A DNA stretch of 64,000 nucleotides, taken from positions 2,221,001-2,285,000 of the forward strand of contig NC_014472.1 of NCBI RefSeq assembly GCF_000153165.2, read 5' to 3'. The stretch is from Maribacter sp. HTCC2170. Its GTDB lineage: Bacteria > Bacteroidota > Bacteroidia > Flavobacteriales > Flavobacteriaceae. Under the pieces are notes generated by a model that ran no database searches, was not told the DNA's origin, and was given only the letters and a program-made list of their open reading frames with translations. Positions 1 to 64,000 of the stretch are shown here, in pieces. Both the position numbers and the translations under genes were made by a program. Position 1 is the first letter of the stretch. The number at the start of each line of letters is the position of its first letter.

Positions 1-926
1 TTACGGAATTATCCAAGAATTATGGAGACAATTTAGTGCTCCAAAATATTGATATGTTATTGGAACGGGATAGTAAAACTGCTTTTGTGGGGCAAAATGG
101 ACAAGGTAAATCAACTCTGGCTAAAATAATGGTGGGTGAATTGGAACATGAAGGTATGTGCAAATTGGGGCATAATGTACAGATAGGCTATTTTGCCCAA
201 AACCAAGCTGAGTATCTAGATGGTAGAAAAACGGTTTTAGATACAATGATAGACGCGGCAAATGAAAAGAACAGAAGTAAGGTGCGCGATATATTGGGGT
301 CTTTTCTTTTTAGAGGCGAGGAGGTAGATAAATATGTGAAGGTGCTTTCAGGTGGTGAGCGTAACAGACTGGCCTTGGCCAAAATGTTGCTGCAACCTTT
401 TAATGTACTGGTTATGGATGAGCCTACCAACCACCTCGATATTAAATCTAAGAATGTATTGAAACAAGCCTTGCAAAATTTTGAGGGTACTTTGATTCTT
501 GTTTCTCATGACAGAGACTTTCTGCAAGGGCTGACTAATAAAGTTTATGAATTCAGAGATAGGAAAATAAAAGAGTATTTGGGTGATATAGATTTTTATT
601 TGGAACAGCGAAAAGCGGCAGATTTCAGGGCTATAGAAAAGGAAAAAAAAGAAAGTGTCAAGAGAGTTAAGACAGATAAGCAATCCAATTCCTTTGAAGC
701 TCAAAAGAAATTAAAATCACTTAAGAACAAACTAAGTACTATAGAAAGTAAAATAGCATCATTAGAAAAAGAGATTAAGACTATAGATCATGATTTATTA
801 ATGGATTATGACACAACTATAGCAAAACCGGATTTTTTTGACTCCTATCAAGGTAAGAAGAAAAGTTTGGAAGAACTTATGGAGCGATGGGAAAAAATAA
901 CCATTGATTTGGAGGAATACAATTAA
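1..926 (+). CDS. ABC-F family ATPase, C-terminal half (truncated by window start)
   Basis: Only the second nucleotide-binding domain and the C-terminal coiled coil are present. The reading frame is open from the first complete codon at position 3, so the GTG at 36 is internal and the gene begins outside the window. Visible motifs are Walker A (GQNGQGKST), the signature LSGGERNRLALAK, Walker B with MDEPTNHLD, and the switch His in SHDRDF. After about residue 200 the protein is Lys/Glu-rich and predicted coiled coil, as in Uup/EttA-type proteins. ABC-F members have no membrane domain and act on ribosomes or nucleic acid. Which subfamily this is (EttA, Uup, or a resistance type) cannot be decided without the N-terminal half. 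Confidence 0.9.
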   Translation, partial: TELSKNYGDNLVLQNIDMLLERDSKTAFVGQNGQGKSTLAKIMVGELEHEGMCKLGHNVQIGYFAQNQAEYLDGRKTVLDTMIDAANEKNRSKVRDILGSFLFRGEEVDKYVKVLSGGERNRLALAKMLLQPFNVLVMDEPTNHLDIKSKNVLKQALQNFEGTLILVSHDRDFLQGLTNKVYEFRDRKIKEYLGDIDFYLEQRKAADFRAIEKEKKESVKRVKTDKQSNSFEAQKKLKSLKNKLSTIESKIASLEKEIKTIDHDLLMDYDTTIAKPDFFDSYQGKKKSLEELMERWEKITIDLEEYN

Positions 927-1011
927 TTATTACTTGAGGTTCCTTTATTTTTTTCCTACACCACACATTTTATTACTTTCACAACATTGAAGGGCGCTTT
1001 AACGATAAAAG

Positions 1012-1043
1012 TTGCATTTTGACCGTTATTGATATTAAATTTG
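1012..1043 (+). promoter_or_regulatory. Bacteroidota-type promoter for the LRR gene
   Basis: A TTG element (1012-1014) lies 21 bases ahead of a perfect TAnnTTTG match, TAAATTTG (1036-1043). This is the -33/-7 arrangement known for Bacteroidota. The predicted transcription start is about 40 bases before the LRR gene. Confidence 0.55.
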
Positions 1044-1087
1044 TAGGGTAATTCCTAATATTTTAGATTACAGGAAAAGCATATTGA

Positions 1088-1975
1088 ATGATGGGTGTTA
1101 TGAAAAAAATGTTTTGTTTATTGGTGATGGGCGTTTTGTTCGGCAATATAATGTTAGCTGAAATTTCTATTGAGGAAAAGCAGGCGTTAATTGATTTATA
1201 TGAAAGCACTAATGGCGACGGATGGAAGAATTCCTGGGATGTTAATTCATCTTATAGTACTTGGTATGGTGTTAAAGTGGTCAATGATCAGGTGGTTGAA
1301 ATTAACCTGTTTCATAATAACTTATCTGGGACTTTACCGCAGAGTATTTCTAAACTTGTTCATTTACGAAAATTGAATTTGGCATTTAATTCAATAACCG
1401 GCCAACTTCCTAATGGTATTGGATTATTGGCAGAGATGAGAGTTTTTAAATTAGAAATGAACCGTTTAAAAGGACAAATACCTAACTCAATTGGTATGAT
1501 GGTTAAGCTTGAAGAATTTTCCATATACAATAACTTTATTTCAGGAAGTATTCCTGAAAGCATGGGAAATCTTAAAAATTTAAGAATACTGAACCTTTCT
1601 AGTAATAACCTTAAAGGTGCAATTCCTAATTCGTTGGGAAGCCTTATTAAATTAGAAAACCTAGGTCTTTTTGAGAATGGATTGGACGGTGAAATTCCTA
1701 AAGAGATAGGGAATTTGACAGGGCTAAAGGAGTTGGTATTGGCAAATAATCAATTAGGAGGTGAGATTCCTGCCGAATTTGGACAATTGGCCAGTTTGGA
1801 AGTTTTTCAAATTCAAAATAACAATTTCAATTCATTTGAGAATTTAGGAATGATGGATACACAGGGAATTTTGGTTTTTGATTACGATAAGGATGAGGGA
1901 AATATAGATTTTAAAGATATTAATTTTAGCAAAACTAGGATGGCAGACACAAAGTTTGAAGATGTTGATGATTAG
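1088..1975 (+). CDS. exported leucine-rich-repeat protein, plant-type LRR
   Basis: A 295-residue protein with an N-terminal signal peptide (MKKMFCLLVMGVLFGNIMLA). Residues about 27-75 resemble the cap that precedes plant-type LRRs (ALIDLYESTNGDGWKNSW). Seven to eight 24-residue repeats of the form LxxLxxLxLxxNxLxGxIPxxIG follow. The C-terminal 45 residues are acidic and not repetitive, and no sorting domain is seen. Such proteins are secreted or surface-bound and bind proteins or glycans; no enzyme domain is present. Translation could start at the ATG at 1088 or at the in-frame ATG at 1100, which gives a cleaner signal peptide. It stands alone, with its own promoter and terminator. Confidence 0.85.
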   Translation: MMGVMKKMFCLLVMGVLFGNIMLAEISIEEKQALIDLYESTNGDGWKNSWDVNSSYSTWYGVKVVNDQVVEINLFHNNLSGTLPQSISKLVHLRKLNLAFNSITGQLPNGIGLLAEMRVFKLEMNRLKGQIPNSIGMMVKLEEFSIYNNFISGSIPESMGNLKNLRILNLSSNNLKGAIPNSLGSLIKLENLGLFENGLDGEIPKEIGNLTGLKELVLANNQLGGEIPAEFGQLASLEVFQIQNNNFNSFENLGMMDTQGILVFDYDKDEGNIDFKDINFSKTRMADTKFEDVDD

Positions 1976-2006
1976 TAAGTGATTCATAGTTTTAGTTAGT
2001 TTGTTT

Positions 2007-2032
2007 AAAGGGATGCGAAAGCATCCCTTTTT
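2007..2032 (+). terminator. rho-independent terminator after the LRR gene
   Basis: A perfect 10-bp stem (AAAGGGATGC / GCATCCCTTT) closed by a GAAA tetraloop and followed by T residues lies 31 bases after the LRR stop codon. Confidence 0.85.
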
Positions 2033-2053
2033 CAATTTTGTTTAGTAAATTTT

Positions 2054-2083
2054 TAACATTAGTTGTATATGCAACTAATGTTA
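2054..2083. promoter_or_regulatory. palindromic operator upstream of the marR-RND operon
   Basis: Perfect inverted repeat with 12-bp arms (TAACATTAGTTG / CAACTAATGTTA) and a 6-base centre. It ends 19 bases before the MarR start codon and 7 bases before the -7 element. Its size and symmetry fit a dimeric winged-helix repressor site, so autoregulation by the MarR product is the natural inference. Confidence 0.65.
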
Positions 2084-2090
2084 TTTTTTG

Positions 2091-2098
2091 TAGTTTCG
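2091..2098 (+). promoter_or_regulatory. probable -7 element, marR-RND operon
   Basis: TAGTTTCG is a 7-of-8 match to TAnnTTTG. Transcription would begin within a few bases of the GTG start at 2103, giving a nearly leaderless message. An in-frame TAG at 2091 excludes any start further upstream. Confidence 0.45.
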
Positions 2099-2102
2099 CC
2101 CG

Positions 2103-2567
2103 GTGAAATCGAAGGATAACTATATAGATTTTGAAAATTCAATTGGTCCGTGGTTAGGAAAAACTTCTAAGATTCTTGATTATCATTTGCTTGAACTTTT
2201 TTCAAAGCAAGGATTGGATTTAAGTAAGGAGCAAATGATCACATTAAAGAAGCTGCATGATAAAGATGGTCTTAACCAGAATGAGTTGGCATTTCTTACT
2301 TTTCGTGATAAGTCCTCGTTGGCTCGTTTACTATCTAAAATGGAAAAGAAAGGATTTATATTAAGAAAGAAGGGTAAAGAGGATAAGAGGATCAATGAGG
2401 TGTTCTTAACACAAAGAGGTCGGGAGGTTTTTAAACAAACAATTCCTATTCTAAAGGGATTTATCACAAGGATGGAGCAGAATATTTCTATTGAAGAGAA
2501 AAGAAAAGTAATTGGAATACTAAAAAAAGTGCAATTTAATTTCACGCAGGAAAAGGCAGCGTTATAA
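2103..2567 (+). CDS. MarR family transcriptional regulator
   Basis: A 154-residue winged-helix protein of normal MarR length. The DNA-binding region runs from about residue 50 to 105, with a recognition-helix area around FRDKSSLARLLSKMEKKGFI and the wing KKGKEDKRINEVFLT, ending in the usual RG-x-E motif. The start is GTG, the only possible one near the 5' end because of an in-frame stop 12 bases upstream; the next Met is residue 41, inside the fold. It is the first gene of the RND efflux operon (8 bases before the adaptor) and sits behind a strong palindrome. It probably represses the operon and releases on binding a small, possibly toxic, ligand. The ligand is unknown. Confidence 0.9.
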   Translation: MKSKDNYIDFENSIGPWLGKTSKILDYHLLELFSKQGLDLSKEQMITLKKLHDKDGLNQNELAFLTFRDKSSLARLLSKMEKKGFILRKKGKEDKRINEVFLTQRGREVFKQTIPILKGFITRMEQNISIEEKRKVIGILKKVQFNFTQEKAAL

Positions 2568-2575
2568 CCAACATT

Positions 2576-3718
2576 ATGAGAAAGTTAATATTAAGTGTTT
2601 TAGGTGTTTTGCTAATTGTTGCAGCTGTTTTTGCTGCTAAATGGATTATTGATAGTAAAACCAATAAAAGACCAAAAGTTGATAAGGTAATCAAAACGGT
2701 ATTCGTAGAGAACGTGCAAAATGGTACAGTTCCCATAGTGGTGCCGGCCAACGGTAACCTGAAAGCAAAAAACCGTATGGAGCTTTATTCAGAGGTTCAA
2801 GGTGTTTTTAGAAGAGGTAATAAATTGTTTCGCCCCGGACAAAAATATAGAAGGGGTGAAACCGTAATTCGTATTGATGCTTCTGAATATGGTGCAAATG
2901 TGCAATCGGCCAAAAGTAATCTTTATAATCAGCTGACTTCAATTATGCCTGATTTAAGATTGGATTATCCAGATATTTTCCCCAAATGGCAAGCATACTT
3001 GACTGGTTTTGATATGGCTAAGACCACACCTGAACTTCCAAAAATGAGTACTGAAAAAGAAAAATTCTTTATTTCGGGTCGCGGTATTCTAACCACGTAT
3101 TACAATGTTAAGAATATGGAGCAGCGTTTGTTAAAATATAGGATTGGAGCGCCGTTTGATGGTGTTTTGACAGATGCATTGGTTACTGAGGGGACATTAA
3201 TACGAGCTGGGCAAAAATTAGGTGAATTCATAAACGTAGGCATTTATGAGCTAGAAGTTGCCGTCAGCAAAAATTATAGTGACCTACTAGAAATTGGGAA
3301 ACAAGTAGAACTCACCAATCTTGATAATACAAAAACATATTTGGGTAAAGTCAACCGTATCAACGGTAGTGTTGACCAAGCCACACAAACTATCCGGGCC
3401 TTTATTGAAGTAAAAGATAAAAACCTAAGAGAAGGTATGTATTTAGAGGCGAACTTAGATGCCAAAGAAGAAATCGAGGCGATTGAAATTGATAGGAATC
3501 TATTGTTGGAAAACAACCAAATGTTTATTGTCCGCGATTCAATATTGGATTTAATAGATGTTGACCCTGTTTATTTTTCGGATAAAAAAGTAGTCTTAAA
3601 AGGAGTTCCCAACGGCACTACAATATTAAGTAAGCCGCTGATGGGTGCTTATACTGGAATGTTGGTTAAAAAATATGAAGCGAAAGCTAACGTTGAATCA
3701 GCAAAACCTGGAATGTAA
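2576..3718 (+). CDS. RND efflux periplasmic adaptor subunit (HlyD/MFP family)
   Basis: A 380-residue membrane fusion protein. It has an N-terminal signal-anchor (residues 4-22), a lipoyl-like half at about 60-105, a short helical hairpin region of about 80 residues, the second lipoyl half (GAPFDGVLTDALVTEGTLI), and beta-barrel and membrane-proximal domains to the C-terminus. It should bridge the inner-membrane pump and the outer-membrane channel encoded next. The hairpin is short and interrupted by prolines, unlike the long AcrA coiled coil. The stop codon overlaps the pump start by one base, which implies translational coupling. Substrates cannot be read from the sequence. Confidence 0.9.
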   Translation: MRKLILSVLGVLLIVAAVFAAKWIIDSKTNKRPKVDKVIKTVFVENVQNGTVPIVVPANGNLKAKNRMELYSEVQGVFRRGNKLFRPGQKYRRGETVIRIDASEYGANVQSAKSNLYNQLTSIMPDLRLDYPDIFPKWQAYLTGFDMAKTTPELPKMSTEKEKFFISGRGILTTYYNVKNMEQRLLKYRIGAPFDGVLTDALVTEGTLIRAGQKLGEFINVGIYELEVAVSKNYSDLLEIGKQVELTNLDNTKTYLGKVNRINGSVDQATQTIRAFIEVKDKNLREGMYLEANLDAKEEIEAIEIDRNLLLENNQMFIVRDSILDLIDVDPVYFSDKKVVLKGVPNGTTILSKPLMGAYTGMLVKKYEAKANVESAKPGM

Positions 3719-6700
3719 TGAGGAATGTAATCTCGTATTTTATTAAGTACCATGTAGCGGTCAATGTTATTATCATTGCTTTTGGCATATTTGGGGTACT
3801 TGGAGCCCTTTCTTTAAAGTCATCATTTTTCCCTTTAACAGATTCAAAAAATGTCTTTATAAACATTACATATCCTGGTGCTTCGCCTCAAGAAGTTGAG
3901 GAAGGTATTGTTCTGAAGATTGAGGATAACTTAAAAGGCCTAGAAGGTGTCGACCGAGTTACTTCTACTTCGAGAGAAAACAGCGGTAGTATCAATGTAG
4001 AGATTGAAAAGGGGAGGGATATAGATTTCATGCTTTTGCAGGTTAAGAATGCTGTAGACCGCGTGCCAACTTTTCCAACGGGTATGGAACCTTTAATCGT
4101 GTCCAAGTTGGAAGCGATACGACAGACGATAAGCTTCGCTATTAGTGGGGAAAACGTACCTCTGGCTACATTAAAACAAATTGGGAGACAAATTGAAAAC
4201 GATATTAGGGCGATTGAAGGTATCTCGCAAATTACCATTTCTGGTTATCCACAGGAAGAAATAGAAATTGCCGTTAATGAGAATAGCTTGCTGGCCTATA
4301 ATCTTTCATTTACCGATGTTTCGAGAGCTGTAGGGAATGCCAATATCTTGGTTACCGGTGGTAATATTAAAACCAGCGCTGAGGAGTATCTGATCCGTGC
4401 TAATAATAGATCATATTACGGTAATGAACTTTCAAATATTATTGTAAAAGCTGATCCTAATGGCCAAACTATTCGTCTGAAAGATGTGGCAATTATTCGT
4501 GATCGATTCTCAGAAACTCCAAATGCGTCATATTTTAATGGAAACATGTCGGTCAGTACGACAATAACCAGTACAAACACCGAAGATTTAATCGATTCGG
4601 CTCAAAAGGTGAGGGATTATGTTGATGATTTCAATCAAAAATATGCTAATGTTCAGTTGAGTGTAGTAAGTGATCAATCAAAGACATTGACTCAGAGAAC
4701 TGAATTGTTGACTGAAAATGCCATAATGGGTATAGCATTGGTACTGTTGTTTCTTTCCTTGTTCTTGAATACAAGATTGGCTTTTTGGGTGGCATTTGGG
4801 CTCCCCATTGCCTTTTTGGGCATGTTCGTTTTTGCCGGTTTTTTCAACGTTACAATCAATGTACTGTCCTTGTTTGGGATGATTATTGTAATCGGTATCC
4901 TAGTTGATGATGGAATTGTGATTGCCGAAAATATTTATCAGCATTATGAAAAAGGTAAATCTCCTATACAGGCAGCTGTCGATGGTACGATGGAAGTAAT
5001 TCCTCCCATAGTTTCTGCAATTATTACAACGATCTTGGCTTTTTCTATCTTTTTGTTTTTAGACGGTAGAATTGGCGAATTTTTTGGTGAGGTTTCTGTT
5101 ATTGTGATTTTGACACTTGTGGTTTCCTTGGTTGAGGCCCTTATTATTCTTCCAGCGCATTTGGCACATTCCAAGGCATTGCAGCCTGTAGATAAAAAAG
5201 AAAAAACGGGTATTGCAGCCGCTTTTGCCAAGCTTAGAGTCATTAATCAAGCAGGTGATCGTTTTATGAAGTGGATGAGAGACAATTGGTACAGCCCTGT
5301 ACTAAAGTTTGCTTTGAAATACAAGATGTTGACTTTCGGGATTTTTGCAATGTTATTGATTTTGACTTTTGGGTCTATTGGTGGAGGGATAATAAGAACA
5401 TCTTTTTTCCCGCAAATAGCTAGCGATAGGGTGCAGGTTGAGTTACTCATGCCGAATGGGACAAATGAAAAAGTAACCGATTCCATAATTTCATTGATAG
5501 AGGAAAAGGCAGAAATAGTAAATCAAGAACTTACTGAAGAGTACTTGAAAGGCACAGAGAATGTTCTTTTTGAGAATGTGATTAGAAGGGTAGGGCCAGG
5601 CTCATCGGCCGCTACTTTAACCATTAATTTACTTCCTGGAGAGGAAAGACCGGATGCGGTAAGATCTAGTTTGGTTTCAGGTCGTTTAAGGGAATTGGTT
5701 GGTCCGGTTATTGGAGTTGAAAGTTTAATTTATGGATCTGGTGGTAATTTTGGAGGAGACCCGGTTTCAGTTTCTCTTCTAGGTAATAATATTGAAGAAT
5801 TAAAAGCCGCCAAGAATGAACTAAAGACTGCCATGGTCAATAATTCAGCTCTTAAAGATGTTGCGGACAATGACCCGGCCGGTATCAAGGAAATACGATT
5901 GGAGCTTAAAGACAATGCGTATTTATTGGGATTGGATTTAAGAACAATTATGAATCAAGTAAGAGCTGGTTTCTTTGGGACACAAGCTCAACGATTTCAG
6001 CGAGGACAAGATGAAATAAGGGTTTGGGTACGTTATGATCGTGACAATAGATCCTCAATTGCAGATTTGGATGAAATGCGAATTGTTACCCCAAGTGGCA
6101 ATCGTGTTCCCCTAAAAGAAATAGCCAGTTATAGTATAGAAAGGGGAGATGTCGCTATCAACCGATTGGAAGGGAGACGCGAAATTCAAATAACAGCAGA
6201 TTTACAAGATGCCAATACAACTAGTGCAACAGATATAATGGCAGAAATACAAAACGATGTCATGCCAAATATTTTGGCCAAATATGCAACAGTAACTCCT
6301 TCCTACGAAGGTCAGAACAGGGAAGCTGGAAAAATGATGAAATCATTGAATGTTGTAGGGGTTGCGGTTTTGTTGTTGATCTATATTACCATCGCGTTTA
6401 CTTTTAGAAGTTTCAGTCAGCCATTAATGCTATTGTTGCTTGTGCCTTTCAGTATTACAGCCGTGGGATGGGGGCACTGGATTCATGGTTTCCCAATTAA
6501 TATTCTTTCTGGCTTGGGAGTAATTGCACTAATTGGAATTATGGTAAATGATGGACTGGTACTTATAGGTAAATTCAACGGAAACCTGAGACAAGGAATG
6601 AATTTTGATGATGCACTTTATGAAGCAGGGCGATCACGATTCAGGGCTATTTTCTTAACCTCTATTACCACGATAGCAGGTCTTGCACCTTTAATGCTTG

Positions 6701-6942
6701 AAACTAGTAGACAAGCACAATTTTTGATACCAATGGCCATTTCAATCGCATACGGAATTGGTTTCGCAACTGTATTAACCTTAGTGATGCTACCCATATT
6801 TCTTTCTTTCAGTAACAAGGTAAAAGTTAGTACAAAATGGTTGAAAACTGGTAATGAAATCACCAAAGAGGAAGTTGAGAGAGCTATTAAAGAGCAAGCA
6901 GATGAGGCCCATTTGAGTGGCAATCTTTCACAAGGACATTAA
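3718..6942 (+). CDS. efflux RND transporter permease subunit (AcrB/HAE1-like)
   Basis: 1074 residues, normal for an RND pump. TM1 is at residues 10-30. Two large periplasmic loops follow TM1 and TM7, and there are two clusters of membrane helices (about 335-500 and 880-1025). TM4 carries the paired aspartates of the proton relay (GILVDDGIVIAEN, near residue 396). The matching TM10 segment reads GIMVNDGLVLIGKFN, so the Lys found at this place in AcrB is replaced. It exports a drug, metal, lipid or similar compound across both membranes, driven by proton or sodium movement. It is overlapped by the adaptor gene and followed by the TolC-like gene. Specificity is unknown. Confidence 0.93.
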   Translation: MRNVISYFIKYHVAVNVIIIAFGIFGVLGALSLKSSFFPLTDSKNVFINITYPGASPQEVEEGIVLKIEDNLKGLEGVDRVTSTSRENSGSINVEIEKGRDIDFMLLQVKNAVDRVPTFPTGMEPLIVSKLEAIRQTISFAISGENVPLATLKQIGRQIENDIRAIEGISQITISGYPQEEIEIAVNENSLLAYNLSFTDVSRAVGNANILVTGGNIKTSAEEYLIRANNRSYYGNELSNIIVKADPNGQTIRLKDVAIIRDRFSETPNASYFNGNMSVSTTITSTNTEDLIDSAQKVRDYVDDFNQKYANVQLSVVSDQSKTLTQRTELLTENAIMGIALVLLFLSLFLNTRLAFWVAFGLPIAFLGMFVFAGFFNVTINVLSLFGMIIVIGILVDDGIVIAENIYQHYEKGKSPIQAAVDGTMEVIPPIVSAIITTILAFSIFLFLDGRIGEFFGEVSVIVILTLVVSLVEALIILPAHLAHSKALQPVDKKEKTGIAAAFAKLRVINQAGDRFMKWMRDNWYSPVLKFALKYKMLTFGIFAMLLILTFGSIGGGIIRTSFFPQIASDRVQVELLMPNGTNEKVTDSIISLIEEKAEIVNQELTEEYLKGTENVLFENVIRRVGPGSSAATLTINLLPGEERPDAVRSSLVSGRLRELVGPVIGVESLIYGSGGNFGGDPVSVSLLGNNIEELKAAKNELKTAMVNNSALKDVADNDPAGIKEIRLELKDNAYLLGLDLRTIMNQVRAGFFGTQAQRFQRGQDEIRVWVRYDRDNRSSIADLDEMRIVTPSGNRVPLKEIASYSIERGDVAINRLEGRREIQITADLQDANTTSATDIMAEIQNDVMPNILAKYATVTPSYEGQNREAGKMMKSLNVVGVAVLLLIYITIAFTFRSFSQPLMLLLLVPFSITAVGWGHWIHGFPINILSGLGVIALIGIMVNDGLVLIGKFNGNLRQGMNFDDALYEAGRSRFRAIFLTSITTIAGLAPLMLETSRQAQFLIPMAISIAYGIGFATVLTLVMLPIFLSFSNKVKVSTKWLKTGNEITKEEVERAIKEQADEAHLSGNLSQGH

Positions 6943-6968
6943 GTTATAATATACTGAAGTAAAGAATA

Positions 6969-8321
6969 ATGAGAAATAGAATATTTTTTTCAATCTTAAT
7001 TTCAAGTTTGTTTTTCTTGGGAATGCAAGCTCAAGACAAACTACTATCCAAAGAAGAGGCAATGGCTTTGGCATTGGAAAATAACTATGGGATTAATGTG
7101 GCCAAAAACCAAGTTGAAGCTGCAAAAAACAATAAGAGTATATTAAACTCTGGATACCTGCCAACGATCACTGGGACGGCGGGCGCCAATTATAATAGGG
7201 ATGATTCTGTTATTGAATTCCCCGGGCAATTAAATCAAGATGGTACAGCAAGGGCAGATGTTGATATATACAAGGCAGAAGCTCAACGCTATAATTCATC
7301 CTTAACTGCGAACTATACCTTATTTGATGGTTTGGGAAGACATTATAATTTCAAAAAGCTAAAAGAGCAATATCAATTAAGTGAGTTACAAGCAAGGGAG
7401 ACTATTGAGAATACTATGTTGCAATTGTTCAGTGTATATTTTGAAGTCGCAAGACTAACAGAAAACGAGAATGTTCTCAAACAGGCATTGGAGATTTCGA
7501 GGGATCGTTTTAAAAGATCGGAGTATGCTTTTGAATATGGTCAAAATACCAAATTAGATATTCTTAATGCACAGGTTGACATTACCAATGATAGTATTAA
7601 TGTTTTGAATGCAAGGCAAAGATTGGTCAACACAAAGCGTGATCTAAATGTTCTTTTGAACCAGAATTTGAGTGAACTTTATTCGGTAGATACATTGATT
7701 GCATTTGTTCCTATGCTACAATTAGAAGAGTTTATTGAGCAAGCGATGTTAAACAATGTTGCCATGCTGCAAACGGATAAGACATTGAATATAAATGCTT
7801 ATGATATAAAAGTCCAAAAATCAGGTTATTTGCCTAAAGTTGGCTTAAATGGATCATATGGTTGGAATTTGAACCAGAGCGCAGCTTCTGCCTTTTTTCC
7901 GGGTACCAATACTGATACATGGAATTTTGGGTTGGGAGCAAGCCTCACATGGAATCTTTTTGATGGAGGCGGAACTAATGTAAGGGTGAGAAATGCAAAG
8001 ATCGCATTTGAAAACCAAGAACTTTTGAAAAAGCAGATTGAATTGGAAGTAAATCGTGATATACAAAATGCGTTGGCTATTTATGAGAATCGACTCAAGA
8101 TATTTCACATACAGGAACAAAATGTAATAACCAATCAGAATAATTTTGAACGCTCAAAAGAACAGTTTCAATTGGGTAGGATTACTTCAATCGCGTTTAG
8201 ACAGGCGCAGATCAATTTATTGAATGCTCAGACAAATAAGAACTTGGCGAAATATGACGCAAAACTGTCTGAACTTCAGTTATTACAATTAACAGGTCAA
8301 TTGCTAAATGTAGAATTGTAA
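6969..8321 (+). CDS. TolC family outer-membrane efflux channel
   Basis: 450 residues with a clear signal peptide ending in MQAQD. It has two outer-membrane efflux protein repeats, each with long amphipathic helices (around 150-230 and 350-440) and beta segments such as SLTANYTLFDGLGRHYNF and SLTWNLFDGG. It forms the trimeric outer-membrane duct for the RND pump encoded 26 bases upstream. Its length and end agree with the family, and there is no lipobox. It is the last structural gene of the efflux operon and is followed three bases later by a small Cys-rich gene. Confidence 0.92.
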   Translation: MRNRIFFSILISSLFFLGMQAQDKLLSKEEAMALALENNYGINVAKNQVEAAKNNKSILNSGYLPTITGTAGANYNRDDSVIEFPGQLNQDGTARADVDIYKAEAQRYNSSLTANYTLFDGLGRHYNFKKLKEQYQLSELQARETIENTMLQLFSVYFEVARLTENENVLKQALEISRDRFKRSEYAFEYGQNTKLDILNAQVDITNDSINVLNARQRLVNTKRDLNVLLNQNLSELYSVDTLIAFVPMLQLEEFIEQAMLNNVAMLQTDKTLNINAYDIKVQKSGYLPKVGLNGSYGWNLNQSAASAFFPGTNTDTWNFGLGASLTWNLFDGGGTNVRVRNAKIAFENQELLKKQIELEVNRDIQNALAIYENRLKIFHIQEQNVITNQNNFERSKEQFQLGRITSIAFRQAQINLLNAQTNKNLAKYDAKLSELQLLQLTGQLLNVEL

Positions 8322-8323
8322 AA

Positions 8324-8506
8324 GTGTTAGAGCACCATTTTCAATGCCCTTTTTGCTGGGAAGAAATATCTATGTTGATAGACTCTTCAATTAAGTCCCA
8401 AACCTATATCGAGGACTGTGAGATTTGCTGTAATCCTATTGAAATTGTAGCTAGATTTCAAAAAAATGAGCTTGTTGAATTTGGGGCAAAAAGTATAGAA
8501 CAATAG
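8324..8506 (+). CDS. small CPXCG-type cysteine-rich protein
   Basis: 60 residues with two CxxC knuckles, CPFC at residues 8-11 and CEIC at 32-35, which suits binding of one zinc ion. It matches the CPXCG-motif family of small cytoplasmic proteins, whose function is not known. The start is GTG, two bases after the TolC stop, so it is probably translated from the efflux message. It ends one base short of the convergent CotH gene. Confidence 0.8.
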   Translation: MLEHHFQCPFCWEEISMLIDSSIKSQTYIEDCEICCNPIEIVARFQKNELVEFGAKSIEQ

Positions 8507-8507
8507 T

Positions 8508-9854
8508 CTAATTGTTTCTGGCGTATTCAAGTTTGAGCTTTAATTCATTTACTTGCTCTTCCCATCTTTCCAATGAAACAGCATCATCATGAAGATTTCT
8601 TGCCTCAATGGTTGCTTCTCTTATTTGAGTAGACCATTTGTCTATTAAACGATTGGTGTTAATAGCTGTCATAGGACCATTGATTAGCTGACTCTTTTTT
8701 TGATTTAATTCTTCTGTAAAACTTGCCCATCCAGAGGTTAGCTTGTCACATGATGCAGAACGTTGCATTAGCGGCCCTGCATTAAATGGTTCGCAATTTG
8801 CCGTTATTTGACCTAAAGGGTCAACCACTTGAGTCCATGGGTTTTCAACTTCTATTATATTTTCAAAGGAATTGTCCAGATCCCAAGGTATTAAATGAAT
8901 TTTATTTTGTTCAACGTCCTCGTACCAGTAGTAGTTATGACTACTACACCATCCATCACTGCAGTACCAATGAAAAACCCCATCATCATTTTTAATTGTA
9001 CGGTCCACCACAATGTAAGATGTGATTTTATCAATATCCATCCAATTATTTATTAATTCGGGCATATCAGTTACATCTGCACTTGAAATTTCTTCGGCAA
9101 AAGACATCATAAGCGCAACTGATGGGTTTTCGTCTTCATTGGTTTTAAGGTGATCTTTATAATCTTGCTCCCCATATGTTTCTCCAAATTGGTCCACTGG
9201 CCAAATTTCTTTGTAAAGATTATTCTCTCCATCTTCAAAATTAAGACGTGTAAACCTTCCATCAATTTGCTCTGTCAAGGCAAAAAGTCCATTGAATTCT
9301 CCATTTATCAACAATCGAGCATGTACCGATCTAGGCGCAGGCACGCCCATTGATCTAAAAAGATAATAACCCATACGTTCTTTCATTTGGGTGTCGTCCG
9401 CACGTTGTGAGTGGAATTGCAATTTTTTAAGCCCATAGAACTTGTCATCGGTGCCCTTCCAGTTGAACTTTACTTTCATTGAAAGTTTTGTACATGTTTT
9501 GCTCCCTACTGGGCCATCTTCAATTCCACCTGAGACACAGTCAACAAATGCCGCCTAAGAGCCTTTGTATCGGATTCCTACTTTCTCAATAGTTTCTCCT
9601 TCAAAAGTTAAACTCCCTTCAACATACTGTTCAGCTCCTGGATCCGCGTTTATTTGCTGTAAGGATGGTTCGGGTAAGTTGAGTTCAAAGGTATGTAAGA
9701 CGTCGTCGTTAAAAATGTAATCTGACTTTAATTCTTTATAATTTGGTTTTTCAGGATTTTCAACATCTGGACCGTCAATATTAATATCATCAGATTTACA
9801 GGAAGCAAAAATTAGGACAAAAGCCATTATCCAATATTTCAAGTAATTTTTCAT
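8508..9854 (-). pseudogene. CotH-type kinase-fold surface lipoprotein, interrupted by one in-frame TAG
   Basis: Read as one frame, this encodes about 448 residues. Residues 1-99 (from the ATG at 9854) hold a lipoprotein signal (LIFASC, then KSDD, which resembles a flavobacterial surface-export signal) and end in GIRYKGS. A TAG at 9557-9555 follows, and the same frame then runs on for 25 codons into the ATG at 9479 and 322 more residues. There is no frameshift. The downstream part has CotH motifs: RSVHARLLINGEFNGLFALTEQ, and the metal-binding PWDLDNSFEN. CotH proteins are atypical protein kinases. The interruption falls between conserved blocks, so this is a recent nonsense mutation, a sequencing error, or a read-through site. 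As written, only a 99-residue lipoprotein fragment would be exported. Confidence 0.85.
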
Positions 9855-10196
9855 AGCATAAAGTTTCTTCGCAATGATGAATGACGCATGATTCTTGCAT
9901 GCTTTAATTCAAAAGCATGTAAAAAAAACTTGTTTTTTTCAAAATACACTGTTTTTATAAAAGTTTTGGATATAATAAAAGATTATATAGCTGAACTGAG
10001 AGGTTTTTGGTTTTACTGTACGATTCAAATTATAGAATGGAACAAAAATTGCTAACTAAATAAGTAGATTTTGTTAAATGGTTTCATATATTCAATTTGA
10101 TTTGAAAATCCCTAAAATTAACGGCCTGAATACTGTTAATTAATGGTAAAATTTAATAATTTTATTAAAAATTAACCAATAAGAATACACCTGATC
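9855..10196. other. AT-rich intergenic region between divergent genes
   Basis: 342 bases between the divergent CotH gene and the SUMF1-fold gene. It must hold both promoters, but I see no clean TAnnTTTG element on either strand, no RNA gene and no strong hairpin. Confidence 0.5.
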
Positions 10197-11204
10197 ATGA
10201 CCATTCAAAGAATCACTTTTCTTGTATCATTTTTCACTGTTTTTTTTAGTATTCAATCCTGTAAAACCACTAGCGCAGTTGCAGAACCTGTCAAAGCGAA
10301 AGCAAATGAAGTTTACACTGAAACCGTGCCTATAGCCAATGTATCATTTGACATGGTTTTAATCCCTGAAGGGGATTTTCTCATGGGAAGCCCTAAAGGT
10401 GAAGAATTTAGAAAAGACGATGAGGGACCACAAAAGAAAGCCTCATTAGATGCCTTTTGGATGGGAAAACATGAGGTTACATGGGAAATGTTTCAATTGT
10501 TCTTTAAACAAAATCAAGAATTATTTACTGAGTTAGAACCAGATAAGCTCTCTGCCATAGATGCAATTACCAGACCAAGCCCCCCATACGAGGATCCGTC
10601 TTATGGAATGGGAAAAGATGATTTTCCAGCTGTAAGTATGTCAACCTATTCTGCACTTGTTTTTTGTAAATGGTTGAGTGAGATTACAGGAAAGTTGTAC
10701 CGGCTGCCAACTGAAGCAGAATGGGAATATGCCGCTAGGGCTGGTTCAAATACAGCATACGAGTTTGGAAATTCAGAAGAAGATATAGATAAGTACGCGG
10801 TGTATTATAAAAACTCAAACGGTAAGTATGCCAGAGTTGGTTCAAAGCTTCCGAATAAGTGGGGACTTCATGACATGCATGGTAATGTTGCCGAGTGGAC
10901 AATGGATCAGTATAAAGCCGATGCTTACGCAAATACTGAAGAAAAAAATCCATGGGTAATACCAAGAGTATTTCACCCTAGGGTGATTCGTGGCGGTTCT
11001 TGGGATGATGATGCAAAGAGTTTAAGGTCTGCTGCAAGAATGGCATCAAGTGTAAAATTGCAGAAAAGAGATCCACAGATACCAAAAAGTTTTTGGTGGT
11101 TTACAGATTCCAATTTTGTTGGTATGAGATTGGTGAGTCCAAAAGTGCAGCCAAGCAAAGAAGAACAACAAAAATATTGGCAAATGGTGCTTGATGAGGG
11201 GTAG
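10197..11204 (+). CDS. SUMF1/FGE-fold lipoprotein without catalytic cysteines
   Basis: 335 residues. A lipoprotein signal ends at FSIQSC (Cys 23). The SUMF1 (formylglycine-generating-enzyme-like) domain spans about residues 50-325 and has the family landmarks MVLIPEGDFLMGSP, MGKHEVTWEMF, RLPTEAEWEYAARAG, DMHGNVAEWTMD, VIRGGSWDDD and GMRLVS. Where true FGEs carry the two copper-binding active-site cysteines, this protein reads SLRSAARMAS with no Cys. Formylglycine formation is therefore unlikely, and a structural or binding role, as for GldJ/GldK-type relatives, is more probable. It heads the run SUMF1-YceI-ApbE-cytochrome cluster, all on the same strand. No sulfatase gene is nearby. Confidence 0.85.
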   Translation: MTIQRITFLVSFFTVFFSIQSCKTTSAVAEPVKAKANEVYTETVPIANVSFDMVLIPEGDFLMGSPKGEEFRKDDEGPQKKASLDAFWMGKHEVTWEMFQLFFKQNQELFTELEPDKLSAIDAITRPSPPYEDPSYGMGKDDFPAVSMSTYSALVFCKWLSEITGKLYRLPTEAEWEYAARAGSNTAYEFGNSEEDIDKYAVYYKNSNGKYARVGSKLPNKWGLHDMHGNVAEWTMDQYKADAYANTEEKNPWVIPRVFHPRVIRGGSWDDDAKSLRSAARMASSVKLQKRDPQIPKSFWWFTDSNFVGMRLVSPKVQPSKEEQQKYWQMVLDEG

Positions 11205-11240
11205 TGATTTTGAAAAAAATGTATAATAAATAGTTTAAAA

Positions 11241-11783
11241 ATGAAAAATTTAATAATTGCATTATTTACGATAGGGTGTTTCTCAATTGCCTGGTCACAA
11301 GAAAAATATTCTTTATCAAGTGAGAGTTCGCTGACGGTTGACGGATCTTCAACTTTACATGATTGGACCGTAACTGCTAATACCATTGATGGGGCATTGA
11401 TTAATGAGGGCAATGTTCTCAAAGAGGTGTCCTTTAGTGTTGAAGTTGCGAGCATTATAAGTGAACGTGGTAAAACGATGGATAAGAAAACTCATAATGC
11501 ACTTAAAAAGGAAGAGCATCCTCAGGTTTTATTTTCGGCTGCCAACGTCGCTTTTTCAGGAGGTGATAACCAAAGTATTTCAGGTAAATTAAATATTGCG
11601 GGAGTTGAGAAAGATGTTGTGTTTTCAACTACCATTAAGAATACAGGGGATTTACAAATAACTGGAAACTACAAAATCACCCTGCAGGACTATAATATGG
11701 AGCCGCCAACGGCAATGTTCGGGTCAATTGTAGTTGGTGACGATGTAACCGTAAATTTTGACTTAATATTTGTGAAGAATTAA
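11241..11783 (+). CDS. YceI family periplasmic lipocalin-like protein
   Basis: 180 residues with a signal peptide ending in IAWSQ. The YceI domain fills the rest and begins with the characteristic LSSESSLTVDGSSTLHDWT. It later shows the KKEEHPQVLFSA motif and the NMEPPTAMFGSI ending. YceI proteins are small beta-barrels that bind isoprenoid-type lipids such as quinones. The gene lies 36 bases after the SUMF1-fold gene and 34 before apbE. A lipid or quinone carrier beside a flavin transferase and cytochromes fits an envelope electron-transfer role, but that is inference. Confidence 0.9.
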   Translation: MKNLIIALFTIGCFSIAWSQEKYSLSSESSLTVDGSSTLHDWTVTANTIDGALINEGNVLKEVSFSVEVASIISERGKTMDKKTHNALKKEEHPQVLFSAANVAFSGGDNQSISGKLNIAGVEKDVVFSTTIKNTGDLQITGNYKITLQDYNMEPPTAMFGSIVVGDDVTVNFDLIFVKN

Positions 11784-11817
11784 TAGCTCCCGAAGATATA
11801 GAATTGTTGTCCGGAAA

Positions 11818-12819
11818 ATGTTTCTGGTTAAATGGCTATTGGTGTTTTTCTCCTTTTTAGTATGTTTTTCCTCTTTGGCCCAGGAGCGTTTTGAATATTC
11901 TTATCAACAAATGGGCACTCAGATTAAGCTCATTTTTTATTTTGACCAAAAGTCTGAAGCAGATGAAATTGCCGACAAGGCTTTTAGAAGAATTGATGAA
12001 TTAAACCAAATCTTAAGCGATTATGAACCTAGCAGCGAACTAAATCGCTTAACTAGAAATACGAAGAAGGATTTTGCAGTTAGCAATGACCTTTATAGAA
12101 TTTTGAAATCTTCAGTCAAGATTTCAAAAATAACCAAAGGAGCTTTCGATATCAGTACCGGATCATTGATCCGGCTTTGGAGAGAAACCCATAAGACTAA
12201 AGCTCTTCCTTCAAAATCCAAATTGAATAAGGCAAAAAGAAAAATGGGGTTTGAACATATTTCTTTTAGAGACCCCAATATTGTCAATTTGAATAACAAA
12301 GGAATACAATTGGATTTGGGGGGCATTGGCAAAGGGTACACCGCTGATCAAATAATAAAACTTTTGAACTTAAATGGTGCCACTTCTGCTTTGGTTGATA
12401 TGGGAGGGGATATTTGTGTAAGTAATCCGCCACCAAATAGAGAAAATTGGGCGTTGGCTTTTTCCCATTATAATAAAGAGGGGGAAGAAATCATTAAAAA
12501 AATAAAACTTAATAATGCCGCCGTGGCTACTTCTGGCGATTTATATCAATTTATTGAAATAGAAGGTGAAAGATATTCCCATATAATCAATCCTATTACC
12601 GGCATGGCCTTGAGAAATAGTATTCAAGTAACTACGATAGCCAAAACGGCTACTGAAGCCGATGCGTTCGCATCGGCATTCAGTGTTCTTGGAATTGAAC
12701 GGACTAGGACATTGAAGCCAAAACTGAAAAATATACATGCTTTTATCATTGAAAGTAGATTAAAAAATCAAAAAAGTTGGTCGAGTCCTAAGTTCAAAAG
12801 CTATATAGACACGAAATAG
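11818..12819 (+). CDS. apbE: FAD:protein FMN transferase (ApbE)
   Basis: 333 residues. A signal peptide ends at SSLAQ. Family motifs are YQQMGTQIKLIF at the start of the domain, the flavin-binding LGGIGKGYTADQI, ALVDMGGDICV, SHIINPITGMA, and the metal-binding TEADAFASAFSVLG. ApbE moves FMN from FAD onto a Thr or Ser of target proteins outside the cytoplasm, which assembles flavoprotein electron carriers. I saw no obvious target (Nqr/Rnf subunit or FMN-binding domain) in this window, so its substrate is elsewhere or unrecognised. It sits just upstream of the PSD1 cytochrome gene. Confidence 0.92.
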   Translation: MFLVKWLLVFFSFLVCFSSLAQERFEYSYQQMGTQIKLIFYFDQKSEADEIADKAFRRIDELNQILSDYEPSSELNRLTRNTKKDFAVSNDLYRILKSSVKISKITKGAFDISTGSLIRLWRETHKTKALPSKSKLNKAKRKMGFEHISFRDPNIVNLNNKGIQLDLGGIGKGYTADQIIKLLNLNGATSALVDMGGDICVSNPPPNRENWALAFSHYNKEGEEIIKKIKLNNAAVATSGDLYQFIEIEGERYSHIINPITGMALRNSIQVTTIAKTATEADAFASAFSVLGIERTRTLKPKLKNIHAFIIESRLKNQKSWSSPKFKSYIDTK

Positions 12820-12903
12820 TCGAGTAGTTTTATTCGGGTTGAAATTTAAAGATTTATTAATTCACAGGATTCATTAACTTTAGACGAACTACAAAATCAA
12901 TTT

Positions 12904-15255
12904 ATGAACCCCATGAAACAAAGAATACTGTTATTCACAATTTTATTTGGGGTGGTAATGATTCTTTTGGCCTTAACCAAAGGGGTGTTCAAAACTCAAA
13001 AGGATGGTTATACGGATCTTGCCTTACCAGAAACAGTGGATTACAATTTTCATGTAAAACCGATACTTTCAGATAAATGTTATACATGTCATGGTCCCGA
13101 CGCCAATAAACGTAAAGCTGGGTTGCGGCTTGATGTTGAAAGTTCTGCTTTTTCTGAACTACCTGAGAACCCGGGTAACCATGCTTTTGTAAAAGGCAAA
13201 CCCAAAACAAGTCTTGCATATCAAAATATAATATCTGAGGACTCGGATGTTGTTATGCCTCCAGCTGATTCCAAGCTTAAGTTAAATTCATATGAGAAGC
13301 GATTGATAAAAAAATGGATAGAACAAGGGGCGAAATTTCAAAAACATTGGGCATTTTTAAAGCCCTCGAAAGCTGATTCTCCCAAAATAGAAGCTCTAAC
13401 ATGGCCACAAAACGAGATAGATTATTTTATTCTGGAGAAAATAGAAAAAAACAACCTAGTTCCATCGAAGCAGGCAAGAATTGAAACTTTAATTAGAAGA
13501 ATCAGTTTAGACTTGACAGGACTTCCCCCTAGAGCCGAAGAAGTAAAAAAACTTGTCAATAGTGAATCGGCCAATAAAATCGAACAAATTGTCGACTATT
13601 TTTTGTCATCTAAAGCATATGGTGAACGCATGACCCAAAACTGGTTGGATGTTGCCAGATATGCTGATTCACACGGTTATCAGGATGATAGTTATCGCAC
13701 AATGTGGCCATGGCGTGATTGGGTCATTCATGCCTTCAATGAAAACTTACCTTATGATGAGTTCTTGATCTGGCAATTGGCCGGTGATTTACTCCCCAAT
13801 GCCACAAAAGAACAAATATTGGCCACGGGTTTTAATAGAAACCATCCCATTACACAAGAAGGAGGTGTGATTCAAGAAGAATATAGGACTAATTATGTGC
13901 TTGATAGAACAAATACACTAGGGAAAGGAATTTTAGGTCTTACTCTGGAGTGTGCCCGTTGTCATGACCATAAGTATGATGCGATAACCCAAGAAGATTA
14001 TTACGGATTGTTTTCCTTTTTTAACCACGTCAATGAAAAGGGAATTCAGATGGATGCTGTACAAGCGGCTAACCAGAAATTTTTTGCCGATCCACCATAT
14101 ATGACATTGACCTACGAAGAAACAAGGGATGTACTGTCTTTTGTTAATATTGAAGAAGATGTGAAGATCAATGTGATGGTCATGAATGATTCAACTCCTA
14201 GAGATACTTTTATATTGAATCGCGGTAATTATGACATGCCAACAGATACTGTGAAACCCAATGCCCCTAAGAATATTTATCCTTTTAAAGATGAATTACC
14301 TAAAAACAGATTAGGCTTGGCAAAATGGGTAACAGATAAAAATAATCCACTGACTGCCAGAGTATTTGTCAATCGAATTTGGGCAATGGTTTTTGGTAAA
14401 GGTTTGGTAGAGACTGTCGAGGATTTCGGTGTTCAAGGAAGCCTACCCTCACATCCAGAACTTTTAGATTGGCTTGCCGCTGATTTTATGGAACACGATT
14501 GGGATATAAAATATCTATTGAAGAAAATAATGCTTTCTGCTACATACCAACAAAGTTCAGAGGTGAATTCGGTATTAAAGAATGCAGATCCAGAAAACAA
14601 GCTATTGGCAAGGGCCCAAAGATTTAGAATGAGCGGCGAAATGATTAGGGATTATATCTTGACCAGTAGTGGATTGTTGAATGAAGAAATAGGAGGACCA
14701 AGTGTTAAACCATATCAGCCGCCCGGTTTGTGGGAGGAAACCAATGCGGGTGGAAATAGAGGTGTCTTAACTCATTACATACGGGATGACGGTGATAAAT
14801 TATACCGCAGGTCATTATATACGTTGTGGAAAAGGACTTTGCCACCAGCTAGTATGTCAATTTTTGATGCGCCAAGCAGAGATTTTTGCGAAGTGCGAAG
14901 ACAAAAAACAAACACCCCATTACAAGCCTTGGCCTTACAAAACGATATTCAGGTCCTAGAGGCAGCCCGTGTTTTGTCGCAAAGGGCTATAGCATCAAAT
15001 GAAGATAAATTAGAATTTGTTAGCGCTGTTTTTAGACAAATAATGATTAGAGAGCCCGAAAAGGACGAACTGAGAATGCTAGATAAATATTATGAAGATG
15101 CCTTGGATAAATTTATAAAGGAACCTGAAAATGCCCAACAATTGGTAAGCATAGGGGAATATGAACAATCAGAAGTTGAACCGAGCAAAACTGCGGCTTT
15201 AATGTTAACGGCCCAGGTAATCTATAATTTGGACGAAACTATTACGAAAGAATAA
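12904..15255 (+). CDS. planctomycete-type cytochrome, PSCyt1-DUF1549-DUF1553 (cluster A)
   Basis: 783 residues. An N-terminal signal-anchor (about residues 8-25) is followed by a PSCyt1 heme domain with CYTCH at 59-63 and a MPPADSK distal-ligand region. DUF1549 (from about 160) carries a second heme motif, CARCH, near 350. DUF1553 (about 465-770) contains NPLTARVFVNRIWAMVFGKG. Exported and membrane-tethered. These proteins abound in Planctomycetes and some marine Bacteroidetes, and their reaction is not known. The heme motifs require cytochrome c maturation. First gene of a three-gene cluster, five bases before the DUF1501 gene. It is shorter than its paralogue at 47482-50223, lacking most of that protein's jelly-roll-like insert. 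Confidence 0.9.
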   Translation: MNPMKQRILLFTILFGVVMILLALTKGVFKTQKDGYTDLALPETVDYNFHVKPILSDKCYTCHGPDANKRKAGLRLDVESSAFSELPENPGNHAFVKGKPKTSLAYQNIISEDSDVVMPPADSKLKLNSYEKRLIKKWIEQGAKFQKHWAFLKPSKADSPKIEALTWPQNEIDYFILEKIEKNNLVPSKQARIETLIRRISLDLTGLPPRAEEVKKLVNSESANKIEQIVDYFLSSKAYGERMTQNWLDVARYADSHGYQDDSYRTMWPWRDWVIHAFNENLPYDEFLIWQLAGDLLPNATKEQILATGFNRNHPITQEGGVIQEEYRTNYVLDRTNTLGKGILGLTLECARCHDHKYDAITQEDYYGLFSFFNHVNEKGIQMDAVQAANQKFFADPPYMTLTYEETRDVLSFVNIEEDVKINVMVMNDSTPRDTFILNRGNYDMPTDTVKPNAPKNIYPFKDELPKNRLGLAKWVTDKNNPLTARVFVNRIWAMVFGKGLVETVEDFGVQGSLPSHPELLDWLAADFMEHDWDIKYLLKKIMLSATYQQSSEVNSVLKNADPENKLLARAQRFRMSGEMIRDYILTSSGLLNEEIGGPSVKPYQPPGLWEETNAGGNRGVLTHYIRDDGDKLYRRSLYTLWKRTLPPASMSIFDAPSRDFCEVRRQKTNTPLQALALQNDIQVLEAARVLSQRAIASNEDKLEFVSAVFRQIMIREPEKDELRMLDKYYEDALDKFIKEPENAQQLVSIGEYEQSEVEPSKTAALMLTAQVIYNLDETITKE

Positions 15256-15260
15256 GAAAT

Positions 15261-16715
15261 ATGGATAAAACAAATGATGAGAATCCATTAAAGGTCAATA
15301 GAAGACATTTCTTTTCACAGCTAAGTGTGGGAATAGGATCATTGGCATTGGGGTCGCTTTTAATTCCAGATCTTTTTAAAGGTGGGCCAAAGGAATTGGC
15401 AGATATGCCATTGGGAATTCCCCATTTTGCACCAAAAGCCAAGCGGGTCATTTACTTGTTTCAGGCAGGAGCACCTTCCCAATTGGAAACCTTCGATCAT
15501 AAACCAACCCTGCGTAAACGTATGGGTGAGGATTTGCCGGATTCTATTAGAAATGGACAAAGGCTAACTGGCATGACCTCCGGTCAGGACAAATTTCCAC
15601 TTATGCCGCCAACAGTAAAATTCAAACAACATGGGAACAGTGGAGCATGGGTGAGTGATTTTTTCCCTCATATCGCTAAAATAGCTGATGACATTTGTAT
15701 TGTTCGGAGTATGCATACAGAGGCGATTAATCATGACCCTGCCATTACTTTTTTTCAAACAGGAAGTCAAATATCGGGGCGACCAAGTATGGGGTCCTGG
15801 ATGAGTTATGGTCTAGGGAGCGAGAATAAGAACCTGCCTTCTTTTGTTGTTTTGACCTCAAGAGGAAAAGGCAATAGTCAGGGTTTGTATTCTAAGTTAT
15901 GGTCGAGTGGTTTTTTAGATTCAAAACATCAGGGAGTTTTGTTACGCTCAGGAAAAGATCCTGTATTATATCTTAACGACCCAGAGGGTATTTCCCGTTC
16001 AGATAAAAGACATTTATTGGATCATGTATCCTCTCTAAACAAAATGCATCATGCCGAAACCGGTGATGATGAGATAGAATCCCGTATTGCCCAATATGAA
16101 ATGGCATATCGTATGCAGATGTCTGTTCCAGATGTTATGGATATTTCAAAAGAGCCCGAATCTATCATTAAATTGTACGGGGAAGATTGTCAGGTGCCGG
16201 GTACATATGCGGCAAATGCATTGCAGGCTAGAAGACTTGCTGAAAATGGAGTACGGTTTATTCAGTTATATCACCAAGGTTGGGATCAGCACGGCAATCT
16301 TCATAATGAAATGGCTGGCCAAGCCAAAGATGTTGATCAGGCCTCCGCAGCATTGGTTCTAGATTTGAAACAACGTGGTATGTTAGAAGATACCTTGGTA
16401 ATTTGGGGGGGCGAATTTGGTAGGAGCAATTATTGTCAAGGGAAGTTTGATCCAACCAATTACGGGCGAGATCATCATCCCAGGGCCTTTAGTATCTGGA
16501 TGGCCGGAGGTGGTATAAAACCAGGACTGAATTATGGTAAAACTGATGAATTTGGTTATAATATTATTGAAAACCCTGTTCATATTAACGACTTTCATGC
16601 TACGCTAATGCATTCACTTGGGCTTGACCATGAGCAATTGACCTATAAATACCAAGGGCGCAGATTTAGATTGACAGATGTTGCCGGAAATGTTATTAAA
16701 GACCTTTTAGCTTAA
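15261..16715 (+). CDS. DUF1501 protein with Tat signal (cluster A)
   Basis: 484 residues. A twin-arginine signal, NRRHFFSQLSVGIGSLALGS, covers residues 13-32 and implies folding, perhaps cofactor loading, before export. The DUF1501 domain follows, with VIYLFQAGAPSQLETFD, GSWMSYGLGSENKNLPSFVV, VIWGGEFGRS, GRDHHPRAFSIWMAGGG and a closing HSLGLDHEQLTYKYQGRRFR. DUF1501 belongs, as I recall, to the alkaline phosphatase/sulfatase fold clan, but its substrate is unknown. No sulfatase CxPxR motif is seen. It always travels with PSD1 cytochromes, here directly between the two cytochrome genes (gaps of 5 and 3 bases), so they surely act together. Confidence 0.92.
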   Translation: MDKTNDENPLKVNRRHFFSQLSVGIGSLALGSLLIPDLFKGGPKELADMPLGIPHFAPKAKRVIYLFQAGAPSQLETFDHKPTLRKRMGEDLPDSIRNGQRLTGMTSGQDKFPLMPPTVKFKQHGNSGAWVSDFFPHIAKIADDICIVRSMHTEAINHDPAITFFQTGSQISGRPSMGSWMSYGLGSENKNLPSFVVLTSRGKGNSQGLYSKLWSSGFLDSKHQGVLLRSGKDPVLYLNDPEGISRSDKRHLLDHVSSLNKMHHAETGDDEIESRIAQYEMAYRMQMSVPDVMDISKEPESIIKLYGEDCQVPGTYAANALQARRLAENGVRFIQLYHQGWDQHGNLHNEMAGQAKDVDQASAALVLDLKQRGMLEDTLVIWGGEFGRSNYCQGKFDPTNYGRDHHPRAFSIWMAGGGIKPGLNYGKTDEFGYNIIENPVHINDFHATLMHSLGLDHEQLTYKYQGRRFRLTDVAGNVIKDLLA

Positions 16716-16718
16716 AAA

Positions 16719-18149
16719 ATGAATCAAAAGACTAATTGGCGATGGATTGATTATTTGATTTTTGGATTGACCATATTCTTGGTTTTCTGTATTATTTTCG
16801 ACTCTTTTCTTGAGTTGTCCGCTATTTTTGCTTGGTTGGGAAGATGGCATCCAGTAATATTGCATTTCCCAATCGTACTTCTGGCCTTGTCAATTTTTTT
16901 GGGACTTTCAAAAAAAAATGTGCCTCAATTATTGTTAACGGTCACGACGATTTCAGCATTAATAACGGCGATTTCTGGATTTTTCTTAGGCGCTGAGATT
17001 TCCGTTAAGGGTGATTTACTTTTAAGGCACCAATGGCTGGGTTCTGGAGTAGCTTTATTAACTGTCATTTGGTTTTGGATACTCCGTTATGAACTAGAAT
17101 ATAAGTCCATCTTAAAAATTATTCAGATTGTATTGATTGGTTTGATTCTATTAACGGGTCATTTTGGAGGAATGTTGACTCACGGGGAGGATTTTTTAAC
17201 ACTGCCATCATCTGAGGAGAGTGATAAAATACCTGAAAATCCACTCATATACGAGCATATTGTAGGTAGGATAATAAAAGAGAAATGTGTTTCATGTCAT
17301 AACCCAAATAAGAAAAAAGGGCAATTGGTGATGACTGGTTTGAGTGAAATTTTAAAAGGGGGAGAGATTGGAAATACAATTGTCCCCACTAAGCCAGAAG
17401 AAAGTGAAATGATAAAAAGGTTACATCTGCCTTTAGAAAATGATGAGCATATGCCTCCCGATGGAAAGAATCCATTAAGTGAAAATGAAATTCAGATTTT
17501 GGAGCGTTGGATAACCTTAGGGGCACTTGATACTTTACGTTTAGCCCATCTGTCAGGGGCAGAGCCAATGCGTGCTTTGATTAAGGAAATGATGGAGCCT
17601 GACCCTATGAATAAGTGGGAAAACCTTCCAAAAGTGGCAGATAGCACAATCTTGAATCTGTCGTCGGATTATATTAATATTACAAGGGTTGCTAGCAATT
17701 CAGAAGCTATTAAAATCAATGCTTTTCTTTCTCCGAACCATAGTCAGAAATCGATAACTGATTTGAAACGAATTGCCAACAATATTGTGGAATTGGATTT
17801 AAGTGGTATTCCAATCGGACCGCCTGAAGCTGAAATGATGGCTGCATGTACCAATTTGGAATGGTTAGAGTTAGATCGAACTTCTATTTCAGATGAAGAA
17901 TTAGATAAACTAAGAGGTTTGAAGAACCTGCGATTGTTAAAAATATACAAGACCAATGTTACTGATAAAAGTATTTCGGTTTTCAAAAGCCTTTCCAATC
18001 TTAAAAGCCTTTATCTTTGGAGGACAGGTATTGGGTCCAAAGCTTTGAATGAATTTTTAAAGGAACGACCAGATCTTGACGTTGATGTTGGAATTGAAAA
18101 GAAAGTGGAGTCATTCGTTGTGGTGGCAGATTCGATTCCCAAAACATGA
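16719..18149 (+). CDS. membrane DUF2231-cytochrome-LRR fusion (cluster A)
   Basis: 476 residues. It begins with several transmembrane helices of a DUF2231-like domain (residues about 10-155; LGRWHPVILHFPIVLLALSI). A PSCyt1-type heme domain follows, with CVSCH near residue 190 and the distal-ligand motif HMPPDGK. A soluble C-terminal half from about 320 holds four to five degenerate leucine-rich repeats (IVELDLSGI, LEWLELDRTSI, LRLLKIYKTNV, LKSLYLWRTGI). The inner-membrane part could pass electrons between the quinone pool or a partner and the exported cytochrome, with the LRR as a docking surface. That is inference. A paralogue lies at 43671-45065. Confidence 0.88.
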   Translation: MNQKTNWRWIDYLIFGLTIFLVFCIIFDSFLELSAIFAWLGRWHPVILHFPIVLLALSIFLGLSKKNVPQLLLTVTTISALITAISGFFLGAEISVKGDLLLRHQWLGSGVALLTVIWFWILRYELEYKSILKIIQIVLIGLILLTGHFGGMLTHGEDFLTLPSSEESDKIPENPLIYEHIVGRIIKEKCVSCHNPNKKKGQLVMTGLSEILKGGEIGNTIVPTKPEESEMIKRLHLPLENDEHMPPDGKNPLSENEIQILERWITLGALDTLRLAHLSGAEPMRALIKEMMEPDPMNKWENLPKVADSTILNLSSDYINITRVASNSEAIKINAFLSPNHSQKSITDLKRIANNIVELDLSGIPIGPPEAEMMAACTNLEWLELDRTSISDEELDKLRGLKNLRLLKIYKTNVTDKSISVFKSLSNLKSLYLWRTGIGSKALNEFLKERPDLDVDVGIEKKVESFVVVADSIPKT

Positions 18150-18196
18150 TAGGTATTAATTTGTATAATTATAGGAAATAAGAATAATCAACCATA

Positions 18197-18973
18197 ATGA
18201 AATTTAATCTTAAAGGAAAATCTGCAATCGTAACTGGTGGAGGTAGTGGCATTGGCAAAGCAATCTCCGAGACTCTTGCAGTACAAGGTGCAAACGTTCA
18301 CATATTGGAACTCAATGTTGACACAGCACAGATTTGTGCCGATGAAATTGTTGCAAAAGGTGGTAAAGCTATTGCGCATAAATGTAATATCGCCAAACAT
18401 GATGAGGTAGTACATGTGGTAAATTCAATTGCAGAGGATTTTCAATTGGATATACTCATCAATAACGCTGGAATTGCGCATATTGGAAATGTGGAAAACA
18501 CTTTGGAAGCTGACATGGATAAGCTGTATGAAGTGAATGTGAAAGGTGTTTACAATTGTATATTTGCCGCTATTCCATTTATGAAAACGAGAGGAGGAGT
18601 TATTCTCAATATGACCTCAATCGCTTCTTCAGTGGGAATAAAAGACAGGTTCGCCTATTCAATGTCAAAAGGGGCAGCCTTGACCATGATGTATTCTGTT
18701 GCTAAGGATTATTTAGAATATGGCATTCGATGTAATAGTATTTCTCCTGCCAGAATACATACCCCTTTCGTTGATGGATTTATAAAGAACACTTATCCAA
18801 ATCAAGTAGATGAAATGTTTAAAAAACTTGCTTCGACTCAACCTATTGGAAGAATGGGGACTCCTGAGGAAGTAGCCAACTTGGCCTTATATTTATGTTC
18901 CGACGAAGCTTCCTTTATTACTGGGACCGAATTCCCAATAGATGGGGGATTCATTAAATTAAACGGAAATTAA
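18197..18973 (+). CDS. SDR family NAD(P)-dependent oxidoreductase
   Basis: 258 residues, a classical short-chain dehydrogenase. It has the nucleotide-binding TGGGSGIG (residues 12-19), NNAG near 90, a catalytic Ser, then YSMSKGAA with the Tyr/Lys pair near 155-160. The end has the usual ITGTEFPIDGG. Cytoplasmic. It lies eight bases before a FAH-family hydrolase. That pairing is known from non-phosphorylative fucose/rhamnose-type sugar-acid catabolism (2-keto-3-deoxy-fuconate dehydrogenase followed by diketo-acid hydrolase), so a sugar-acid substrate is plausible. Substrate assignment is inference. Confidence 0.88.
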   Translation: MKFNLKGKSAIVTGGGSGIGKAISETLAVQGANVHILELNVDTAQICADEIVAKGGKAIAHKCNIAKHDEVVHVVNSIAEDFQLDILINNAGIAHIGNVENTLEADMDKLYEVNVKGVYNCIFAAIPFMKTRGGVILNMTSIASSVGIKDRFAYSMSKGAALTMMYSVAKDYLEYGIRCNSISPARIHTPFVDGFIKNTYPNQVDEMFKKLASTQPIGRMGTPEEVANLALYLCSDEASFITGTEFPIDGGFIKLNGN

Positions 18974-18981
18974 AAATTGAT

Positions 18982-19833
18982 ATGAAATTAATACGATTTG
19001 GCAAAATAGGCGAAGAAAGCCCAGGTATAGAATTAGACAACGGTATAAGATTGGATGTTTCTGCCTTTGGTCAAGATTATGATGAGAAATTTTTTGGTAA
19101 CGGGGGAATAGATAGGTTGAAAAAATGGCTTGATGAAAATCAAAGTTCATGCCCTGTTCTGCCAGATGGTGTGCGTTTGGGTGCTCCACTTTGTAGACCA
19201 TCCAAAATAATTTGTATAGGCCTTAACTATGCAAATCATGCTGCTGAAAGCGGAATGGAAATACCTAAAGAACCTGTTCTGTTTTTCAAGGCAACCTCGG
19301 CCATAGTTGGTCCTAATGATGATGTTGTTATCCCTAAAGGAAGTGAAAAAACTGACTGGGAAGTCGAGCTGGCCGTGGTTATTGGTAAAAAAGCTTCTTA
19401 CGTTTCAGAAGATGAGGCAATGAAGCATATTGCAGGTTATGTATTACATAATGATTATAGTGAAAGGGCTTTTCAGATTGAGCGTTCAGGGCAATGGGTA
19501 AAAGGAAAAAGTTGTGATACATTTGCTCCCTTAGGACCGTTTATAGCAACAAGCGATGAAATTGAGGATCCACATAATTTGAATTTATGGTTAAAGCTGA
19601 ATGACGAAATGTTGCAAAATAGTAATACTTCAGATTTTGTATTTAATATTCCTCAGTCTATTAGCTATATAAGTCAATTTATGACCTTATTACCGGGAGA
19701 TGTTATATCAACTGGAACTCCGTCAGGGGTTGGGCTTGGATTTGACCCTCCAAAATATCTAAAACCTGGTGATATAGTTGAATTGGGAATAGAGGGCTTA
19801 GGTACTTCTAGACAAGTAGCAAGGTCCTATTAA
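18982..19833 (+). CDS. fumarylacetoacetate hydrolase (FAH) family protein
   Basis: 283 residues. It has a short N-terminal domain, then the FAH catalytic fold from about residue 70 with IICIGLNYANHAAESG, the metal ligands in WEVELAVVIGKKA, the KGKSCDTFAPLGPFI loop and the STGTPSGVG motif. These cytoplasmic enzymes cleave or hydrolyse C-C bonds of diketo acids using Mg2+ or Mn2+. With the upstream SDR it may perform the last step of deoxy-sugar-acid breakdown (2,4-diketo-3-deoxy-L-fuconate hydrolase type). Acylpyruvase or ureidoglycolate lyase activity cannot be excluded. It is followed by a strong terminator. Confidence 0.88.
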   Translation: MKLIRFGKIGEESPGIELDNGIRLDVSAFGQDYDEKFFGNGGIDRLKKWLDENQSSCPVLPDGVRLGAPLCRPSKIICIGLNYANHAAESGMEIPKEPVLFFKATSAIVGPNDDVVIPKGSEKTDWEVELAVVIGKKASYVSEDEAMKHIAGYVLHNDYSERAFQIERSGQWVKGKSCDTFAPLGPFIATSDEIEDPHNLNLWLKLNDEMLQNSNTSDFVFNIPQSISYISQFMTLLPGDVISTGTPSGVGLGFDPPKYLKPGDIVELGIEGLGTSRQVARSY

Positions 19834-19843
19834 CGTAAAATAA

Positions 19844-19875
19844 AAAAATCCGTTTCGATTGAGAAACGGATTTTT
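19844..19875 (+). terminator. terminator after the FAH gene
   Basis: A 13-bp perfect stem (AAAAATCCGTTTC / GAAACGGATTTTT) with a 6-base loop lies 10 bases past the stop. A-tract and T-tract on opposite sides make it usable from both strands, including for the tRNAs on the minus strand. Confidence 0.85.
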
Positions 19876-19884
19876 GTTTTTAAG

Positions 19885-19958
<74 letters not shown>

Positions 19959-20021
19959 ATTGTCTATGGTTTTTGACCTTAAACAAAAAAGCTCCAAGTT
20001 TCCTTGAGGCTTCTTAAGTAG

Positions 20022-20094
<73 letters not shown>

Positions 20095-20150
20095 ATGTGG
20101 ACGGCAAATATACAACGGTTTTTTAGATCTATCAAAACTTGACCCAAGAT

Positions 20151-20158
20151 TATTTTTG
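20151..20158 (+). promoter_or_regulatory. -7 element upstream of the symporter gene
   Basis: TATTTTTG is a perfect TAnnTTTG match 54 bases before the ATG. No good -33 TTG is found at the expected distance. Confidence 0.4.
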
Positions 20159-20212
20159 TGAGCAGTCCATATAAAAAGCTTAAAATCCATAACTTCGGAC
20201 TTTTACATTTCT

Positions 20213-21577
20213 ATGGATACAATCAATGAATTTCTTGTTAGTGCGAATAGTGTAGTCAATTGGCCAATGTTCATTATGCTAATTGGGGGAGGGCTTTTTC
20301 TGGTTTTCTACTCCAAATTTTTACCATATCGTTATTTTGGTCATGCAATAGCGATTACTGCAGGAAAATACGATGATAAAAATGCGAAAGGCGATGTTAG
20401 TTCCTTTCAAGCATTATCGGCCGCCGTTGCTGCGACGGTTGGTTTAGGAAATATTTCTGGAGTTGCAATAGCCATTCATGATGGAGGACCAGGAGTCGTT
20501 TTTTGGATATGGATGACGGCATTAATCGGTATGGGGATTAAGTTTTATTCCTGTAGTCTTTCAATTATGTTTCGAGGTACCGATTCAGAAGGTAATGTTC
20601 AAGGTGGTCCCATGTACTACATTACAAAAGGCTTGGGCGAAAAGGCAAGGCCCCTCGCTGTTTTCTTTGCTATCTGTGGTTTATTTGGATTTTTGGGAGT
20701 GTTCACTGCAAATCAATTTACTGAGACTTTTATGAGCGTTGTTGAGCCATCGAGCACTATCTATGAAATGAGTGAAGTTAATTGGAAATGGACCATAGGT
20801 ATTGTTTTGGCAGTAATTACTTCTCTTGTGATTTTTGGCGGATTGAATAAAATAGCAAAAGTAGCCTCAGCTATTGTTCCCTTTATGGTTGCAGTATATC
20901 TTATTGCAGTTGTCATAGTAATGGCTCTCAATGCATCTCAGATAATTCCTTCTTTGAAAATGATAATATCAGAAGCATGGAATTTTAAAACTGTAGTAAC
21001 GGGTGGTTTTTGGGGCTTGGTCATTATAGGAGTAAAAAGGGCAATGTTTTCAAATGAGGCAGGTCTAGGAAGTGCGCCAATGTATCACGGCCAGTCTAAA
21101 ACAGATAACCCAATAAAGGAAGGATTGGTAGCCATGCTTGGGCCATTTATTGACACTATTTTAGTATGTACTTTTACTGCTGTGGTCATTATTTTGAGCG
21201 GAGCATACCTTGAAGAAGGAAGCGGTATAGTGATGACTTTGTCGGCTTTTGAAAAAACCCTTTTTGGTTATGGGGACGATCTTTTGATGATAATAGTTAG
21301 CGCATTTGCTCTTTCAACCTTATTTACTTATTCATATTACGGCGTGAAAAGTTTGTCTTTTTTAACGAATGCGAAAATTGGGAAACTTTATAATGTGTAT
21401 TTCGTAGTAATGATTGTTTTTGCTGCTGTAGCTTCTTTGGAATTGGTAAAGAATTTAATCGACTTGTCTTATGCATTAATGGTGATACCAAATATGATTG
21501 CCGTACTTTTGCTGGCCCCTAAAGTGAATAAGGCGGCAAAGGAGTATTTTAAAAAGTTGAAGAATGGCAGAGCATAA
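20213..21577 (+). CDS. sodium:alanine symporter family (AGCS) transporter
   Basis: 454 residues with about ten to eleven transmembrane helices. It has the AGCS signature region AAVAATVGLGNISGVA, followed by GGPGVVFWIWMTALIGMG, and the NEAGLGSAPMYHG motif. The family takes up alanine, glycine or related amino acids with Na+ across the inner membrane. The last 14 bases overlap the start of era, so the two genes are probably co-transcribed. The start ATG is the first Met of the frame and fits the family's N-terminus. Confidence 0.92.
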   Translation: MDTINEFLVSANSVVNWPMFIMLIGGGLFLVFYSKFLPYRYFGHAIAITAGKYDDKNAKGDVSSFQALSAAVAATVGLGNISGVAIAIHDGGPGVVFWIWMTALIGMGIKFYSCSLSIMFRGTDSEGNVQGGPMYYITKGLGEKARPLAVFFAICGLFGFLGVFTANQFTETFMSVVEPSSTIYEMSEVNWKWTIGIVLAVITSLVIFGGLNKIAKVASAIVPFMVAVYLIAVVIVMALNASQIIPSLKMIISEAWNFKTVVTGGFWGLVIIGVKRAMFSNEAGLGSAPMYHGQSKTDNPIKEGLVAMLGPFIDTILVCTFTAVVIILSGAYLEEGSGIVMTLSAFEKTLFGYGDDLLMIIVSAFALSTLFTYSYYGVKSLSFLTNAKIGKLYNVYFVVMIVFAAVASLELVKNLIDLSYALMVIPNMIAVLLLAPKVNKAAKEYFKKLKNGRA

Positions 21578-22454
21578 AGCAGGATTTGTAAATATAATTG
21601 GTAACCCAAATGTTGGTAAATCAACATTGATGAATGCGTTTGTGGGTGAAAAATTATCTATAATTACATCAAAGGCGCAAACAACAAGGCATCGGATTTT
21701 AGGCATTGTAAATGGTGATGATTTTCAGGTAATACTGTCTGATACGCCTGGCATAATAAAACCAGCCTATGAATTGCAATCCTCGATGATGGATTTTGTG
21801 AAGTCTGCTTTCGAAGATGCAGATGTTCTACTTTATATGGTTGAAATAGGGGAGAAGGCGCTCAAAGACGAAAAGTTTTTTGAAAAAATCAAGAATAGTG
21901 AAATCCCTGTGCTGCTCTTATTGAATAAGATTGATGCTTCTACCCAAGAAATATTGGAGGAGCAAATACAATACTGGCAAGAGCAATTGCCAACAGTTGA
22001 GATTCATCCCGTATCAGCGTTGAACAATTTTAATGTTAAAGGAGTTTTTGAACGCATTCTGGAGTTACTACCTACTTCGCCTGCGTATTATCCCAAAGAT
22101 CAATTAACAGATAAACCCGAACGTTTTTTTGTGAATGAGACTATTCGTGAGAAAATTTTGATGTTTTATAAAAAGGAAATTCCTTATGCGGTTGAAATTG
22201 AAACCGAGGAGTTTTTTGAAGATGAGGATATAATAAGAATAAGAGCAGTTATTATGGTTGAGCGCGATTCTCAGAAAGGAATCATAATTGGTCATAAAGG
22301 TAATGCGCTAAAACGTGTGGGTGTTGAGGCCCGTAAAGATTTGGAGAAATTCTTTGGTAAACAGATACATCTCGAATTGTATGTAAAGGTTAATAAGAAT
22401 TGGAGAAGCAGTGAAAGACAACTTAAGCGATTTGGATATAACCAGAAAAAATAA
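21564..22454 (+). CDS. era: GTPase Era
   Basis: 296 residues, full length. G1 is GNPNVGKST, G3 DTPG, G4 NKID, with a KH domain at the C-terminus (GHKGNALKRVGVEARKDLEK). Era binds the 3' end of 16S rRNA and acts in 30S maturation. The start overlaps the symporter gene by 14 bases and there is no Shine-Dalgarno-like sequence. It is followed by a convergent membrane-protein gene and then der, so two ribosome-assembly GTPases lie within 3 kb. Confidence 0.97.
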   Translation: MAEHKAGFVNIIGNPNVGKSTLMNAFVGEKLSIITSKAQTTRHRILGIVNGDDFQVILSDTPGIIKPAYELQSSMMDFVKSAFEDADVLLYMVEIGEKALKDEKFFEKIKNSEIPVLLLLNKIDASTQEILEEQIQYWQEQLPTVEIHPVSALNNFNVKGVFERILELLPTSPAYYPKDQLTDKPERFFVNETIREKILMFYKKEIPYAVEIETEEFFEDEDIIRIRAVIMVERDSQKGIIIGHKGNALKRVGVEARKDLEKFFGKQIHLELYVKVNKNWRSSERQLKRFGYNQKK

Positions 22455-22455
22455 A

Positions 22456-22971
22456 CTATCGGTTTAGGATCTTGTTCATGAACAAATGAAGTTCTTTCAT
22501 TTGTGGTCTTCCTTTCTTTCTTCCTGCTCTTCCCATAGCATATAAAACAAACCATAGTAGCACCATAAAAACCATTAGTCCTACTTGTAAACCGTACCCC
22601 TTTTCTAAAGAAGCGCTTGAATATGCCCAGACACCTAGTCCAATAAAAATAGTAGCGACCCCAAAATGCAAAAACATAAAAAAGGTCCATAAGGTTGGGT
22701 TTGGACCAAACAGGCCATAAAGTCTACTACCACCTTCTTCAAGGTCATTAATTTCCAAATGCAATTGAGGAGACCAAAAATGAATTTTTTCCTGTTTGAA
22801 TTTAATGAAGACATGGTCATCCATGCGCTTTACTAAAAACGGTGGTTGGTCAACATTTTCAAAAGATTTTAAAACAGGTTCTTTGGTTTGATCAAGTTCA
22901 ACTTGGAATCTTGGTCGTAGAACAATTTCGTTTGGCAGTACTTGCACTTTATCAAATAAATTTAGAATCAA
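22456..22971 (-). CDS. conserved membrane protein of unknown function
   Basis: 171 residues. The N-terminal 90 residues are soluble and beta-rich ([32 protein letters not shown]). Two or three hydrophobic helices follow (about 92-112 and 125-147), and the tail is basic ([11 protein letters not shown]). I do not recognise a named family. It occupies the gap between era and der on the opposite strand, one base from the era stop and divergent from der, so shared promoter space with der is likely. Confidence 0.7.
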
Positions 22972-23002
22972 AAGATACTATATTTTCTTCGAATATAAAT
23001 GG

Positions 23003-23010
23003 TACTTTTG
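23003..23010 (+). promoter_or_regulatory. -7 element of der
   Basis: TACTTTTG matches TAnnTTTG perfectly and lies 18 bases before the chosen der start, giving a very short 5' leader. It also argues that der starts at 23028 and not further upstream. Confidence 0.5.
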
Positions 23011-23027
23011 CGGCAAATTATTCAAGG

Positions 23028-24332
23028 ATGAGTGCTATTGTAGCTATAGTGGGAAGACCAAATGTCGGCAAATCTACCTTTTTCAATAGGTTGATTCAAA
23101 GAAGAGAGGCTATTGTTGATGCTGTTAGTGGTGTTACACGTGACCGTCATTATGGTAAAAGTGATTGGAATGGAAAAGAGTTTTCTATAATTGATACGGG
23201 CGGTTATGTTGTTGGCAGTGATGATATCTTTGAGCAAGAGATAGATAAACAAGTAGAATTGGCCATTGAAGAGGCTGATGCGTTGATTTTCATGGTCGAT
23301 GTGGAGACTGGGGTTACCGGTATGGATGAGGATGTGGCCAAGATTTTACATAAGGTGAACAAACCTGTTTTTTTGGCGGTCAACAAAGTTGACAACGCAA
23401 AACGTGCTGAGGATGCGGTTGAGTTTTATTCACTTGGTTTAGGTGAATATTATAATCTTTCGAGCATAAATGGCAGTGGTACGGGCGAACTTTTAGATGC
23501 TTTGGTTGAGATGTTACCTGATAATGTTGAGGAAGAATCGGACCTTCCAAGATTTGCAGTGGTGGGCAGACCTAATGCCGGGAAGTCATCCTTTATTAAT
23601 GCTTTGATTGGGGAGGAACGTTACATAGTAACGGACATTGCTGGTACCACTAGAGATAGTATTGATACGAAATACAATCGTTTTGGTTTCGAATTTAATC
23701 TTGTAGATACTGCGGGAATTCGTCGTAAATCCAAGGTGAAGGAAGATCTTGAGTTTTACTCGGTGATGCGCTCGGTACGTGCCATTGAACATAGCGATGT
23801 TTGTCTTTTGTTGTTAGATGCAACTCGTGGCTTTGATGGGCAGGTCTCGAATATTTTTTGGTTGGCACAGCGCAATAATAAAGGAATTGTGATTTTAGTG
23901 AATAAATGGGATTTAGTCGAGGACAAAGAGACCAATACGATGAAGCATTTCACTGAAAAAATCAAGAAAGTAATTGAGCCCTTTACCGATGTCCCGATTT
24001 TGTTTATTTCTGCCTTAACCAAGCAAAGAATTTACAAAGCAATTGAAACCGCAGTTGATGTTTACAAGGGGAGGAGTTTGAAAATCCCAACGCGTAAGTT
24101 CAATGACATTATGTTGCCAATTATTGAAAATTACCCCCCACCGGCGTATAAAGGAAAGTATGTAAAAATCAAATTCTGTACTCAATTGCCAACGCCTTAT
24201 CCTCAATTTGCCTTCTTTTGCAATCTGCCTCAATACGTAAGAGAGCCTTATAAGCGATTTTTGGAAAATAAGCTAAGGGAAAACTTTGATTTTACAGGAG
24301 TTCCGATTACCATTTTTATGAGAAAGAAGTGA
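23028..24332 (+). CDS. der: ribosome biogenesis GTPase Der
   Basis: 434 residues with two tandem G domains (first P-loop GRPNVGKST, second [13 protein letters not shown] and DTAG switch motifs; NKVD and NKWD) and the C-terminal KH-like domain. Acts in 50S subunit assembly. The frame is open back to 22842, but I place the start at the ATG at 23028. Der proteins begin about four to six residues before the P-loop strand, and a promoter element lies between the upstream ATG and this one. Confidence 0.95.
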
Positions 24333-24358
24333 TTTTATTGGCAATTAAGCGGCTTACA

Positions 24359-25153
24359 TTACCATCCGCCTGAAGCCCCACCTCCGCCGAATCCGCCTCC
24401 GCCGAATCCGCCGCTGAAGCCTCCGCCTCCGCCAAAACTGCCACTGCCAAAGCTTCCTCCAGAACTACTTCCGCCACGCCCCATATTACTTAGGATAATA
24501 ACATCCCAAAGGTCTAAACCTCGGTTTTTGCCTCCGCCGCGACCACCGCGGTTATTTCTTTTTTTACTAGAAAGAATGATAAGGATTACAATGAATATAA
24601 TTATAGGTAAAAACGATTCAAAAGGAAACCCGGTGTTTTTAGAAAAGGTGCGCTCTTCTTGAAACTCGCCGTTCAATACTTGAAATATGGCATCGGCGCC
24701 ATTGTTCAATCCACCGTAATAATCATCCAACTTAAACTGAGGAATAATAATGTTTTCAATAATTCGTCGCGACATGGCATCAGTTAGCGTACCTTCTACG
24801 CCATAACCTGTGTTTATTGCAATTTTACGGTCATCTTTGGCTAATAAAACTAGGATGCCATTATCTTTTCCAGCCTGCCCAATGCCCCATTTCTGACCCC
24901 ATTGAGCCCCTAAATAGGTAATATTTTCACCTTCTGTGGAACTTATTATGGCAATAACAATCTGAGTTGAGGTGCTGTCAGAATAGCGAATAAGTTTTTG
25001 TTCCAAGTTCTTTTCCTGACTTTCTGGAAGCAGGTTTATATAGTCATAAACACTGGTTTCTAACTCGGTTTTTTCTGGTATTTGAAATTGGGCATAGGAA
25101 AAAGTACTCCAACTAATAAGCAATAATAAGAAACTAGTTTTTAGATATCTCAT
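24359..25153 (-). CDS. TPM domain protein, YgcG type, with Gly-rich tail
   Basis: 264 residues. A signal peptide ends at TFSYAQ. The TPM domain (about 30-160) contains DNGILVLLAKDDRKIAINTG and GYGVEGTLTD. One transmembrane helix is near 180-195, then a low-complexity tail of Gly/Ser/Phe ending GGASGGW. TPM proteins are linked to photosystem repair in plants and to membrane or envelope roles in bacteria, and the bacterial function is unclear. The start overlaps the end of the second TPM gene by 20 bases. It is the last gene of the M23-MerR-LemA-TPM-TPM series. Confidence 0.87.
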   Translation of the reverse strand: MRYLKTSFLLLLISWSTFSYAQFQIPEKTELETSVYDYINLLPESQEKNLEQKLIRYSDSTSTQIVIAIISSTEGENITYLGAQWGQKWGIGQAGKDNGILVLLAKDDRKIAINTGYGVEGTLTDAMSRRIIENIIIPQFKLDDYYGGLNNGADAIFQVLNGEFQEERTFSKNTGFPFESFLPIIIFIVILIILSSKKRNNRGGRGGGKNRGLDLWDVIILSNMGRGGSSSGGSFGSGSFGGGGGFSGGFGGGGFGGGGASGGW

Positions 25154-25571
25154 TGCTCAATTCGTTTGCATCCCCATGATTCCATGGGAAATGTTCTCCC
25201 AGTTCTTTGCCAGCCTTTAAAATACCATCTATTAGACCTTGTTTGTAGTTTCCCTTTTTAAAATGGGATTCAATTGTATCTTTTGTGGTATTCCAGAAAT
25301 TTTCAGGAAGAACTTTGTCAATACCTCGGTCACCATAAATGCAGAATTTCCTATCATTTACGGCAATATAAATCAGCACACCATTCTCTTCTTTGGTGTT
25401 ATCCATTTTTAATTGATGAAAGACCTCTTTTGCCCTATTTAAATGGTCATTTCTAGTATGCGCTTCAATATGTACTCGAATTTCACCAGAAGTATTTTTT
25501 TCTGCTTCAAGAATAGCTTGAACTATTTCTTGTTCTTCCTTTGCGGTTAAAAAATCCTCAACTCTGGACAT
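25134..25571 (-). CDS. TPM domain protein, short form without signal peptide
   Basis: 145 residues. The TPM core contains SGEIRVHIEAH, EENGVLIYIAVNDRKFCIYGD and GIDKVLPENFWN. There is no signal peptide or membrane helix, so it appears cytoplasmic or depends on its partners. It lies five bases after lemA and overlaps the next TPM gene. LemA followed by two TPM genes is a common order in Bacteroidetes. Confidence 0.85.
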   Translation of the reverse strand: MSRVEDFLTAKEEQEIVQAILEAEKNTSGEIRVHIEAHTRNDHLNRAKEVFHQLKMDNTKEENGVLIYIAVNDRKFCIYGDRGIDKVLPENFWNTTKDTIESHFKKGNYKQGLIDGILKAGKELGEHFPWNHGDANELSNEISKN

Positions 25572-25576
25572 TTGGT

Positions 25577-26176
25577 TTATTTAAAATCAAAATTCACATC
25601 CGGGGCATTCTCAGCACCTGCTTCAGATTTAAAATAAGCGAGTTCATCGAAGTTCAAGAAACCAGCCAATATGGAATTTGGAAAGGTTTTAATATGATTG
25701 TTATAAGGCTCAACGGTAGCGTTGAAACGGTCACGAGCGACATTTATTCTGTTCTCAGTACCTTCTAATTGTGATTGTAGTTCTAAAAAGTTCTGGTTTG
25801 CTTTAAGGTCAGGATATCTTTCCACAGTTACCAAAAGGCTCTTTAAGGCACCGCTCAACCCACCTTGTACTTCATTGAATTGAGCGAGTTGTTCGGGTGT
25901 AATATTTGTGGGATCTATAGAAACTGAAGTAGCTTTGGCTCTAGCCTCGATGACATCGGTCAAGGTTCCTCTTTCGAAATCAGCGGCTCCTTGTACGGTT
26001 TTAACCAAATTATCGATAAGGTCATTTCTACGCTGATAAGCACTTTCAACGTTTGCCCATGTTTTGGTTGATGTTTCTTTTAATTTAATGGCAGTATTAT
26101 TGAATCCGACGCCCCATTGATAAAGTCCGAATACGATAACGCCAAGAATGATCAAGGGAATTAACCATTTTTTCAT
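25577..26176 (-). CDS. LemA family protein
   Basis: 199 residues. One N-terminal transmembrane helix (residues 3-22, LIPLIILGVIVFGLYQWGVG) is followed by the helical LemA domain with NVESAYQRRNDLIDNLVKTV, FNEVQGGLSGALKSLLVTVE, YPDLKANQNFLELQSQLEGT and NRINVARDRFN. The long coiled helices face the periplasm in related proteins. Function is poorly known. It is encoded with two TPM proteins and after a MerR regulator. Confidence 0.93.
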   Translation of the reverse strand: MKKWLIPLIILGVIVFGLYQWGVGFNNTAIKLKETSTKTWANVESAYQRRNDLIDNLVKTVQGAADFERGTLTDVIEARAKATSVSIDPTNITPEQLAQFNEVQGGLSGALKSLLVTVERYPDLKANQNFLELQSQLEGTENRINVARDRFNATVEPYNNHIKTFPNSILAGFLNFDELAYFKSEAGAENAPDVNFDFK

Positions 26177-26198
26177 GATAGTGTGTGTTTAGAGTTAT

Positions 26199-26528
26199 TT
26201 ATAGTTGTTCTTTAATCTTTATTAACTCACTTTTAACCCGTTCTAATTTTTGAATGATATCAAAATTGGACAAGGTCTTTTGCTTTTCTTCTTTTAAGTG
26301 AGTTTTGGCACCTTCTAGTGTAAATCCGCGTTCTTTTACCAAATGGTAAATCAACTGAAGGTTTTTAATGTCTTGTGGAGTAAATTTGCGATTGCCCTTC
26401 GCATTTTTCTTTGGCTTCAGTGCATCAAATTCTTTTTCCCAAAAACGTATCAATGAGGTATTAACCCCAAAAGCCTTGGCCACTTCGCCAATGCCATAAT
26501 ATCTTTTTTCAGGTAATTCTACATGCAT
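26199..26528 (-). CDS. MerR family transcriptional regulator, short
   Basis: 109 residues. The N-terminal MerR helix-turn-helix and wing (YYGIGEVAKAFGVNTSLIRF, then GNRKFTPQDI) are followed by a dimerising helix. There is no effector-binding domain and no conserved metal-binding Cys. It overlaps the M23 peptidase gene by one base, so the two are co-translated. Its targets are unknown; cell-envelope genes of this same operon are a reasonable guess. Confidence 0.9.
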   Translation of the reverse strand: MHVELPEKRYYGIGEVAKAFGVNTSLIRFWEKEFDALKPKKNAKGNRKFTPQDIKNLQLIYHLVKERGFTLEGAKTHLKEEKQKTLSNFDIIQKLERVKSELIKIKEQL

Positions 26529-27505
26529 TAATCTAGAGATTGGTTTTCTTGATTGGCAAATTTGAGCATATTCTCGAACTCCTCTGGTGTTAAACTACCG
26601 TAGTAGAAGTTGATGGGATTTATTCGTTCTTTATCTTTCCAGACCTCATAATGTAAATGAGGTGCTTCTGAACGGCCTGTATTACCTACAAACCCTATTA
26701 GGTCACCTCGTTTTACCTTTTGCCCCTTTTTCACATTGTAATTACTCATATGTGCATAAAGACTCAGATAGCCATAGCCGTGGTCAATTCTAATATGTTT
26801 ACCATAACCAGAAGCATTATTGTCTGCACGAACAACTTTGCCATCACCTGAAGCGTAAATAGGAGTACCTCTTGGAGAAGTGAAATCCATGCCCCAATGT
26901 TTCTTTCTTGCTTTTGTAAATGGATCTGAACGCCACCCATAACCAGATGCCATTCTGGTTAAATCTTCATTGTTGATTGGTTGAATTGCCGGTATCGCTG
27001 CTAGAAGCTTTTCCTTTTCTTCGGCCAGTTTGGTAATTTCGTCAAGAGATTTAGACTGTATGGCAATTTGTTTTTTAATAATATCCAATCGCTTGGTGGT
27101 CTCAATCACCATTTCAGAATTATTAAAGCCTTCTAATGCCTTGTATCTGTTAATACCTCCGAAACCAGCTCTGCGCTGTTCTTCGGAAATGGGATTTGCT
27201 TCAAAATACAATCTATAGATGTTATTGTCGCGGTCTTCAACATTTGCTAAAACCTCCTCAATCTGCTCCATTTTCCTATTGAGAAGTTCAAACTGTAATT
27301 CATAGTTTTTTGCTTCACGCTGAAGCGAAAGTTCGCGCGGAGTATTGATGAGATTGGTATTCAACAAGAGTATCAAGGAAAGTAAACCAAACAAAAACGA
27401 GCCTAAAACAAAGAACGAAATATTCCTATATCGCCTAGATTTTTTTGGCTCTATCTTTCGGTATGAAAGTGTGTCTGGATCGTAATAATATTTTACCTTA
27501 GACAT
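26528..27505 (-). CDS. M23 family metallopeptidase
   Basis: 325 residues. A cytoplasmic basic segment and transmembrane helix (about 29-50) precede a coiled coil (70-180), and the LytM/M23 domain fills 190-305. Zinc-site motifs are HWGMDF and HLHYEVW, with the central YLSLYAHMS. These enzymes cut peptidoglycan peptides or, when paired with others, control amidases. The zinc ligands are intact, so activity is likely. It is the first gene of the minus-strand series down to 24359 and divergent from alaS. Confidence 0.93.
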   Translation of the reverse strand: MSKVKYYYDPDTLSYRKIEPKKSRRYRNISFFVLGSFLFGLLSLILLLNTNLINTPRELSLQREAKNYELQFELLNRKMEQIEEVLANVEDRDNNIYRLYFEANPISEEQRRAGFGGINRYKALEGFNNSEMVIETTKRLDIIKKQIAIQSKSLDEITKLAEEKEKLLAAIPAIQPINNEDLTRMASGYGWRSDPFTKARKKHWGMDFTSPRGTPIYASGDGKVVRADNNASGYGKHIRIDHGYGYLSLYAHMSNYNVKKGQKVKRGDLIGFVGNTGRSEAPHLHYEVWKDKERINPINFYYGSLTPEEFENMLKFANQENQSLD

Positions 27506-27609
27506 AAATGGATTTTATCCTATTTTTGTGCTTTCCTTTTAACAGAACAAACAAATATAAAAATTGTTTTGTACAATTTGTTAAAATTAATAAAACCTTA
27601 CCATTTTAG

Positions 27610-30225
27610 ATGAACTCCAAGGAAATTAGGGCTCAGTTTTTAGATTTTTTTGAAACTAAGAAACATAAGATTGTGCCTTCGGCACCAATGGTCATTAAAG
27701 ATGATCCAACATTGATGTTCACCAATGCCGGAATGAACCAGTTCAAAGAGTTTTTTCTAGGCAACAGTGTTGCCAAAAGCCCGCGTATGGCTGACACCCA
27801 AAAGTGCCTTCGTGTTAGTGGAAAACACAATGATCTTGAAGAGGTTGGTAAGGATACCTATCACCATACCATGTTCGAGATGTTGGGCAACTGGAGTTTT
27901 GGTGATTATTTCAAAAAAGAAGCAATAGAATGGGCCTGGGAACTATTGACGGATAAGCTACAGATAGACAAGGACAGTCTATATGTCTCAGTCTTTGAAG
28001 GAAGCAAGGATTCGGATAATTTGGAAATGGATAATGAAGCCTATGAATTATGGAGCGGCATTGTACCCAAAGACCGAATTATCATGGGTAACAAAAAGGA
28101 TAATTTTTGGGAGATGGGAGATCAAGGACCATGTGGCCCCTGTTCAGAAATACACGTTGATATTAGACCTGCGGAAGAAAAAGCAGAAACCTCTGGGGCA
28201 TTTCTAGTAAATCAAGATCACCCATTAGTAGTTGAGATTTGGAACCTTGTCTTTATGCAATACAATCGTAAGGCCGATGGAGCATTGGAACCACTACCCG
28301 AAAAGCATGTAGATACCGGAATGGGTTTTGAACGCTTATGTATGGTTTTACAAGGAGTCCAATCTAACTATGATACCGATGTTTTTACACCGATTATTCG
28401 AGAGATAGAAACTATTACCAATGCTGATTATGGAAAGAATGAAGAAATAGATATTGCCATTCGGGTAATTGCGGATCACATACGAGCAGTTGCTTTTTCA
28501 ATTGCCGATGGGCAACTGCCAAGTAATACCGGAGCGGGTTATGTAATTCGAAGAATTCTTAGAAGGGCCATTAGATATGGATTTACATTCCTAAATACAA
28601 AAGAGCCCTTTATGTATCGCTTGGTAAATGTTTTGACGGAAACCATGGGCAATGCATTCCCCGAATTGAAAGATCAGCGGCAGTTGATTGAGAATGTGGT
28701 AAAAGAAGAGGAGAATTCTTTTCTGAATACGTTAGAACAAGGTCTGGTACTATTGGATAATTTGGTTAGTAAGGCTAAAGGCAAAGTAGTTCAGGGGCGT
28801 AAAGCGTTTGAGCTCTATGACACCTACGGTTTCCCGATTGATCTAACAGCATTGATTTTAGAGGAAAAGGGATATACCCTTGATGAGAAAGGTTTTCACG
28901 AAGCCATGAAAGAACAAAAGGATCGTTCTAGATCCGCTTCGGAAATAGCTAAGGAAGATTGGATGGTTTTATCTGATGATTCTGAACAGGAGTTCGTTGG
29001 GTATGATTTGTTGGAAACCAATGTAAAATTGGTAAAGTACAGAAAAGTGACCTCAAAGAAGGAGGGAGAGCAGTATCAAATGGTATTCAATTTAACACCC
29101 TTCTATCCTGAAGGCGGCGGCCAAGTTGGTGACAAAGGGTATCTTGAGGCACCCAATGGCGATGTTGTTTACATTTTGGATACCAAGAAAGAAAACAATG
29201 AAATTGTTCATTTTGCAAAGAATTTACCAAAAAGCACTTCTGACACCTTTAAGGCGGTTGTAGATAAAAAGCAACGCCAGCGAACAGCTGCCAATCATAC
29301 TGCGACACATTTATTGCACCAGGCGTTGAGAGAGGTTTTGGGCAACCATGTTGAACAGAAAGGTTCAGCGGTACACTCGAAATATTTACGATTCGATTTT
29401 TCCCATTTTTCGAAAATGACTGTTGAAGAATTACGTGAAGTTGAGAATTTTGTGAACGCTAGGATTGAGGGGCAATTACCATTAGATGAGAACCGCAGTG
29501 TTCCTATGGAAGAGGCTTTGAAGGGTGGTGCAATGGCTTTGTTTGGGGAGGAATACGGAGAGACCGTTCGTACAATTCGATTTGGGCAATCTATGGAACT
29601 TTGTGGGGGAGCACATGTTAAAATCACGAGTGACATCTGGCATTTTAAAATAAAGTCTGAAGGAGCAGTAGCTGCAGGGATTAGAAGAATTGAAGCCATT
29701 ACTTATGACGCTGTCAAGGATTTTTACTTCCATAATAACCGCAGTTTATTTGAGATTAAAGACCTTTTGAATAATGCGCAGAATCCTGTAAATGCAGTAA
29801 AGGCATTGCAAGATGAAAATGCGAAACTAAAAAAAGAGGTGGAGCAGTTGTTGAAGGATAAAGCAAAGAACCTTAAAGGTGATTTGTTAGCGGAGTTAAA
29901 AGAAGTAAACGGAATTCAATTCTTGGCCAAAAAGGTTGATTTGGATGCCGCTGGAATTAAGGACCTTTCCTTTGAAATGGGGAACAACAAAAACAATTTA
30001 TTCCTTCTATTTGGAACCGAACAAAACGGAAAAGCCTTGTTGTCCTGTTATATTTCCAAAGAACTGGTGGCTGAAAAGAACCTAAACGCAGGAACAATAG
30101 TTCGTGAACTTGGTAAGTGTATTCAAGGTGGAGGTGGTGGGCAACCGTTTTTTGCCACGGCGGGAGGAAAAAATCCGGCAGGGATTGAAGAGGCTCTGTC
30201 AAAGGCCGAGGAATATCTAAATTGA
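27610..30225 (+). CDS. alaS: alanine--tRNA ligase
   Basis: 871 residues, normal length. It has the class II catalytic core with [15 protein letters not shown] and the tRNA-recognition region. The editing domain has its zinc-site motifs HTATHLLH and CGGAHV. The C-terminal oligomerisation domain ends with [16 protein letters not shown]. Charges tRNA-Ala with alanine and removes mischarged Ser or Gly. The start ATG matches the conserved N-terminus ([15 protein letters not shown]). Upstream lies a small inverted repeat (AAATTGT / ACAATTT at 27561-27579) of unknown meaning. Confidence 0.98.
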
Positions 30226-30268
30226 TTTCGACTTTACTTAACTATAAGCTATTGTCAAACGTTGTTTT

Positions 30269-31120
30269 ATGAAAAAAATTCTACTACTACTTATAGTAAT
30301 TGTTTCGTGTAAGGAAAATGTAAAAGAGTTTGGATTTAATGAAAACAATGCTACAAAGAGCATTAAACTTAGTAGCCAAGATTCTTTGAGAATTGTGGAA
30401 TTTTGGAGCAAGGCAAATCAAGTTGGTTTGTATTCAACTATGAGGCAACAGTATTTGGATTCTATTTTGTCTATAAAACCCGATTCGGCCTATTTTTGGC
30501 AGCAAAAAGCAATGCCTTTATACAAGGCAAGAAAATATTCTTTAGGTAAACCATTTTTGGAAAAAGCTGTTGAATATGCCCCGGAGGAATTTTTAAGTTA
30601 TAGTGGATTCATGAAATGTATTTTCTCAAAGGAGTATAATGAATCGATTGAGGAGCTGCTCTTGGTCAAAGAAAAATATGGCGATTCATATGTGATGGAT
30701 CATACCTATAATTTTTATATTGCTCTTAGTTACCTTCAACTTAATAAGTTTGCTAAGGCTAAAGAATATTTGATAAAAAGTAGGGAACAACAATTCATAG
30801 ATTTTCCTAAAGACCCACCTCATGAAGCTTGTCATTTTTTAGATTGGTATTATTTGGGAATAGCTGAATATGAATTGGGGCATTATGAAGATGCTATTGC
30901 CTATTTTGATATGGCCTTGAGGGTTTATGAAAATTTTGGGGACGCTATGTATTTTAAAGCTTCGGCCCTCAAAAAAATTGACAGAAAAGATGAGGCATGG
31001 GAATTAATTGAAAAAGCATTTAAAAATGCGGATAACACAATTAATGAAGATCAAGTATTTTATGAGGTTTATCCCTATCAGATTTTCCATAGATTAAGTC
31101 CAATGTCTAGACCAAAATAG
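30269..31120 (+). CDS. tetratricopeptide-repeat lipoprotein
   Basis: 283 residues. A short lipoprotein signal ends at VIVSC (Cys 14). The mature part is helical with TPR-like units, clearest at ARKYSLGKPFLEKAVEYAPE and HYEDAIAYFDMALRVYENFG. No catalytic motif is seen. TPR lipoproteins act as scaffolds in the envelope. The stop codon is directly followed by the ATG of the GSCFA gene, so both share one message. Confidence 0.8.
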   Translation: MKKILLLLIVIVSCKENVKEFGFNENNATKSIKLSSQDSLRIVEFWSKANQVGLYSTMRQQYLDSILSIKPDSAYFWQQKAMPLYKARKYSLGKPFLEKAVEYAPEEFLSYSGFMKCIFSKEYNESIEELLLVKEKYGDSYVMDHTYNFYIALSYLQLNKFAKAKEYLIKSREQQFIDFPKDPPHEACHFLDWYYLGIAEYELGHYEDAIAYFDMALRVYENFGDAMYFKASALKKIDRKDEAWELIEKAFKNADNTINEDQVFYEVYPYQIFHRLSPMSRPK

Positions 31121-32077
31121 ATGAAACTCCAAACCAAAGTGCCCTTACAAATAGCTGATAATCAAATTGATTATCAAAGTAACCTTTTGTTACTGGGGTC
31201 TTGTTTTGTTGAGAATATTGGTGGTAAGCTGGGGTATTACAAGTTCAACAAGCTTCAGAATCCTTTTGGAATTTTGTTTCATCCGGCAGCTATTGAAAAA
31301 TCACTTACCAGGTCTATAGAGAAGCGGCTATATACTGAAGATGACGTCTTTTTCTTTAATGAGCGTTGGCATTGTTTTGATGCACATTCAGAATTGAGTG
31401 ACCCCTCCATTGATAAACTATTGGGAAAATTGAATCAAGTTTTGGATAGCTTACTTCAACAAATAGTCAAATCCTCGCACATTGTTATAACTCTTGGCAC
31501 TGCATGGGTGTATAGACATGTTCAAGAGAATAAAACCGTTGCAAATTGTCATAAGGTGCCTCAAAGGGAATTTAAAAAGGAGTTGCTTTCAGTAGATGAG
31601 ATTTCTGAAAGCCTGGGCCACATGATACAATTGGTTCAGAGTGTAAATTCAAAAGCACAATTTGTATTTACTATTTCCCCAGTACGCCATTTAAAAGATG
31701 GTTTTGTGGAAAATCAACTAAGTAAAGCTCACCTGATAACGGCAATTGGACAATTGATGACTGCCAGTCAGGAAGTAGATAAAATACATTATTTTCCATC
31801 TTACGAAATCATGATGGATGAACTCAGGGATTATCGTTTTTATAATTCGGATATGGTTCATCCCAACGATGTAGCCGTGGAGTACATTTGGGAGAAATTC
31901 AAAAGCGTGTGGATCTCGAAAGAAGCTTTCCCTATAATGGACAAAATTCAGGAAATACAACGTAGTTTAAAACATAGGCCATTTAATCCTGACTCTAGTG
32001 AACATCAAAAATTCTTAAAGACCCTGAACACAAAAATTCAGGTGCTACAAGTTGATTTTCCGCAAATGAAATTTTGA
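31121..32077 (+). CDS. GSCFA domain protein
   Basis: 318 residues. The family-defining GSCFVENIG lies at residues 27-35, followed by NPFGILFHP and later VITLGTAWVY, FTISPVRHLKDG and MVHPNDVAVEYIW. The fold is related to SGNH/GDSL hydrolases, where the Ser of the first block and the late D-x-x-H (DMVHP) would be catalytic. No signal peptide is visible. It is common in Bacteroidetes; the substrate is not known. Confidence 0.9.
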   Translation: MKLQTKVPLQIADNQIDYQSNLLLLGSCFVENIGGKLGYYKFNKLQNPFGILFHPAAIEKSLTRSIEKRLYTEDDVFFFNERWHCFDAHSELSDPSIDKLLGKLNQVLDSLLQQIVKSSHIVITLGTAWVYRHVQENKTVANCHKVPQREFKKELLSVDEISESLGHMIQLVQSVNSKAQFVFTISPVRHLKDGFVENQLSKAHLITAIGQLMTASQEVDKIHYFPSYEIMMDELRDYRFYNSDMVHPNDVAVEYIWEKFKSVWISKEAFPIMDKIQEIQRSLKHRPFNPDSSEHQKFLKTLNTKIQVLQVDFPQMKF

Positions 32078-32162
32078 AATCAACTTTTTCATTTAGTAAA
32101 ACAAATCAGAACAAAAGGGTTAAACTCGTTTTTTGTTCTTATTTTGAAGAAAAACAGAGAAC

Positions 32163-32801
32163 ATGGCACTAGAACAAACCAATCAAAGAAGACAATTTTT
32201 AAAGACCTCGGGCATTTTAGGGGCAGGGATAATAATGCCCAATTTGAGTATGGCAAATAATGCTTTGCTGCCGTCAAATGGGAACATACATGAATTTGGT
32301 AAAAGGGAAGGTTATACCGATCAGATCAGTATTTTGGTTTCTATGATGGATTGGATGCGTGCGACCGTATTAAGGTCGGTCGAAGGAATTTCTATAAAAG
32401 AATTGGATTTTCAAATGGATGATGATTCAAATTCAATCGGAGCAATGCTTATGCATCTTGCGGCCACGGAACGGTTTTATCAAATACATACTTTTGAAGG
32501 GAGAGAATGGGGCGATTTTGATAAAAAGGACACAGATCGCTGGAATGTAGGAAGTCGTTTAGGAGAACGGGCGAGAAAAGAGATTAAGGGGAATCCACTT
32601 TCTTATTATAAGGACCAATTGGGAGAAGTTAGAGAACATACTTTATCAGAGCTTAAAAACAAGGATGATAGTTGGTTAATGCAGTCCACAAACTTCTTTG
32701 GTAACCAGCCAACAAACAATTATTGTAAATGGTTTCATGTAGTTGAGCATGAATCTAACCACAACGGCCAAATAAAATACATAAAAAGCAGGGCAACTTA
32801 A
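32163..32801 (+). CDS. DinB family protein with Tat-type signal
   Basis: 212 residues. The N-terminus has a twin-arginine motif (RRQFLKTSGILGAGIIMP, residues 9-26), so export in folded form is likely. The rest is a DinB four-helix bundle with probable metal-binding His residues in LMHLAATERFYQIH and HVVEHESNHNGQI. DinB/YfiT relatives bind nickel or zinc and several are thiol transferases. An exported member is less usual. Function unassigned. Confidence 0.82.
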   Translation: MALEQTNQRRQFLKTSGILGAGIIMPNLSMANNALLPSNGNIHEFGKREGYTDQISILVSMMDWMRATVLRSVEGISIKELDFQMDDDSNSIGAMLMHLAATERFYQIHTFEGREWGDFDKKDTDRWNVGSRLGERARKEIKGNPLSYYKDQLGEVREHTLSELKNKDDSWLMQSTNFFGNQPTNNYCKWFHVVEHESNHNGQIKYIKSRAT

Positions 32802-32803
32802 TA

Positions 32804-34066
32804 TTATTTCACAAACCTAGAGGCCCATTTGATATACTGTTCCCAATCGTAGTCGGTTACATTATGCTTTCCGGTACGAACATGATAGGCAACCGTATTT
32901 TGAATAGGATGATTTACCTTGGGCATTTCTTTAGAAGTGATTCCTTCTTTTCCAAACAAGGCATAAACGGGGGTAGCATAAAAGGCTGAAAGAAACTCTC
33001 CCTTGGGGTCAGCCCAACGGTCTTTTTCGGCACTAGCCACGTATAATGGTCTAGGGGCCACTAATGCTAATAATTGGTGCTGATCTACCGGTAGGGCTTC
33101 CTCATTTTCATTATATTGCTCAAAATTGTCACAAAACCAATGAGGAAATCTTTTGTTGATTATACCAATGGTTTCACCGAATTTTCGCTTTGAAAGTGTT
33201 GCTCCCCCGCATCCTGAGTTGTTTGAAATGACCCCTGCAAATCGTTCATCGGTGGCCCCGGTCCATAAAGCCGCCTTACCCAAGCGGGAATGCCCGAATA
33301 CCACAACTTTAGAGGCGTCCACATGGATATCTGTTTCCAAATAATCCATGGCTCGGCTCAAGCCGAATGCCCAAGCCGCAATGCTGCCCCACTCATCAGT
33401 TTTGGGTTTTTGTCCACTTGAATAGAATAAAGAATGTAGTCCATCAGAAAAATCATCTTTATCGGGATCAACCTCGCCGTAATATATGGTAGCCAACCCA
33501 TAACCTGCATCGAGTATTTTTTCAATGGCCCAGCGATTAACACGAGCACTTCTTGACTTTTCAGTGGGCGTATTATTGGTTATTCCAAAATCATTATTGT
33601 TCCTGCTCCAAGCTTCGGTAACTATAACTTCCGGGTCATTCGTAATGGTATGGTTTCCATAAAAATTATACCCGAGGAATAGCGGAGATTTTGATTTGTC
33701 TTTGGGCAGATATATCAATACGGTAAAGCGAAGAGTATGCTCGTTTTTCGTCAAAACAACTTCAACTTGTTTGCGTATCGATCGGCCATTATAAGCATTG
33801 TTGGTCTGTTCGACAACTTTGAAAGAAACCTCGTCCAGTTTTCCAGGAACGCTACCATAAACATTATTTTCGAAAAACTTCAAAAGTTCAGGTCTACGTT
33901 TCTTGATCCATTTTCTGGTGTTGTTTACTTTTTTACCATTAAAGCGGAAGAGTGGGTTTGGAACCTGAATATTTGGCACCTTGTTTTCGTCATAAATAGG
34001 TGTTGATTGTGCAAATGAGCTATAAGTCATTAGCAACAAGACAATAAAACAGTTTGTTAATTTCAT
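32804..34066 (-). CDS. glucuronoyl esterase-like (CE15) alpha/beta hydrolase
   Basis: 420 residues with a signal peptide ending at SSFAQ. The alpha/beta hydrolase nucleophile elbow is GHSRLGKAAL (Ser near 245), followed by DERFAGVISNNSGCGGA and PHWFCDNF, as in bacterial CE15 enzymes. DQHQLLALVAPRPLYV and a late His (GKHNVTDYDWEQ) complete the site. CE15 enzymes split esters between glucuronate of xylan and lignin alcohols, and marine members may act on other uronate esters. It lies two bases after the aromatic amino acid hydroxylase gene on the same strand, an unexpected partner. Confidence 0.82.
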   Translation of the reverse strand: MKLTNCFIVLLLMTYSSFAQSTPIYDENKVPNIQVPNPLFRFNGKKVNNTRKWIKKRRPELLKFFENNVYGSVPGKLDEVSFKVVEQTNNAYNGRSIRKQVEVVLTKNEHTLRFTVLIYLPKDKSKSPLFLGYNFYGNHTITNDPEVIVTEAWSRNNNDFGITNNTPTEKSRSARVNRWAIEKILDAGYGLATIYYGEVDPDKDDFSDGLHSLFYSSGQKPKTDEWGSIAAWAFGLSRAMDYLETDIHVDASKVVVFGHSRLGKAALWTGATDERFAGVISNNSGCGGATLSKRKFGETIGIINKRFPHWFCDNFEQYNENEEALPVDQHQLLALVAPRPLYVASAEKDRWADPKGEFLSAFYATPVYALFGKEGITSKEMPKVNHPIQNTVAYHVRTGKHNVTDYDWEQYIKWASRFVK

Positions 34067-34068
34067 AG

Positions 34069-35832
34069 TTATGCCACTATACGTTTGTTCACAAGTTCAA
34101 TACCGTCATCGATCAAATGTCCAACCTTCGGATTGTCCCGCTTGACGTTTTCGAGATGTTTTTTGATTTGATTCGCAAAGTCTTTCTCTTTTTGAATAGT
34201 AAGATTCATTTTTGCCAATTCATATAACTCTACGCTTAAAAGCCAATCTTCTGAATGGTTGTTTACAACTTCCTGAAAAACCTTATTTCGTGAGGTAGTG
34301 GTGTTTTTGCCAGTTCTAAAATCCCGTACTTGTTGGTATATTTGTTCCAATTGTGTTCTTTCAGGTTTTTTTTCTGGTTTTATTGTAGTCTCGGTAATCC
34401 TATGGGTAACCAGATTAAAGCTATTTAAATCTGCGGGACCATTGAACGCGGAGACTATATTTTCGCCAATGGCCATATTGTATAGCTCATCCTTGGATTC
34501 AAATAGAATTGTGTCGCCGTGTTTTACTACACAATCTTTGAAAGTGACCAAAATAATTTCTCCTCTTAGGTTACGGGTCCCAGTTATTATTTCTCCTTTT
34601 ATAGCGATGTCGCCCTCAAAATCTAGAGAAATTGTTTTTCCCTCATATATATTGTATGCTTTTAAATCTCTCGGACTCATATCTTCTATGGCCAAATTAA
34701 TGCCCTTTAGTTTTCCTAAAGGAGAGCCAAAACCATTAGAGTGATTCTCAATACTATGCCCAACTAGTTCCTTTTCGCGATAGGCCAGGGCCGTGGAACC
34801 AACAGTTTGGAAGAAAACAGGTTTGTTCTCGTGTTCAATGACCATTTCGAAATTACCCGAAACTTGAAGTCCGGTACTTAATTCTATCGTGCCTAGCTCT
34901 CTTGAATTGATAAGTTTTTTAATACCACTTAAACCACCTTTTCGCAAAGCCATTTTATTGGCGAATTCTTCCAAAACTTGACTTAAAAAAGCGAAATCAG
35001 GCGTGACGAACAATTGAGGTTGAGGTTTTGTGATGTCAAATGGCGTATGCGCTGCTTCAATTGAGTAGGGCCTTTTATTGACCTTCTTCGTCATGCACCA
35101 AGCACTTTCCCCTATTGAGGATAAAAGGCCAGCGCCATAGATTTTTGGACTTTCAACTGTTCCAATTAAGCCATACTCCACCGTCCACCAATGTAGATTT
35201 CTAATGAGGGTAATTTCACTGGGTTCGCCCATGTTCTTTTGTAATTTCTCAATATGTTTCTCTGCAGTATTAATATCACTTTCAGGAGTATCGAATGCTT
35301 CTTTGATAATAGAGAGGTGGCGCACTGCTTCATACAGTTCAAAATCTTTGGAGCTTGAAATGGCCTTACTGCCTATTTCACCAAAACGACGTAAGTACTC
35401 GGCATATTCTGGATTTGCGATTATAGGCGCATGACCAGCTCCTTCATGAATAATATCTGGGGCGGGAGTATATTCAATATTATCTAATTGACGAATATCC
35501 GAGGCAATGACCAACACGTTGTACGCCTGGAATTCCATAAAGGCGGATGGCGGAATAAATCCATCTACAGCAACTGCCGCCCATCCAATTTCTTTCAAGA
35601 TTCTGTTCATACCATACATGTTTGGTATGTTATCCACAGATATTCCTGTTTTCTTCAATCCGTCCAAATAAGAGGAATGCGCAACTTTACTTAAATAATC
35701 CACATTTTTACGCATTACGTAACGCCATACGGCCTGGTCAATAGCAGAATAATCACTATAGTCTTGCGGCTTTATATACTGTTGTAAGTGCTTGGGTAGC
35801 TTGTCTAATATTGGATTGCTTTCGTATAACAC
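34069..35832 (-). CDS. aromatic amino acid hydroxylase (biopterin-dependent), long form
   Basis: 587 residues. The N-terminal 300 residues form the tetrahydrobiopterin-dependent hydroxylase fold. The non-heme iron ligands are visible as His129 and His134 (DIIHEGAGHAP) and Glu219 (WWTVEYGLIG). It would convert phenylalanine to tyrosine, or act on tryptophan. The C-terminal 280 residues have no hydroxylase motifs and are partly beta-rich (LSTGLQVSGNFEMVIEHENK) and partly helical. Bacterial phenylalanine hydroxylases are often about 270 residues, so this is the long form, which I recall from Bacteroidetes. The role of the extension is unknown. Confidence 0.88.
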   Translation of the reverse strand: MLYESNPILDKLPKHLQQYIKPQDYSDYSAIDQAVWRYVMRKNVDYLSKVAHSSYLDGLKKTGISVDNIPNMYGMNRILKEIGWAAVAVDGFIPPSAFMEFQAYNVLVIASDIRQLDNIEYTPAPDIIHEGAGHAPIIANPEYAEYLRRFGEIGSKAISSSKDFELYEAVRHLSIIKEAFDTPESDINTAEKHIEKLQKNMGEPSEITLIRNLHWWTVEYGLIGTVESPKIYGAGLLSSIGESAWCMTKKVNKRPYSIEAAHTPFDITKPQPQLFVTPDFAFLSQVLEEFANKMALRKGGLSGIKKLINSRELGTIELSTGLQVSGNFEMVIEHENKPVFFQTVGSTALAYREKELVGHSIENHSNGFGSPLGKLKGINLAIEDMSPRDLKAYNIYEGKTISLDFEGDIAIKGEIITGTRNLRGEIILVTFKDCVVKHGDTILFESKDELYNMAIGENIVSAFNGPADLNSFNLVTHRITETTIKPEKKPERTQLEQIYQQVRDFRTGKNTTTSRNKVFQEVVNNHSEDWLLSVELYELAKMNLTIQKEKDFANQIKKHLENVKRDNPKVGHLIDDGIELVNKRIVA

Positions 35833-35908
35833 TTGTTTAGGAATTAAGGTTTAAGTAAAGTTACGAAATGATCAAAGAAAAGGCATTGATAGTTTTAAGG
35901 CATAAAAA

Positions 35909-35928
35909 AACCGCCAATAAAGGCGGTT
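35909..35928 (-). terminator. terminator after the DUF4136 gene
   Basis: Stem AACCGCC / GGCGGTT with a 6-base loop, followed on the minus strand by a run of T. It starts seven bases after the DUF4136 stop. Confidence 0.8.
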
Positions 35929-35934
35929 CATTAC

Positions 35935-36492
35935 TTATTTTGAAGAGTTCCCGGGAGGATATTGATTTAGAATTTCGGTAACAAATTCTCTTATGCGTTC
36001 TTCTTTCTTTTCAATATTTTTCGTGTTTCCAATGGTTCCAATACCTTTTCCTTGCCACACTAGTTCTTTGCTTTTGGAGTCTATTAGGTCTATATACAGT
36101 GAACCTTGAGTTCGTGTGCTCACGCTGTTTCCATAATAACCAGGTCCTCCCCAATACCATGGACTCCATCCCCAGCCATAACGACCACCCCAATAATTAT
36201 TGTAAACATCTACCTGTTCCCGCTCTTTAGTGAATATACTCACTAAAATATCTGGATCTTGTGATTTTGTCATTCCCCTTGATGACATTTCTGCATCAAT
36301 GGCCTTTAATATTCTTTTCTTGTCGAGGTCAGATATATGGGCTTTGTCGATTCCGGTTTTATAAAACGCATAAGTTTTGTAACCGTTGAAATTGGCTTCT
36401 TTGTCATAATCTGATAAAACACGAACCGATACGCAGGAGCTTAAAAAAAGCAGTACTACAATTGGTAGTGCGAAAATTTTCATAGTTTTCAT
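35935..36492 (-). CDS. DUF4136 lipoprotein
   Basis: 185 residues from the chosen start. A lipoprotein signal ends at VLLFLSSC, and the DUF4136 domain follows (SVRVLSDYDKEANFNGYKTY at its start, GSLYIDLIDSKSKELVWQG at its end). A Tyr/Trp/Gly-rich loop lies in the middle (WGGRYGWGWSPWYWGG). The frame opens earlier (36549), but the ATG at 36492 or 36483 gives a normal signal peptide. Likely an envelope lipoprotein; function unknown. Confidence 0.88.
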   Translation of the reverse strand: MKTMKIFALPIVVLLFLSSCVSVRVLSDYDKEANFNGYKTYAFYKTGIDKAHISDLDKKRILKAIDAEMSSRGMTKSQDPDILVSIFTKEREQVDVYNNYWGGRYGWGWSPWYWGGPGYYGNSVSTRTQGSLYIDLIDSKSKELVWQGKGIGTIGNTKNIEKKEERIREFVTEILNQYPPGNSSK

Positions 36493-36573
36493 AACTGTTA
36501 TTTTTTTTGGAATTAATGCAATTAGTCTAATACTAAAAATTAATCTCAAAAATCATGCCGAATACCCCAAAAT

Positions 36574-36732
<159 letters not shown>

Positions 36733-36940
36733 TTACAATGGTATGGTAATTGTCATAACAATGTAAAATTAATACAATCTTTTGATAAACTATTTTGATT
36801 ATTGTTTGAATACCACTGTTTTAAAGGTGTTTATATTATTTGTATTTTTAATTCTTATTATTGAATAACAGAATCAATTTTAACGAATTCGGTACATTTT
36901 TGACAATTATCTTTGACAATAGTCGTTTAAAAGCTGATTT

Positions 36941-37270
36941 ATGATTTTAATCTTTAAACATTTTTTTTATAAGAATTACGTTGGTCTTTCGTTTTGGCCT
37001 TTCATTTTTCTAAAGAATGATTCCTTGAAGGAAGATGTTTTTCTGATAAATCATGAAAAAATTCATTTGGAGCAGCAGAAAGAGCTACTCATTATTCCCT
37101 TTTACATTTTCTATATTGCAGAATGGTTGGTAAGAAGTGTATACTATTTTGATTGTTATAAAGCATACCAAAATATTAGCTTTGAACGGGAGGCCTATCT
37201 ACATGAGAAAGATCTTGATTATATTAAGAACCGTAAGGTATTCAGCTTTATTAAATATCTTTGGCACTGA
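36941..37270 (+). CDS. small membrane protein with HExxH motif
   Basis: 109 residues. The motif INHEKIHLEQQ (HExxH near residue 38) is followed by a hydrophobic segment (IIPFYIFYIAEWLVRSVYYF) and an FEREAYLHEKD stretch that could supply a third acidic ligand. This layout recalls membrane zinc peptidases (M48/M56-like), but the protein is very short. I do not recognise a family. Its end overlaps the TTG start of the following PLP enzyme. Confidence 0.6.
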   Translation: MILIFKHFFYKNYVGLSFWPFIFLKNDSLKEDVFLINHEKIHLEQQKELLIIPFYIFYIAEWLVRSVYYFDCYKAYQNISFEREAYLHEKDLDYIKNRKVFSFIKYLWH

Positions 37271-38187
37271 ATTCTGGACTAGTGCGAATTGAGAATCAAA
37301 TAATAAATCTTCCCATTCTTGAAGAGAAAAAAATAACACTCTTTATTAAAAGAGAGGACAAAATACACCCAGTAATCTCCGGAAATAAATTTCGAAAACT
37401 TAAGTATAATCTCAAAGAGGCCAAGAATAGCAGCTATAAAGGGTTGTTGACCTTTGGTGGTGCCTATTCCAATCATATTGCTGCCGTGGCTTGCGCTGCA
37501 AATGAAAACAATCTGGCCAGTATAGGAATCATTAGGGGAGAGGAATTGGCCTTTAAGTGGCAGGATAATCCAACTTTACAGCAGGCGGTTGATTTTGGAA
37601 TGCAATTGAAATTTGTATCTAGATCGGATTATAGGAAAAAAGATTCTCCTGTATTTATTGAAAAATTGGGTCAAGATTTTCCAGAGTATTATTTGGTTCC
37701 TGAGGGTGGTACCAATGAACTTGCGGTTAAGGGTTGTACCGAAATATTGACTTTCAAGGATGAGACATTTGATCTGATTTGTTGTGCGGTTGGTACGGGC
37801 GGAACTATATCTGGATTGATCAATTCCATCAAGCCAAAACAACGGGTCCTTGGTTTTCCTGCTTTGAAAGGAGATTTTTTAAGAGAAGATATTTGTAAAT
37901 TTGCGGCAAACCGTGATTGGGATTTGCAACTGGATTACAATTTTGGTGGTTATGCCAAGGTAACTCCTGAACTTATCAGGTTTATAAATGAGTTCAAAAA
38001 AACGACAGATATACCTTTGGATCCAGTTTATACTGGCAAAATGATGTTTGGAATAGTTGAGATGGTCAAGAATGATGTTTTTAGAGAGGGTACAAAACTA
38101 TTGGCGATACATACTGGTGGTTTACAAGGAATAGAAGGGATGAACCGTATATTGAAAAAGAAAGATTTACCATTAATTGATTTATGA
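37261..38187 (+). CDS. ACC deaminase / D-cysteine desulfhydrase family PLP enzyme
   Basis: 308 residues, fold type II PLP enzyme. The PLP lysine is in SGNKFRKLKYNL (near 45). Other motifs are TFGGAYSNHIAAVACAA, VPEGGTNELAVKGC and GTGGTISGLI. Members deaminate aminocyclopropane carboxylate or release H2S from D-cysteine, and in bacteria the latter is more common. The start is uncertain: TTG at 37261 overlaps the previous gene by 10 bases, and GTG at 37282 would leave an 11-base gap. The last four bases (ATGA) overlap the glucosaminidase start. Confidence 0.87.
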   Translation: MALNSGLVRIENQIINLPILEEKKITLFIKREDKIHPVISGNKFRKLKYNLKEAKNSSYKGLLTFGGAYSNHIAAVACAANENNLASIGIIRGEELAFKWQDNPTLQQAVDFGMQLKFVSRSDYRKKDSPVFIEKLGQDFPEYYLVPEGGTNELAVKGCTEILTFKDETFDLICCAVGTGGTISGLINSIKPKQRVLGFPALKGDFLREDICKFAANRDWDLQLDYNFGGYAKVTPELIRFINEFKKTTDIPLDPVYTGKMMFGIVEMVKNDVFREGTKLLAIHTGGLQGIEGMNRILKKKDLPLIDL

Positions 38188-39026
38188 TAAAAAGACTAAT
38201 AGTAATTGCTTTGTTAGGAACGGTGTTTATGGGCTGTAAAGCTAAAAAACGCACAACATATGGAGAAAGGGAGAAGCAGAAAACTGTTTCGGTAAAGAAA
38301 ATAACCAATACAAAGAAATATACATCTGATAGGTTGTATCCACTCCCAGAGGATACAGGAAGATTCCAAAGATTCACTATTTCTTCAGTGCAGGAGTATA
38401 TCAATACCTTTTCAGAAATTGCCCAATATGAAATGAAAGCTTATGGGATTCCGGCAAGCATAACCTTGGCACAAGGGTTACTCGAAAGCGGCCTGGGAAA
38501 AGGTGAATTGGCAGTTAAAACCAATAATCATTTTGGAATAAAATGTCATAAGGGATGGCAAGGTGACTACGATTTTCATGATGATGATGAAAAGGGTGAA
38601 TGCTTTAGAAAATACAATCATCCCATGTATTCATATCGCGACCACAGCGAATTTTTATCAAATAGGTCCCGATATGCATTTTTGTTCGACTATAGTTCAA
38701 GAGACTATAAAAGATGGGCAAAAGGGTTGAGACAAGCTGGCTATGCTACCGATAAAAGATACCCTCAAAAATTGATTTATTTAATTGAGAAGCATCAATT
38801 GAATAAGTTTGACAAGGGGGTCAAGCTGAACAGTTCAATTGCAAAAGCTGGATCCAAGCAATACGAAAACAAAATCCACATAGTCAAAAAAGGAGATACA
38901 TTGTATTCAATATCAAGAAGATATTTTGTTTCTGTTGAAGAAATAAAACGATTGAACAAGATGAATTCAAATAACTTGGCTATTGGACAACAACTTACCG
39001 TAAAGACAGAATCAACCAAAAAATAA
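38184..39026 (+). CDS. glucosaminidase (GH73) lipoprotein with LysM domain
   Basis: 280 residues. A lipoprotein signal ends at VFMGC (Cys 18). The GH73 domain (about 65-205) has the catalytic Glu region [16 protein letters not shown] and [10 protein letters not shown] LysM domain closes the protein ([17 protein letters not shown]...AIGQQL). It should hydrolyse the glycan strands of peptidoglycan at the envelope. Tightly placed between the PLP enzyme (4-base overlap) and hemL (1-base overlap). Confidence 0.92.
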
Positions 39027-40315
39027 TGATCTATAAAAGAAGCAGTGCCTTGTTTTCAGAGGCAAAAAAATATATTCCAGGAGGAGTGAATTCCCCAGTA
39101 CGTGCTTTTAAGGCTGTTGGGGGAGACCCTATTTTTGTAAAAAGTGCCAAAGGTGCTTATTTATATGATGAGGATGATAATAGGTTAATAGATTATATCG
39201 CATCATGGGGTCCATTAATTCTTGGTCATGCATTTGAGCCGGTTATCAATGCAGTAATTGAAAAAGCAAAAAAGGGAACTTCATTTGGTATGCCAACCGA
39301 AATAGAAACTGAATTAGCAAAATTAGCAGTTTCAATGGTCCCGAATATTGATAAGATTCGTTTTGTAAATAGTGGAACTGAAGCTTGTATGAGTGCTGTT
39401 CGTTTGGCGCGTGGCTATACTGGGAATGATAAAATTATAAAGTTTGCTGGGTGTTATCATGGTCATTCAGATTCGTTTTTGATTCAAGCTGGTAGTGGTG
39501 CTGTTACTTTTGGAAGTCCAAATAGTCCTGGTGTTACCCAAGGTACAGCTAAAGATACTTTGCTAGCAACTTACAATGATTTGGAAAGTGTTAAGGCACT
39601 TACCCATGCAAATAAAGGTGAAATTGCTGCAGTTATTATAGAACCTGTTGCTGGGAATATGGGTTGTATTATTCCTTCGGAAGAATTTATAAAAGGACTG
39701 CGCGAACTTTGTACTCGAGAAAATATACTATTGATTTTTGATGAGGTGATGACAGGTTTCCGATTGGGAAAAGGAGGAGCTCAAGAAGTTTTAGGTATTG
39801 ATGCAGACATTGTCACTTTTGGAAAAGTAATTGGAGGGGGTTTGCCCGTTGGAGCTTTTGCTGCCCGAAGCGAGATAATGAGTCAGTTGGCACCAGATGG
39901 GCCCGTGTACCAAGCTGGGACTTTAAGCGGTAACCCTTTGGCGATGAGTGCAGGACTGGCAATGTTAACCGAACTGAACAACAATCCTGAAATTTTTTGG
40001 AGCCTTGCAGATAAAACAGCTTACCTACATAAGGGTCTTGAAAAAGTATTGATAGAAAATGAAGTTTCGCATCAAATTAACCGTTTCGGAAGTATGATAT
40101 CTGTACATTTTACGGATGAGCCTGTTATTGATTTTACATCTTCCGCCAAAGGGAATAATGAGACTTTTAAGAAATATTTTCATGGTATGCTCGAGCAAGG
40201 AGTATATCTACCACCAAGTGCCTTCGAAAGTTATTTTTTAAATGATGCAATCAGTTATGATGATATAGATCAGACAATTATTGCATTACAGAAGATAGTT
40301 GACCAATTGAAATAA
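39026..40315 (+). CDS. hemL: glutamate-1-semialdehyde 2,1-aminomutase
   Basis: 429 residues, normal length. An aminotransferase class III fold, with SNSP-like [15 protein letters not shown] at the start, [25 protein letters not shown], the [13 protein letters not shown] loop and the PLP lysine in [14 protein letters not shown]. It makes 5-aminolevulinate for heme synthesis by the C5 pathway, which also serves the cytochromes encoded in this window. One-base overlap with the glucosaminidase gene; strong terminator after it. Confidence 0.97.
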
Positions 40316-40342
40316 AAAAAGGCGCATAACGCGCCTTTTTTT
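40314..40342. terminator. bidirectional terminator between hemL and the Spy-like gene
   Basis: AAAAAGGCGC / GCGCCTTTTT arms around ATAAC form a perfect hairpin flanked by A and T tracts, shared by the convergent genes. Confidence 0.88.
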
Positions 40343-40799
40343 AGTGTTTTCTTTTTCCTTTTTCTCCTTTGAGATGTCGGTGCTTTTTGTGTTCTCCCCT
40401 TTTCTTACGATGAGTCTCCCATTTTTCAAATTGCTCAGGAGTCAGAATGTCTTTTAGAGATGCTTTATGGGCAATAGCCGCGTCTAATCGAGCTTTCTTC
40501 ATTGCATAGATTTCATCCGAAGTTGGTTTTTTCTGCTCACTTGATTCCTTAGCAGCTTTTCGCTCTTCCATTTTGGCTTTACTTTGTTCAGCATTTTCCA
40601 AATTAAGAGCTTGGATTTTATTTTGTTGGTTACTGGTCAAATCCAAAGCCAATGTCATTTTTTTTGTTTGAAGCGTGGCCATTTGTTCAGCGGTCATACT
40701 TTTGAAATCACCTCTATGTCCTTTTTCACCTCTTTCACCTCGCTGAGCCACAGCTGTAAACCCTGCCATCAGCATAATTGCAATCAATACTTTTTTCAT
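40341..40799 (-). CDS. Spy/CpxP-like LTxxQ-motif exported protein
   Basis: 152 residues with a signal peptide ending at FTAVAQ. The mature protein is helical and highly charged, with two LTxxQ-type motifs, LDLTSNQQNKI near 55 and DILTPEQFEKWE near 120. It ends in a very basic, His/Lys-rich tail (KKRGEHKKHRHLKGEKGK). Spy/CpxP proteins are periplasmic chaperones or stress sensors, and the charged tail could bind metal. It stands alone between two terminators. Confidence 0.8.
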   Translation of the reverse strand: MKKVLIAIMLMAGFTAVAQRGERGEKGHRGDFKSMTAEQMATLQTKKMTLALDLTSNQQNKIQALNLENAEQSKAKMEERKAAKESSEQKKPTSDEIYAMKKARLDAAIAHKASLKDILTPEQFEKWETHRKKRGEHKKHRHLKGEKGKRKH

Positions 40800-40909
40800 G
40801 TTATTTGTTTTTATGATTTTGATGTTTAGACCTTGTAAAATATAATAGGTTTAGTGTGTGTCTTTGATTTAGCTTATTATTAACGTTTAGGTTACGGGGT
40901 AATAAAATA

Positions 40910-40940
40910 AAAGAGGGTCTGGTATTACCAGACCCTCTTT
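40910..40940. terminator. strong bidirectional terminator
   Basis: 14-bp perfect stem AAAGAGGGTCTGGT / ACCAGACCCTCTTT with a 3-base loop. It ends 26 bases after the stop of the 55-residue minus-strand gene and separates it from the Spy-like gene. Confidence 0.85.
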
Positions 40941-40966
40941 ATAAGGTTAAGTTGTATTGGTATAGG

Positions 40967-41134
40967 TTATTTAAGCTTTAGTGCCTTGTCAAATTTAACA
41001 TCCTCCATCTTCAATTCTGCAATTTCCTTACTCGTTTCATTATCAAACTGATTGTCATTACCAGTAATATGGTATGCAAATGTTGCAGTTAAAAAACAAA
41101 CGAAATAAACAAGACTCTTTACTTTATATGACAT
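40967..41134 (-). CDS. short exported protein, 55 residues, unknown
   Basis: A hydrophobic signal-like start (VKSLVYFVCFLTATFAYH) is followed by an acidic-to-basic tail (NETSKEIAELKMEDVKFDKA). It is followed at once by a strong terminator, which supports a real transcript. I know no family. It could be a small exported peptide or membrane-anchored by its uncleaved helix. Confidence 0.5.
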   Translation of the reverse strand: MSYKVKSLVYFVCFLTATFAYHITGNDNQFDNETSKEIAELKMEDVKFDKALKLK

Positions 41135-41699
41135 GATTTTTGGTTTTGATTCTACATCGAAGATAACTGTTGAAACACCTCAAAAAATCCCATTGTTGCC
41201 AAATGATACTAAAAACAATGTGAAATAACTGTTTTGTGTTGTTAGACGTTTTCGGTTATCGGATTAATATGTAATTGGTCGTTTAGACTACTTTTAGAAT
41301 TGGAATTAAGTAAGTTTAGCTACTAAAATTTAAGATGTTGTGTAACATTTTGATTTTATATCAGTCTTATTAGTAGAGAATTTTCATTTTTCAATTTTCG
41401 AATTAGTCTATGAATAAAGCTGTTGCAACGCAATGGCTTTATTTTATTGGCGATAATTTTAAATAATTCATCGATTAACGGTACAAATTGCGGCTCTTAA
41501 CAAAAAGATAACATTGGAAAGTCGATTTATTTCCTTCATAAAAATCACTGTAAAAACCTGCTTTGCAACTAAAACTTAAATGACGTAATTATCAACTTGA
41601 TAATTTAACAATATGGTTTTTGCGAAATTCATTTTCGAAGTCATTAAAATTGCTCTTATTCAATAGGTTAGGGACAATAATAACCTTGAATATGTGTTA
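41135..41699. other. long AT-rich intergenic region with hairpin and palindrome
   Basis: About 565 bases with no convincing gene. It holds a two-part stem-loop at 41413-41443 (AATAAAGC / GCTTTATT outside, TTGC / GCAA inside) followed by T-rich sequence, and a perfect 9-bp palindrome at 41587-41605 (AATTATCAA c TTGATAATT). The hairpin could terminate a small RNA; the palindrome could be an operator. Confidence 0.5.
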
Positions 41700-41707
41700 T
41701 ATCTTTG
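41700..41707 (+). promoter_or_regulatory. -7 element of the repeat-protein gene
   Basis: TATCTTTG, a perfect TAnnTTTG match, 24 bases before the ATG at 41731. It supports that start over the upstream open frame. Confidence 0.5.
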
Positions 41708-41730
41708 CCTTGAATTTAACCACAGGTGTT

Positions 41731-42135
41731 ATGAACAAAAGAACAATTTTATTAAGTTTTACGGCTGGTCTATTATTTGCACACGGGATGTTTGCAAATG
41801 ACCCAAATACAGAAAAATTAGATATCAATACCATTGAGTATATAGAAGATGATATGGACTTTGAACTTGGCTTTGATACTGCTGATTACCTTCCAGAAGG
41901 TTTTGATGCCAACCAAGTTTATTTCAATATCAATTCAATTGATTATATAGAAGAGGAATTGGCATTTGAATTGAATACACAGGAGAATCTTCCAGAAGGA
42001 TTCAGCGCATATGCATATCCTTCAGATGTGCAAAGTATTAACTATATAGATGAAAAAGATTCTTTCGATTTTAGTTTGAATCCAGATTGGAAATCAAAAA
42101 CTAAATTCAGAATACAGACAGAACTTTCAAAGTAA
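41731..42135 (+). CDS. exported acidic three-fold repeat protein
   Basis: 134 residues from the ATG at 41731. The signal peptide ends near HGMFAND. The mature protein is about three acidic repeats of 35-38 residues with the consensus INxIxYIExxxxFEL...LPEGFxA: INTIEYIEDDMDFELGF with YLPEGFDA, INSIDYIEEELAFELN with LPEGFSA, and a shortened INYIDEKDSFDFSLNPDW. No known domain. I recall similar short repeats in other flavobacterial exported proteins of unknown function. The frame is open upstream to a TTG at 41620, but the promoter element and signal peptide favour 41731. A terminator follows. Confidence 0.72.
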   Translation: MNKRTILLSFTAGLLFAHGMFANDPNTEKLDINTIEYIEDDMDFELGFDTADYLPEGFDANQVYFNINSIDYIEEELAFELNTQENLPEGFSAYAYPSDVQSINYIDEKDSFDFSLNPDWKSKTKFRIQTELSK

Positions 42136-42160
42136 AGTTTTAATTATTTAATTAGCTAGG

Positions 42161-42187
42161 AACCCTCGTTTTAAACGGGGGTTTTGT
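42161..42187 (+). terminator. terminator after the repeat protein
   Basis: Stem AACCCTCG / CGGGGGTT (one T-G pair) around TTTTAAA, followed by TTTGTTTTT; it also faces the convergent SLC13 gene. Confidence 0.75.
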
Positions 42188-42189
42188 TT

Positions 42190-43620
42190 TTAGAACAACA
42201 TTGGGATAATAAATTGAAACATTACAACCAGTATGGCAACTGATATTAAATTCAATATAATTCCTGCTCGAGCCATTTGATGCACTTTGATATACCCACT
42301 GGCAAATACAATAGCGTTGGGAGGTGTGGCCATTGGTAACATAAATGCACAACTGCTTGCCATTGTTACGGGAATCAATAAATATAATATAGGTATTTCT
42401 AGACCTATTGCTATTCCTGCCACAACAGGAGCCAAAACAGCAACCAAGGCAACATTGCTCATTAATTCTGTCATAAAAAGCATTAAGAAAATCAAAAGAA
42501 CAGCTGTAAACAAGATACTGATTTCACTTGAGGCAATAGCATTGGCCACAACATCGACGATACCACTCACATTCATGCCTTTGGCCAAAGCCAAACCACC
42601 GCCAAAAAGAATAAGAATGCCCCAAGCAAGTTTATGTGTGTCACCCCAATTGATCAAGAAATCACCTTTTTTTAAGTTGTAGGGTATTGCAAATAAGGAT
42701 ACAGCGGCTATCATACTTATTATTGTATCGGACAATCCTAGATCTGGAAAGATTTTATTGATCAGTGTTCTGAATATCCATAGAAAGACGGTCACACCAA
42801 AAATGATAAGGACCATTTTTTCTTTTCCACTCATTGTGCCTAATTTTTCTAGTTCGTCATTGATAACATTCTTTGAAGCTGCAAACTTAAGTTGTCCGCT
42901 CGGGAACATCCATTTGACCAAGACTAAATAACTGATCACTATCATTACTGCAGAAAAAGGAACACCAATGACCATCCATTTTAAAAAGGAAATTTCGATG
43001 TTGTATTGATTTTCCAATAAGCCTATCATTACCGAATTTGGCGGTGTGCCAATTACAGTTGCAATACCCCCAGCATTTGCGGAAAATGCAATTCCTAGCA
43101 TTACACTTAATGCGAAATTTTTGTCTTTTTTGGTGAAACCATCTTCGTCATCTATAAGTAAACCTATAACCGACATGGCGATGGGTAACATCACAACAGT
43201 ACTGGCTGTATTGCTTATCCACATACTTAAAGATGCTGTAGCAATCATGAATCCTAGCACTACCTTGTTGGGTGTGGTCCCTGTGATTTTGATAATGGTC
43301 AGTGCTATGCGTTTATGTAGATTGACTTTTTCTAACGCCAATGCCATTACAAAACCTCCAAAGAATAGAAAAATTATTGGACTACCATAATTGGCCCCAA
43401 CTTCGGCTATGGGGATTATATCCAATAAAGGAAAAAGGATCAATGGCAATAAAGCAGTTACTGAAATTGATACAGCTTCGGTAATCCACCAAATAATCAT
43501 CCAGAGGGCAATAGCGATTACGGCATCACCTTTTTCTGAAATCAAAATAGTTGGTAGATTGGTGAATAAGAAAAAAAGGATTGGACCTAAAAAAAGACCC
43601 AGTTTGCGACTGATGTTCAT
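42190..43620 (-). CDS. SLC13/DASS family anion transporter
   Basis: 476 residues with about eleven to twelve membrane helices. It has the two DASS substrate motifs, WISNTASTVVMLPIAMSV in the first half and SSCAFMLPMATPPNAIVFAS in the second. The family takes up di- or tricarboxylates or sulfate with Na+. The substrate cannot be read from the motifs. It lies downstream of cytochrome cluster B on the same strand, 50 bases after it, and may supply or clear an organic acid of that system. Confidence 0.92.
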   Translation of the reverse strand: MNISRKLGLFLGPILFFLFTNLPTILISEKGDAVIAIALWMIIWWITEAVSISVTALLPLILFPLLDIIPIAEVGANYGSPIIFLFFGGFVMALALEKVNLHKRIALTIIKITGTTPNKVVLGFMIATASLSMWISNTASTVVMLPIAMSVIGLLIDDEDGFTKKDKNFALSVMLGIAFSANAGGIATVIGTPPNSVMIGLLENQYNIEISFLKWMVIGVPFSAVMIVISYLVLVKWMFPSGQLKFAASKNVINDELEKLGTMSGKEKMVLIIFGVTVFLWIFRTLINKIFPDLGLSDTIISMIAAVSLFAIPYNLKKGDFLINWGDTHKLAWGILILFGGGLALAKGMNVSGIVDVVANAIASSEISILFTAVLLIFLMLFMTELMSNVALVAVLAPVVAGIAIGLEIPILYLLIPVTMASSCAFMLPMATPPNAIVFASGYIKVHQMARAGIILNLISVAILVVMFQFIIPMLF

Positions 43621-43670
43621 GTTGGTTTATTAGTGCCCCTAAGCTATGTTATTTCTGCCTTTTTTAAAAG

Positions 43671-45065
43671 TTAATAGATAATGGAATCTGAGGCTATACC
43701 CGGTAATTCGTAATTGCCTAAGTCAATAATGACTTGGGGAAGATTAAGATTTTGTATGCTCTGAGGGTCGATATTTGTATTATGTAGAAATACTTGCTTT
43801 AGGTTTTCGATTGATTCCAATTTCTTCAGATTAGATGCATTGAACTTTGTGCTTGTAAGGTTTAATGATTTTAAATGAGCAAGTTTTGACAACTGTTCAA
43901 CCTTACTTCCATCTATTAAAGTGTTATCCAATTTTAAGATTGTGATATGGGGGAATTTGGATAAATCCTCAAAAACATTATCTGTTATTAAGGTCTTACC
44001 TATATCCAGTACTGCAATTTGTTCAGTAATGGATTTTAAAAGACTCAAATTATCATTGGAAAAATCAGGCTTATTTACGCATGATACTCGAAGAAAATTA
44101 GATTCCTTACTTATTTTTTCGACATGAAATCCAACTTTCTTTATGGCGTTGATGGAATCAATATTTGCTTCCAAAATTGCAATATTTGGATAATCATAAT
44201 TCTCTTCTTTTGGAAAATAGGCTAGGAACAACTCCTTATGCACTTCTAATTCTCCAATCGTTGCTTCAAAAGGATTTCCCATGTCAATCCATGTTTCTAT
44301 CAGTTTAACGTCCTCTTTAGTAAGTTGCTTTTTTTCTTTGGGAGGCATATGATCTTCATCATCATCAGGTAAAATCAATCGTGTGAAAAGATCGCTTTCG
44401 CTACTATTGTTGGCCAAGATAATTTCGCCATTTTCCCCACCATTCAAAATTCCTTCTTTAGTGCTTAAAATAAGTTCTCCTTTGGCCTTCTTGGGGTTAT
44501 GACAACTTACACATTTATTGTTTAGAATAGGGTCAATTATATCTTCATAAAAAATCTTGTCTTCCCAATTTTCATTATTCAGCGTTATTATTTTTTCTTC
44601 ATAGGTTTCAAAGCCTAGTGCTGATTTCATCGAATTAGGAAGAGGCTCTACCAAATAATCAGCGCCGTGGGTAATATTACCTCCCAAGTGTCCTGTACAT
44701 GAAATCAGGATTAAAATAATAACGACCAGTACCTTGGTAGGAATTCTTTTTATGATATCTATTTTGTTTTTCTCTGTTAATCGTAGATACATGAGGAAAG
44801 AAAACAATGCGGTGATGATGCCCAACCAAAGATGACTTTTGATGGTATCAAAGGCATAACCTTCACTGGTATACTGTAAATAACCTGTGATACATGCCAA
44901 CACAGCACTGATAGTTGCCCAAAAATATATTAATGTTATTGCTTGACTATATTGTCCTTTTTTGCGATTGTACCACTGTAACAGCAAGCCCAGGACAATG
45001 AAACCTATAGGTAAATGAACAAGTAATGGGTGCAATCTACCCAAGAGTTGTTTTATAATATCCAT
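43671..45065 (-). CDS. membrane DUF2231-cytochrome-LRR fusion (cluster B)
   Basis: 464 residues, same order as the protein at 16719-18149. DUF2231-like helices come first (LLGRLHPLLVHLPIGFIVLG, residues 8-150). The PSCyt1-type heme domain has CVSCH near 187 and HMPPKEK, and degenerate LRRs follow from about 340 (IAVLDIGKTLI, ITILKLDNTLI, LKSLNLTSTKF). Inner-membrane, with cytochrome and LRR in the periplasm. Last cytochrome gene of cluster B, 12 bases after the isomerase-like gene. Confidence 0.88.
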   Translation of the reverse strand: MDIIKQLLGRLHPLLVHLPIGFIVLGLLLQWYNRKKGQYSQAITLIYFWATISAVLACITGYLQYTSEGYAFDTIKSHLWLGIITALFSFLMYLRLTEKNKIDIIKRIPTKVLVVIILILISCTGHLGGNITHGADYLVEPLPNSMKSALGFETYEEKIITLNNENWEDKIFYEDIIDPILNNKCVSCHNPKKAKGELILSTKEGILNGGENGEIILANNSSESDLFTRLILPDDDEDHMPPKEKKQLTKEDVKLIETWIDMGNPFEATIGELEVHKELFLAYFPKEENYDYPNIAILEANIDSINAIKKVGFHVEKISKESNFLRVSCVNKPDFSNDNLSLLKSITEQIAVLDIGKTLITDNVFEDLSKFPHITILKLDNTLIDGSKVEQLSKLAHLKSLNLTSTKFNASNLKKLESIENLKQVFLHNTNIDPQSIQNLNLPQVIIDLGNYELPGIASDSIIY

Positions 45066-45077
45066 TACTTATTATTT

Positions 45078-45956
45078 TTATTCAAGGGACATTCTGTCTT
45101 TAATGGCGTTCATTATAAAAACATTGGCCCTCCATTGGTCAGCAACGGGAATACGCGTATAGGGTAATACGGGCAAATAGTTCGGAGGACCGAATTCAGT
45201 AGTTATTGTGACGACCTTATTTCCTTTCCTCCATTCTTTTTTAATCACGGTTTCCCAAATATCCATATGCCGACTTAGGGCTGATTTCCATTCTGGAGCT
45301 TCGGGGTCGTTCACCTGCGGTCCTTCAGCATGCCCAACTCTTGCGTGAATATGTTTCGATTTCTCAATAACCTCTTCCAGCAGTACATCCTGTCCATGTA
45401 AAAGCGATTCGTGAACAACCATCCAATGGCTAATATCCAGTGTAAGGTTTAAATCAGATATTGCTTTTAAATAGGTATTGGTATCAGGCAAATTGTAACT
45501 AAATCTACCTCTATGGGTTTCATGATAAATAGGAATCCCACTTTCTTTACTGATTTTATTGGCGGCATCTATAAAGGCTTTGTTTTGTTCGAAAGAAAAA
45601 AAGTCGCTACCAGTATGACAATTAATATATACAGGATTCCATTCAATCAAGGTGTTAAAATGTTTTTTATAGGCTTCAAGACCATCCTCAAAGGGTAATG
45701 ACCTATTTGTACCATTGAGAAAGGCCACCGCCAACCCATATTTTTTCAAAGCAGCTTTTAGTTGTATTTGATTTTCTTTTTCTGAGGGAAACCAAACTTC
45801 GATACCATCATAACCTGAAACTTTTGTTCGCTCGCAAAAGGCATCCCACGAAAGCTCATTTCCCCAGTTGGTCTGAAAAAACATAATCGATTTATCTACT
45901 TGGCTATAACTGGATAATGTTAATAAGAGAAAGAAGTTTAGTAAAAGTTGTTTCAT
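45078..45956 (-). CDS. exported sugar phosphate isomerase/epimerase-like TIM barrel
   Basis: 292 residues. A signal peptide (LLLNFFLLLTLSSYSQ) precedes a xylose-isomerase-like/AP-endonuclease-2 TIM barrel, with GYDGIEVWFP, YHETHRG, LTLDISHWMV, HIHARVGHAEG and TITTEFGPPNY supplying the expected Glu/Asp/His metal ligands. Most relatives are cytoplasmic, so export is notable. It lies between the DUF1501 gene and the membrane cytochrome gene, with gaps of 14 and 12 bases, which ties it to that system. The sugar substrate is unknown. Confidence 0.85.
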   Translation of the reverse strand: MKQLLLNFFLLLTLSSYSQVDKSIMFFQTNWGNELSWDAFCERTKVSGYDGIEVWFPSEKENQIQLKAALKKYGLAVAFLNGTNRSLPFEDGLEAYKKHFNTLIEWNPVYINCHTGSDFFSFEQNKAFIDAANKISKESGIPIYHETHRGRFSYNLPDTNTYLKAISDLNLTLDISHWMVVHESLLHGQDVLLEEVIEKSKHIHARVGHAEGPQVNDPEAPEWKSALSRHMDIWETVIKKEWRKGNKVVTITTEFGPPNYLPVLPYTRIPVADQWRANVFIMNAIKDRMSLE

Positions 45957-45970
45957 ATAGATAGATTTTT

Positions 45971-47482
45971 CTATGCTAGAATTTCTTTAATAACTTCCCC
46001 TTCGACATCGGTCAACCTAAAATGTCTTCCCTGAAATTCAAAGGTGAATTGTTCATGATCAAAACCGAGTAAATGCATTATTGTAGCATGCACATCATGC
46101 ACCGAAACCCGTCCTTCAGTTCCTGAAAAGCCTATGTCGTCTGTTTTACCATGTGAAGCGCCTTTTTTTATACCTCCGCCGGCTATCCACATAGTAAATG
46201 CATCACCATGATGGTCTCTCCCCTTAAATGCCATTTTTTTGTTGCCCCGATTCTCTTGCATAGGCGTTCTACCGAATTCACCGCCCCAAACTATAAGAGT
46301 TTCGTCTAGCAAGCCCCTTTGTTTAAGATCGAGTATCAGAGCAGTAATAGGGCGGTCAATTTCCCTACACTTGTTACGTAGCCCTATGTCGATAGATCCT
46401 TCACGAATATTTCCATGGGTGTCCCAGCCCCAGTCAAAAAGTTGCACAAAACGTACGCCATCTTCTACCAATTTACGGGCCAGAAGGCAGTTGTTCGCAA
46501 AAGATTCCTTTCCAGGTTCTACTCCGTACATCTGCTTTATGTCTTCCGGTTCATTGTTGATGTTCATTACTTCGGGTACCGCAATTTGCATGCGATATGC
46601 CATTTCATATTGATTGATGCGAGCCAGAATTTCGGGGTCAGCATATTTTAAATACTCTTCTTTATTGATTTTGTTGATGGCATCAATAGTACTTTTTTTA
46701 AGGTCTCTAGTTATCCCATCTGGGTCTTTGATGTAGAGCACAGGGTCACCCTTTGAGCGGCATTGAACTCCTTGATATACCGAAGGTAGAAACCCACTTC
46801 CCCATACACTTTTTCCTGCATCAGGTGAATTGCCGCCCGATGTTAGCACTACAAATCCAGGTAAGTTCTGATTTTCAGACCCCAACCCATAAGTGGCCCA
46901 AGATCCAATACTTGGCCGACCCAATCGTGCACTACCAGTATGCATAAATAGCTGTGCGGGACCATGATTGAATTGATCGGTGTGAACAGCCTTTAAAAAG
47001 GCAACATCATCAACTACTTTCTTGAAATGAGGTAAATAATTGGAAACCCAGTTGCCCGATTCACCTTCTTGTTTGAATTTAGCTTGAGGACCCATTAGTT
47101 TGGGAGTTCCTTTAATAAAAGCGAATTTTTTACCCTCTAAAAGCGATTGAGGACAGTCTTGCCCATCCAATTTTTGGAGTGCTGGTTTATAATCGAACAT
47201 TTCCAATTGGGAGGGTGCACCTGCCATATGTAGATAAATGATCGACTTAACTTTTGGGCTATAAGGAGGAGCCAATGTAGCAAGTGGATTCAAATCACGC
47301 TCTGCAAAAGTAATTTGGTTTTTTTTAGTGGGTTTCCCAAATGAGTCACATCCCATGAAAATGGAGCTCAGCGCAAGCCCCCCAATACCTTGAGTGCAAT
47401 TTTTCAGAAAATGCCTGCGTGTTTTTGACTCGGTTTCGCGGGCAAGTTTTTCTTGAATCAATCTATTTATAAGATCTTCCAT
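45971..47482 (-). CDS. DUF1501 protein with Tat lipoprotein signal (cluster B)
   Basis: 503 residues. A twin-arginine motif, TRRHFLKNCTQGIGGLALSS (residues 22-41), runs into SIFMGC, so it looks like a Tat-exported lipoprotein. The DUF1501 domain has IIYLHMAGAPSQLEMFD, GSWATYGLGSENQNLPGFVV, VWGGEFGRTPMQ, GRDHHGDAFTMWIAGGG and HLLGFDHEQFTFEFQGRHFR. The function is unknown but the association with PSD1 cytochromes is constant. It overlaps the PSD1 gene by one base. Paralogue of 15261-16715, which lacks the lipobox. Confidence 0.92.
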   Translation of the reverse strand: MEDLINRLIQEKLARETESKTRRHFLKNCTQGIGGLALSSIFMGCDSFGKPTKKNQITFAERDLNPLATLAPPYSPKVKSIIYLHMAGAPSQLEMFDYKPALQKLDGQDCPQSLLEGKKFAFIKGTPKLMGPQAKFKQEGESGNWVSNYLPHFKKVVDDVAFLKAVHTDQFNHGPAQLFMHTGSARLGRPSIGSWATYGLGSENQNLPGFVVLTSGGNSPDAGKSVWGSGFLPSVYQGVQCRSKGDPVLYIKDPDGITRDLKKSTIDAINKINKEEYLKYADPEILARINQYEMAYRMQIAVPEVMNINNEPEDIKQMYGVEPGKESFANNCLLARKLVEDGVRFVQLFDWGWDTHGNIREGSIDIGLRNKCREIDRPITALILDLKQRGLLDETLIVWGGEFGRTPMQENRGNKKMAFKGRDHHGDAFTMWIAGGGIKKGASHGKTDDIGFSGTEGRVSVHDVHATIMHLLGFDHEQFTFEFQGRHFRLTDVEGEVIKEILA

Positions 47483-50223
47483 TAGGCTTTCGTTAAAAAT
47501 TCATCCAAATTCATAATGGCATTGGCCACTAGGGTCATAGCACTTAGTTGTGGCGTTGGTTTTTCTTCAAAATGAAGAAATAGTTCGGTGGCTTCCAAAT
47601 TACCAGTAAATTCACTCAAAGAGTTTGTATACAACTTTTTCAAAGTAGTAAGAGTTGTAGAAGTTATTTTAGAAAGGGTAGCTGTTTCATAGGCCTTTGT
47701 GATACTTGCATTGATATTATCTGCTTCAAAAGTATTTTTTGCCAATTGATATGCAGCTTCAAGATAAACAGGGTCGTTTAAGGTCACAAGGGCCTGTAAT
47801 GGAGTATTGGTCACAGTTCTTCGAATTGTACACACTTCTCTACTACCGGCATCAAAGGTTAAAAATGAAGGGTACGGACTCGTTCGTTTCAAATAGGTGT
47901 AAACGCCCCTGCGGTAGCGATCTTCACCTTTGCTTTCGGCCCATCTGGCACCATTATATACGGTCTGCCAGACACCTTCAGGTTGTGGTGGCATTACTCC
48001 CGGACCATACATTTTGTTACTTAATAGTCCGGAAACTGCCAAGGCTTGATCCCGAATTTGTTCGGCACCCAGGCGTATTCTTGGACCTCGCGCATACAAT
48101 TCATTTTCTGGATCTGTTTGATACATCTCTGGGGTACTCTCAGAACTTTGGCGATAGGTGCCCGATAACACGATTTCTTTAATCAGTGATTTTATGCTCC
48201 AATTATGTTCGTTCATAAATCGTAATGAGAGCCAATCCAATAATGCAGGATGTGAGGGTGGTTCGGATTGAGACCCTATATCCTCAATTGTAGACACAAG
48301 GCCTCGCCCATAGATTTGATGCCACACACGGTTCACCAAGGTGCGCGCTGTCAATGGATTTTTTTTGTCCACAATCCATTTTGAAAGTCCCATACGATCA
48401 TTTGGCCAACTGGGGTTCCATGTATTGAGGGATTCCGGCGTTCCGGGGTGAACGGTATCTGTTTTTACCAGCCAGTTTCCTCTATCAAAAACCTGTGTAG
48501 TTCGCTGCATATAATCGGGATTCTCGGCCATAATGGGTACTGTTTCAGTATTGGCATTTAGGGCATTCAAAAAAGCAGTATTTACTACATCCCAACCTGG
48601 TAGATCTTTCCCTGGCATATCTTCTATAAACCCTAGCCAATATACATTCACAATATTTACTTCTTTTGCAACAGATTTGTTATGGGTTTCAATGTAGAGA
48701 TTGACCTTCTTATCTGTTTTTTGAATTGGAAACTGGGATGTGGTATTTTTTTTGGTTTTGTTAATGGTAAATTCGGCCAAAATAGGACCATTTGCATCTT
48801 TCTCTCGAATTATCATCTTTGTACCATCATAATGTGAACGATAATTGAGGTATACGTAACTCGCTTTATTAGTATAAGCGTTTTCCGCAATACAATTGCC
48901 ATCGTCCCAAAATACAACTGAGGCATGGTCATCATATACACTATTTACAAATTCCTTGAAAAAGTGTGACTTATAAACTGGCTCGGTAAACTGTAAAAAG
49001 TTCTTATAGGTTGTATGTTGATTCTTTGTTCCATTTTTAGAGGTCCATTCGAGAACTTTGTCCACTTGTTTTTGATTTTCTGTGGAATAAAATTTCAATA
49101 CGGGCGATTCACTGGGCGTATCTTCGTCCCGCGAGTTATTAAAGTAAGCCATCAACTTATAATAATCTTCATGCTTAAAAGGATCGTATGGGTGGCTATG
49201 ACACTGTACACATCCAATAGTAGTACTTTGCCAAACCTCAAATGTTGTATTCACCCGGTCGATTACGGTGGCCATTCTATATTCTTCATCATCGGTACCA
49301 CCTTCATCGTTGTTCATAGTATTTCTATGGAATGCAGTAGCGATAAGCTGGTCGATAGAAGGGTTAGGTAATAAATCTCCCGCTAATTGTTCAATTGTGA
49401 ATTGATCATAGGGCAAATTCCTGTTAAAGGCTTTAATGACCCAGTCCCGGTATTGCCAAATGGATCTACCCATGTCTTTTTCATACCCTTTTGAATCTGC
49501 ATAGCGCGCAAGATCAAGCCACCAAGTCGCCCATTTTTCGCCATAGGTATCTTGTGTCAACAGGCTATCAACCAGAGATTCATAAGAAAGTTCATCATTT
49601 TCAAAACGCTTTGAAAGTTCTTGATTTGGTGGTAGACCGGTAATGTCCAAAGCCAATCGTCTTGCTATAACATTTTTTTCAGCGGGAGCGTTGGGTTGGA
49701 TTTCTTCACTATCAAGTCGAGTCAAGATAAAATTATCAATGCTGTTTTTTAGGAATTCCGAAGCTTTGTCCGATGAAAAACCTGCTTCTGAAGTTCTAAT
49801 AGGAACTTCTACCTTTTCAGGAAGAGTGTACGCCCAATGTACACCCCATTTGGCTCCCTGGTCTACCCAGCGGGTTAAAAGATCTATTTCCTCGTCAGAT
49901 AATTTAGGTTTCTCATAAGGCATTCTGAGTTCAGTATCATCCGAAGTCAATCGCTTTATCATCTCACTGCCGTGAGCAACTCCTGGAATAATCGAGGGCT
50001 GCCCCGATTCAGTAGTGCTTAATGCCTCATCTTCGAACAAAAGACTAAAGCCACCATTCTTTTTTACGCCACCATGACAAGAGATGCAGTGGTTATTTAA
50101 AATTGGTTTAATATCAGCACTAAAATCGATTTCTTTTTGAGGTTTAAGATTGTTCCACAGAAAAACTAAGCCAATTAAGACTAGCAGAGCAATAAGCACT
50201 TTAAAAACGACTTTTTTCATCAC
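47482..50223 (-). CDS. planctomycete-type cytochrome, PSCyt1-DUF1549-DUF1553, long form (cluster B)
   Basis: 913 residues. An N-terminal signal-anchor (about 7-24) precedes PSCyt1 with CISCH at 46-50. DUF1549 has a second heme motif, CVQCH, near 337. A region of about 150 residues from near 395 to 560 looks like a beta jelly roll (SYVYLNYRSHYDGTKMIIRE, KVNLYIETHNKSVAKEVNI), perhaps carbohydrate-binding. DUF1553 contains NPLTARTLVNRVWHQIYGRG. First gene of cluster B. It is 130 residues longer than the cluster A protein, mostly because of the jelly-roll-like part. Confidence 0.9.
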   Translation of the reverse strand: MMKKVVFKVLIALLVLIGLVFLWNNLKPQKEIDFSADIKPILNNHCISCHGGVKKNGGFSLLFEDEALSTTESGQPSIIPGVAHGSEMIKRLTSDDTELRMPYEKPKLSDEEIDLLTRWVDQGAKWGVHWAYTLPEKVEVPIRTSEAGFSSDKASEFLKNSIDNFILTRLDSEEIQPNAPAEKNVIARRLALDITGLPPNQELSKRFENDELSYESLVDSLLTQDTYGEKWATWWLDLARYADSKGYEKDMGRSIWQYRDWVIKAFNRNLPYDQFTIEQLAGDLLPNPSIDQLIATAFHRNTMNNDEGGTDDEEYRMATVIDRVNTTFEVWQSTTIGCVQCHSHPYDPFKHEDYYKLMAYFNNSRDEDTPSESPVLKFYSTENQKQVDKVLEWTSKNGTKNQHTTYKNFLQFTEPVYKSHFFKEFVNSVYDDHASVVFWDDGNCIAENAYTNKASYVYLNYRSHYDGTKMIIREKDANGPILAEFTINKTKKNTTSQFPIQKTDKKVNLYIETHNKSVAKEVNIVNVYWLGFIEDMPGKDLPGWDVVNTAFLNALNANTETVPIMAENPDYMQRTTQVFDRGNWLVKTDTVHPGTPESLNTWNPSWPNDRMGLSKWIVDKKNPLTARTLVNRVWHQIYGRGLVSTIEDIGSQSEPPSHPALLDWLSLRFMNEHNWSIKSLIKEIVLSGTYRQSSESTPEMYQTDPENELYARGPRIRLGAEQIRDQALAVSGLLSNKMYGPGVMPPQPEGVWQTVYNGARWAESKGEDRYRRGVYTYLKRTSPYPSFLTFDAGSREVCTIRRTVTNTPLQALVTLNDPVYLEAAYQLAKNTFEADNINASITKAYETATLSKITSTTLTTLKKLYTNSLSEFTGNLEATELFLHFEEKPTPQLSAMTLVANAIMNLDEFLTKA

Positions 50224-50364
50224 CTATCAGGAAATATCCACAACCAGCAGATTTTCATAAAAATAGGGAATTTTAAATGTGGAGCAAGCGAAAAATTAGA
50301 CTAACAACAATTGCTGCCTGTTTAATGCTCGTTTTAATTTGAAGAATTTCTTCTAAGACGAATA

Positions 50365-52059
50365 CTAAGATTTCAGATGGACGGTCTTAGAAGGGCCATC
50401 AACAACAACCTTGATTAAATCATGTTTTGATAAACCTTTCATTGATTTATCCCATTTTTTGCCACTGAGTCCGGCTTTAGATTTTAGCTCTGCCAAATCC
50501 ATCTCGCCTTCTGGTTTTAGAAGATCTAGAATTGTTTTTTCTTCTTCGGTCAGTTCAATCTGTTTTTTCTCTGGTCGCATCTGCGGGAAAAACAATACTT
50601 CCTGAATTGAAGAATTATTTGTCATAAACATCACAAGGCGGTCTATTCCGATGCCAATACCAGATGTTGGGGGCATACCATATTCCAAGGCACGAAGAAA
50701 ATCATAATCAATGAATTGGGTCGCCTCATCATCTCCTTTTTGTGCAAGCGCCAATTGATGTTCAAAGCGCTCTCGTTGATCTATGGGGTCATTTAGTTCA
50801 GAATAAGCATTGGCTAATTCGCTTCCGTTGACCATCAGTTCAAAACGTTCTGTAAGTCCAGGTTTAGATCGATGCGCCTTCGTCAACGGACTCATTTCCT
50901 TGGGATAGTCGGTGATGAAAGTAGGTTGTACATATAAATGCTCACACTTCTCACCAAAAATTTCATCGATTAGTTTTCCACGCCCAAAACTCTCATCTAC
51001 TTCCAAATGAAGCTTTTTGCATACTTCACGCAACTGGGCTTCGTTCATTGCCGATACGTCAAAGCCCGTATGGGTTTTAATGGCATCTAGGATAGGGACC
51101 CTCGGGTAAGGGGCTTTAAAATCAATTTCCTTGTCGCCAACGGTAACCTTGGTACTACCGGTAGCATCTTTAGCCACTTTTTCAAGCAACTGTTCCGTCA
51201 TGCCCATCATCCAATTATAATCTTTATACGCCACATACAATTCGATCATTGTGAATTCGGGATTGTGGGTGCGGTCCATACCTTCATTCCTAAAGTCCTT
51301 AGCAAATTCGTATACCCCATCAAAACCTCCGACAATTAATCGTTTTAGATATAATTCATTGGCAATTCTTAAATATAAAGGAATGTTCAGCGCATTATGA
51401 TGGGTAAGAAATGGTCGTGCAGCTGCACCTCCTGGAATGGGCTGTAGAATAGGGGTTTCTACCTCTAAATACCCCTTGTTATTTAAAAACTCACGTATGC
51501 TATTGGTAATCTTGGTTCGTTTAATAAAGGTTTCCCTGACAGAAGGGTTTACAACCAAATCAATATAGCGTTGACGGTACCTTAATTCTGGGTCGTTGAA
51601 TTCATCATATACATTACCCTCACCATCTTTCTTCGGTAGTGGCAAAGGTCGCAATGCTTTACTAAGCATGCTGAAATCCTTCACCATTACGGTTTTTTCA
51701 CCAACTTGGGTGGTGAAGAGTTCACCTTCAATTCCGATGATGTCGCCTATATCAAGTAATTTTTTATAAACTTCATTGTATTTGGTTTTGTCCTCGCCAA
51801 CACAAATTTCATCTCTATTGAAATAAACCTGAATACGACCTTCACTATCTTGTAATTCTGCAAATGATGCTTTTCCCTGAATACGGCGAGACATTAATCT
51901 ACCAGAAATTATAACTTTTTTGCCCTCTTCATAATTCTGTTTGATGCTATTTGATGTTGCATCAACAGGATATAAAGCTGCGGGATAAGGGTTGATACCC
52001 AATTCCCTTAGTTTTGTCAATTTTTCCCTCCTTATTACTTCTTGTTCCGAAAGTTGCAT
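50365..52059 (-). CDS. lysS: lysine--tRNA ligase (class II)
   Basis: 564 residues. It has the OB-fold anticodon-binding domain (about 55-150), then the class II core with motif 2 [20 protein letters not shown] and motif 3 [12 protein letters not shown]. The C-terminus carries about 60 residues beyond the catalytic core ([20 protein letters not shown]), which I believe is usual in Bacteroidetes. Charges tRNA-Lys. The start ATG is 15-20 bases after a good -7 element. Confidence 0.97.
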
Positions 52060-52078
52060 GTTCTGATTGTTAAGCCTG

Positions 52079-52086
52079 CAAAATTA
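52079..52086 (-). promoter_or_regulatory. -7 element of lysS
   Basis: On the minus strand this reads TAATTTTG, a perfect TAnnTTTG match 19 bases before the lysS ATG, which gives a short leader. No clear -33 element. Confidence 0.45.
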
Positions 52087-52314
52087 CATTATTTAAAAAA
52101 AGAGAAAAGACACTTCTTCAATTATTACAGTTATTTGTTGTCCTCTACTTGGGATTCATGATAAAAATCATAGAATAAGCACCAAAACAGTACTTGTTTT
52201 GTAAAGTTATATTGATTGGTCTCTTGAAAACAGAAACACCGAATCGTATGACAAGTGATTCAGTTAAAAATTAGCTGGATAAACTATTTTTTTTGAATCT
52301 TAAATATTCATTAA

Positions 52315-53229
52315 ATGAAAAAAGTTATAATAGGTATTATAGTTGCTTTAGGTGTTAGTTTTGGCACATTTGCCCAAGATTTAGCTCCATATATTAAAAT
52401 TGTTGAGACTGATGAGTCCATTGAACAATCTTCCGAAAAGATTATAACTGCACTTGAAGAAAATTCCTTTCAAGTATTGGGGTCTTACCATCCTGCAAAT
52501 AGAAGTTCTTTAAAGGTGATTACATTTACTAGAGACGATTTAAAAAATAATGTTGTAAAGATAAGTGATAGAGGCGCTCTTGCAGCAGTATTCAAAGTTG
52601 GTTTGGTGCAGAAAGATGGTAAAGTAGTAATCTCTTACACAAATCCGGATTATATATTAAGAGCTTATTTAAGAGGTAATTATAATTCTTATAAAGGGAC
52701 TTTTGAGAAATTCAGTACGGATTTGAAAACAACTTTCTCCGCCATTGGCAGTGAATTTGTTCCTTTTGGTGGTACTGTGGCTGCAGATAAACTTAAGAAA
52801 TATCATTATAAAATAATGATGCCTTATTTTACTGACCCTGTAGAACTTAATGAGTTTGCTTCTTTTGAGGACGGCTTGAAAACCATTGAGGACAATTTAA
52901 AAGCGAAAAAAGGACAAACCGTACAAGTGTATAAATTGGTTTATCCAAATAGCAAAATTGCAGTCTTTGGTGTGGGTCTGAAAAGTAAAGAAGACGGTGA
53001 ATCACATTTTTTACCTAAAATAGGAATTGATCACGCTGCAGCTTTACCTTATGAAATTATTTTGCAAGGTAGCACGGCCACTATGCTTCATGGTAAATAT
53101 AGAATTGCGCTACATTGGCCGGAGCTCACTATGGGTACATTTATGAAAATAATGAGCACGCCTGGTGATATTGAGGATACTTTGGAAGAATTGTGTAAGC
53201 CAACAAGTGATACAGATTCTAGTAAATGA
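52315..53229 (+). CDS. exported protein, tentatively tandem DUF302-like
   Basis: 304 residues with a signal peptide ending at FGTFAQ. The mature part looks like two related halves, one starting SIEQSSEKIITALEENSFQV and the other SFEDGLKTIEDNLKAKKGQT, each followed by beta strands. In the second half, PKIGIDHAAALPYEIILQG is like the DHAAA-containing core of DUF302 proteins. The function of DUF302 is unknown. The family call is from memory and moderate. Single gene followed by a terminator. Confidence 0.65.
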   Translation: MKKVIIGIIVALGVSFGTFAQDLAPYIKIVETDESIEQSSEKIITALEENSFQVLGSYHPANRSSLKVITFTRDDLKNNVVKISDRGALAAVFKVGLVQKDGKVVISYTNPDYILRAYLRGNYNSYKGTFEKFSTDLKTTFSAIGSEFVPFGGTVAADKLKKYHYKIMMPYFTDPVELNEFASFEDGLKTIEDNLKAKKGQTVQVYKLVYPNSKIAVFGVGLKSKEDGESHFLPKIGIDHAAALPYEIILQGSTATMLHGKYRIALHWPELTMGTFMKIMSTPGDIEDTLEELCKPTSDTDSSK

Positions 53230-53247
53230 TTCAAATGAATTCATAGG

Positions 53248-53279
53248 AAAGGCTCTTTGTTTTTAAAGAGCCTTTTTTC
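53248..53279 (+). terminator. terminator after the DUF302-like gene
   Basis: Perfect 11-bp stem AAAGGCTCTTT / AAAGAGCCTTT with a GTTTTT loop and a T tail, 19 bases past the stop codon. Confidence 0.85.
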
Positions 53280-53340
53280 AATGTAACAAATAGGGTGATT
53301 TTGCGTCAAATAAGTACATCAATCAAAAAATCCTACAACT

Positions 53341-53496
53341 ATGAGTTTTATTCGTGTGCTTTTGGCCATTTTGTTTCCACCCCTGTCCGTCATCGGAAAA
53401 GGTTGTGGTTCATTCTTAATTGTTTTACTTTTGACATTCTGTGGATGGGTCCCAGGAGTTATTGCTGCCTTGGTCATTCTGAATAATCCAAATTAA
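53341..53496 (+). CDS. Pmp3/YqaE family membrane peptide
   Basis: 51 residues, too short for usual cut-offs. Two hydrophobic helices (LLAILFPPLSVIGKGCG and FLIVLLLTFCGWVPGVIAAL) match the Pmp3/YqaE pattern, with the conserved PP, the GxGC turn and the GWxPG motif. These stress-linked peptides sit in the cytoplasmic membrane and influence membrane potential and ion homeostasis in yeast and plants. It starts at an ATG and ends six bases before the next lipoprotein gene. Confidence 0.85.
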   Translation: MSFIRVLLAILFPPLSVIGKGCGSFLIVLLLTFCGWVPGVIAALVILNNPN

Positions 53497-53502
53497 TACA
53501 AT

Positions 53503-54240
53503 ATGTTTAAATTTCGTTTCTGGTCATTACTAATGGTTTTGGCCCTTGTTTCTGCGTGCAATTTCACTGAGGAAATATATCTTAAGGATGATGGTTCGGG
53601 CAAAATATCAATCAATTTTGATGGTTCTGAAATGATGGAAATGGCCGGTGAGGAAATGATGAAAGGCGGAGAGAAAGCCATTGATTCTGTTATCTCCTTC
53701 AAATCGTTTCTAGAAGAAAAGAAAGATAGTATTGCGACCTTGTCTCAAGGGGATCAGGCTAGATTAAAGAAATTGGAACCTTTTAATATGCGCATGGTCA
53801 TGAATCCTGAGACTAAGGTCATGAAGTTTGATATGTATAGTGAGTTTGAAAATTTGGATGAGGTAGGCGATGCTTTTAATACGTTTCAGGATGCCAGTAG
53901 TATTGGTCCTGGTTCAAAAAACCAAGCATCTTCTAGTGGTGTGGGGACGCAAAGTACTCAAGTAGAGTATTCATTTGATTCAAATTCTTTCAAGCGAACC
54001 GCAAAAATTGTTGATAGTGTTTTGCAGAAGCAAGCTTTAGATAGTTTGGCCGGGGCCGAAATGTTTCTTTCAAGCTCTATGTATAAACTAAAATATCATT
54101 TTCCAAGAAGGGTGAAATCTTCGTCAGCCCAGGCAGCAACGTTTAGCGCTGATGGTAAGACATTGTTTTATGAGGTTAGTTTTCTTTCCTATATGAAAAA
54201 CCCTGATACACTAAATATTGAAGTAGAACTAGAGGATTAA
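53503..54240 (+). CDS. lipoprotein of unknown function
   Basis: 245 residues. A lipoprotein signal ends at ALVSAC (Cys 19). The mature protein begins with beta strands that look like a transmembrane-free solute-binding or adhesive fold (EEIYLKDDGSGKISINFDGS). It then has a Met/Glu-rich helix and a Ser-rich linker near 145-160. I do not recognise a family. It lies six bases after the Pmp3 gene and 13 before lipB. Confidence 0.7.
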   Translation: MFKFRFWSLLMVLALVSACNFTEEIYLKDDGSGKISINFDGSEMMEMAGEEMMKGGEKAIDSVISFKSFLEEKKDSIATLSQGDQARLKKLEPFNMRMVMNPETKVMKFDMYSEFENLDEVGDAFNTFQDASSIGPGSKNQASSSGVGTQSTQVEYSFDSNSFKRTAKIVDSVLQKQALDSLAGAEMFLSSSMYKLKYHFPRRVKSSSAQAATFSADGKTLFYEVSFLSYMKNPDTLNIEVELED

Positions 54241-54253
54241 TACCTTTGCTTCG

Positions 54254-54970
54254 ATGAACAGGCAAATAGCACTACAGGATTTAGGACTTAAAGACTACAA
54301 AGAAACTTGGGACTACCAAGAGTTTTTATTTCAAAATACTTTGGACATTAAAATTAAGAACAGGAGGGAAAATACTAAGCTATCTACTCCCAATCACTTT
54401 CTTTTTGTTGAACATCCCCATGTGTACACTTTAGGGAAGAGTGGTGATATTGATAATCTTTTAGTAGATGAAAAAGTGCTCGCTGAAAAAGGGGCTACGT
54501 TCTATAAAATAAACAGGGGCGGTGATATTACGTATCACGGTCCTGGTCAATTAGTTGGTTACCCTATACTGGATTTGGATAATTTTTTTACCGATATTCA
54601 TAAATATTTGAGACTGTTGGAGGAAATGGTGATTCTTACTTTGGCTGAATATGGATTAAAGGCTGAACGTTCAGATGGGGAAACAGGCGTTTGGTTAGAT
54701 GTTGGTACGCCTTTTGCTCGAAAAATATGTGCTATGGGTGTACGTGCTAGCCGTTGGGTGACAATGCATGGTTTCGCATTAAATGTAAATGCTGATCTAG
54801 GTTATTTTGATTTGATGATTCCTTGTGGCATAAAAGGAAAAGCAGTTACTTCCCTCAATGTGGAATTAGGAAAAGAAGAAGTTTCGCTAAGTGAGGTGAA
54901 AGAGAAATTGCTAAAGCATTTTTCTAAGCTTTTTGAGGCAGAGTTTATAAAACAGAAAACCGAGGTTTAA
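54254..54970 (+). CDS. lipB: lipoyl(octanoyl) transferase
   Basis: 238 residues. It has the LipB motifs RGGDITYHGPGQLVGYPI, the lysine in ARKICAMGVRASRW, and the catalytic Cys in FDLMIPCGIKGKAVTSL. Moves octanoyl from acyl carrier protein to E2/GcvH lysines, the first step in lipoate assembly. The FVEHPHVYTLGKSG block near residue 55 supports the start. The terminator stem overlaps the last codons. Confidence 0.96.
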   Translation: MNRQIALQDLGLKDYKETWDYQEFLFQNTLDIKIKNRRENTKLSTPNHFLFVEHPHVYTLGKSGDIDNLLVDEKVLAEKGATFYKINRGGDITYHGPGQLVGYPILDLDNFFTDIHKYLRLLEEMVILTLAEYGLKAERSDGETGVWLDVGTPFARKICAMGVRASRWVTMHGFALNVNADLGYFDLMIPCGIKGKAVTSLNVELGKEEVSLSEVKEKLLKHFSKLFEAEFIKQKTEV

Positions 54971-54984
54971 GCCTCGGTTTTCTG
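54953..54984. terminator. terminator overlapping the lipB end
   Basis: 13-bp perfect stem CAGAAAACCGAGG / CCTCGGTTTTCTG with a 6-base loop, spanning the lipB stop codon and facing the convergent gene. Confidence 0.8.
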
Positions 54985-55009
54985 TTTCTATAGAGTGTTG
55001 CTCACACAT

Positions 55010-55699
55010 TTATTTACTGTATTTGGTCAGCACTGTTGTGCCCATTGATTTGCCGTTCTTGTTAAAACTTTCCTGTTTGATCATTCCAACACCTTCGGCA
55101 AACCAAACCCGAGAGGGGAACGATTGTTTTACCATCATTGCCTTCATTTTGTTTTCGCTATATATAACATAGCAATCAAATGTACCTGCAGGAGTAGTGA
55201 CACTTTCCTTTTTTTCAACTTTTCTATTAATCATGTCAACGGTCGTATTCATATTAATGCCGCTCATACTAATTTTGATAGAAACATTCGCGTCCGATAA
55301 CGCTTGTCCTACCGAAAGATCATTAGGTAATTCAAGGTCGGTTCCTGAAATATCCATTTCCATTCCTTCATACTGTTCAAACATACTACTAGGAACAAGG
55401 GATTTGTAGTCTACAGTTACCATATTCCCAGAACAGGTAAAATTATAGTCTGTTTTGTAGATTTCTTTTCCTTTTTCATCCCTCAGTTCAATAGCCATTG
55501 TTGCAGCGGTAACATCCCCCGAAGTTTTTACGTTCGATACTAAATAGGTGGCAATACCTTCAGTTTTGCCTTTTTTATTGTAGTTAGTGTATTGCATTGT
55601 AGCGCCTTCAACCATAGGATAATATTTACTGCAGTTTTGTGCCGCAGCAAATGAAGTGGTAAGTAAAATGATGCCAAATAAGAAAAGTATTTTTTTCAT
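55010..55699 (-). CDS. exported TapB/DUF3108-like protein
   Basis: 229 residues with a signal peptide ending at FAAAQ. The beta-rich mature part begins CSKYYPMVEGATMQYTNYNK and has the typical VTTPAGTFDCYVI...VWFAEGVGMIKQES ending of DUF3108-like proteins. Function unknown; likely periplasmic. Single gene. Confidence 0.72.
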   Translation of the reverse strand: MKKILFLFGIILLTTSFAAAQNCSKYYPMVEGATMQYTNYNKKGKTEGIATYLVSNVKTSGDVTAATMAIELRDEKGKEIYKTDYNFTCSGNMVTVDYKSLVPSSMFEQYEGMEMDISGTDLELPNDLSVGQALSDANVSIKISMSGINMNTTVDMINRKVEKKESVTTPAGTFDCYVIYSENKMKAMMVKQSFPSRVWFAEGVGMIKQESFNKNGKSMGTTVLTKYSK

Positions 55700-55901
55700 G
55701 ATAGTGTTTTATTTAATGTCCTTTAAAGATAAGTATTAATATAGGTTGAATCAAGAAGGGTTTGTTTTCTTTTTGACTGAATATGTTCCCTCCAACGATA
55801 CAATTTAGAAATGAAAAACTTGAATCTTATTTGATTTGATATGGTTGGAAGTCAATAATGTATGTTCGGTATAAAATAGTTCATAACTGGTACAAAGAAG
55901 G

Positions 55902-58367
55902 TTAATTCAATTGATATACAATTATTGAATTCTTCTGGTCTTGGGCAACCACTTCTAGTTTTCTGTCGTTTTCCATATCGGTCAAATCAATTAGAGAAGA
56001 ACCAAAGACCGGAAAATTTGATATGGGTTTTGCCTGACTATCGAAAAGATATATTTTTTGGTTCTGAACATCGGTAACGCTCACATATATTTTATCATAG
56101 ATGTAGAAAATTTTGGGTTGGGAATATACTCCAAAATCAAGCTCTACTTTTTTACCTTTAATACTCAAAATGTTGTCATTCATGTAGACGAAGGTTTTAC
56201 TCGTGGCATCAATACCATGATCCTCATTTAATCTAAGGTTGGTAGTGTTTGATTTGCCATTAGTGTTTATTTGGTGAAGCACACCTTTTTTGTCAGTTAA
56301 AACAAACTTGTTCTTATATAAGTAAATTTCATTCTGTGAAAAATCAATTTTTTCGGTTATTCGTGTTCTAACATTCCCAACACGATTAAGAATTTTTAAG
56401 CTGCCATTTTCCAAGGCAAAAAGTAAATAATCTTTTCCCGAAAGAGCCAGATGCTTTGGTGCTTTTGAAATGGGGCTTTCTGTCGTAGTATATTTGAAAC
56501 CACTTACGATTGCCCCTTTATTATTGTACATAAAAACCTTGTCCCCTTGAGTGACTACAAATCTATAATCCTTTTTATTTTCATAATCAAAAACGGCCAA
56601 TTCGTTGAGGTTTCCTCCATCAAACTTTATCGTAAAAGGTTTTACCTCTTTTCCATTTCTGTCGATAATTAAAAATTTGTTATTTGTGGCGAAAGCCAAC
56701 TGTAAACGTTTGTTTTTGTAAATATCAACTTGGTGGATTTTACCTTGAATCTGACTTTCAAGTTGCTTTTTCCATAAAACCTTCCCATTCGTTGATATCA
56801 AGTAAAGATTGTTGTCTTGGTCCTGTACTACAATTTCTTTTTTGTTGGTTCTGTGATTGGTTACAAATTGAGGGTTTGTTGCCAAATCAGTGTCCAGCTC
56901 CAAAGTGAATAAAGTGGCGATTGAGTTTATTTTCGATTTTCTACCCGTTTTTTGAATGGCAATATTGGTGTGAAAAAAGCCTTGATCAGCTACAAATTGG
57001 GCAGCAAACGTATTTTTGTCCAATTTTGCATCTTTGAAATCGTTAAAAACATCTTTAGAGAAATCGTCATTCAAAAATTGTTCAATACCTGTTGAATTGG
57101 AAATAAAAAGTATCGACGATTCTTCGGCAAGGACATCTTTTGCAGAAGCAAAAACATTGGTTTTTTCAAAAGTCAACCCGGTTTTGTTCGTATTGATTAT
57201 CAATTCTATAGCCTTTCTGGTTTCAGCAAAAACAAAAGCATTTTCAATTATTGTGCAGAAATTTGCCTTAAAATCGGTGATTAGCGGATTCAAATATATA
57301 GTTAGAAAATTGGGATTGTTCAATTCTAAAATCTGATTCCCTTGGTATTCTGTTTCAGATTTTTTAATGCTGGTAACGTACTCAGAAAGTTTTTCTGAAC
57401 CATATGTGTTCAAGAGAACTGATTTGCCTCCATCCAAATAAATAATTCCGACTTCTTCAACCGTGTTCAAAAGAGAATCTTTAGATGATTCTTGATTTAA
57501 ATAAACCTGTTGATTTGCTGCAAAGAAGCTATAATCGTCAAAAGTAAAAGAGAGGATGGCATTAGTCGATTTTGGCGCGAACGCGGGAGTGATGCTGCTT
57601 AGGGGACTGGTTTGTCTAAATAGGTTTAAATAGTTTTTTGTTGAATCATTTGCCACAGAAATCCCATTAAAAGTAATATGATTTTGATTTGCATTGACAT
57701 CCGCAAGTATCCAGTCAGAAAAATTGGAAATTATAACTTCCGATTCTTTTTTTAAGAATGTTTTGGACAGTCCTGTACTTTTTTCAAGATTGATAAATAT
57801 AGATGCGTTTTTAGCCGGACTTGCAGTTTTATAGAGCTTTTCTAAAGTGGTAGAAGTTTGGGTTTGACCAAGATACTTGATTAGGTTGTCTATTATGGTT
57901 TGGGAAGAGCTTATAGTAGACTTTCCATTTAAAGACATACCGTAGAATACATTGTCATCCAAATTGTACTTGAAAACTTCATGATTTTCAAGAAGAATCC
58001 GTTCTTTTTTAATGTTTTGAGTGCTGTCCAGTGCGAAGGTGCTGGTTGAGTCAGTGGTTACAAAAGTGAATTCAAAATTATCGGCTCCTAACTCGGAAAA
58101 TGCCAAAAGTGATTCGGTTTCAGAATTGACCAGATCAAGATGTTTTATGTCACTTAGCACTGATTCGTAAATTCCAAAAGATTCCAATTGAGAAATGAAA
58201 TCGTTGTTCCTTAGATTACTTTTAAAACCATCTAGGTTGTTTATTTTAACAATAATTGATGCATTTTTGGGAACAAAATCTAGAAGAGAATAGGCCTTAT
58301 TTTGTTTTTGGGAACAGCCAATTATTATCAATGTAAGTAAGCCAATAATAAATCTATGATTCATCAA
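55902..58367 (-). CDS. large lipoprotein with C-terminal beta-propeller-like half
   Basis: 821 residues. A lipoprotein signal ends at LTLIIIGC (Cys 18). The N-terminal 480 residues are mixed alpha/beta (VPKNASIIVKINNLDGFKSN at the start, resembling DUF3352-type proteins). From about 490 there are repeated four-strand units with Asp/Gly turns such as DQDNNLYLISTNGKVLWKKQ and VFMYNNKGAIVSGFKY, which suggest a PQQ/WD-like propeller. The cofactor is unproven. It lies 26 bases after rnhB on the same strand. Function unknown; a scaffold at the outer membrane is possible. Confidence 0.72.
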   Translation of the reverse strand: MMNHRFIIGLLTLIIIGCSQKQNKAYSLLDFVPKNASIIVKINNLDGFKSNLRNNDFISQLESFGIYESVLSDIKHLDLVNSETESLLAFSELGADNFEFTFVTTDSTSTFALDSTQNIKKERILLENHEVFKYNLDDNVFYGMSLNGKSTISSSQTIIDNLIKYLGQTQTSTTLEKLYKTASPAKNASIFINLEKSTGLSKTFLKKESEVIISNFSDWILADVNANQNHITFNGISVANDSTKNYLNLFRQTSPLSSITPAFAPKSTNAILSFTFDDYSFFAANQQVYLNQESSKDSLLNTVEEVGIIYLDGGKSVLLNTYGSEKLSEYVTSIKKSETEYQGNQILELNNPNFLTIYLNPLITDFKANFCTIIENAFVFAETRKAIELIINTNKTGLTFEKTNVFASAKDVLAEESSILFISNSTGIEQFLNDDFSKDVFNDFKDAKLDKNTFAAQFVADQGFFHTNIAIQKTGRKSKINSIATLFTLELDTDLATNPQFVTNHRTNKKEIVVQDQDNNLYLISTNGKVLWKKQLESQIQGKIHQVDIYKNKRLQLAFATNNKFLIIDRNGKEVKPFTIKFDGGNLNELAVFDYENKKDYRFVVTQGDKVFMYNNKGAIVSGFKYTTTESPISKAPKHLALSGKDYLLFALENGSLKILNRVGNVRTRITEKIDFSQNEIYLYKNKFVLTDKKGVLHQINTNGKSNTTNLRLNEDHGIDATSKTFVYMNDNILSIKGKKVELDFGVYSQPKIFYIYDKIYVSVTDVQNQKIYLFDSQAKPISNFPVFGSSLIDLTDMENDRKLEVVAQDQKNSIIVYQLN

Positions 58368-58393
58368 AAAAGATTTAAGGCGAAGTTAGTTTT

Positions 58394-58990
58394 TTAAAGC
58401 TTCAGAGTCAACTGTTCTGGTAATTGTCTAAAGCTTTTTCTGTGGTATTTGGTAATGCCGTATTCACGAATAGCTTCTCGGTGTTCTTTAGTGGGGTAGC
58501 CTTTGTTTTTTTTCCAATTGTACATGGGGAATTCTTCATGAAGCTGCTCCATGTAACCGTCACGATAGGTTTTGGCCAAGACAGAAGCCGCGGCTATGCT
58601 CATGTATTTACTGTCTCCCTTAATAATACATTCAAAAGGAATATCATGATACGGCTTAAATCTATTCCCATCGACAATAATAAACTTTAGGTCATCAGTA
58701 AGTTGGTCAATTGCCTTATGCATAGCCAAGATTGAGGCGTTTAGAATATTAATTTTATCAATCTCTTCCGGAAAAATATGGGCTACTCCAAAACAAACTG
58801 CACTTTGTTCAATTATGGGTTTTAATATAGTACGCTTGTTTTCAGAAAGTTGCTTCGAATCATTTAGCATCACATTTTTAAAATCTTTGGGTAAAATCAG
58901 GGCCGCAGCTGTAACTGGGCCCGCTAGACAGCCACGTCCAGCTTCGTCGGTGCCTACTTCATCTAGGGTATGGTAAAATCTTTTTAGCAT
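58394..58990 (-). CDS. rnhB: ribonuclease HII
   Basis: 198 residues. The catalytic acids are visible in [14 protein letters not shown] (Asp15, Glu16), FIIVDGNRF and the later [12 protein letters not shown] region. Removes ribonucleotides from DNA-RNA hybrids. Full length, starting at ATG 58990; probably co-transcribed with the downstream lipoprotein. Confidence 0.96.
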
Positions 58991-59111
58991 TTAGCAACTA
59001 TTGATTATTGACGAATATAATTTTTTTGATTTAATCCAAGGCATAAGAACCCGCCAAGAATAATTAATACTTGTTGTAAAAACTTTCACATTATATTAGG
59101 AACAAAAAAAT

Positions 59112-59119
59112 TAACTTTG
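59112..59119 (+). promoter_or_regulatory. -7 element of the porin-like gene
   Basis: TAACTTTG matches TAnnTTTG perfectly, 16 bases before the ATG, giving a very short leader. The -33 side is unclear. Confidence 0.5.
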
Positions 59120-59135
59120 CGCCGTAACCTGTTTT

Positions 59136-61124
59136 ATGAAATACTTTTTCCTACTGCTATTTGTGTTAAGTTTCCCATTTCTCCATGCTCAGGATGACTC
59201 TAATCCGTCTGGTCGAAAACCTGTCGCTGGTGGAAGTCAGGAAAAGGGGAAAAGTAATTTGCCTTCAGCCGGTGCCCTGGGAATAACTATAAAGGATTAC
59301 AAGATTATATCCCATGCTAGGGATACAACTTACCTAGATACAACCCTGACCATTCAAAAGGAATATAAATACAACTATTTGCGAAAAGATAATTTTGAAT
59401 TGATGCCTTTTTCTAATATCGGGCAACCTTACAATAAACTCGGTGTAGATTTTGAAAGAAACCATTTATATCCTTTAATTGGAGCTAAAGCAAAACATTA
59501 TAATTATTTTGAAGTTGAGGATATTGATTATTATAATGTTGCAACCCCAATGTCTGACTTGTTTTTTAAAACAACTTTGGAGCAAGGTCAATTACTTGAT
59601 GCCCTATTAACATTTAATACTTCAAGACGGTTTAATTTTTCATTGGCTTTTAAAGGGTTTCGTTCTTTAGGTAAATATCAATTGGACCAGGCGCAATCTG
59701 GTAGTTTTAGAACTACCGCCAATTATATTTCTAAAGACAGTCGTTATAGCTTTAGGGCTCATATTGCCGCGCAGGATATCAAGACCGAAGAAAACGGCGG
59801 TCTAATTTCAAAGGAAGAACAGTTTGAGGATGGTGATGAAGATTTCTTTGATCGTTCACGAGTTGATACAAGACTTATCTCGACCGACATTGGGGAAAAC
59901 AAGATTTTGGGGAAACGATATTTTTTGGAGCATCAATATAAGCTGTTGAGAACTAGAAAGGATTCAAGTAATGTTGAAAAGACTTCTCTTGCCATTGGAC
60001 ATACGTATAATTACGAGACGAAATATTACCAATACAAGCAGAATGCCTCAAATGAATATTTTGGATCTGTTTTTGTTTCTCCCGTACATGACAAGGCAAG
60101 TTTAAGGGCTATGTACAATGAACTCTATGCTGAGTTCTATAATGCTACTTTGGGTAGATTACAGGGTAATTTAAGTCTTTACAACTACAATTATTTTTTT
60201 AATAGTTTGGTTGTTACCCAAGCTGGTCAAGAAATTCAAAACCAATTGAAGGGAAATGAAATAAGCCTTGGTGCCAAATACACCAAGACTATTGGAGGGT
60301 TTTTGGTAAAGGGTAGCGGTAAATATAATCTTTCAGGAGACTTAACTTCCAGTATTTTGGATGCCTCTGCATGTTATATACTCAATGAAAACAATAAAAT
60401 AGATTTCTCATTACATTCGTCAGCCCGAATGCCAGATTTTAATTTTTTGCTATATCAGAGCGAATACGAAAATTATAATTGGCAGAACACTTCAAACTTC
60501 GAAAATCAAAAAGTAAATAGTCTAAGTTTTAATTTTGATTCAAATAAGTGGGGTAATCTGAATGCTAAATATTCCACTTTGGGTAACTATACCTATTTTG
60601 GTATTGACCCGAATCAAGCGTTAATTGCCGGTCAGGAGCAAGCGACTATTAAGCCATTTCAGGAATCAAGTAGTATAAGTCATTTGAAGGTTAAGTATAA
60701 TAAGGAAATCAAGTTGGGTGGTTTTGCCCTCAATAATACCATAATGTATCAAAGTGTTTCGCAAAGCAACGATGTGCTCAATGTGCCTCAATTGGTGACT
60801 AGAAATACGTTGTACTTTTCTACAGATGCGTTTAAAAAAGCAATGTACTTGCAAACAGGTGTGACATTTAAATATTTCACTGCATATAATATGGATGCTT
60901 ACAATCCGGTGCTAGGAGAATTCTATATTCAGAACGACGAGAAACTGGGTGGTTTTCCCATGCTGGACTTTTTTATAAACGCAAGAATACAACAAACTCG
61001 AGTTTATCTGAAAGCTGAACATTTTAATTCGTCGTTTACTGGTTATAATTTTTATTCGGCACCAAACTACCCTTATCGGGACTTCGTTATTCGTTTTGGT
61101 TTGGTTTGGAATTTCTTTTCATAG
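59136..61124 (+). CDS. putative outer-membrane porin (Porin_10-like)
   Basis: 662 residues. The signal peptide ends at FLHAQ. The rest alternates aromatic beta strands (FSLAFKGFRSLGKYQ, YSFRAHIAAQDIKTEENGG, SLAIGHTYNYETKYYQY) and ends in FVIRFGLVWNFFS, with the aromatic C-terminus typical of outer-membrane barrels. It is like the putative porin family of Bacteroidetes, often next to rnhB. It probably forms a large beta-barrel. The substrate is unknown. No promoter sharing with the divergent rnhB is needed. Confidence 0.85.
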   Translation: MKYFFLLLFVLSFPFLHAQDDSNPSGRKPVAGGSQEKGKSNLPSAGALGITIKDYKIISHARDTTYLDTTLTIQKEYKYNYLRKDNFELMPFSNIGQPYNKLGVDFERNHLYPLIGAKAKHYNYFEVEDIDYYNVATPMSDLFFKTTLEQGQLLDALLTFNTSRRFNFSLAFKGFRSLGKYQLDQAQSGSFRTTANYISKDSRYSFRAHIAAQDIKTEENGGLISKEEQFEDGDEDFFDRSRVDTRLISTDIGENKILGKRYFLEHQYKLLRTRKDSSNVEKTSLAIGHTYNYETKYYQYKQNASNEYFGSVFVSPVHDKASLRAMYNELYAEFYNATLGRLQGNLSLYNYNYFFNSLVVTQAGQEIQNQLKGNEISLGAKYTKTIGGFLVKGSGKYNLSGDLTSSILDASACYILNENNKIDFSLHSSARMPDFNFLLYQSEYENYNWQNTSNFENQKVNSLSFNFDSNKWGNLNAKYSTLGNYTYFGIDPNQALIAGQEQATIKPFQESSSISHLKVKYNKEIKLGGFALNNTIMYQSVSQSNDVLNVPQLVTRNTLYFSTDAFKKAMYLQTGVTFKYFTAYNMDAYNPVLGEFYIQNDEKLGGFPMLDFFINARIQQTRVYLKAEHFNSSFTGYNFYSAPNYPYRDFVIRFGLVWNFFS

Positions 61125-61326
61125 TTGTTTGGCACCTTGCTTCAAATTGCTTCTTAGCACTTTATAGATCCTATTATATTTCATTTATAGGCGGACAATG
61201 ATATTATAAAGGAATTTCACCAATTTAAATTATCGTGTTTAATGATTTTTTTCAGGTATTGGTTGTTGCTATTCAAGGGGTTAGGAAGTAATTAAAAAAA
61301 AGTTACAAAAAAAATTGATTTAGGTG

Positions 61327-61357
61327 TTGTGTAAAGAAAAAAACCATCTTATATTTG
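61327..61357 (+). promoter_or_regulatory. rRNA operon promoter
   Basis: TTG (61327-61329) and TATATTTG (61350-61357), 20 bases apart, are a textbook Bacteroidota promoter. It lies about 220 bases before 16S, behind an A-rich stretch that may act as an UP-like element. Confidence 0.75.
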
Positions 61358-61577
61358 CACCCGCTTTGGGACACAGGGGCTGTGATTAGCAGTTTAGTTA
61401 GAGGTGTTTTTTTAGCGGATGGCCGGGATTGTTTTCGGTCATATTTTTGAAGTTCATTGGAATATTGTAAAGACAGCGTATATGATCCGAGAGGGTCATG
61501 TATTATAAGAATTTGAATCGAGAGACGGGATCGTGTGATTTTTCAGGGAGTTGGATGCTTAAATTATATAAGAATCA
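61358..61577 (+). other. 16S leader with boxA-like element
   Basis: Non-coding leader of the rRNA transcript. It contains GTTCATTGGAATATTG at 61452-61467, which recurs in altered form in the spacer (63351 and 63527) and resembles an antitermination box. Confidence 0.55.
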
Positions 61578-63106
<1,529 letters not shown>

Positions 63107-63238
63107 CTAGAGTACCGACGACCGAAGAAGGTCTTGATCGGTCCCGTTTTTTCGATTTAATTTAAACACTGTCTTTATGATTACGATATATTAAGTAAAT
63201 ACCATTGATGATGATCGTCGATCGTCTGAGTGTAGGAC

Positions 63239-63311
63239 AGTCCATAGCTCAGCTGGTTAGAGCGCTACACTGATAATGTAGAGGTCGGCAGTTCGAGTCT
63301 GCCTGGGACTA
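63239..63311 (+). tRNA. tRNA-Ile (anticodon GAT), acceptor stem one base short
   Basis: In the 16S-23S spacer. D arm, anticodon arm (CTACA/TGTAG around CTGATAA) and T arm (GGCAG/CTGCC) are normal. The 3' acceptor strand is TGGGACT, but the 5' strand reads AGTCCA where AGTCCCA is needed, so one C is missing and a G bulges. Sequencing slip in a C run or a real defect. Confidence 0.9.
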
Positions 63312-63350
63312 CAGTGTCCGAGCATCCTTTAAGTGGGTGGGCTGGACGAC

Positions 63351-63366
63351 GTTCATTGATTGAAGT
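63351..63366 (+). promoter_or_regulatory. boxA-like element in the spacer, copy 2
   Basis: GTTCATTGATTGAAGT between the two tRNAs; shares GTTCATTG with copies in the 16S leader and just before 23S. Likely antitermination or processing signal. Confidence 0.4.
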
Positions 63367-63432
63367 ATTGGAAATTCTGGAAGTTGGGTCAACTGTCGAC
63401 TATAAACTGGCGACTGCCAACTTATAGGAAAC

Positions 63433-63506
63433 GGGGGATTAGCTCAGCTGGCTAGAGCGCCTGCCTTGCACGCAGGAGGTCATCGGTTCGACTCCGATAT
63501 TCTCCA
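63433..63506 (+). tRNA. tRNA-Ala (anticodon TGC)
   Basis: Complete cloverleaf in the rRNA spacer: acceptor GGGGGAT/ATTCTCC (two G-T pairs), anticodon stem CCTGC/GCAGG around CTTGCAC, T arm ATCGG/CCGAT. CCA is not encoded. Confidence 0.95.
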
Positions 63507-63526
63507 CATTGGCCTTATGGCCACAA

Positions 63527-63542
63527 GTTCATTGACATATTG
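63527..63542 (+). promoter_or_regulatory. boxA-like element before 23S, copy 3
   Basis: GTTCATTGACATATTG, the best match of the three copies to the antitermination box known ahead of rRNA genes (E. coli TGCTCTTTAACA type). Confidence 0.5.
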
Positions 63543-63630
63543 GGACAGGGTATGTATACTTAGGTATATGTACTTTGAAGAAAACACGAATTTTTTAAGT
63601 AAAGTAGTACGAATAGAATAACGATTAAAA

Positions 63631-64000
63631 GGTCTGGCGACAAGCTAGATAAGGGCGTATGGGGAATGCCTAGGCTCTCAGAGGCGATGAAGGACGTGAT
63701 AAGCTGCGAAAAGTCGCGGGGATCGGCACACACGATATGATCCGCGAATATCCGAATGGGGCAACCCGGCATGTTGAAGACATGTCATGCCGTAAGGCAA
63801 GCAAACCCGGTGAACTGAAACATCTAAGTAGCCGGAGGAGGAGAAAACAAAAGTGATTCCGATAGTAGCGGCGAGCGAAATCGGATTAGTCCAAACCATT
63901 GTTGTTTCGGCAATAATGGGGTTGTAGGACCACGACATTCGACGTGTGATGAACTAGAACGCTTTGGAAAGAGCGACCATAGAGGGTGATAGTCCCGTAT
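63631..64000 (+). rRNA. rrl: 23S ribosomal RNA, 5' part (cut by window end)
   Basis: Start set by analogy with E. coli GGTTAAGCGAC (here GGTCTGGCGAC). It includes the conserved CAGAGGCGATGAAGGACGTG block. Only about 370 bases are inside the window. Confidence 0.95.

Follow-up and report, generated by a model that had tools for sequence, protein, structure and literature searches.

A planctomycete-type cytochrome module with a five-histidine membrane subunit beside sugar genes in Maribacter sp. HTCC2170 and related flavobacteria: a possible route for periplasmic sugar oxidation

Proteins combining planctomycete-type cytochrome domains (PSCyt) with PSD1 are reported to have conserved neighbour families and nearby sulfatases, and a role in carbohydrate use has been suggested for them, with no known function (PMC5615132); in Rhodopirellula baltica each planctomycete-type cytochrome domain occurs 41 times (PMC2754498). 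The available portions of these two papers assign no reaction to the cytochromes, and the available portion of PMC8857213 makes no mention of cytochromes. As a system that works in a similar way, the LacABC sugar 3-dehydrogenase is, according to the accessible part of PMC9007349, membrane-bound, oxidizes sugars in the periplasm and adjoins sugar catabolism genes; the comparison concerns the way of working only, PSD1 and DUF1501 being of other families. Here we describe a module of this kind in a 64,000-nucleotide stretch of the Maribacter sp. HTCC2170 genome (NC_014472.1, positions 2,221,001 to 2,285,000), referred to as the window. It resembles the PSCyt/PSD1 proteins of Planctomycetota and Verrucomicrobiota in Pfam domains and haem motifs, and PSD1-DUF1501 pairs are found in contigs of those phyla too, whereas the flavobacterial module adds a membrane gene of DUF2231/PSCyt1/LRR composition and its paralogues keep particular sugar genes. 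The histidine signature of the membrane domain, the kinship of DUF1501 with sulfatases combined with an E-F replacement, and the paralogue-specific sugar genes are new. With a probability of about 0.4, we read the triad of cluster A as a system for periplasmic oxidation of a sugar, likely linked to L-fucose, with electrons passing via c-type haems and a likely His-bound haem to the quinone pool.

All genes of cluster A lie on the forward strand. The triad consists of the PSD1 subunit (12904..15255, with PSCyt1, PSCyt2/DUF1549 and PSD1/DUF1553 domains), the DUF1501 subunit with an RR (Tat-type) leader (15261..16715) and the membrane subunit (16719..18149), separated by gaps of 5 and 3 bases; their CxxCH motifs number two, zero and one, respectively. 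It is preceded by genes assigned by Pfam to a SUMF1-fold protein with a lipoprotein-like start as judged by eye (10197..11204), a YceI-like exported protein (11241..11783) and an ApbE family FMN transferase (11818..12819), and is followed by a short-chain dehydrogenase (SDR; 18197..18973) and an FAH family protein (18982..19833). The sequence-only reading had described the adjacency, domains, spacing and three haem motifs of the triad, and the three upstream genes on the same strand, in the same terms, and the ORF list, Pfam and the motif count bear it out. Immediately 3′ of the FAH gene lies a terminator-like inverted repeat with a stem of 13 pairs (19844..19875), by far the longest of the eight terminator-like sites found, a number to be read against 7.4 expected by chance. 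Because this stem stands directly behind FAH, the cluster A unit probably spans 10197 to 19833. The Bacteroidetes-type promoter pattern matched nine times in the window against 5.4 expected, in no case upstream of cluster A, and the 33 sigma-70-like sites did not exceed the 34.9 expected by chance.

The PSD1 subunit exceeds the curated Pfam cut-offs in all three domains: PSCyt1 (PF07635) with 57.6 bits against 22, PSCyt2 (PF07583) with 283.8 against 29.8 and PSD1 (PF07587) with 343 against 28.5. Since the identical database protein has 780 residues, translation probably starts at 12913 instead of 12904. Orthologues were found in named relatives including Zobellia and Maribacter. The two CxxCH motifs begin at C59 and C350; in an alignment of 55 sequences C350, C353 and H354 are invariant, while C59, C62 and H63 are conserved to at least 90%, as is a Met-Pro alongside CxxCH. 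Such Met-Pro motifs are compatible with His/Met ligation of the haems. DUF1800 also pairs with DUF1501 (locus L018), and a DUF1800 Pfam match lies within an ORF of PSD1 length (E = 8.3e-4). Kinship of PSD1 and DUF1800 is no more than a lead, the profile comparison giving a probability of 0.9-1.6%, which exceeds the controls (at most 0.8%) without reaching significance.

To assess how stable the triad is, loci were picked by similarity from genomes of the family. The order PSD1-DUF1501-DUF2231/PSCyt1/LRR is kept in 90 of these 93 loci, which fall into four paralogue types; the DUF2231 gene stands behind PSD1-DUF1501 in 23/23 loci of type A, 30/32 of tier 2, 19/20 of type 3 and 18/18 of type B. 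This recurrence in other genomes of the family means that the order is not due to chance. The sequence-only reading had listed the DUF2231 gene and had missed its place in a recurring three-gene core. Among named Bacteroidota contigs holding DUF1501, the third gene is present in 27 of 44, absent in 16 and fused in one more, and it was found in none of 36 contigs from other phyla; four of nine named flavobacterial contigs lack it. Its absence from these Bacteroidota, including flavobacterial, contigs shows that other versions of PSD1-DUF1501 function without it. The genome of Maribacter sp. HTCC2170 itself has five copies of the module and one fused form, a single ORF (locus L017) joining DUF2231, PSCyt1, PSCyt2 and PSD1.

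The third protein had been taken from its sequence for a DUF2231-cytochrome-LRR protein. Its PSCyt1 domain is confirmed by Pfam (48.7 bits), whereas Pfam reports no DUF2231 (PF09990) in it at E = 1e-3 and its LRR stays below the cut-off (23.9 against 27 bits); these two parts are recovered by other means. Five related proteins of the same genome score 27.4-51.3 bits for DUF2231 (cut-off 26.4), the cluster A protein aligns with these paralogues with its histidines in register, and its predicted structure matches LRR structures in a fold search. One paper, on a cysteine-annotation database, mentions DUF2231.

The membrane domain (residues ~8-155) has five histidines and no others. H44, H49, H104, H148 and H155 are present in 123, 123, 123, 123 and 122, respectively, of 124 aligned cytochrome-fused proteins; in 85 representatives with a mean identity of 32% only 12 of 160 positions of the domain are as conserved (Fisher p ~1e-6). 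M245, a candidate haem ligand, is present in 123 of the 124 membrane subunits. Among 25 DUF2231 proteins that stand free of a cytochrome, counting by aligned column gives histidine in 25 cases for H44, 24 for H49, 24 for H104, seven for H148 and 12 for H155, the remaining 13 alignments stopping short of the H155 column or being gapped at it; the full set of five occurs in four of the 25. By these aligned counts, H44, H49 and H104 are family-wide features of DUF2231, and H148 marks the cytochrome-fused form. That three of the five histidines are shared with DUF2231 proteins lacking a cytochrome speaks against the reading of the triad as a sugar-oxidizing chain. A strict text pattern, which found both His motifs in only two of the 25 free-standing proteins, was abandoned for overstating the difference relative to the aligned-column count.

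The conservation pattern suggests that the DUF2231 membrane domain likely houses a His-bound redox centre. Judging from the helices of the model and the position of the haem c domain outside the membrane, the five histidines would lie at the periplasmic face, where they may hold haem b or another metal; model confidence is low (pLDDT ~70 around H44/H49 and 57 at H155). Cytochromes b of the b561 type transfer electrons through a small helical membrane domain with conserved histidines. The DUF2231 domain resembles them in having conserved histidines in such a domain and differs in that all five are predicted on one side and in that no sequence or fold match was obtained. In the fold search with the third protein, LRR structures filled the list of matches, which accounts for the missing match of the membrane domain to a solved haem-b protein.

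DUF1501 (PF07394) covers its subunit over the full length of the model (positions 1-390, 529.7 bits, over the cut-off), and the N-terminal RR motif is invariant among 11 aligned homologues. Comparison with hhalign aligned its C-terminal part with the sulfatase/alkaline phosphatase superfamily over 99 columns (probability 93.9%, E = 1.6e-7), while four control families reached 0.1-2.2%. Profile matches in the PDB were weak (E = 0.12-0.8), and all 11 came from the same superfamily, some of them assigned to it by name. By sequence profile, DUF1501 is thus a relative of this superfamily. Together with the sulfatase genes near PSCyt genes recorded in the available part of PMC5615132, the kinship would suit an active hydrolase of sulfate or phosphate esters, with the haems merely tethering, sensing or protecting. 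We consider this improbable. Sulfatases bind metal through a D-H/N pair; this pair is missing from DUF1501 in the 11 aligned sequences, where an invariant E-F takes its place, and DUF1501 further differs from the superfamily in its cytochrome neighbours: 88 of 106 DUF1501 genes share a directon with PSD1.

The sequence-only reading also held that SUMF1, YceI and ApbE were wired to the triad. SUMF1 and YceI stand upstream of it in 15 of 23 orthologous A loci, which upholds that part of the claim; ApbE, present in three of the 23, does not share in it. The eight A loci without SUMF1-YceI include L069, which has no upstream sequence. In L054 and L061 opposite-strand genes intervene between SUMF1-YceI and the triad. 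The SUMF1-fold domain scores 157.4 bits in Pfam. Formylglycine-generating enzymes carry a catalytic Cys pair in their C-terminal part; this pair is missing from the SUMF1-fold protein, whose 335 residues include only Cys22 and Cys157. We regard SUMF1 and YceI as probable envelope accessories of the A version of the module.

ApbE itself is well recognized (238.4 bits in Pfam) and stands in the same gene run here and in L052, L053, L054, L084 and L194, as would suit the proposal, made from the sequence alone, of a haem-flavin-quinone chain with ApbE flavinylating a cluster protein. To this proposal we attach hardly any credence: besides the low count of ApbE in the orthologous loci, a search of nine proteins and of the window frames open over at least 100 codons found no flavinylation-type motif, two further ApbE genes exist elsewhere in the genome, and in eight of the 23 loci YceI and PSD1 are separated by an M20 peptidase gene. 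ApbE is probably incidental to the module. At the DNA level the window has one match to the flavinylation motif, antisense to the TIM-barrel gene of cluster B.

Downstream, the FAH protein, the only copy in the genome at E < 1e-60, has L-2,4-diketo-3-deoxyrhamnonate hydrolase as its best solved match (8gsr, E = 1.5e-76). The corresponding NCBIfam equivalog is its best-scoring family, yet the score stays below the cut-off (339.8 against 500 bits), in which it differs from the non-phosphorylating L-fucose/L-rhamnose pathway; a comparison FAH from within a fucose gene set likewise falls short (356.4 bits). It agrees with that pathway in the 8gsr match and in that SDR-FAH stands elsewhere, in several sister genomes, beside FucP and L-fucose dehydrogenase: among 11 FAH loci chosen by hand from matches across 78 genomes, six have a FucP-family gene and seven an L-fucose-dehydrogenase-like SDR. 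The SDR, probably a 2-keto-3-deoxy-L-fuconate/rhamnonate 4-dehydrogenase, and FAH would probably complete the L-fucose/L-rhamnose acid pathway as its two final enzymes. Both earlier suggestions, that these are finishing enzymes and that an exported electron-transfer module stands near sugar or sugar-acid catabolism, are supported. No haem module is known to belong to this pathway. In the present genome FucP, lactonase and fucose-dehydrogenase-like genes lie at 1.02 Mb, apart from cluster A, and the fucose locus holds an ORF of 550 residues that, by eye only, resembles a UxaA-type dehydratase. An L-fuconate dehydratase was sought among five MR_MLE_C loci and rejected, the matches being at most 27% identical to the enzyme of a sister genome; the best MR_MLE_C match in the genome is galactonate dehydratase. 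Lactate oxidation by the triad was dropped, as lactate would arise in the cytoplasm.

The SDR is the next downstream gene in only eight of the 23 A loci and FAH lies downstream in three, which counts against a sugar-oxidizing triad linked to these enzymes: the SDR is missing after 15 A triads and FAH after 20. Moreover, the comparison of neighbourhoods that had been proposed as a check found the upstream pair kept in most A loci and also two loci in which the flanking genes keep company without the triad between them. L194, of the same genus, has SUMF1-YceI-ApbE-SDR-FAH with a gap of 15 bases in place of the triad, and in L196 SUMF1, YceI and SDR are together with the triad at another place. 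A real possibility, if short of even odds, is therefore that two independent units meet in cluster A, a SUMF1-YceI-(ApbE)-SDR-FAH set and a separate redox triad with an unrelated substrate that has come and gone between YceI/ApbE and SDR. Against such independence, SUMF1 at no less than 64% identity occurs in 19 places outside this genome, 16 of them near an A-type PSD1. In the PSD1 tree the SUMF1-YceI link also occurs in more than one clade (six label changes, at least four of them forced), and it persists with several different outer flanks. A single transcript would agree with the gaps between the genes and with the terminator-like site that follows FAH.

Different paralogues keep different sugar genes. 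In cluster B, a second copy of the module on the reverse strand of the window, the PSD1 (47482..50223) and DUF1501 (45971..47482) subunits are followed by a TIM-barrel (AP_endonuc_2) protein whose start looks, by eye, like a signal peptide (45078..45956), the DUF2231/PSCyt1/LRR subunit (43671..45065) and a DASS-type sodium symporter (42190..43620). The B paralogues keep the TIM barrel and the DASS transporter, the latter in 14 of 18 loci. A GH92-like gene accompanies nine of 32 tier-2 loci, seven of which have a fuller N-glycan set.

The direction of electron flow, oxidation or reduction, is not fixed by sequence, and in the available part of PMC2754498 an ECF sigma factor of Rhodopirellula, the presumed regulator of a PSD1 gene, is up-regulated under each of the three stresses tested. 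Both points would allow a reverse or protective role, with the haems reducing peroxide or another acceptor beside sugar-degrading enzymes. This we hold to be very unlikely, given that the partner genes of the A, B and some tier-2 versions look catabolic and that the neighbour families listed include no peroxidase or catalase, two of the lists giving the 25 most frequent of 117 and of 48 families.

Under the preferred reading, periplasmic sugar oxidation by the triad, PSD1 and DUF1501 may form one enzyme, with the second PSD1 haem as the catalytic one. The substrate of the A version would be a sugar of the fucose type, SDR and FAH would finish the acid formed from it, and electrons would run from substrate to quinone, from the c-type haems to the His-bound haem in the membrane and on to the quinone pool, feeding respiration. 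A bolder generalization, which we find rather unlikely, is that PSD1-DUF1501-DUF2231 represents a new class of periplasmic sugar dehydrogenases that reduce quinone. Glycan-derived sugars would then be oxidized by the dihaem subunit together with a sulfatase-fold subunit recruited to a new role, the histidine-rich DUF2231 domain would be a new membrane haem carrier, and Bacteroidota would maintain several copies, each serving one sugar source (fucose-type sugars, N-glycans or a DASS-imported anionic sugar). The membrane subunit of flavobacteria, its strict histidine signature and the sugar-gene partners provide candidate substrates for planctomycete-type cytochromes. If the proposal is true, a respiratory oxidation step would be added to glycan breakdown, and the widespread planctomycete-type cytochromes would gain a testable role.

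The triad of cluster A, on the forward strand, was re-found as the sequence-only reading had described it, with PSD1 (12904-15255), DUF1501 (15261-16715) and the DUF2231/PSCyt1/LRR membrane subunit (16719-18149) separated by gaps of 5 and 3 bases and carrying the claimed domains. Close named homologues come from flavobacteria, e.g. Zobellia, Maribacter and Ulvibacterium. The complete 3.87 Mb genome encodes seven DUF1501 and six PSCyt2 genes, and the order PSD1, DUF1501, DUF2231/PSCyt1/LRR is found in cluster A, cluster B and three more loci, at most two genes separating the latter two components. In a sixth locus (L017), DUF2231, PSCyt1, PSCyt2 and PSD1 are fused in a single ORF of 947 residues. 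The core of the module is three genes, not two. One copy (L016:2713-14566, at 1.27 Mb) lies 3′ of [2Fe-2S] and molybdopterin hydroxylase genes on the same strand.

An A-type PSD1 query matched 88 of 299 genomes of the family. The A orthologues form a clearly separate group of 23 genomes besides our own (64-74% identity; next best at most 55%). A DUF2231 gene follows PSD1-DUF1501 in all 23 of them, in 30 of 32 tier-2 and 19 of 20 type-3 loci (two further paralogue types, each taken from a longer match list), and in all 18 B loci, located via their TIM-barrel gene at no less than 56% identity; together these make 90 of 93 loci, all chosen by similarity. In a wider independent sample, the best 80 of 587 DUF1501 loci on named contigs, grouped by record title, 27 of the 44 contigs from Bacteroidota carry a separate DUF2231/PSCyt1 gene, among them 5 of the 9 from flavobacteria (one with the gene on the opposite strand), versus none of 36 from other phyla; L106, L144 and L145 have fused forms. 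The third gene is therefore a Bacteroidota trait that several, though not all, paralogue types share. Of the 106 DUF1501 genes in a different set of 93 loci (L087-L163, L072-L083 and four from our genome), 88 share their directon with PSD1 and 33 with a DUF2231-like gene, the label in L132 being weak. In one genome, a fatty-acid-hydroxylase gene (L066:12624-13646) sits between the DUF1501 and DUF2231 genes of the A triad.

The membrane domain of the A subunit contains exactly five histidines (H44, H49, H104, H148 and H155). Among 124 aligned cytochrome-fused proteins, H155 is kept in 122 and the other four in 123, and conservation of the haem c CxxCH motif and M245 is equally strict. In 85 representatives sharing less than 60% identity (mean pairwise identity 32%), all five belong to the 12 of 160 positions conserved to at least 98% (Fisher p = 9.7e−7). 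As a control, we aligned 25 free-standing DUF2231 proteins from 119 genomes of the class: histidine occupies the five columns in 25, 24, 24, 7 and 12 of them, many alignments stopping short of H155, and all five occur together in four. A stricter text pattern, matched by 2 of 25, had overstated the contrast. By the aligned-column counts, three histidines are a general DUF2231 trait, and H148 marks the cytochrome-fused form. With three histidines in 24-25 of the 25 free-standing proteins (L270-L298), the entire family may bind a cofactor. In the model of the subunit (pTM 0.43; pLDDT about 70 near H44 and H49, 57 near H155), helices span residues 8-26, 44-63, 70-91, 99-123 and 129-155. Together with the haem c domain, which has to be outside, these predicted helices would place all five histidines near the periplasmic face, where the site might hold haem b or another metal.

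Compared with the sulfatases encoded in the fetched loci, the DUF1501 profile gave a 99-column alignment with a probability of 93.9% (E = 1.6e−7); four unrelated control families gave 0.1-2.2%. All 11 PDB profile matches, weak as they are (E 0.12-0.8), belong to the sulfatase superfamily. In a single-sequence search, an arylsulfatase scored E = 0.0077 and an unrelated hit E = 0.86. At the position where sulfatases bind metal through a D-H or D-N pair, DUF1501 has E-F, invariant in 11 sequences. DUF1501 is thus sulfatase kin, but probably no standard sulfatase. In PSD1, two haem motifs and a Met-Pro fitting haem ligation are conserved among 55 diverse sequences. The PSCyt2 part of these sequences also has many near-invariant charged and aromatic residues, which suggests the second haem as a candidate catalytic site. 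The first cytochrome domain of the PSD1 model aligns with known c-type cytochrome domains. At 1.24 Mb (L018:4010-7230), the genome also has a DUF1800-DUF1501 pair, its DUF1501 protein bearing a weak type IX secretion tail under the Pfam cut-off, and DUF1800 may be distantly related to PSD1, as a haem-free form.

Domain searches placed SUMF1 (10197-11204), YceI (11241-11783) and ApbE (11818-12819) upstream of the triad, and SDR (18197-18973) and FAH (18982-19833) downstream, all on the forward strand. A terminator-like stem of 13 pairs (19844-19875) lies 3′ of FAH, by far the longest of eight such sites in the region (7.4 expected). On the reverse strand, a CotH-like protein, named by eye, shows up as two same-strand ORFs of 323 and 99 residues (8508-9854), which may reflect an interrupted gene or a misread start. 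The triad had been proposed to be wired to SUMF1-YceI-ApbE. Of the 23 orthologous loci, 15 do have SUMF1 and YceI upstream, with opposite-strand genes intervening in L054 and L061; ApbE accompanies only three (upstream in L052 and L053, downstream in L054). One of the eight loci without SUMF1-YceI, L069, has no upstream sequence. An M20 peptidase gene separates YceI from PSD1 in 8 of 23 (L049, L050, L055, L057, L058, L059, L064, L071). On the PSD1 tree, where many forks are unresolved and two outgroup rows were scored as lacking SUMF1-YceI, this label changes six times, supported branches forcing at least four of the changes; 17 of 500 label shuffles were as low. Given these changes, the link is not confined to one young clade, and it persists across several different outer flanks. 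Outside our genome, 16 of the 19 places with SUMF1 at 64% identity or more are near an A-type PSD1. The association is nevertheless not a necessary one: L194:6209-10495, from the same genus, holds SUMF1-YceI-ApbE-SDR-FAH without the triad, 15 bases separating ApbE from SDR, and L196 holds SUMF1-YceI-SDR, its triad lying elsewhere, so the triad is separable from its flanks. The flavin part of the suggested chain is not supported: the nine proteins examined contain no flavinylation-type motif, the genome has two further ApbE genes and ApbE is poorly conserved. Sulfatase-activating SUMF1 proteins use a catalytic Cys pair; since Cys22 and Cys157 are the only cysteines of the cluster A protein, such a role is unlikely.

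In 8 of 23 loci the gene directly after the triad is SDR, and in three FAH comes next. The closest solved structure to FAH is L-2,4-diketo-3-deoxyrhamnonate hydrolase. Eleven FAH loci (L198-L208, chosen from a longer match list, two on short contig ends) include a FucP-family gene in six and an L-fucose-dehydrogenase-like SDR in seven; one representative of each scored above its family cut-off, and a lactonase representative fell below (269.4 vs 400). At 1.02 Mb our genome encodes FucP (62%), lactonase (71%) and fucose-dehydrogenase-like (53%) genes, and its sole such FAH at E < 1e−60 is the cluster A copy. This kinship, the FucP/fucose-dehydrogenase company and the single FAH indicate that cluster A probably encodes the final two steps of fucose-acid breakdown. 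The substrate may differ between A loci, because others contain uronate-type KduI and DUF4861 genes (L049) or Gfo/Idh proteins with Tat-like starts, judged by eye (L058, L060, L062).

A GH92-like gene occurs in 9 of 32 tier-2 loci but in none of the 23 A and 20 type-3 loci, L080 being counted on one distant GH92 relative only. Seven of the nine have an N-glycan set, i.e. at least four of GH18, GH20, GH29, GH130, GHL10, glycosylasparaginase and GH92. In our genome, GH92 and a GH130-like gene lie on the divergent strand at the tier-2 locus. In L072, L075, L077-L079, L082 and L083 the module lies inside N-glycan degradation loci, whose gene sets vary (GH18, GH92, GH20, glycosylasparaginase, GH130, GH29). 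Cluster B (42190-50223, reverse strand) is a second full copy, with a TIM-barrel protein that has a signal-like start and a DASS symporter. All 18 B loci keep its gene order; they all have the TIM-barrel gene, the search query, and 14 have the symporter.

For planctomycete-type cytochromes, earlier accounts describe conserved gene neighbours and suggest redox or sugar roles, with no known function (PMC5615132, PMC2754498); the flavobacterial module adds a membrane third subunit with a histidine signature. As far as the openly available text of the literature searched goes, DUF2231 is named in one database paper and no account of the third subunit or its histidines was found. Alongside the observed gene order, motifs and superfamily kinship, we infer a reaction, an electron direction, a cofactor and a substrate: most likely, sugar oxidation by PSD1 and DUF1501 would take place in the periplasm, with electrons moving through the haems c to the DUF2231 subunit, whose histidine site would reduce the quinone pool.
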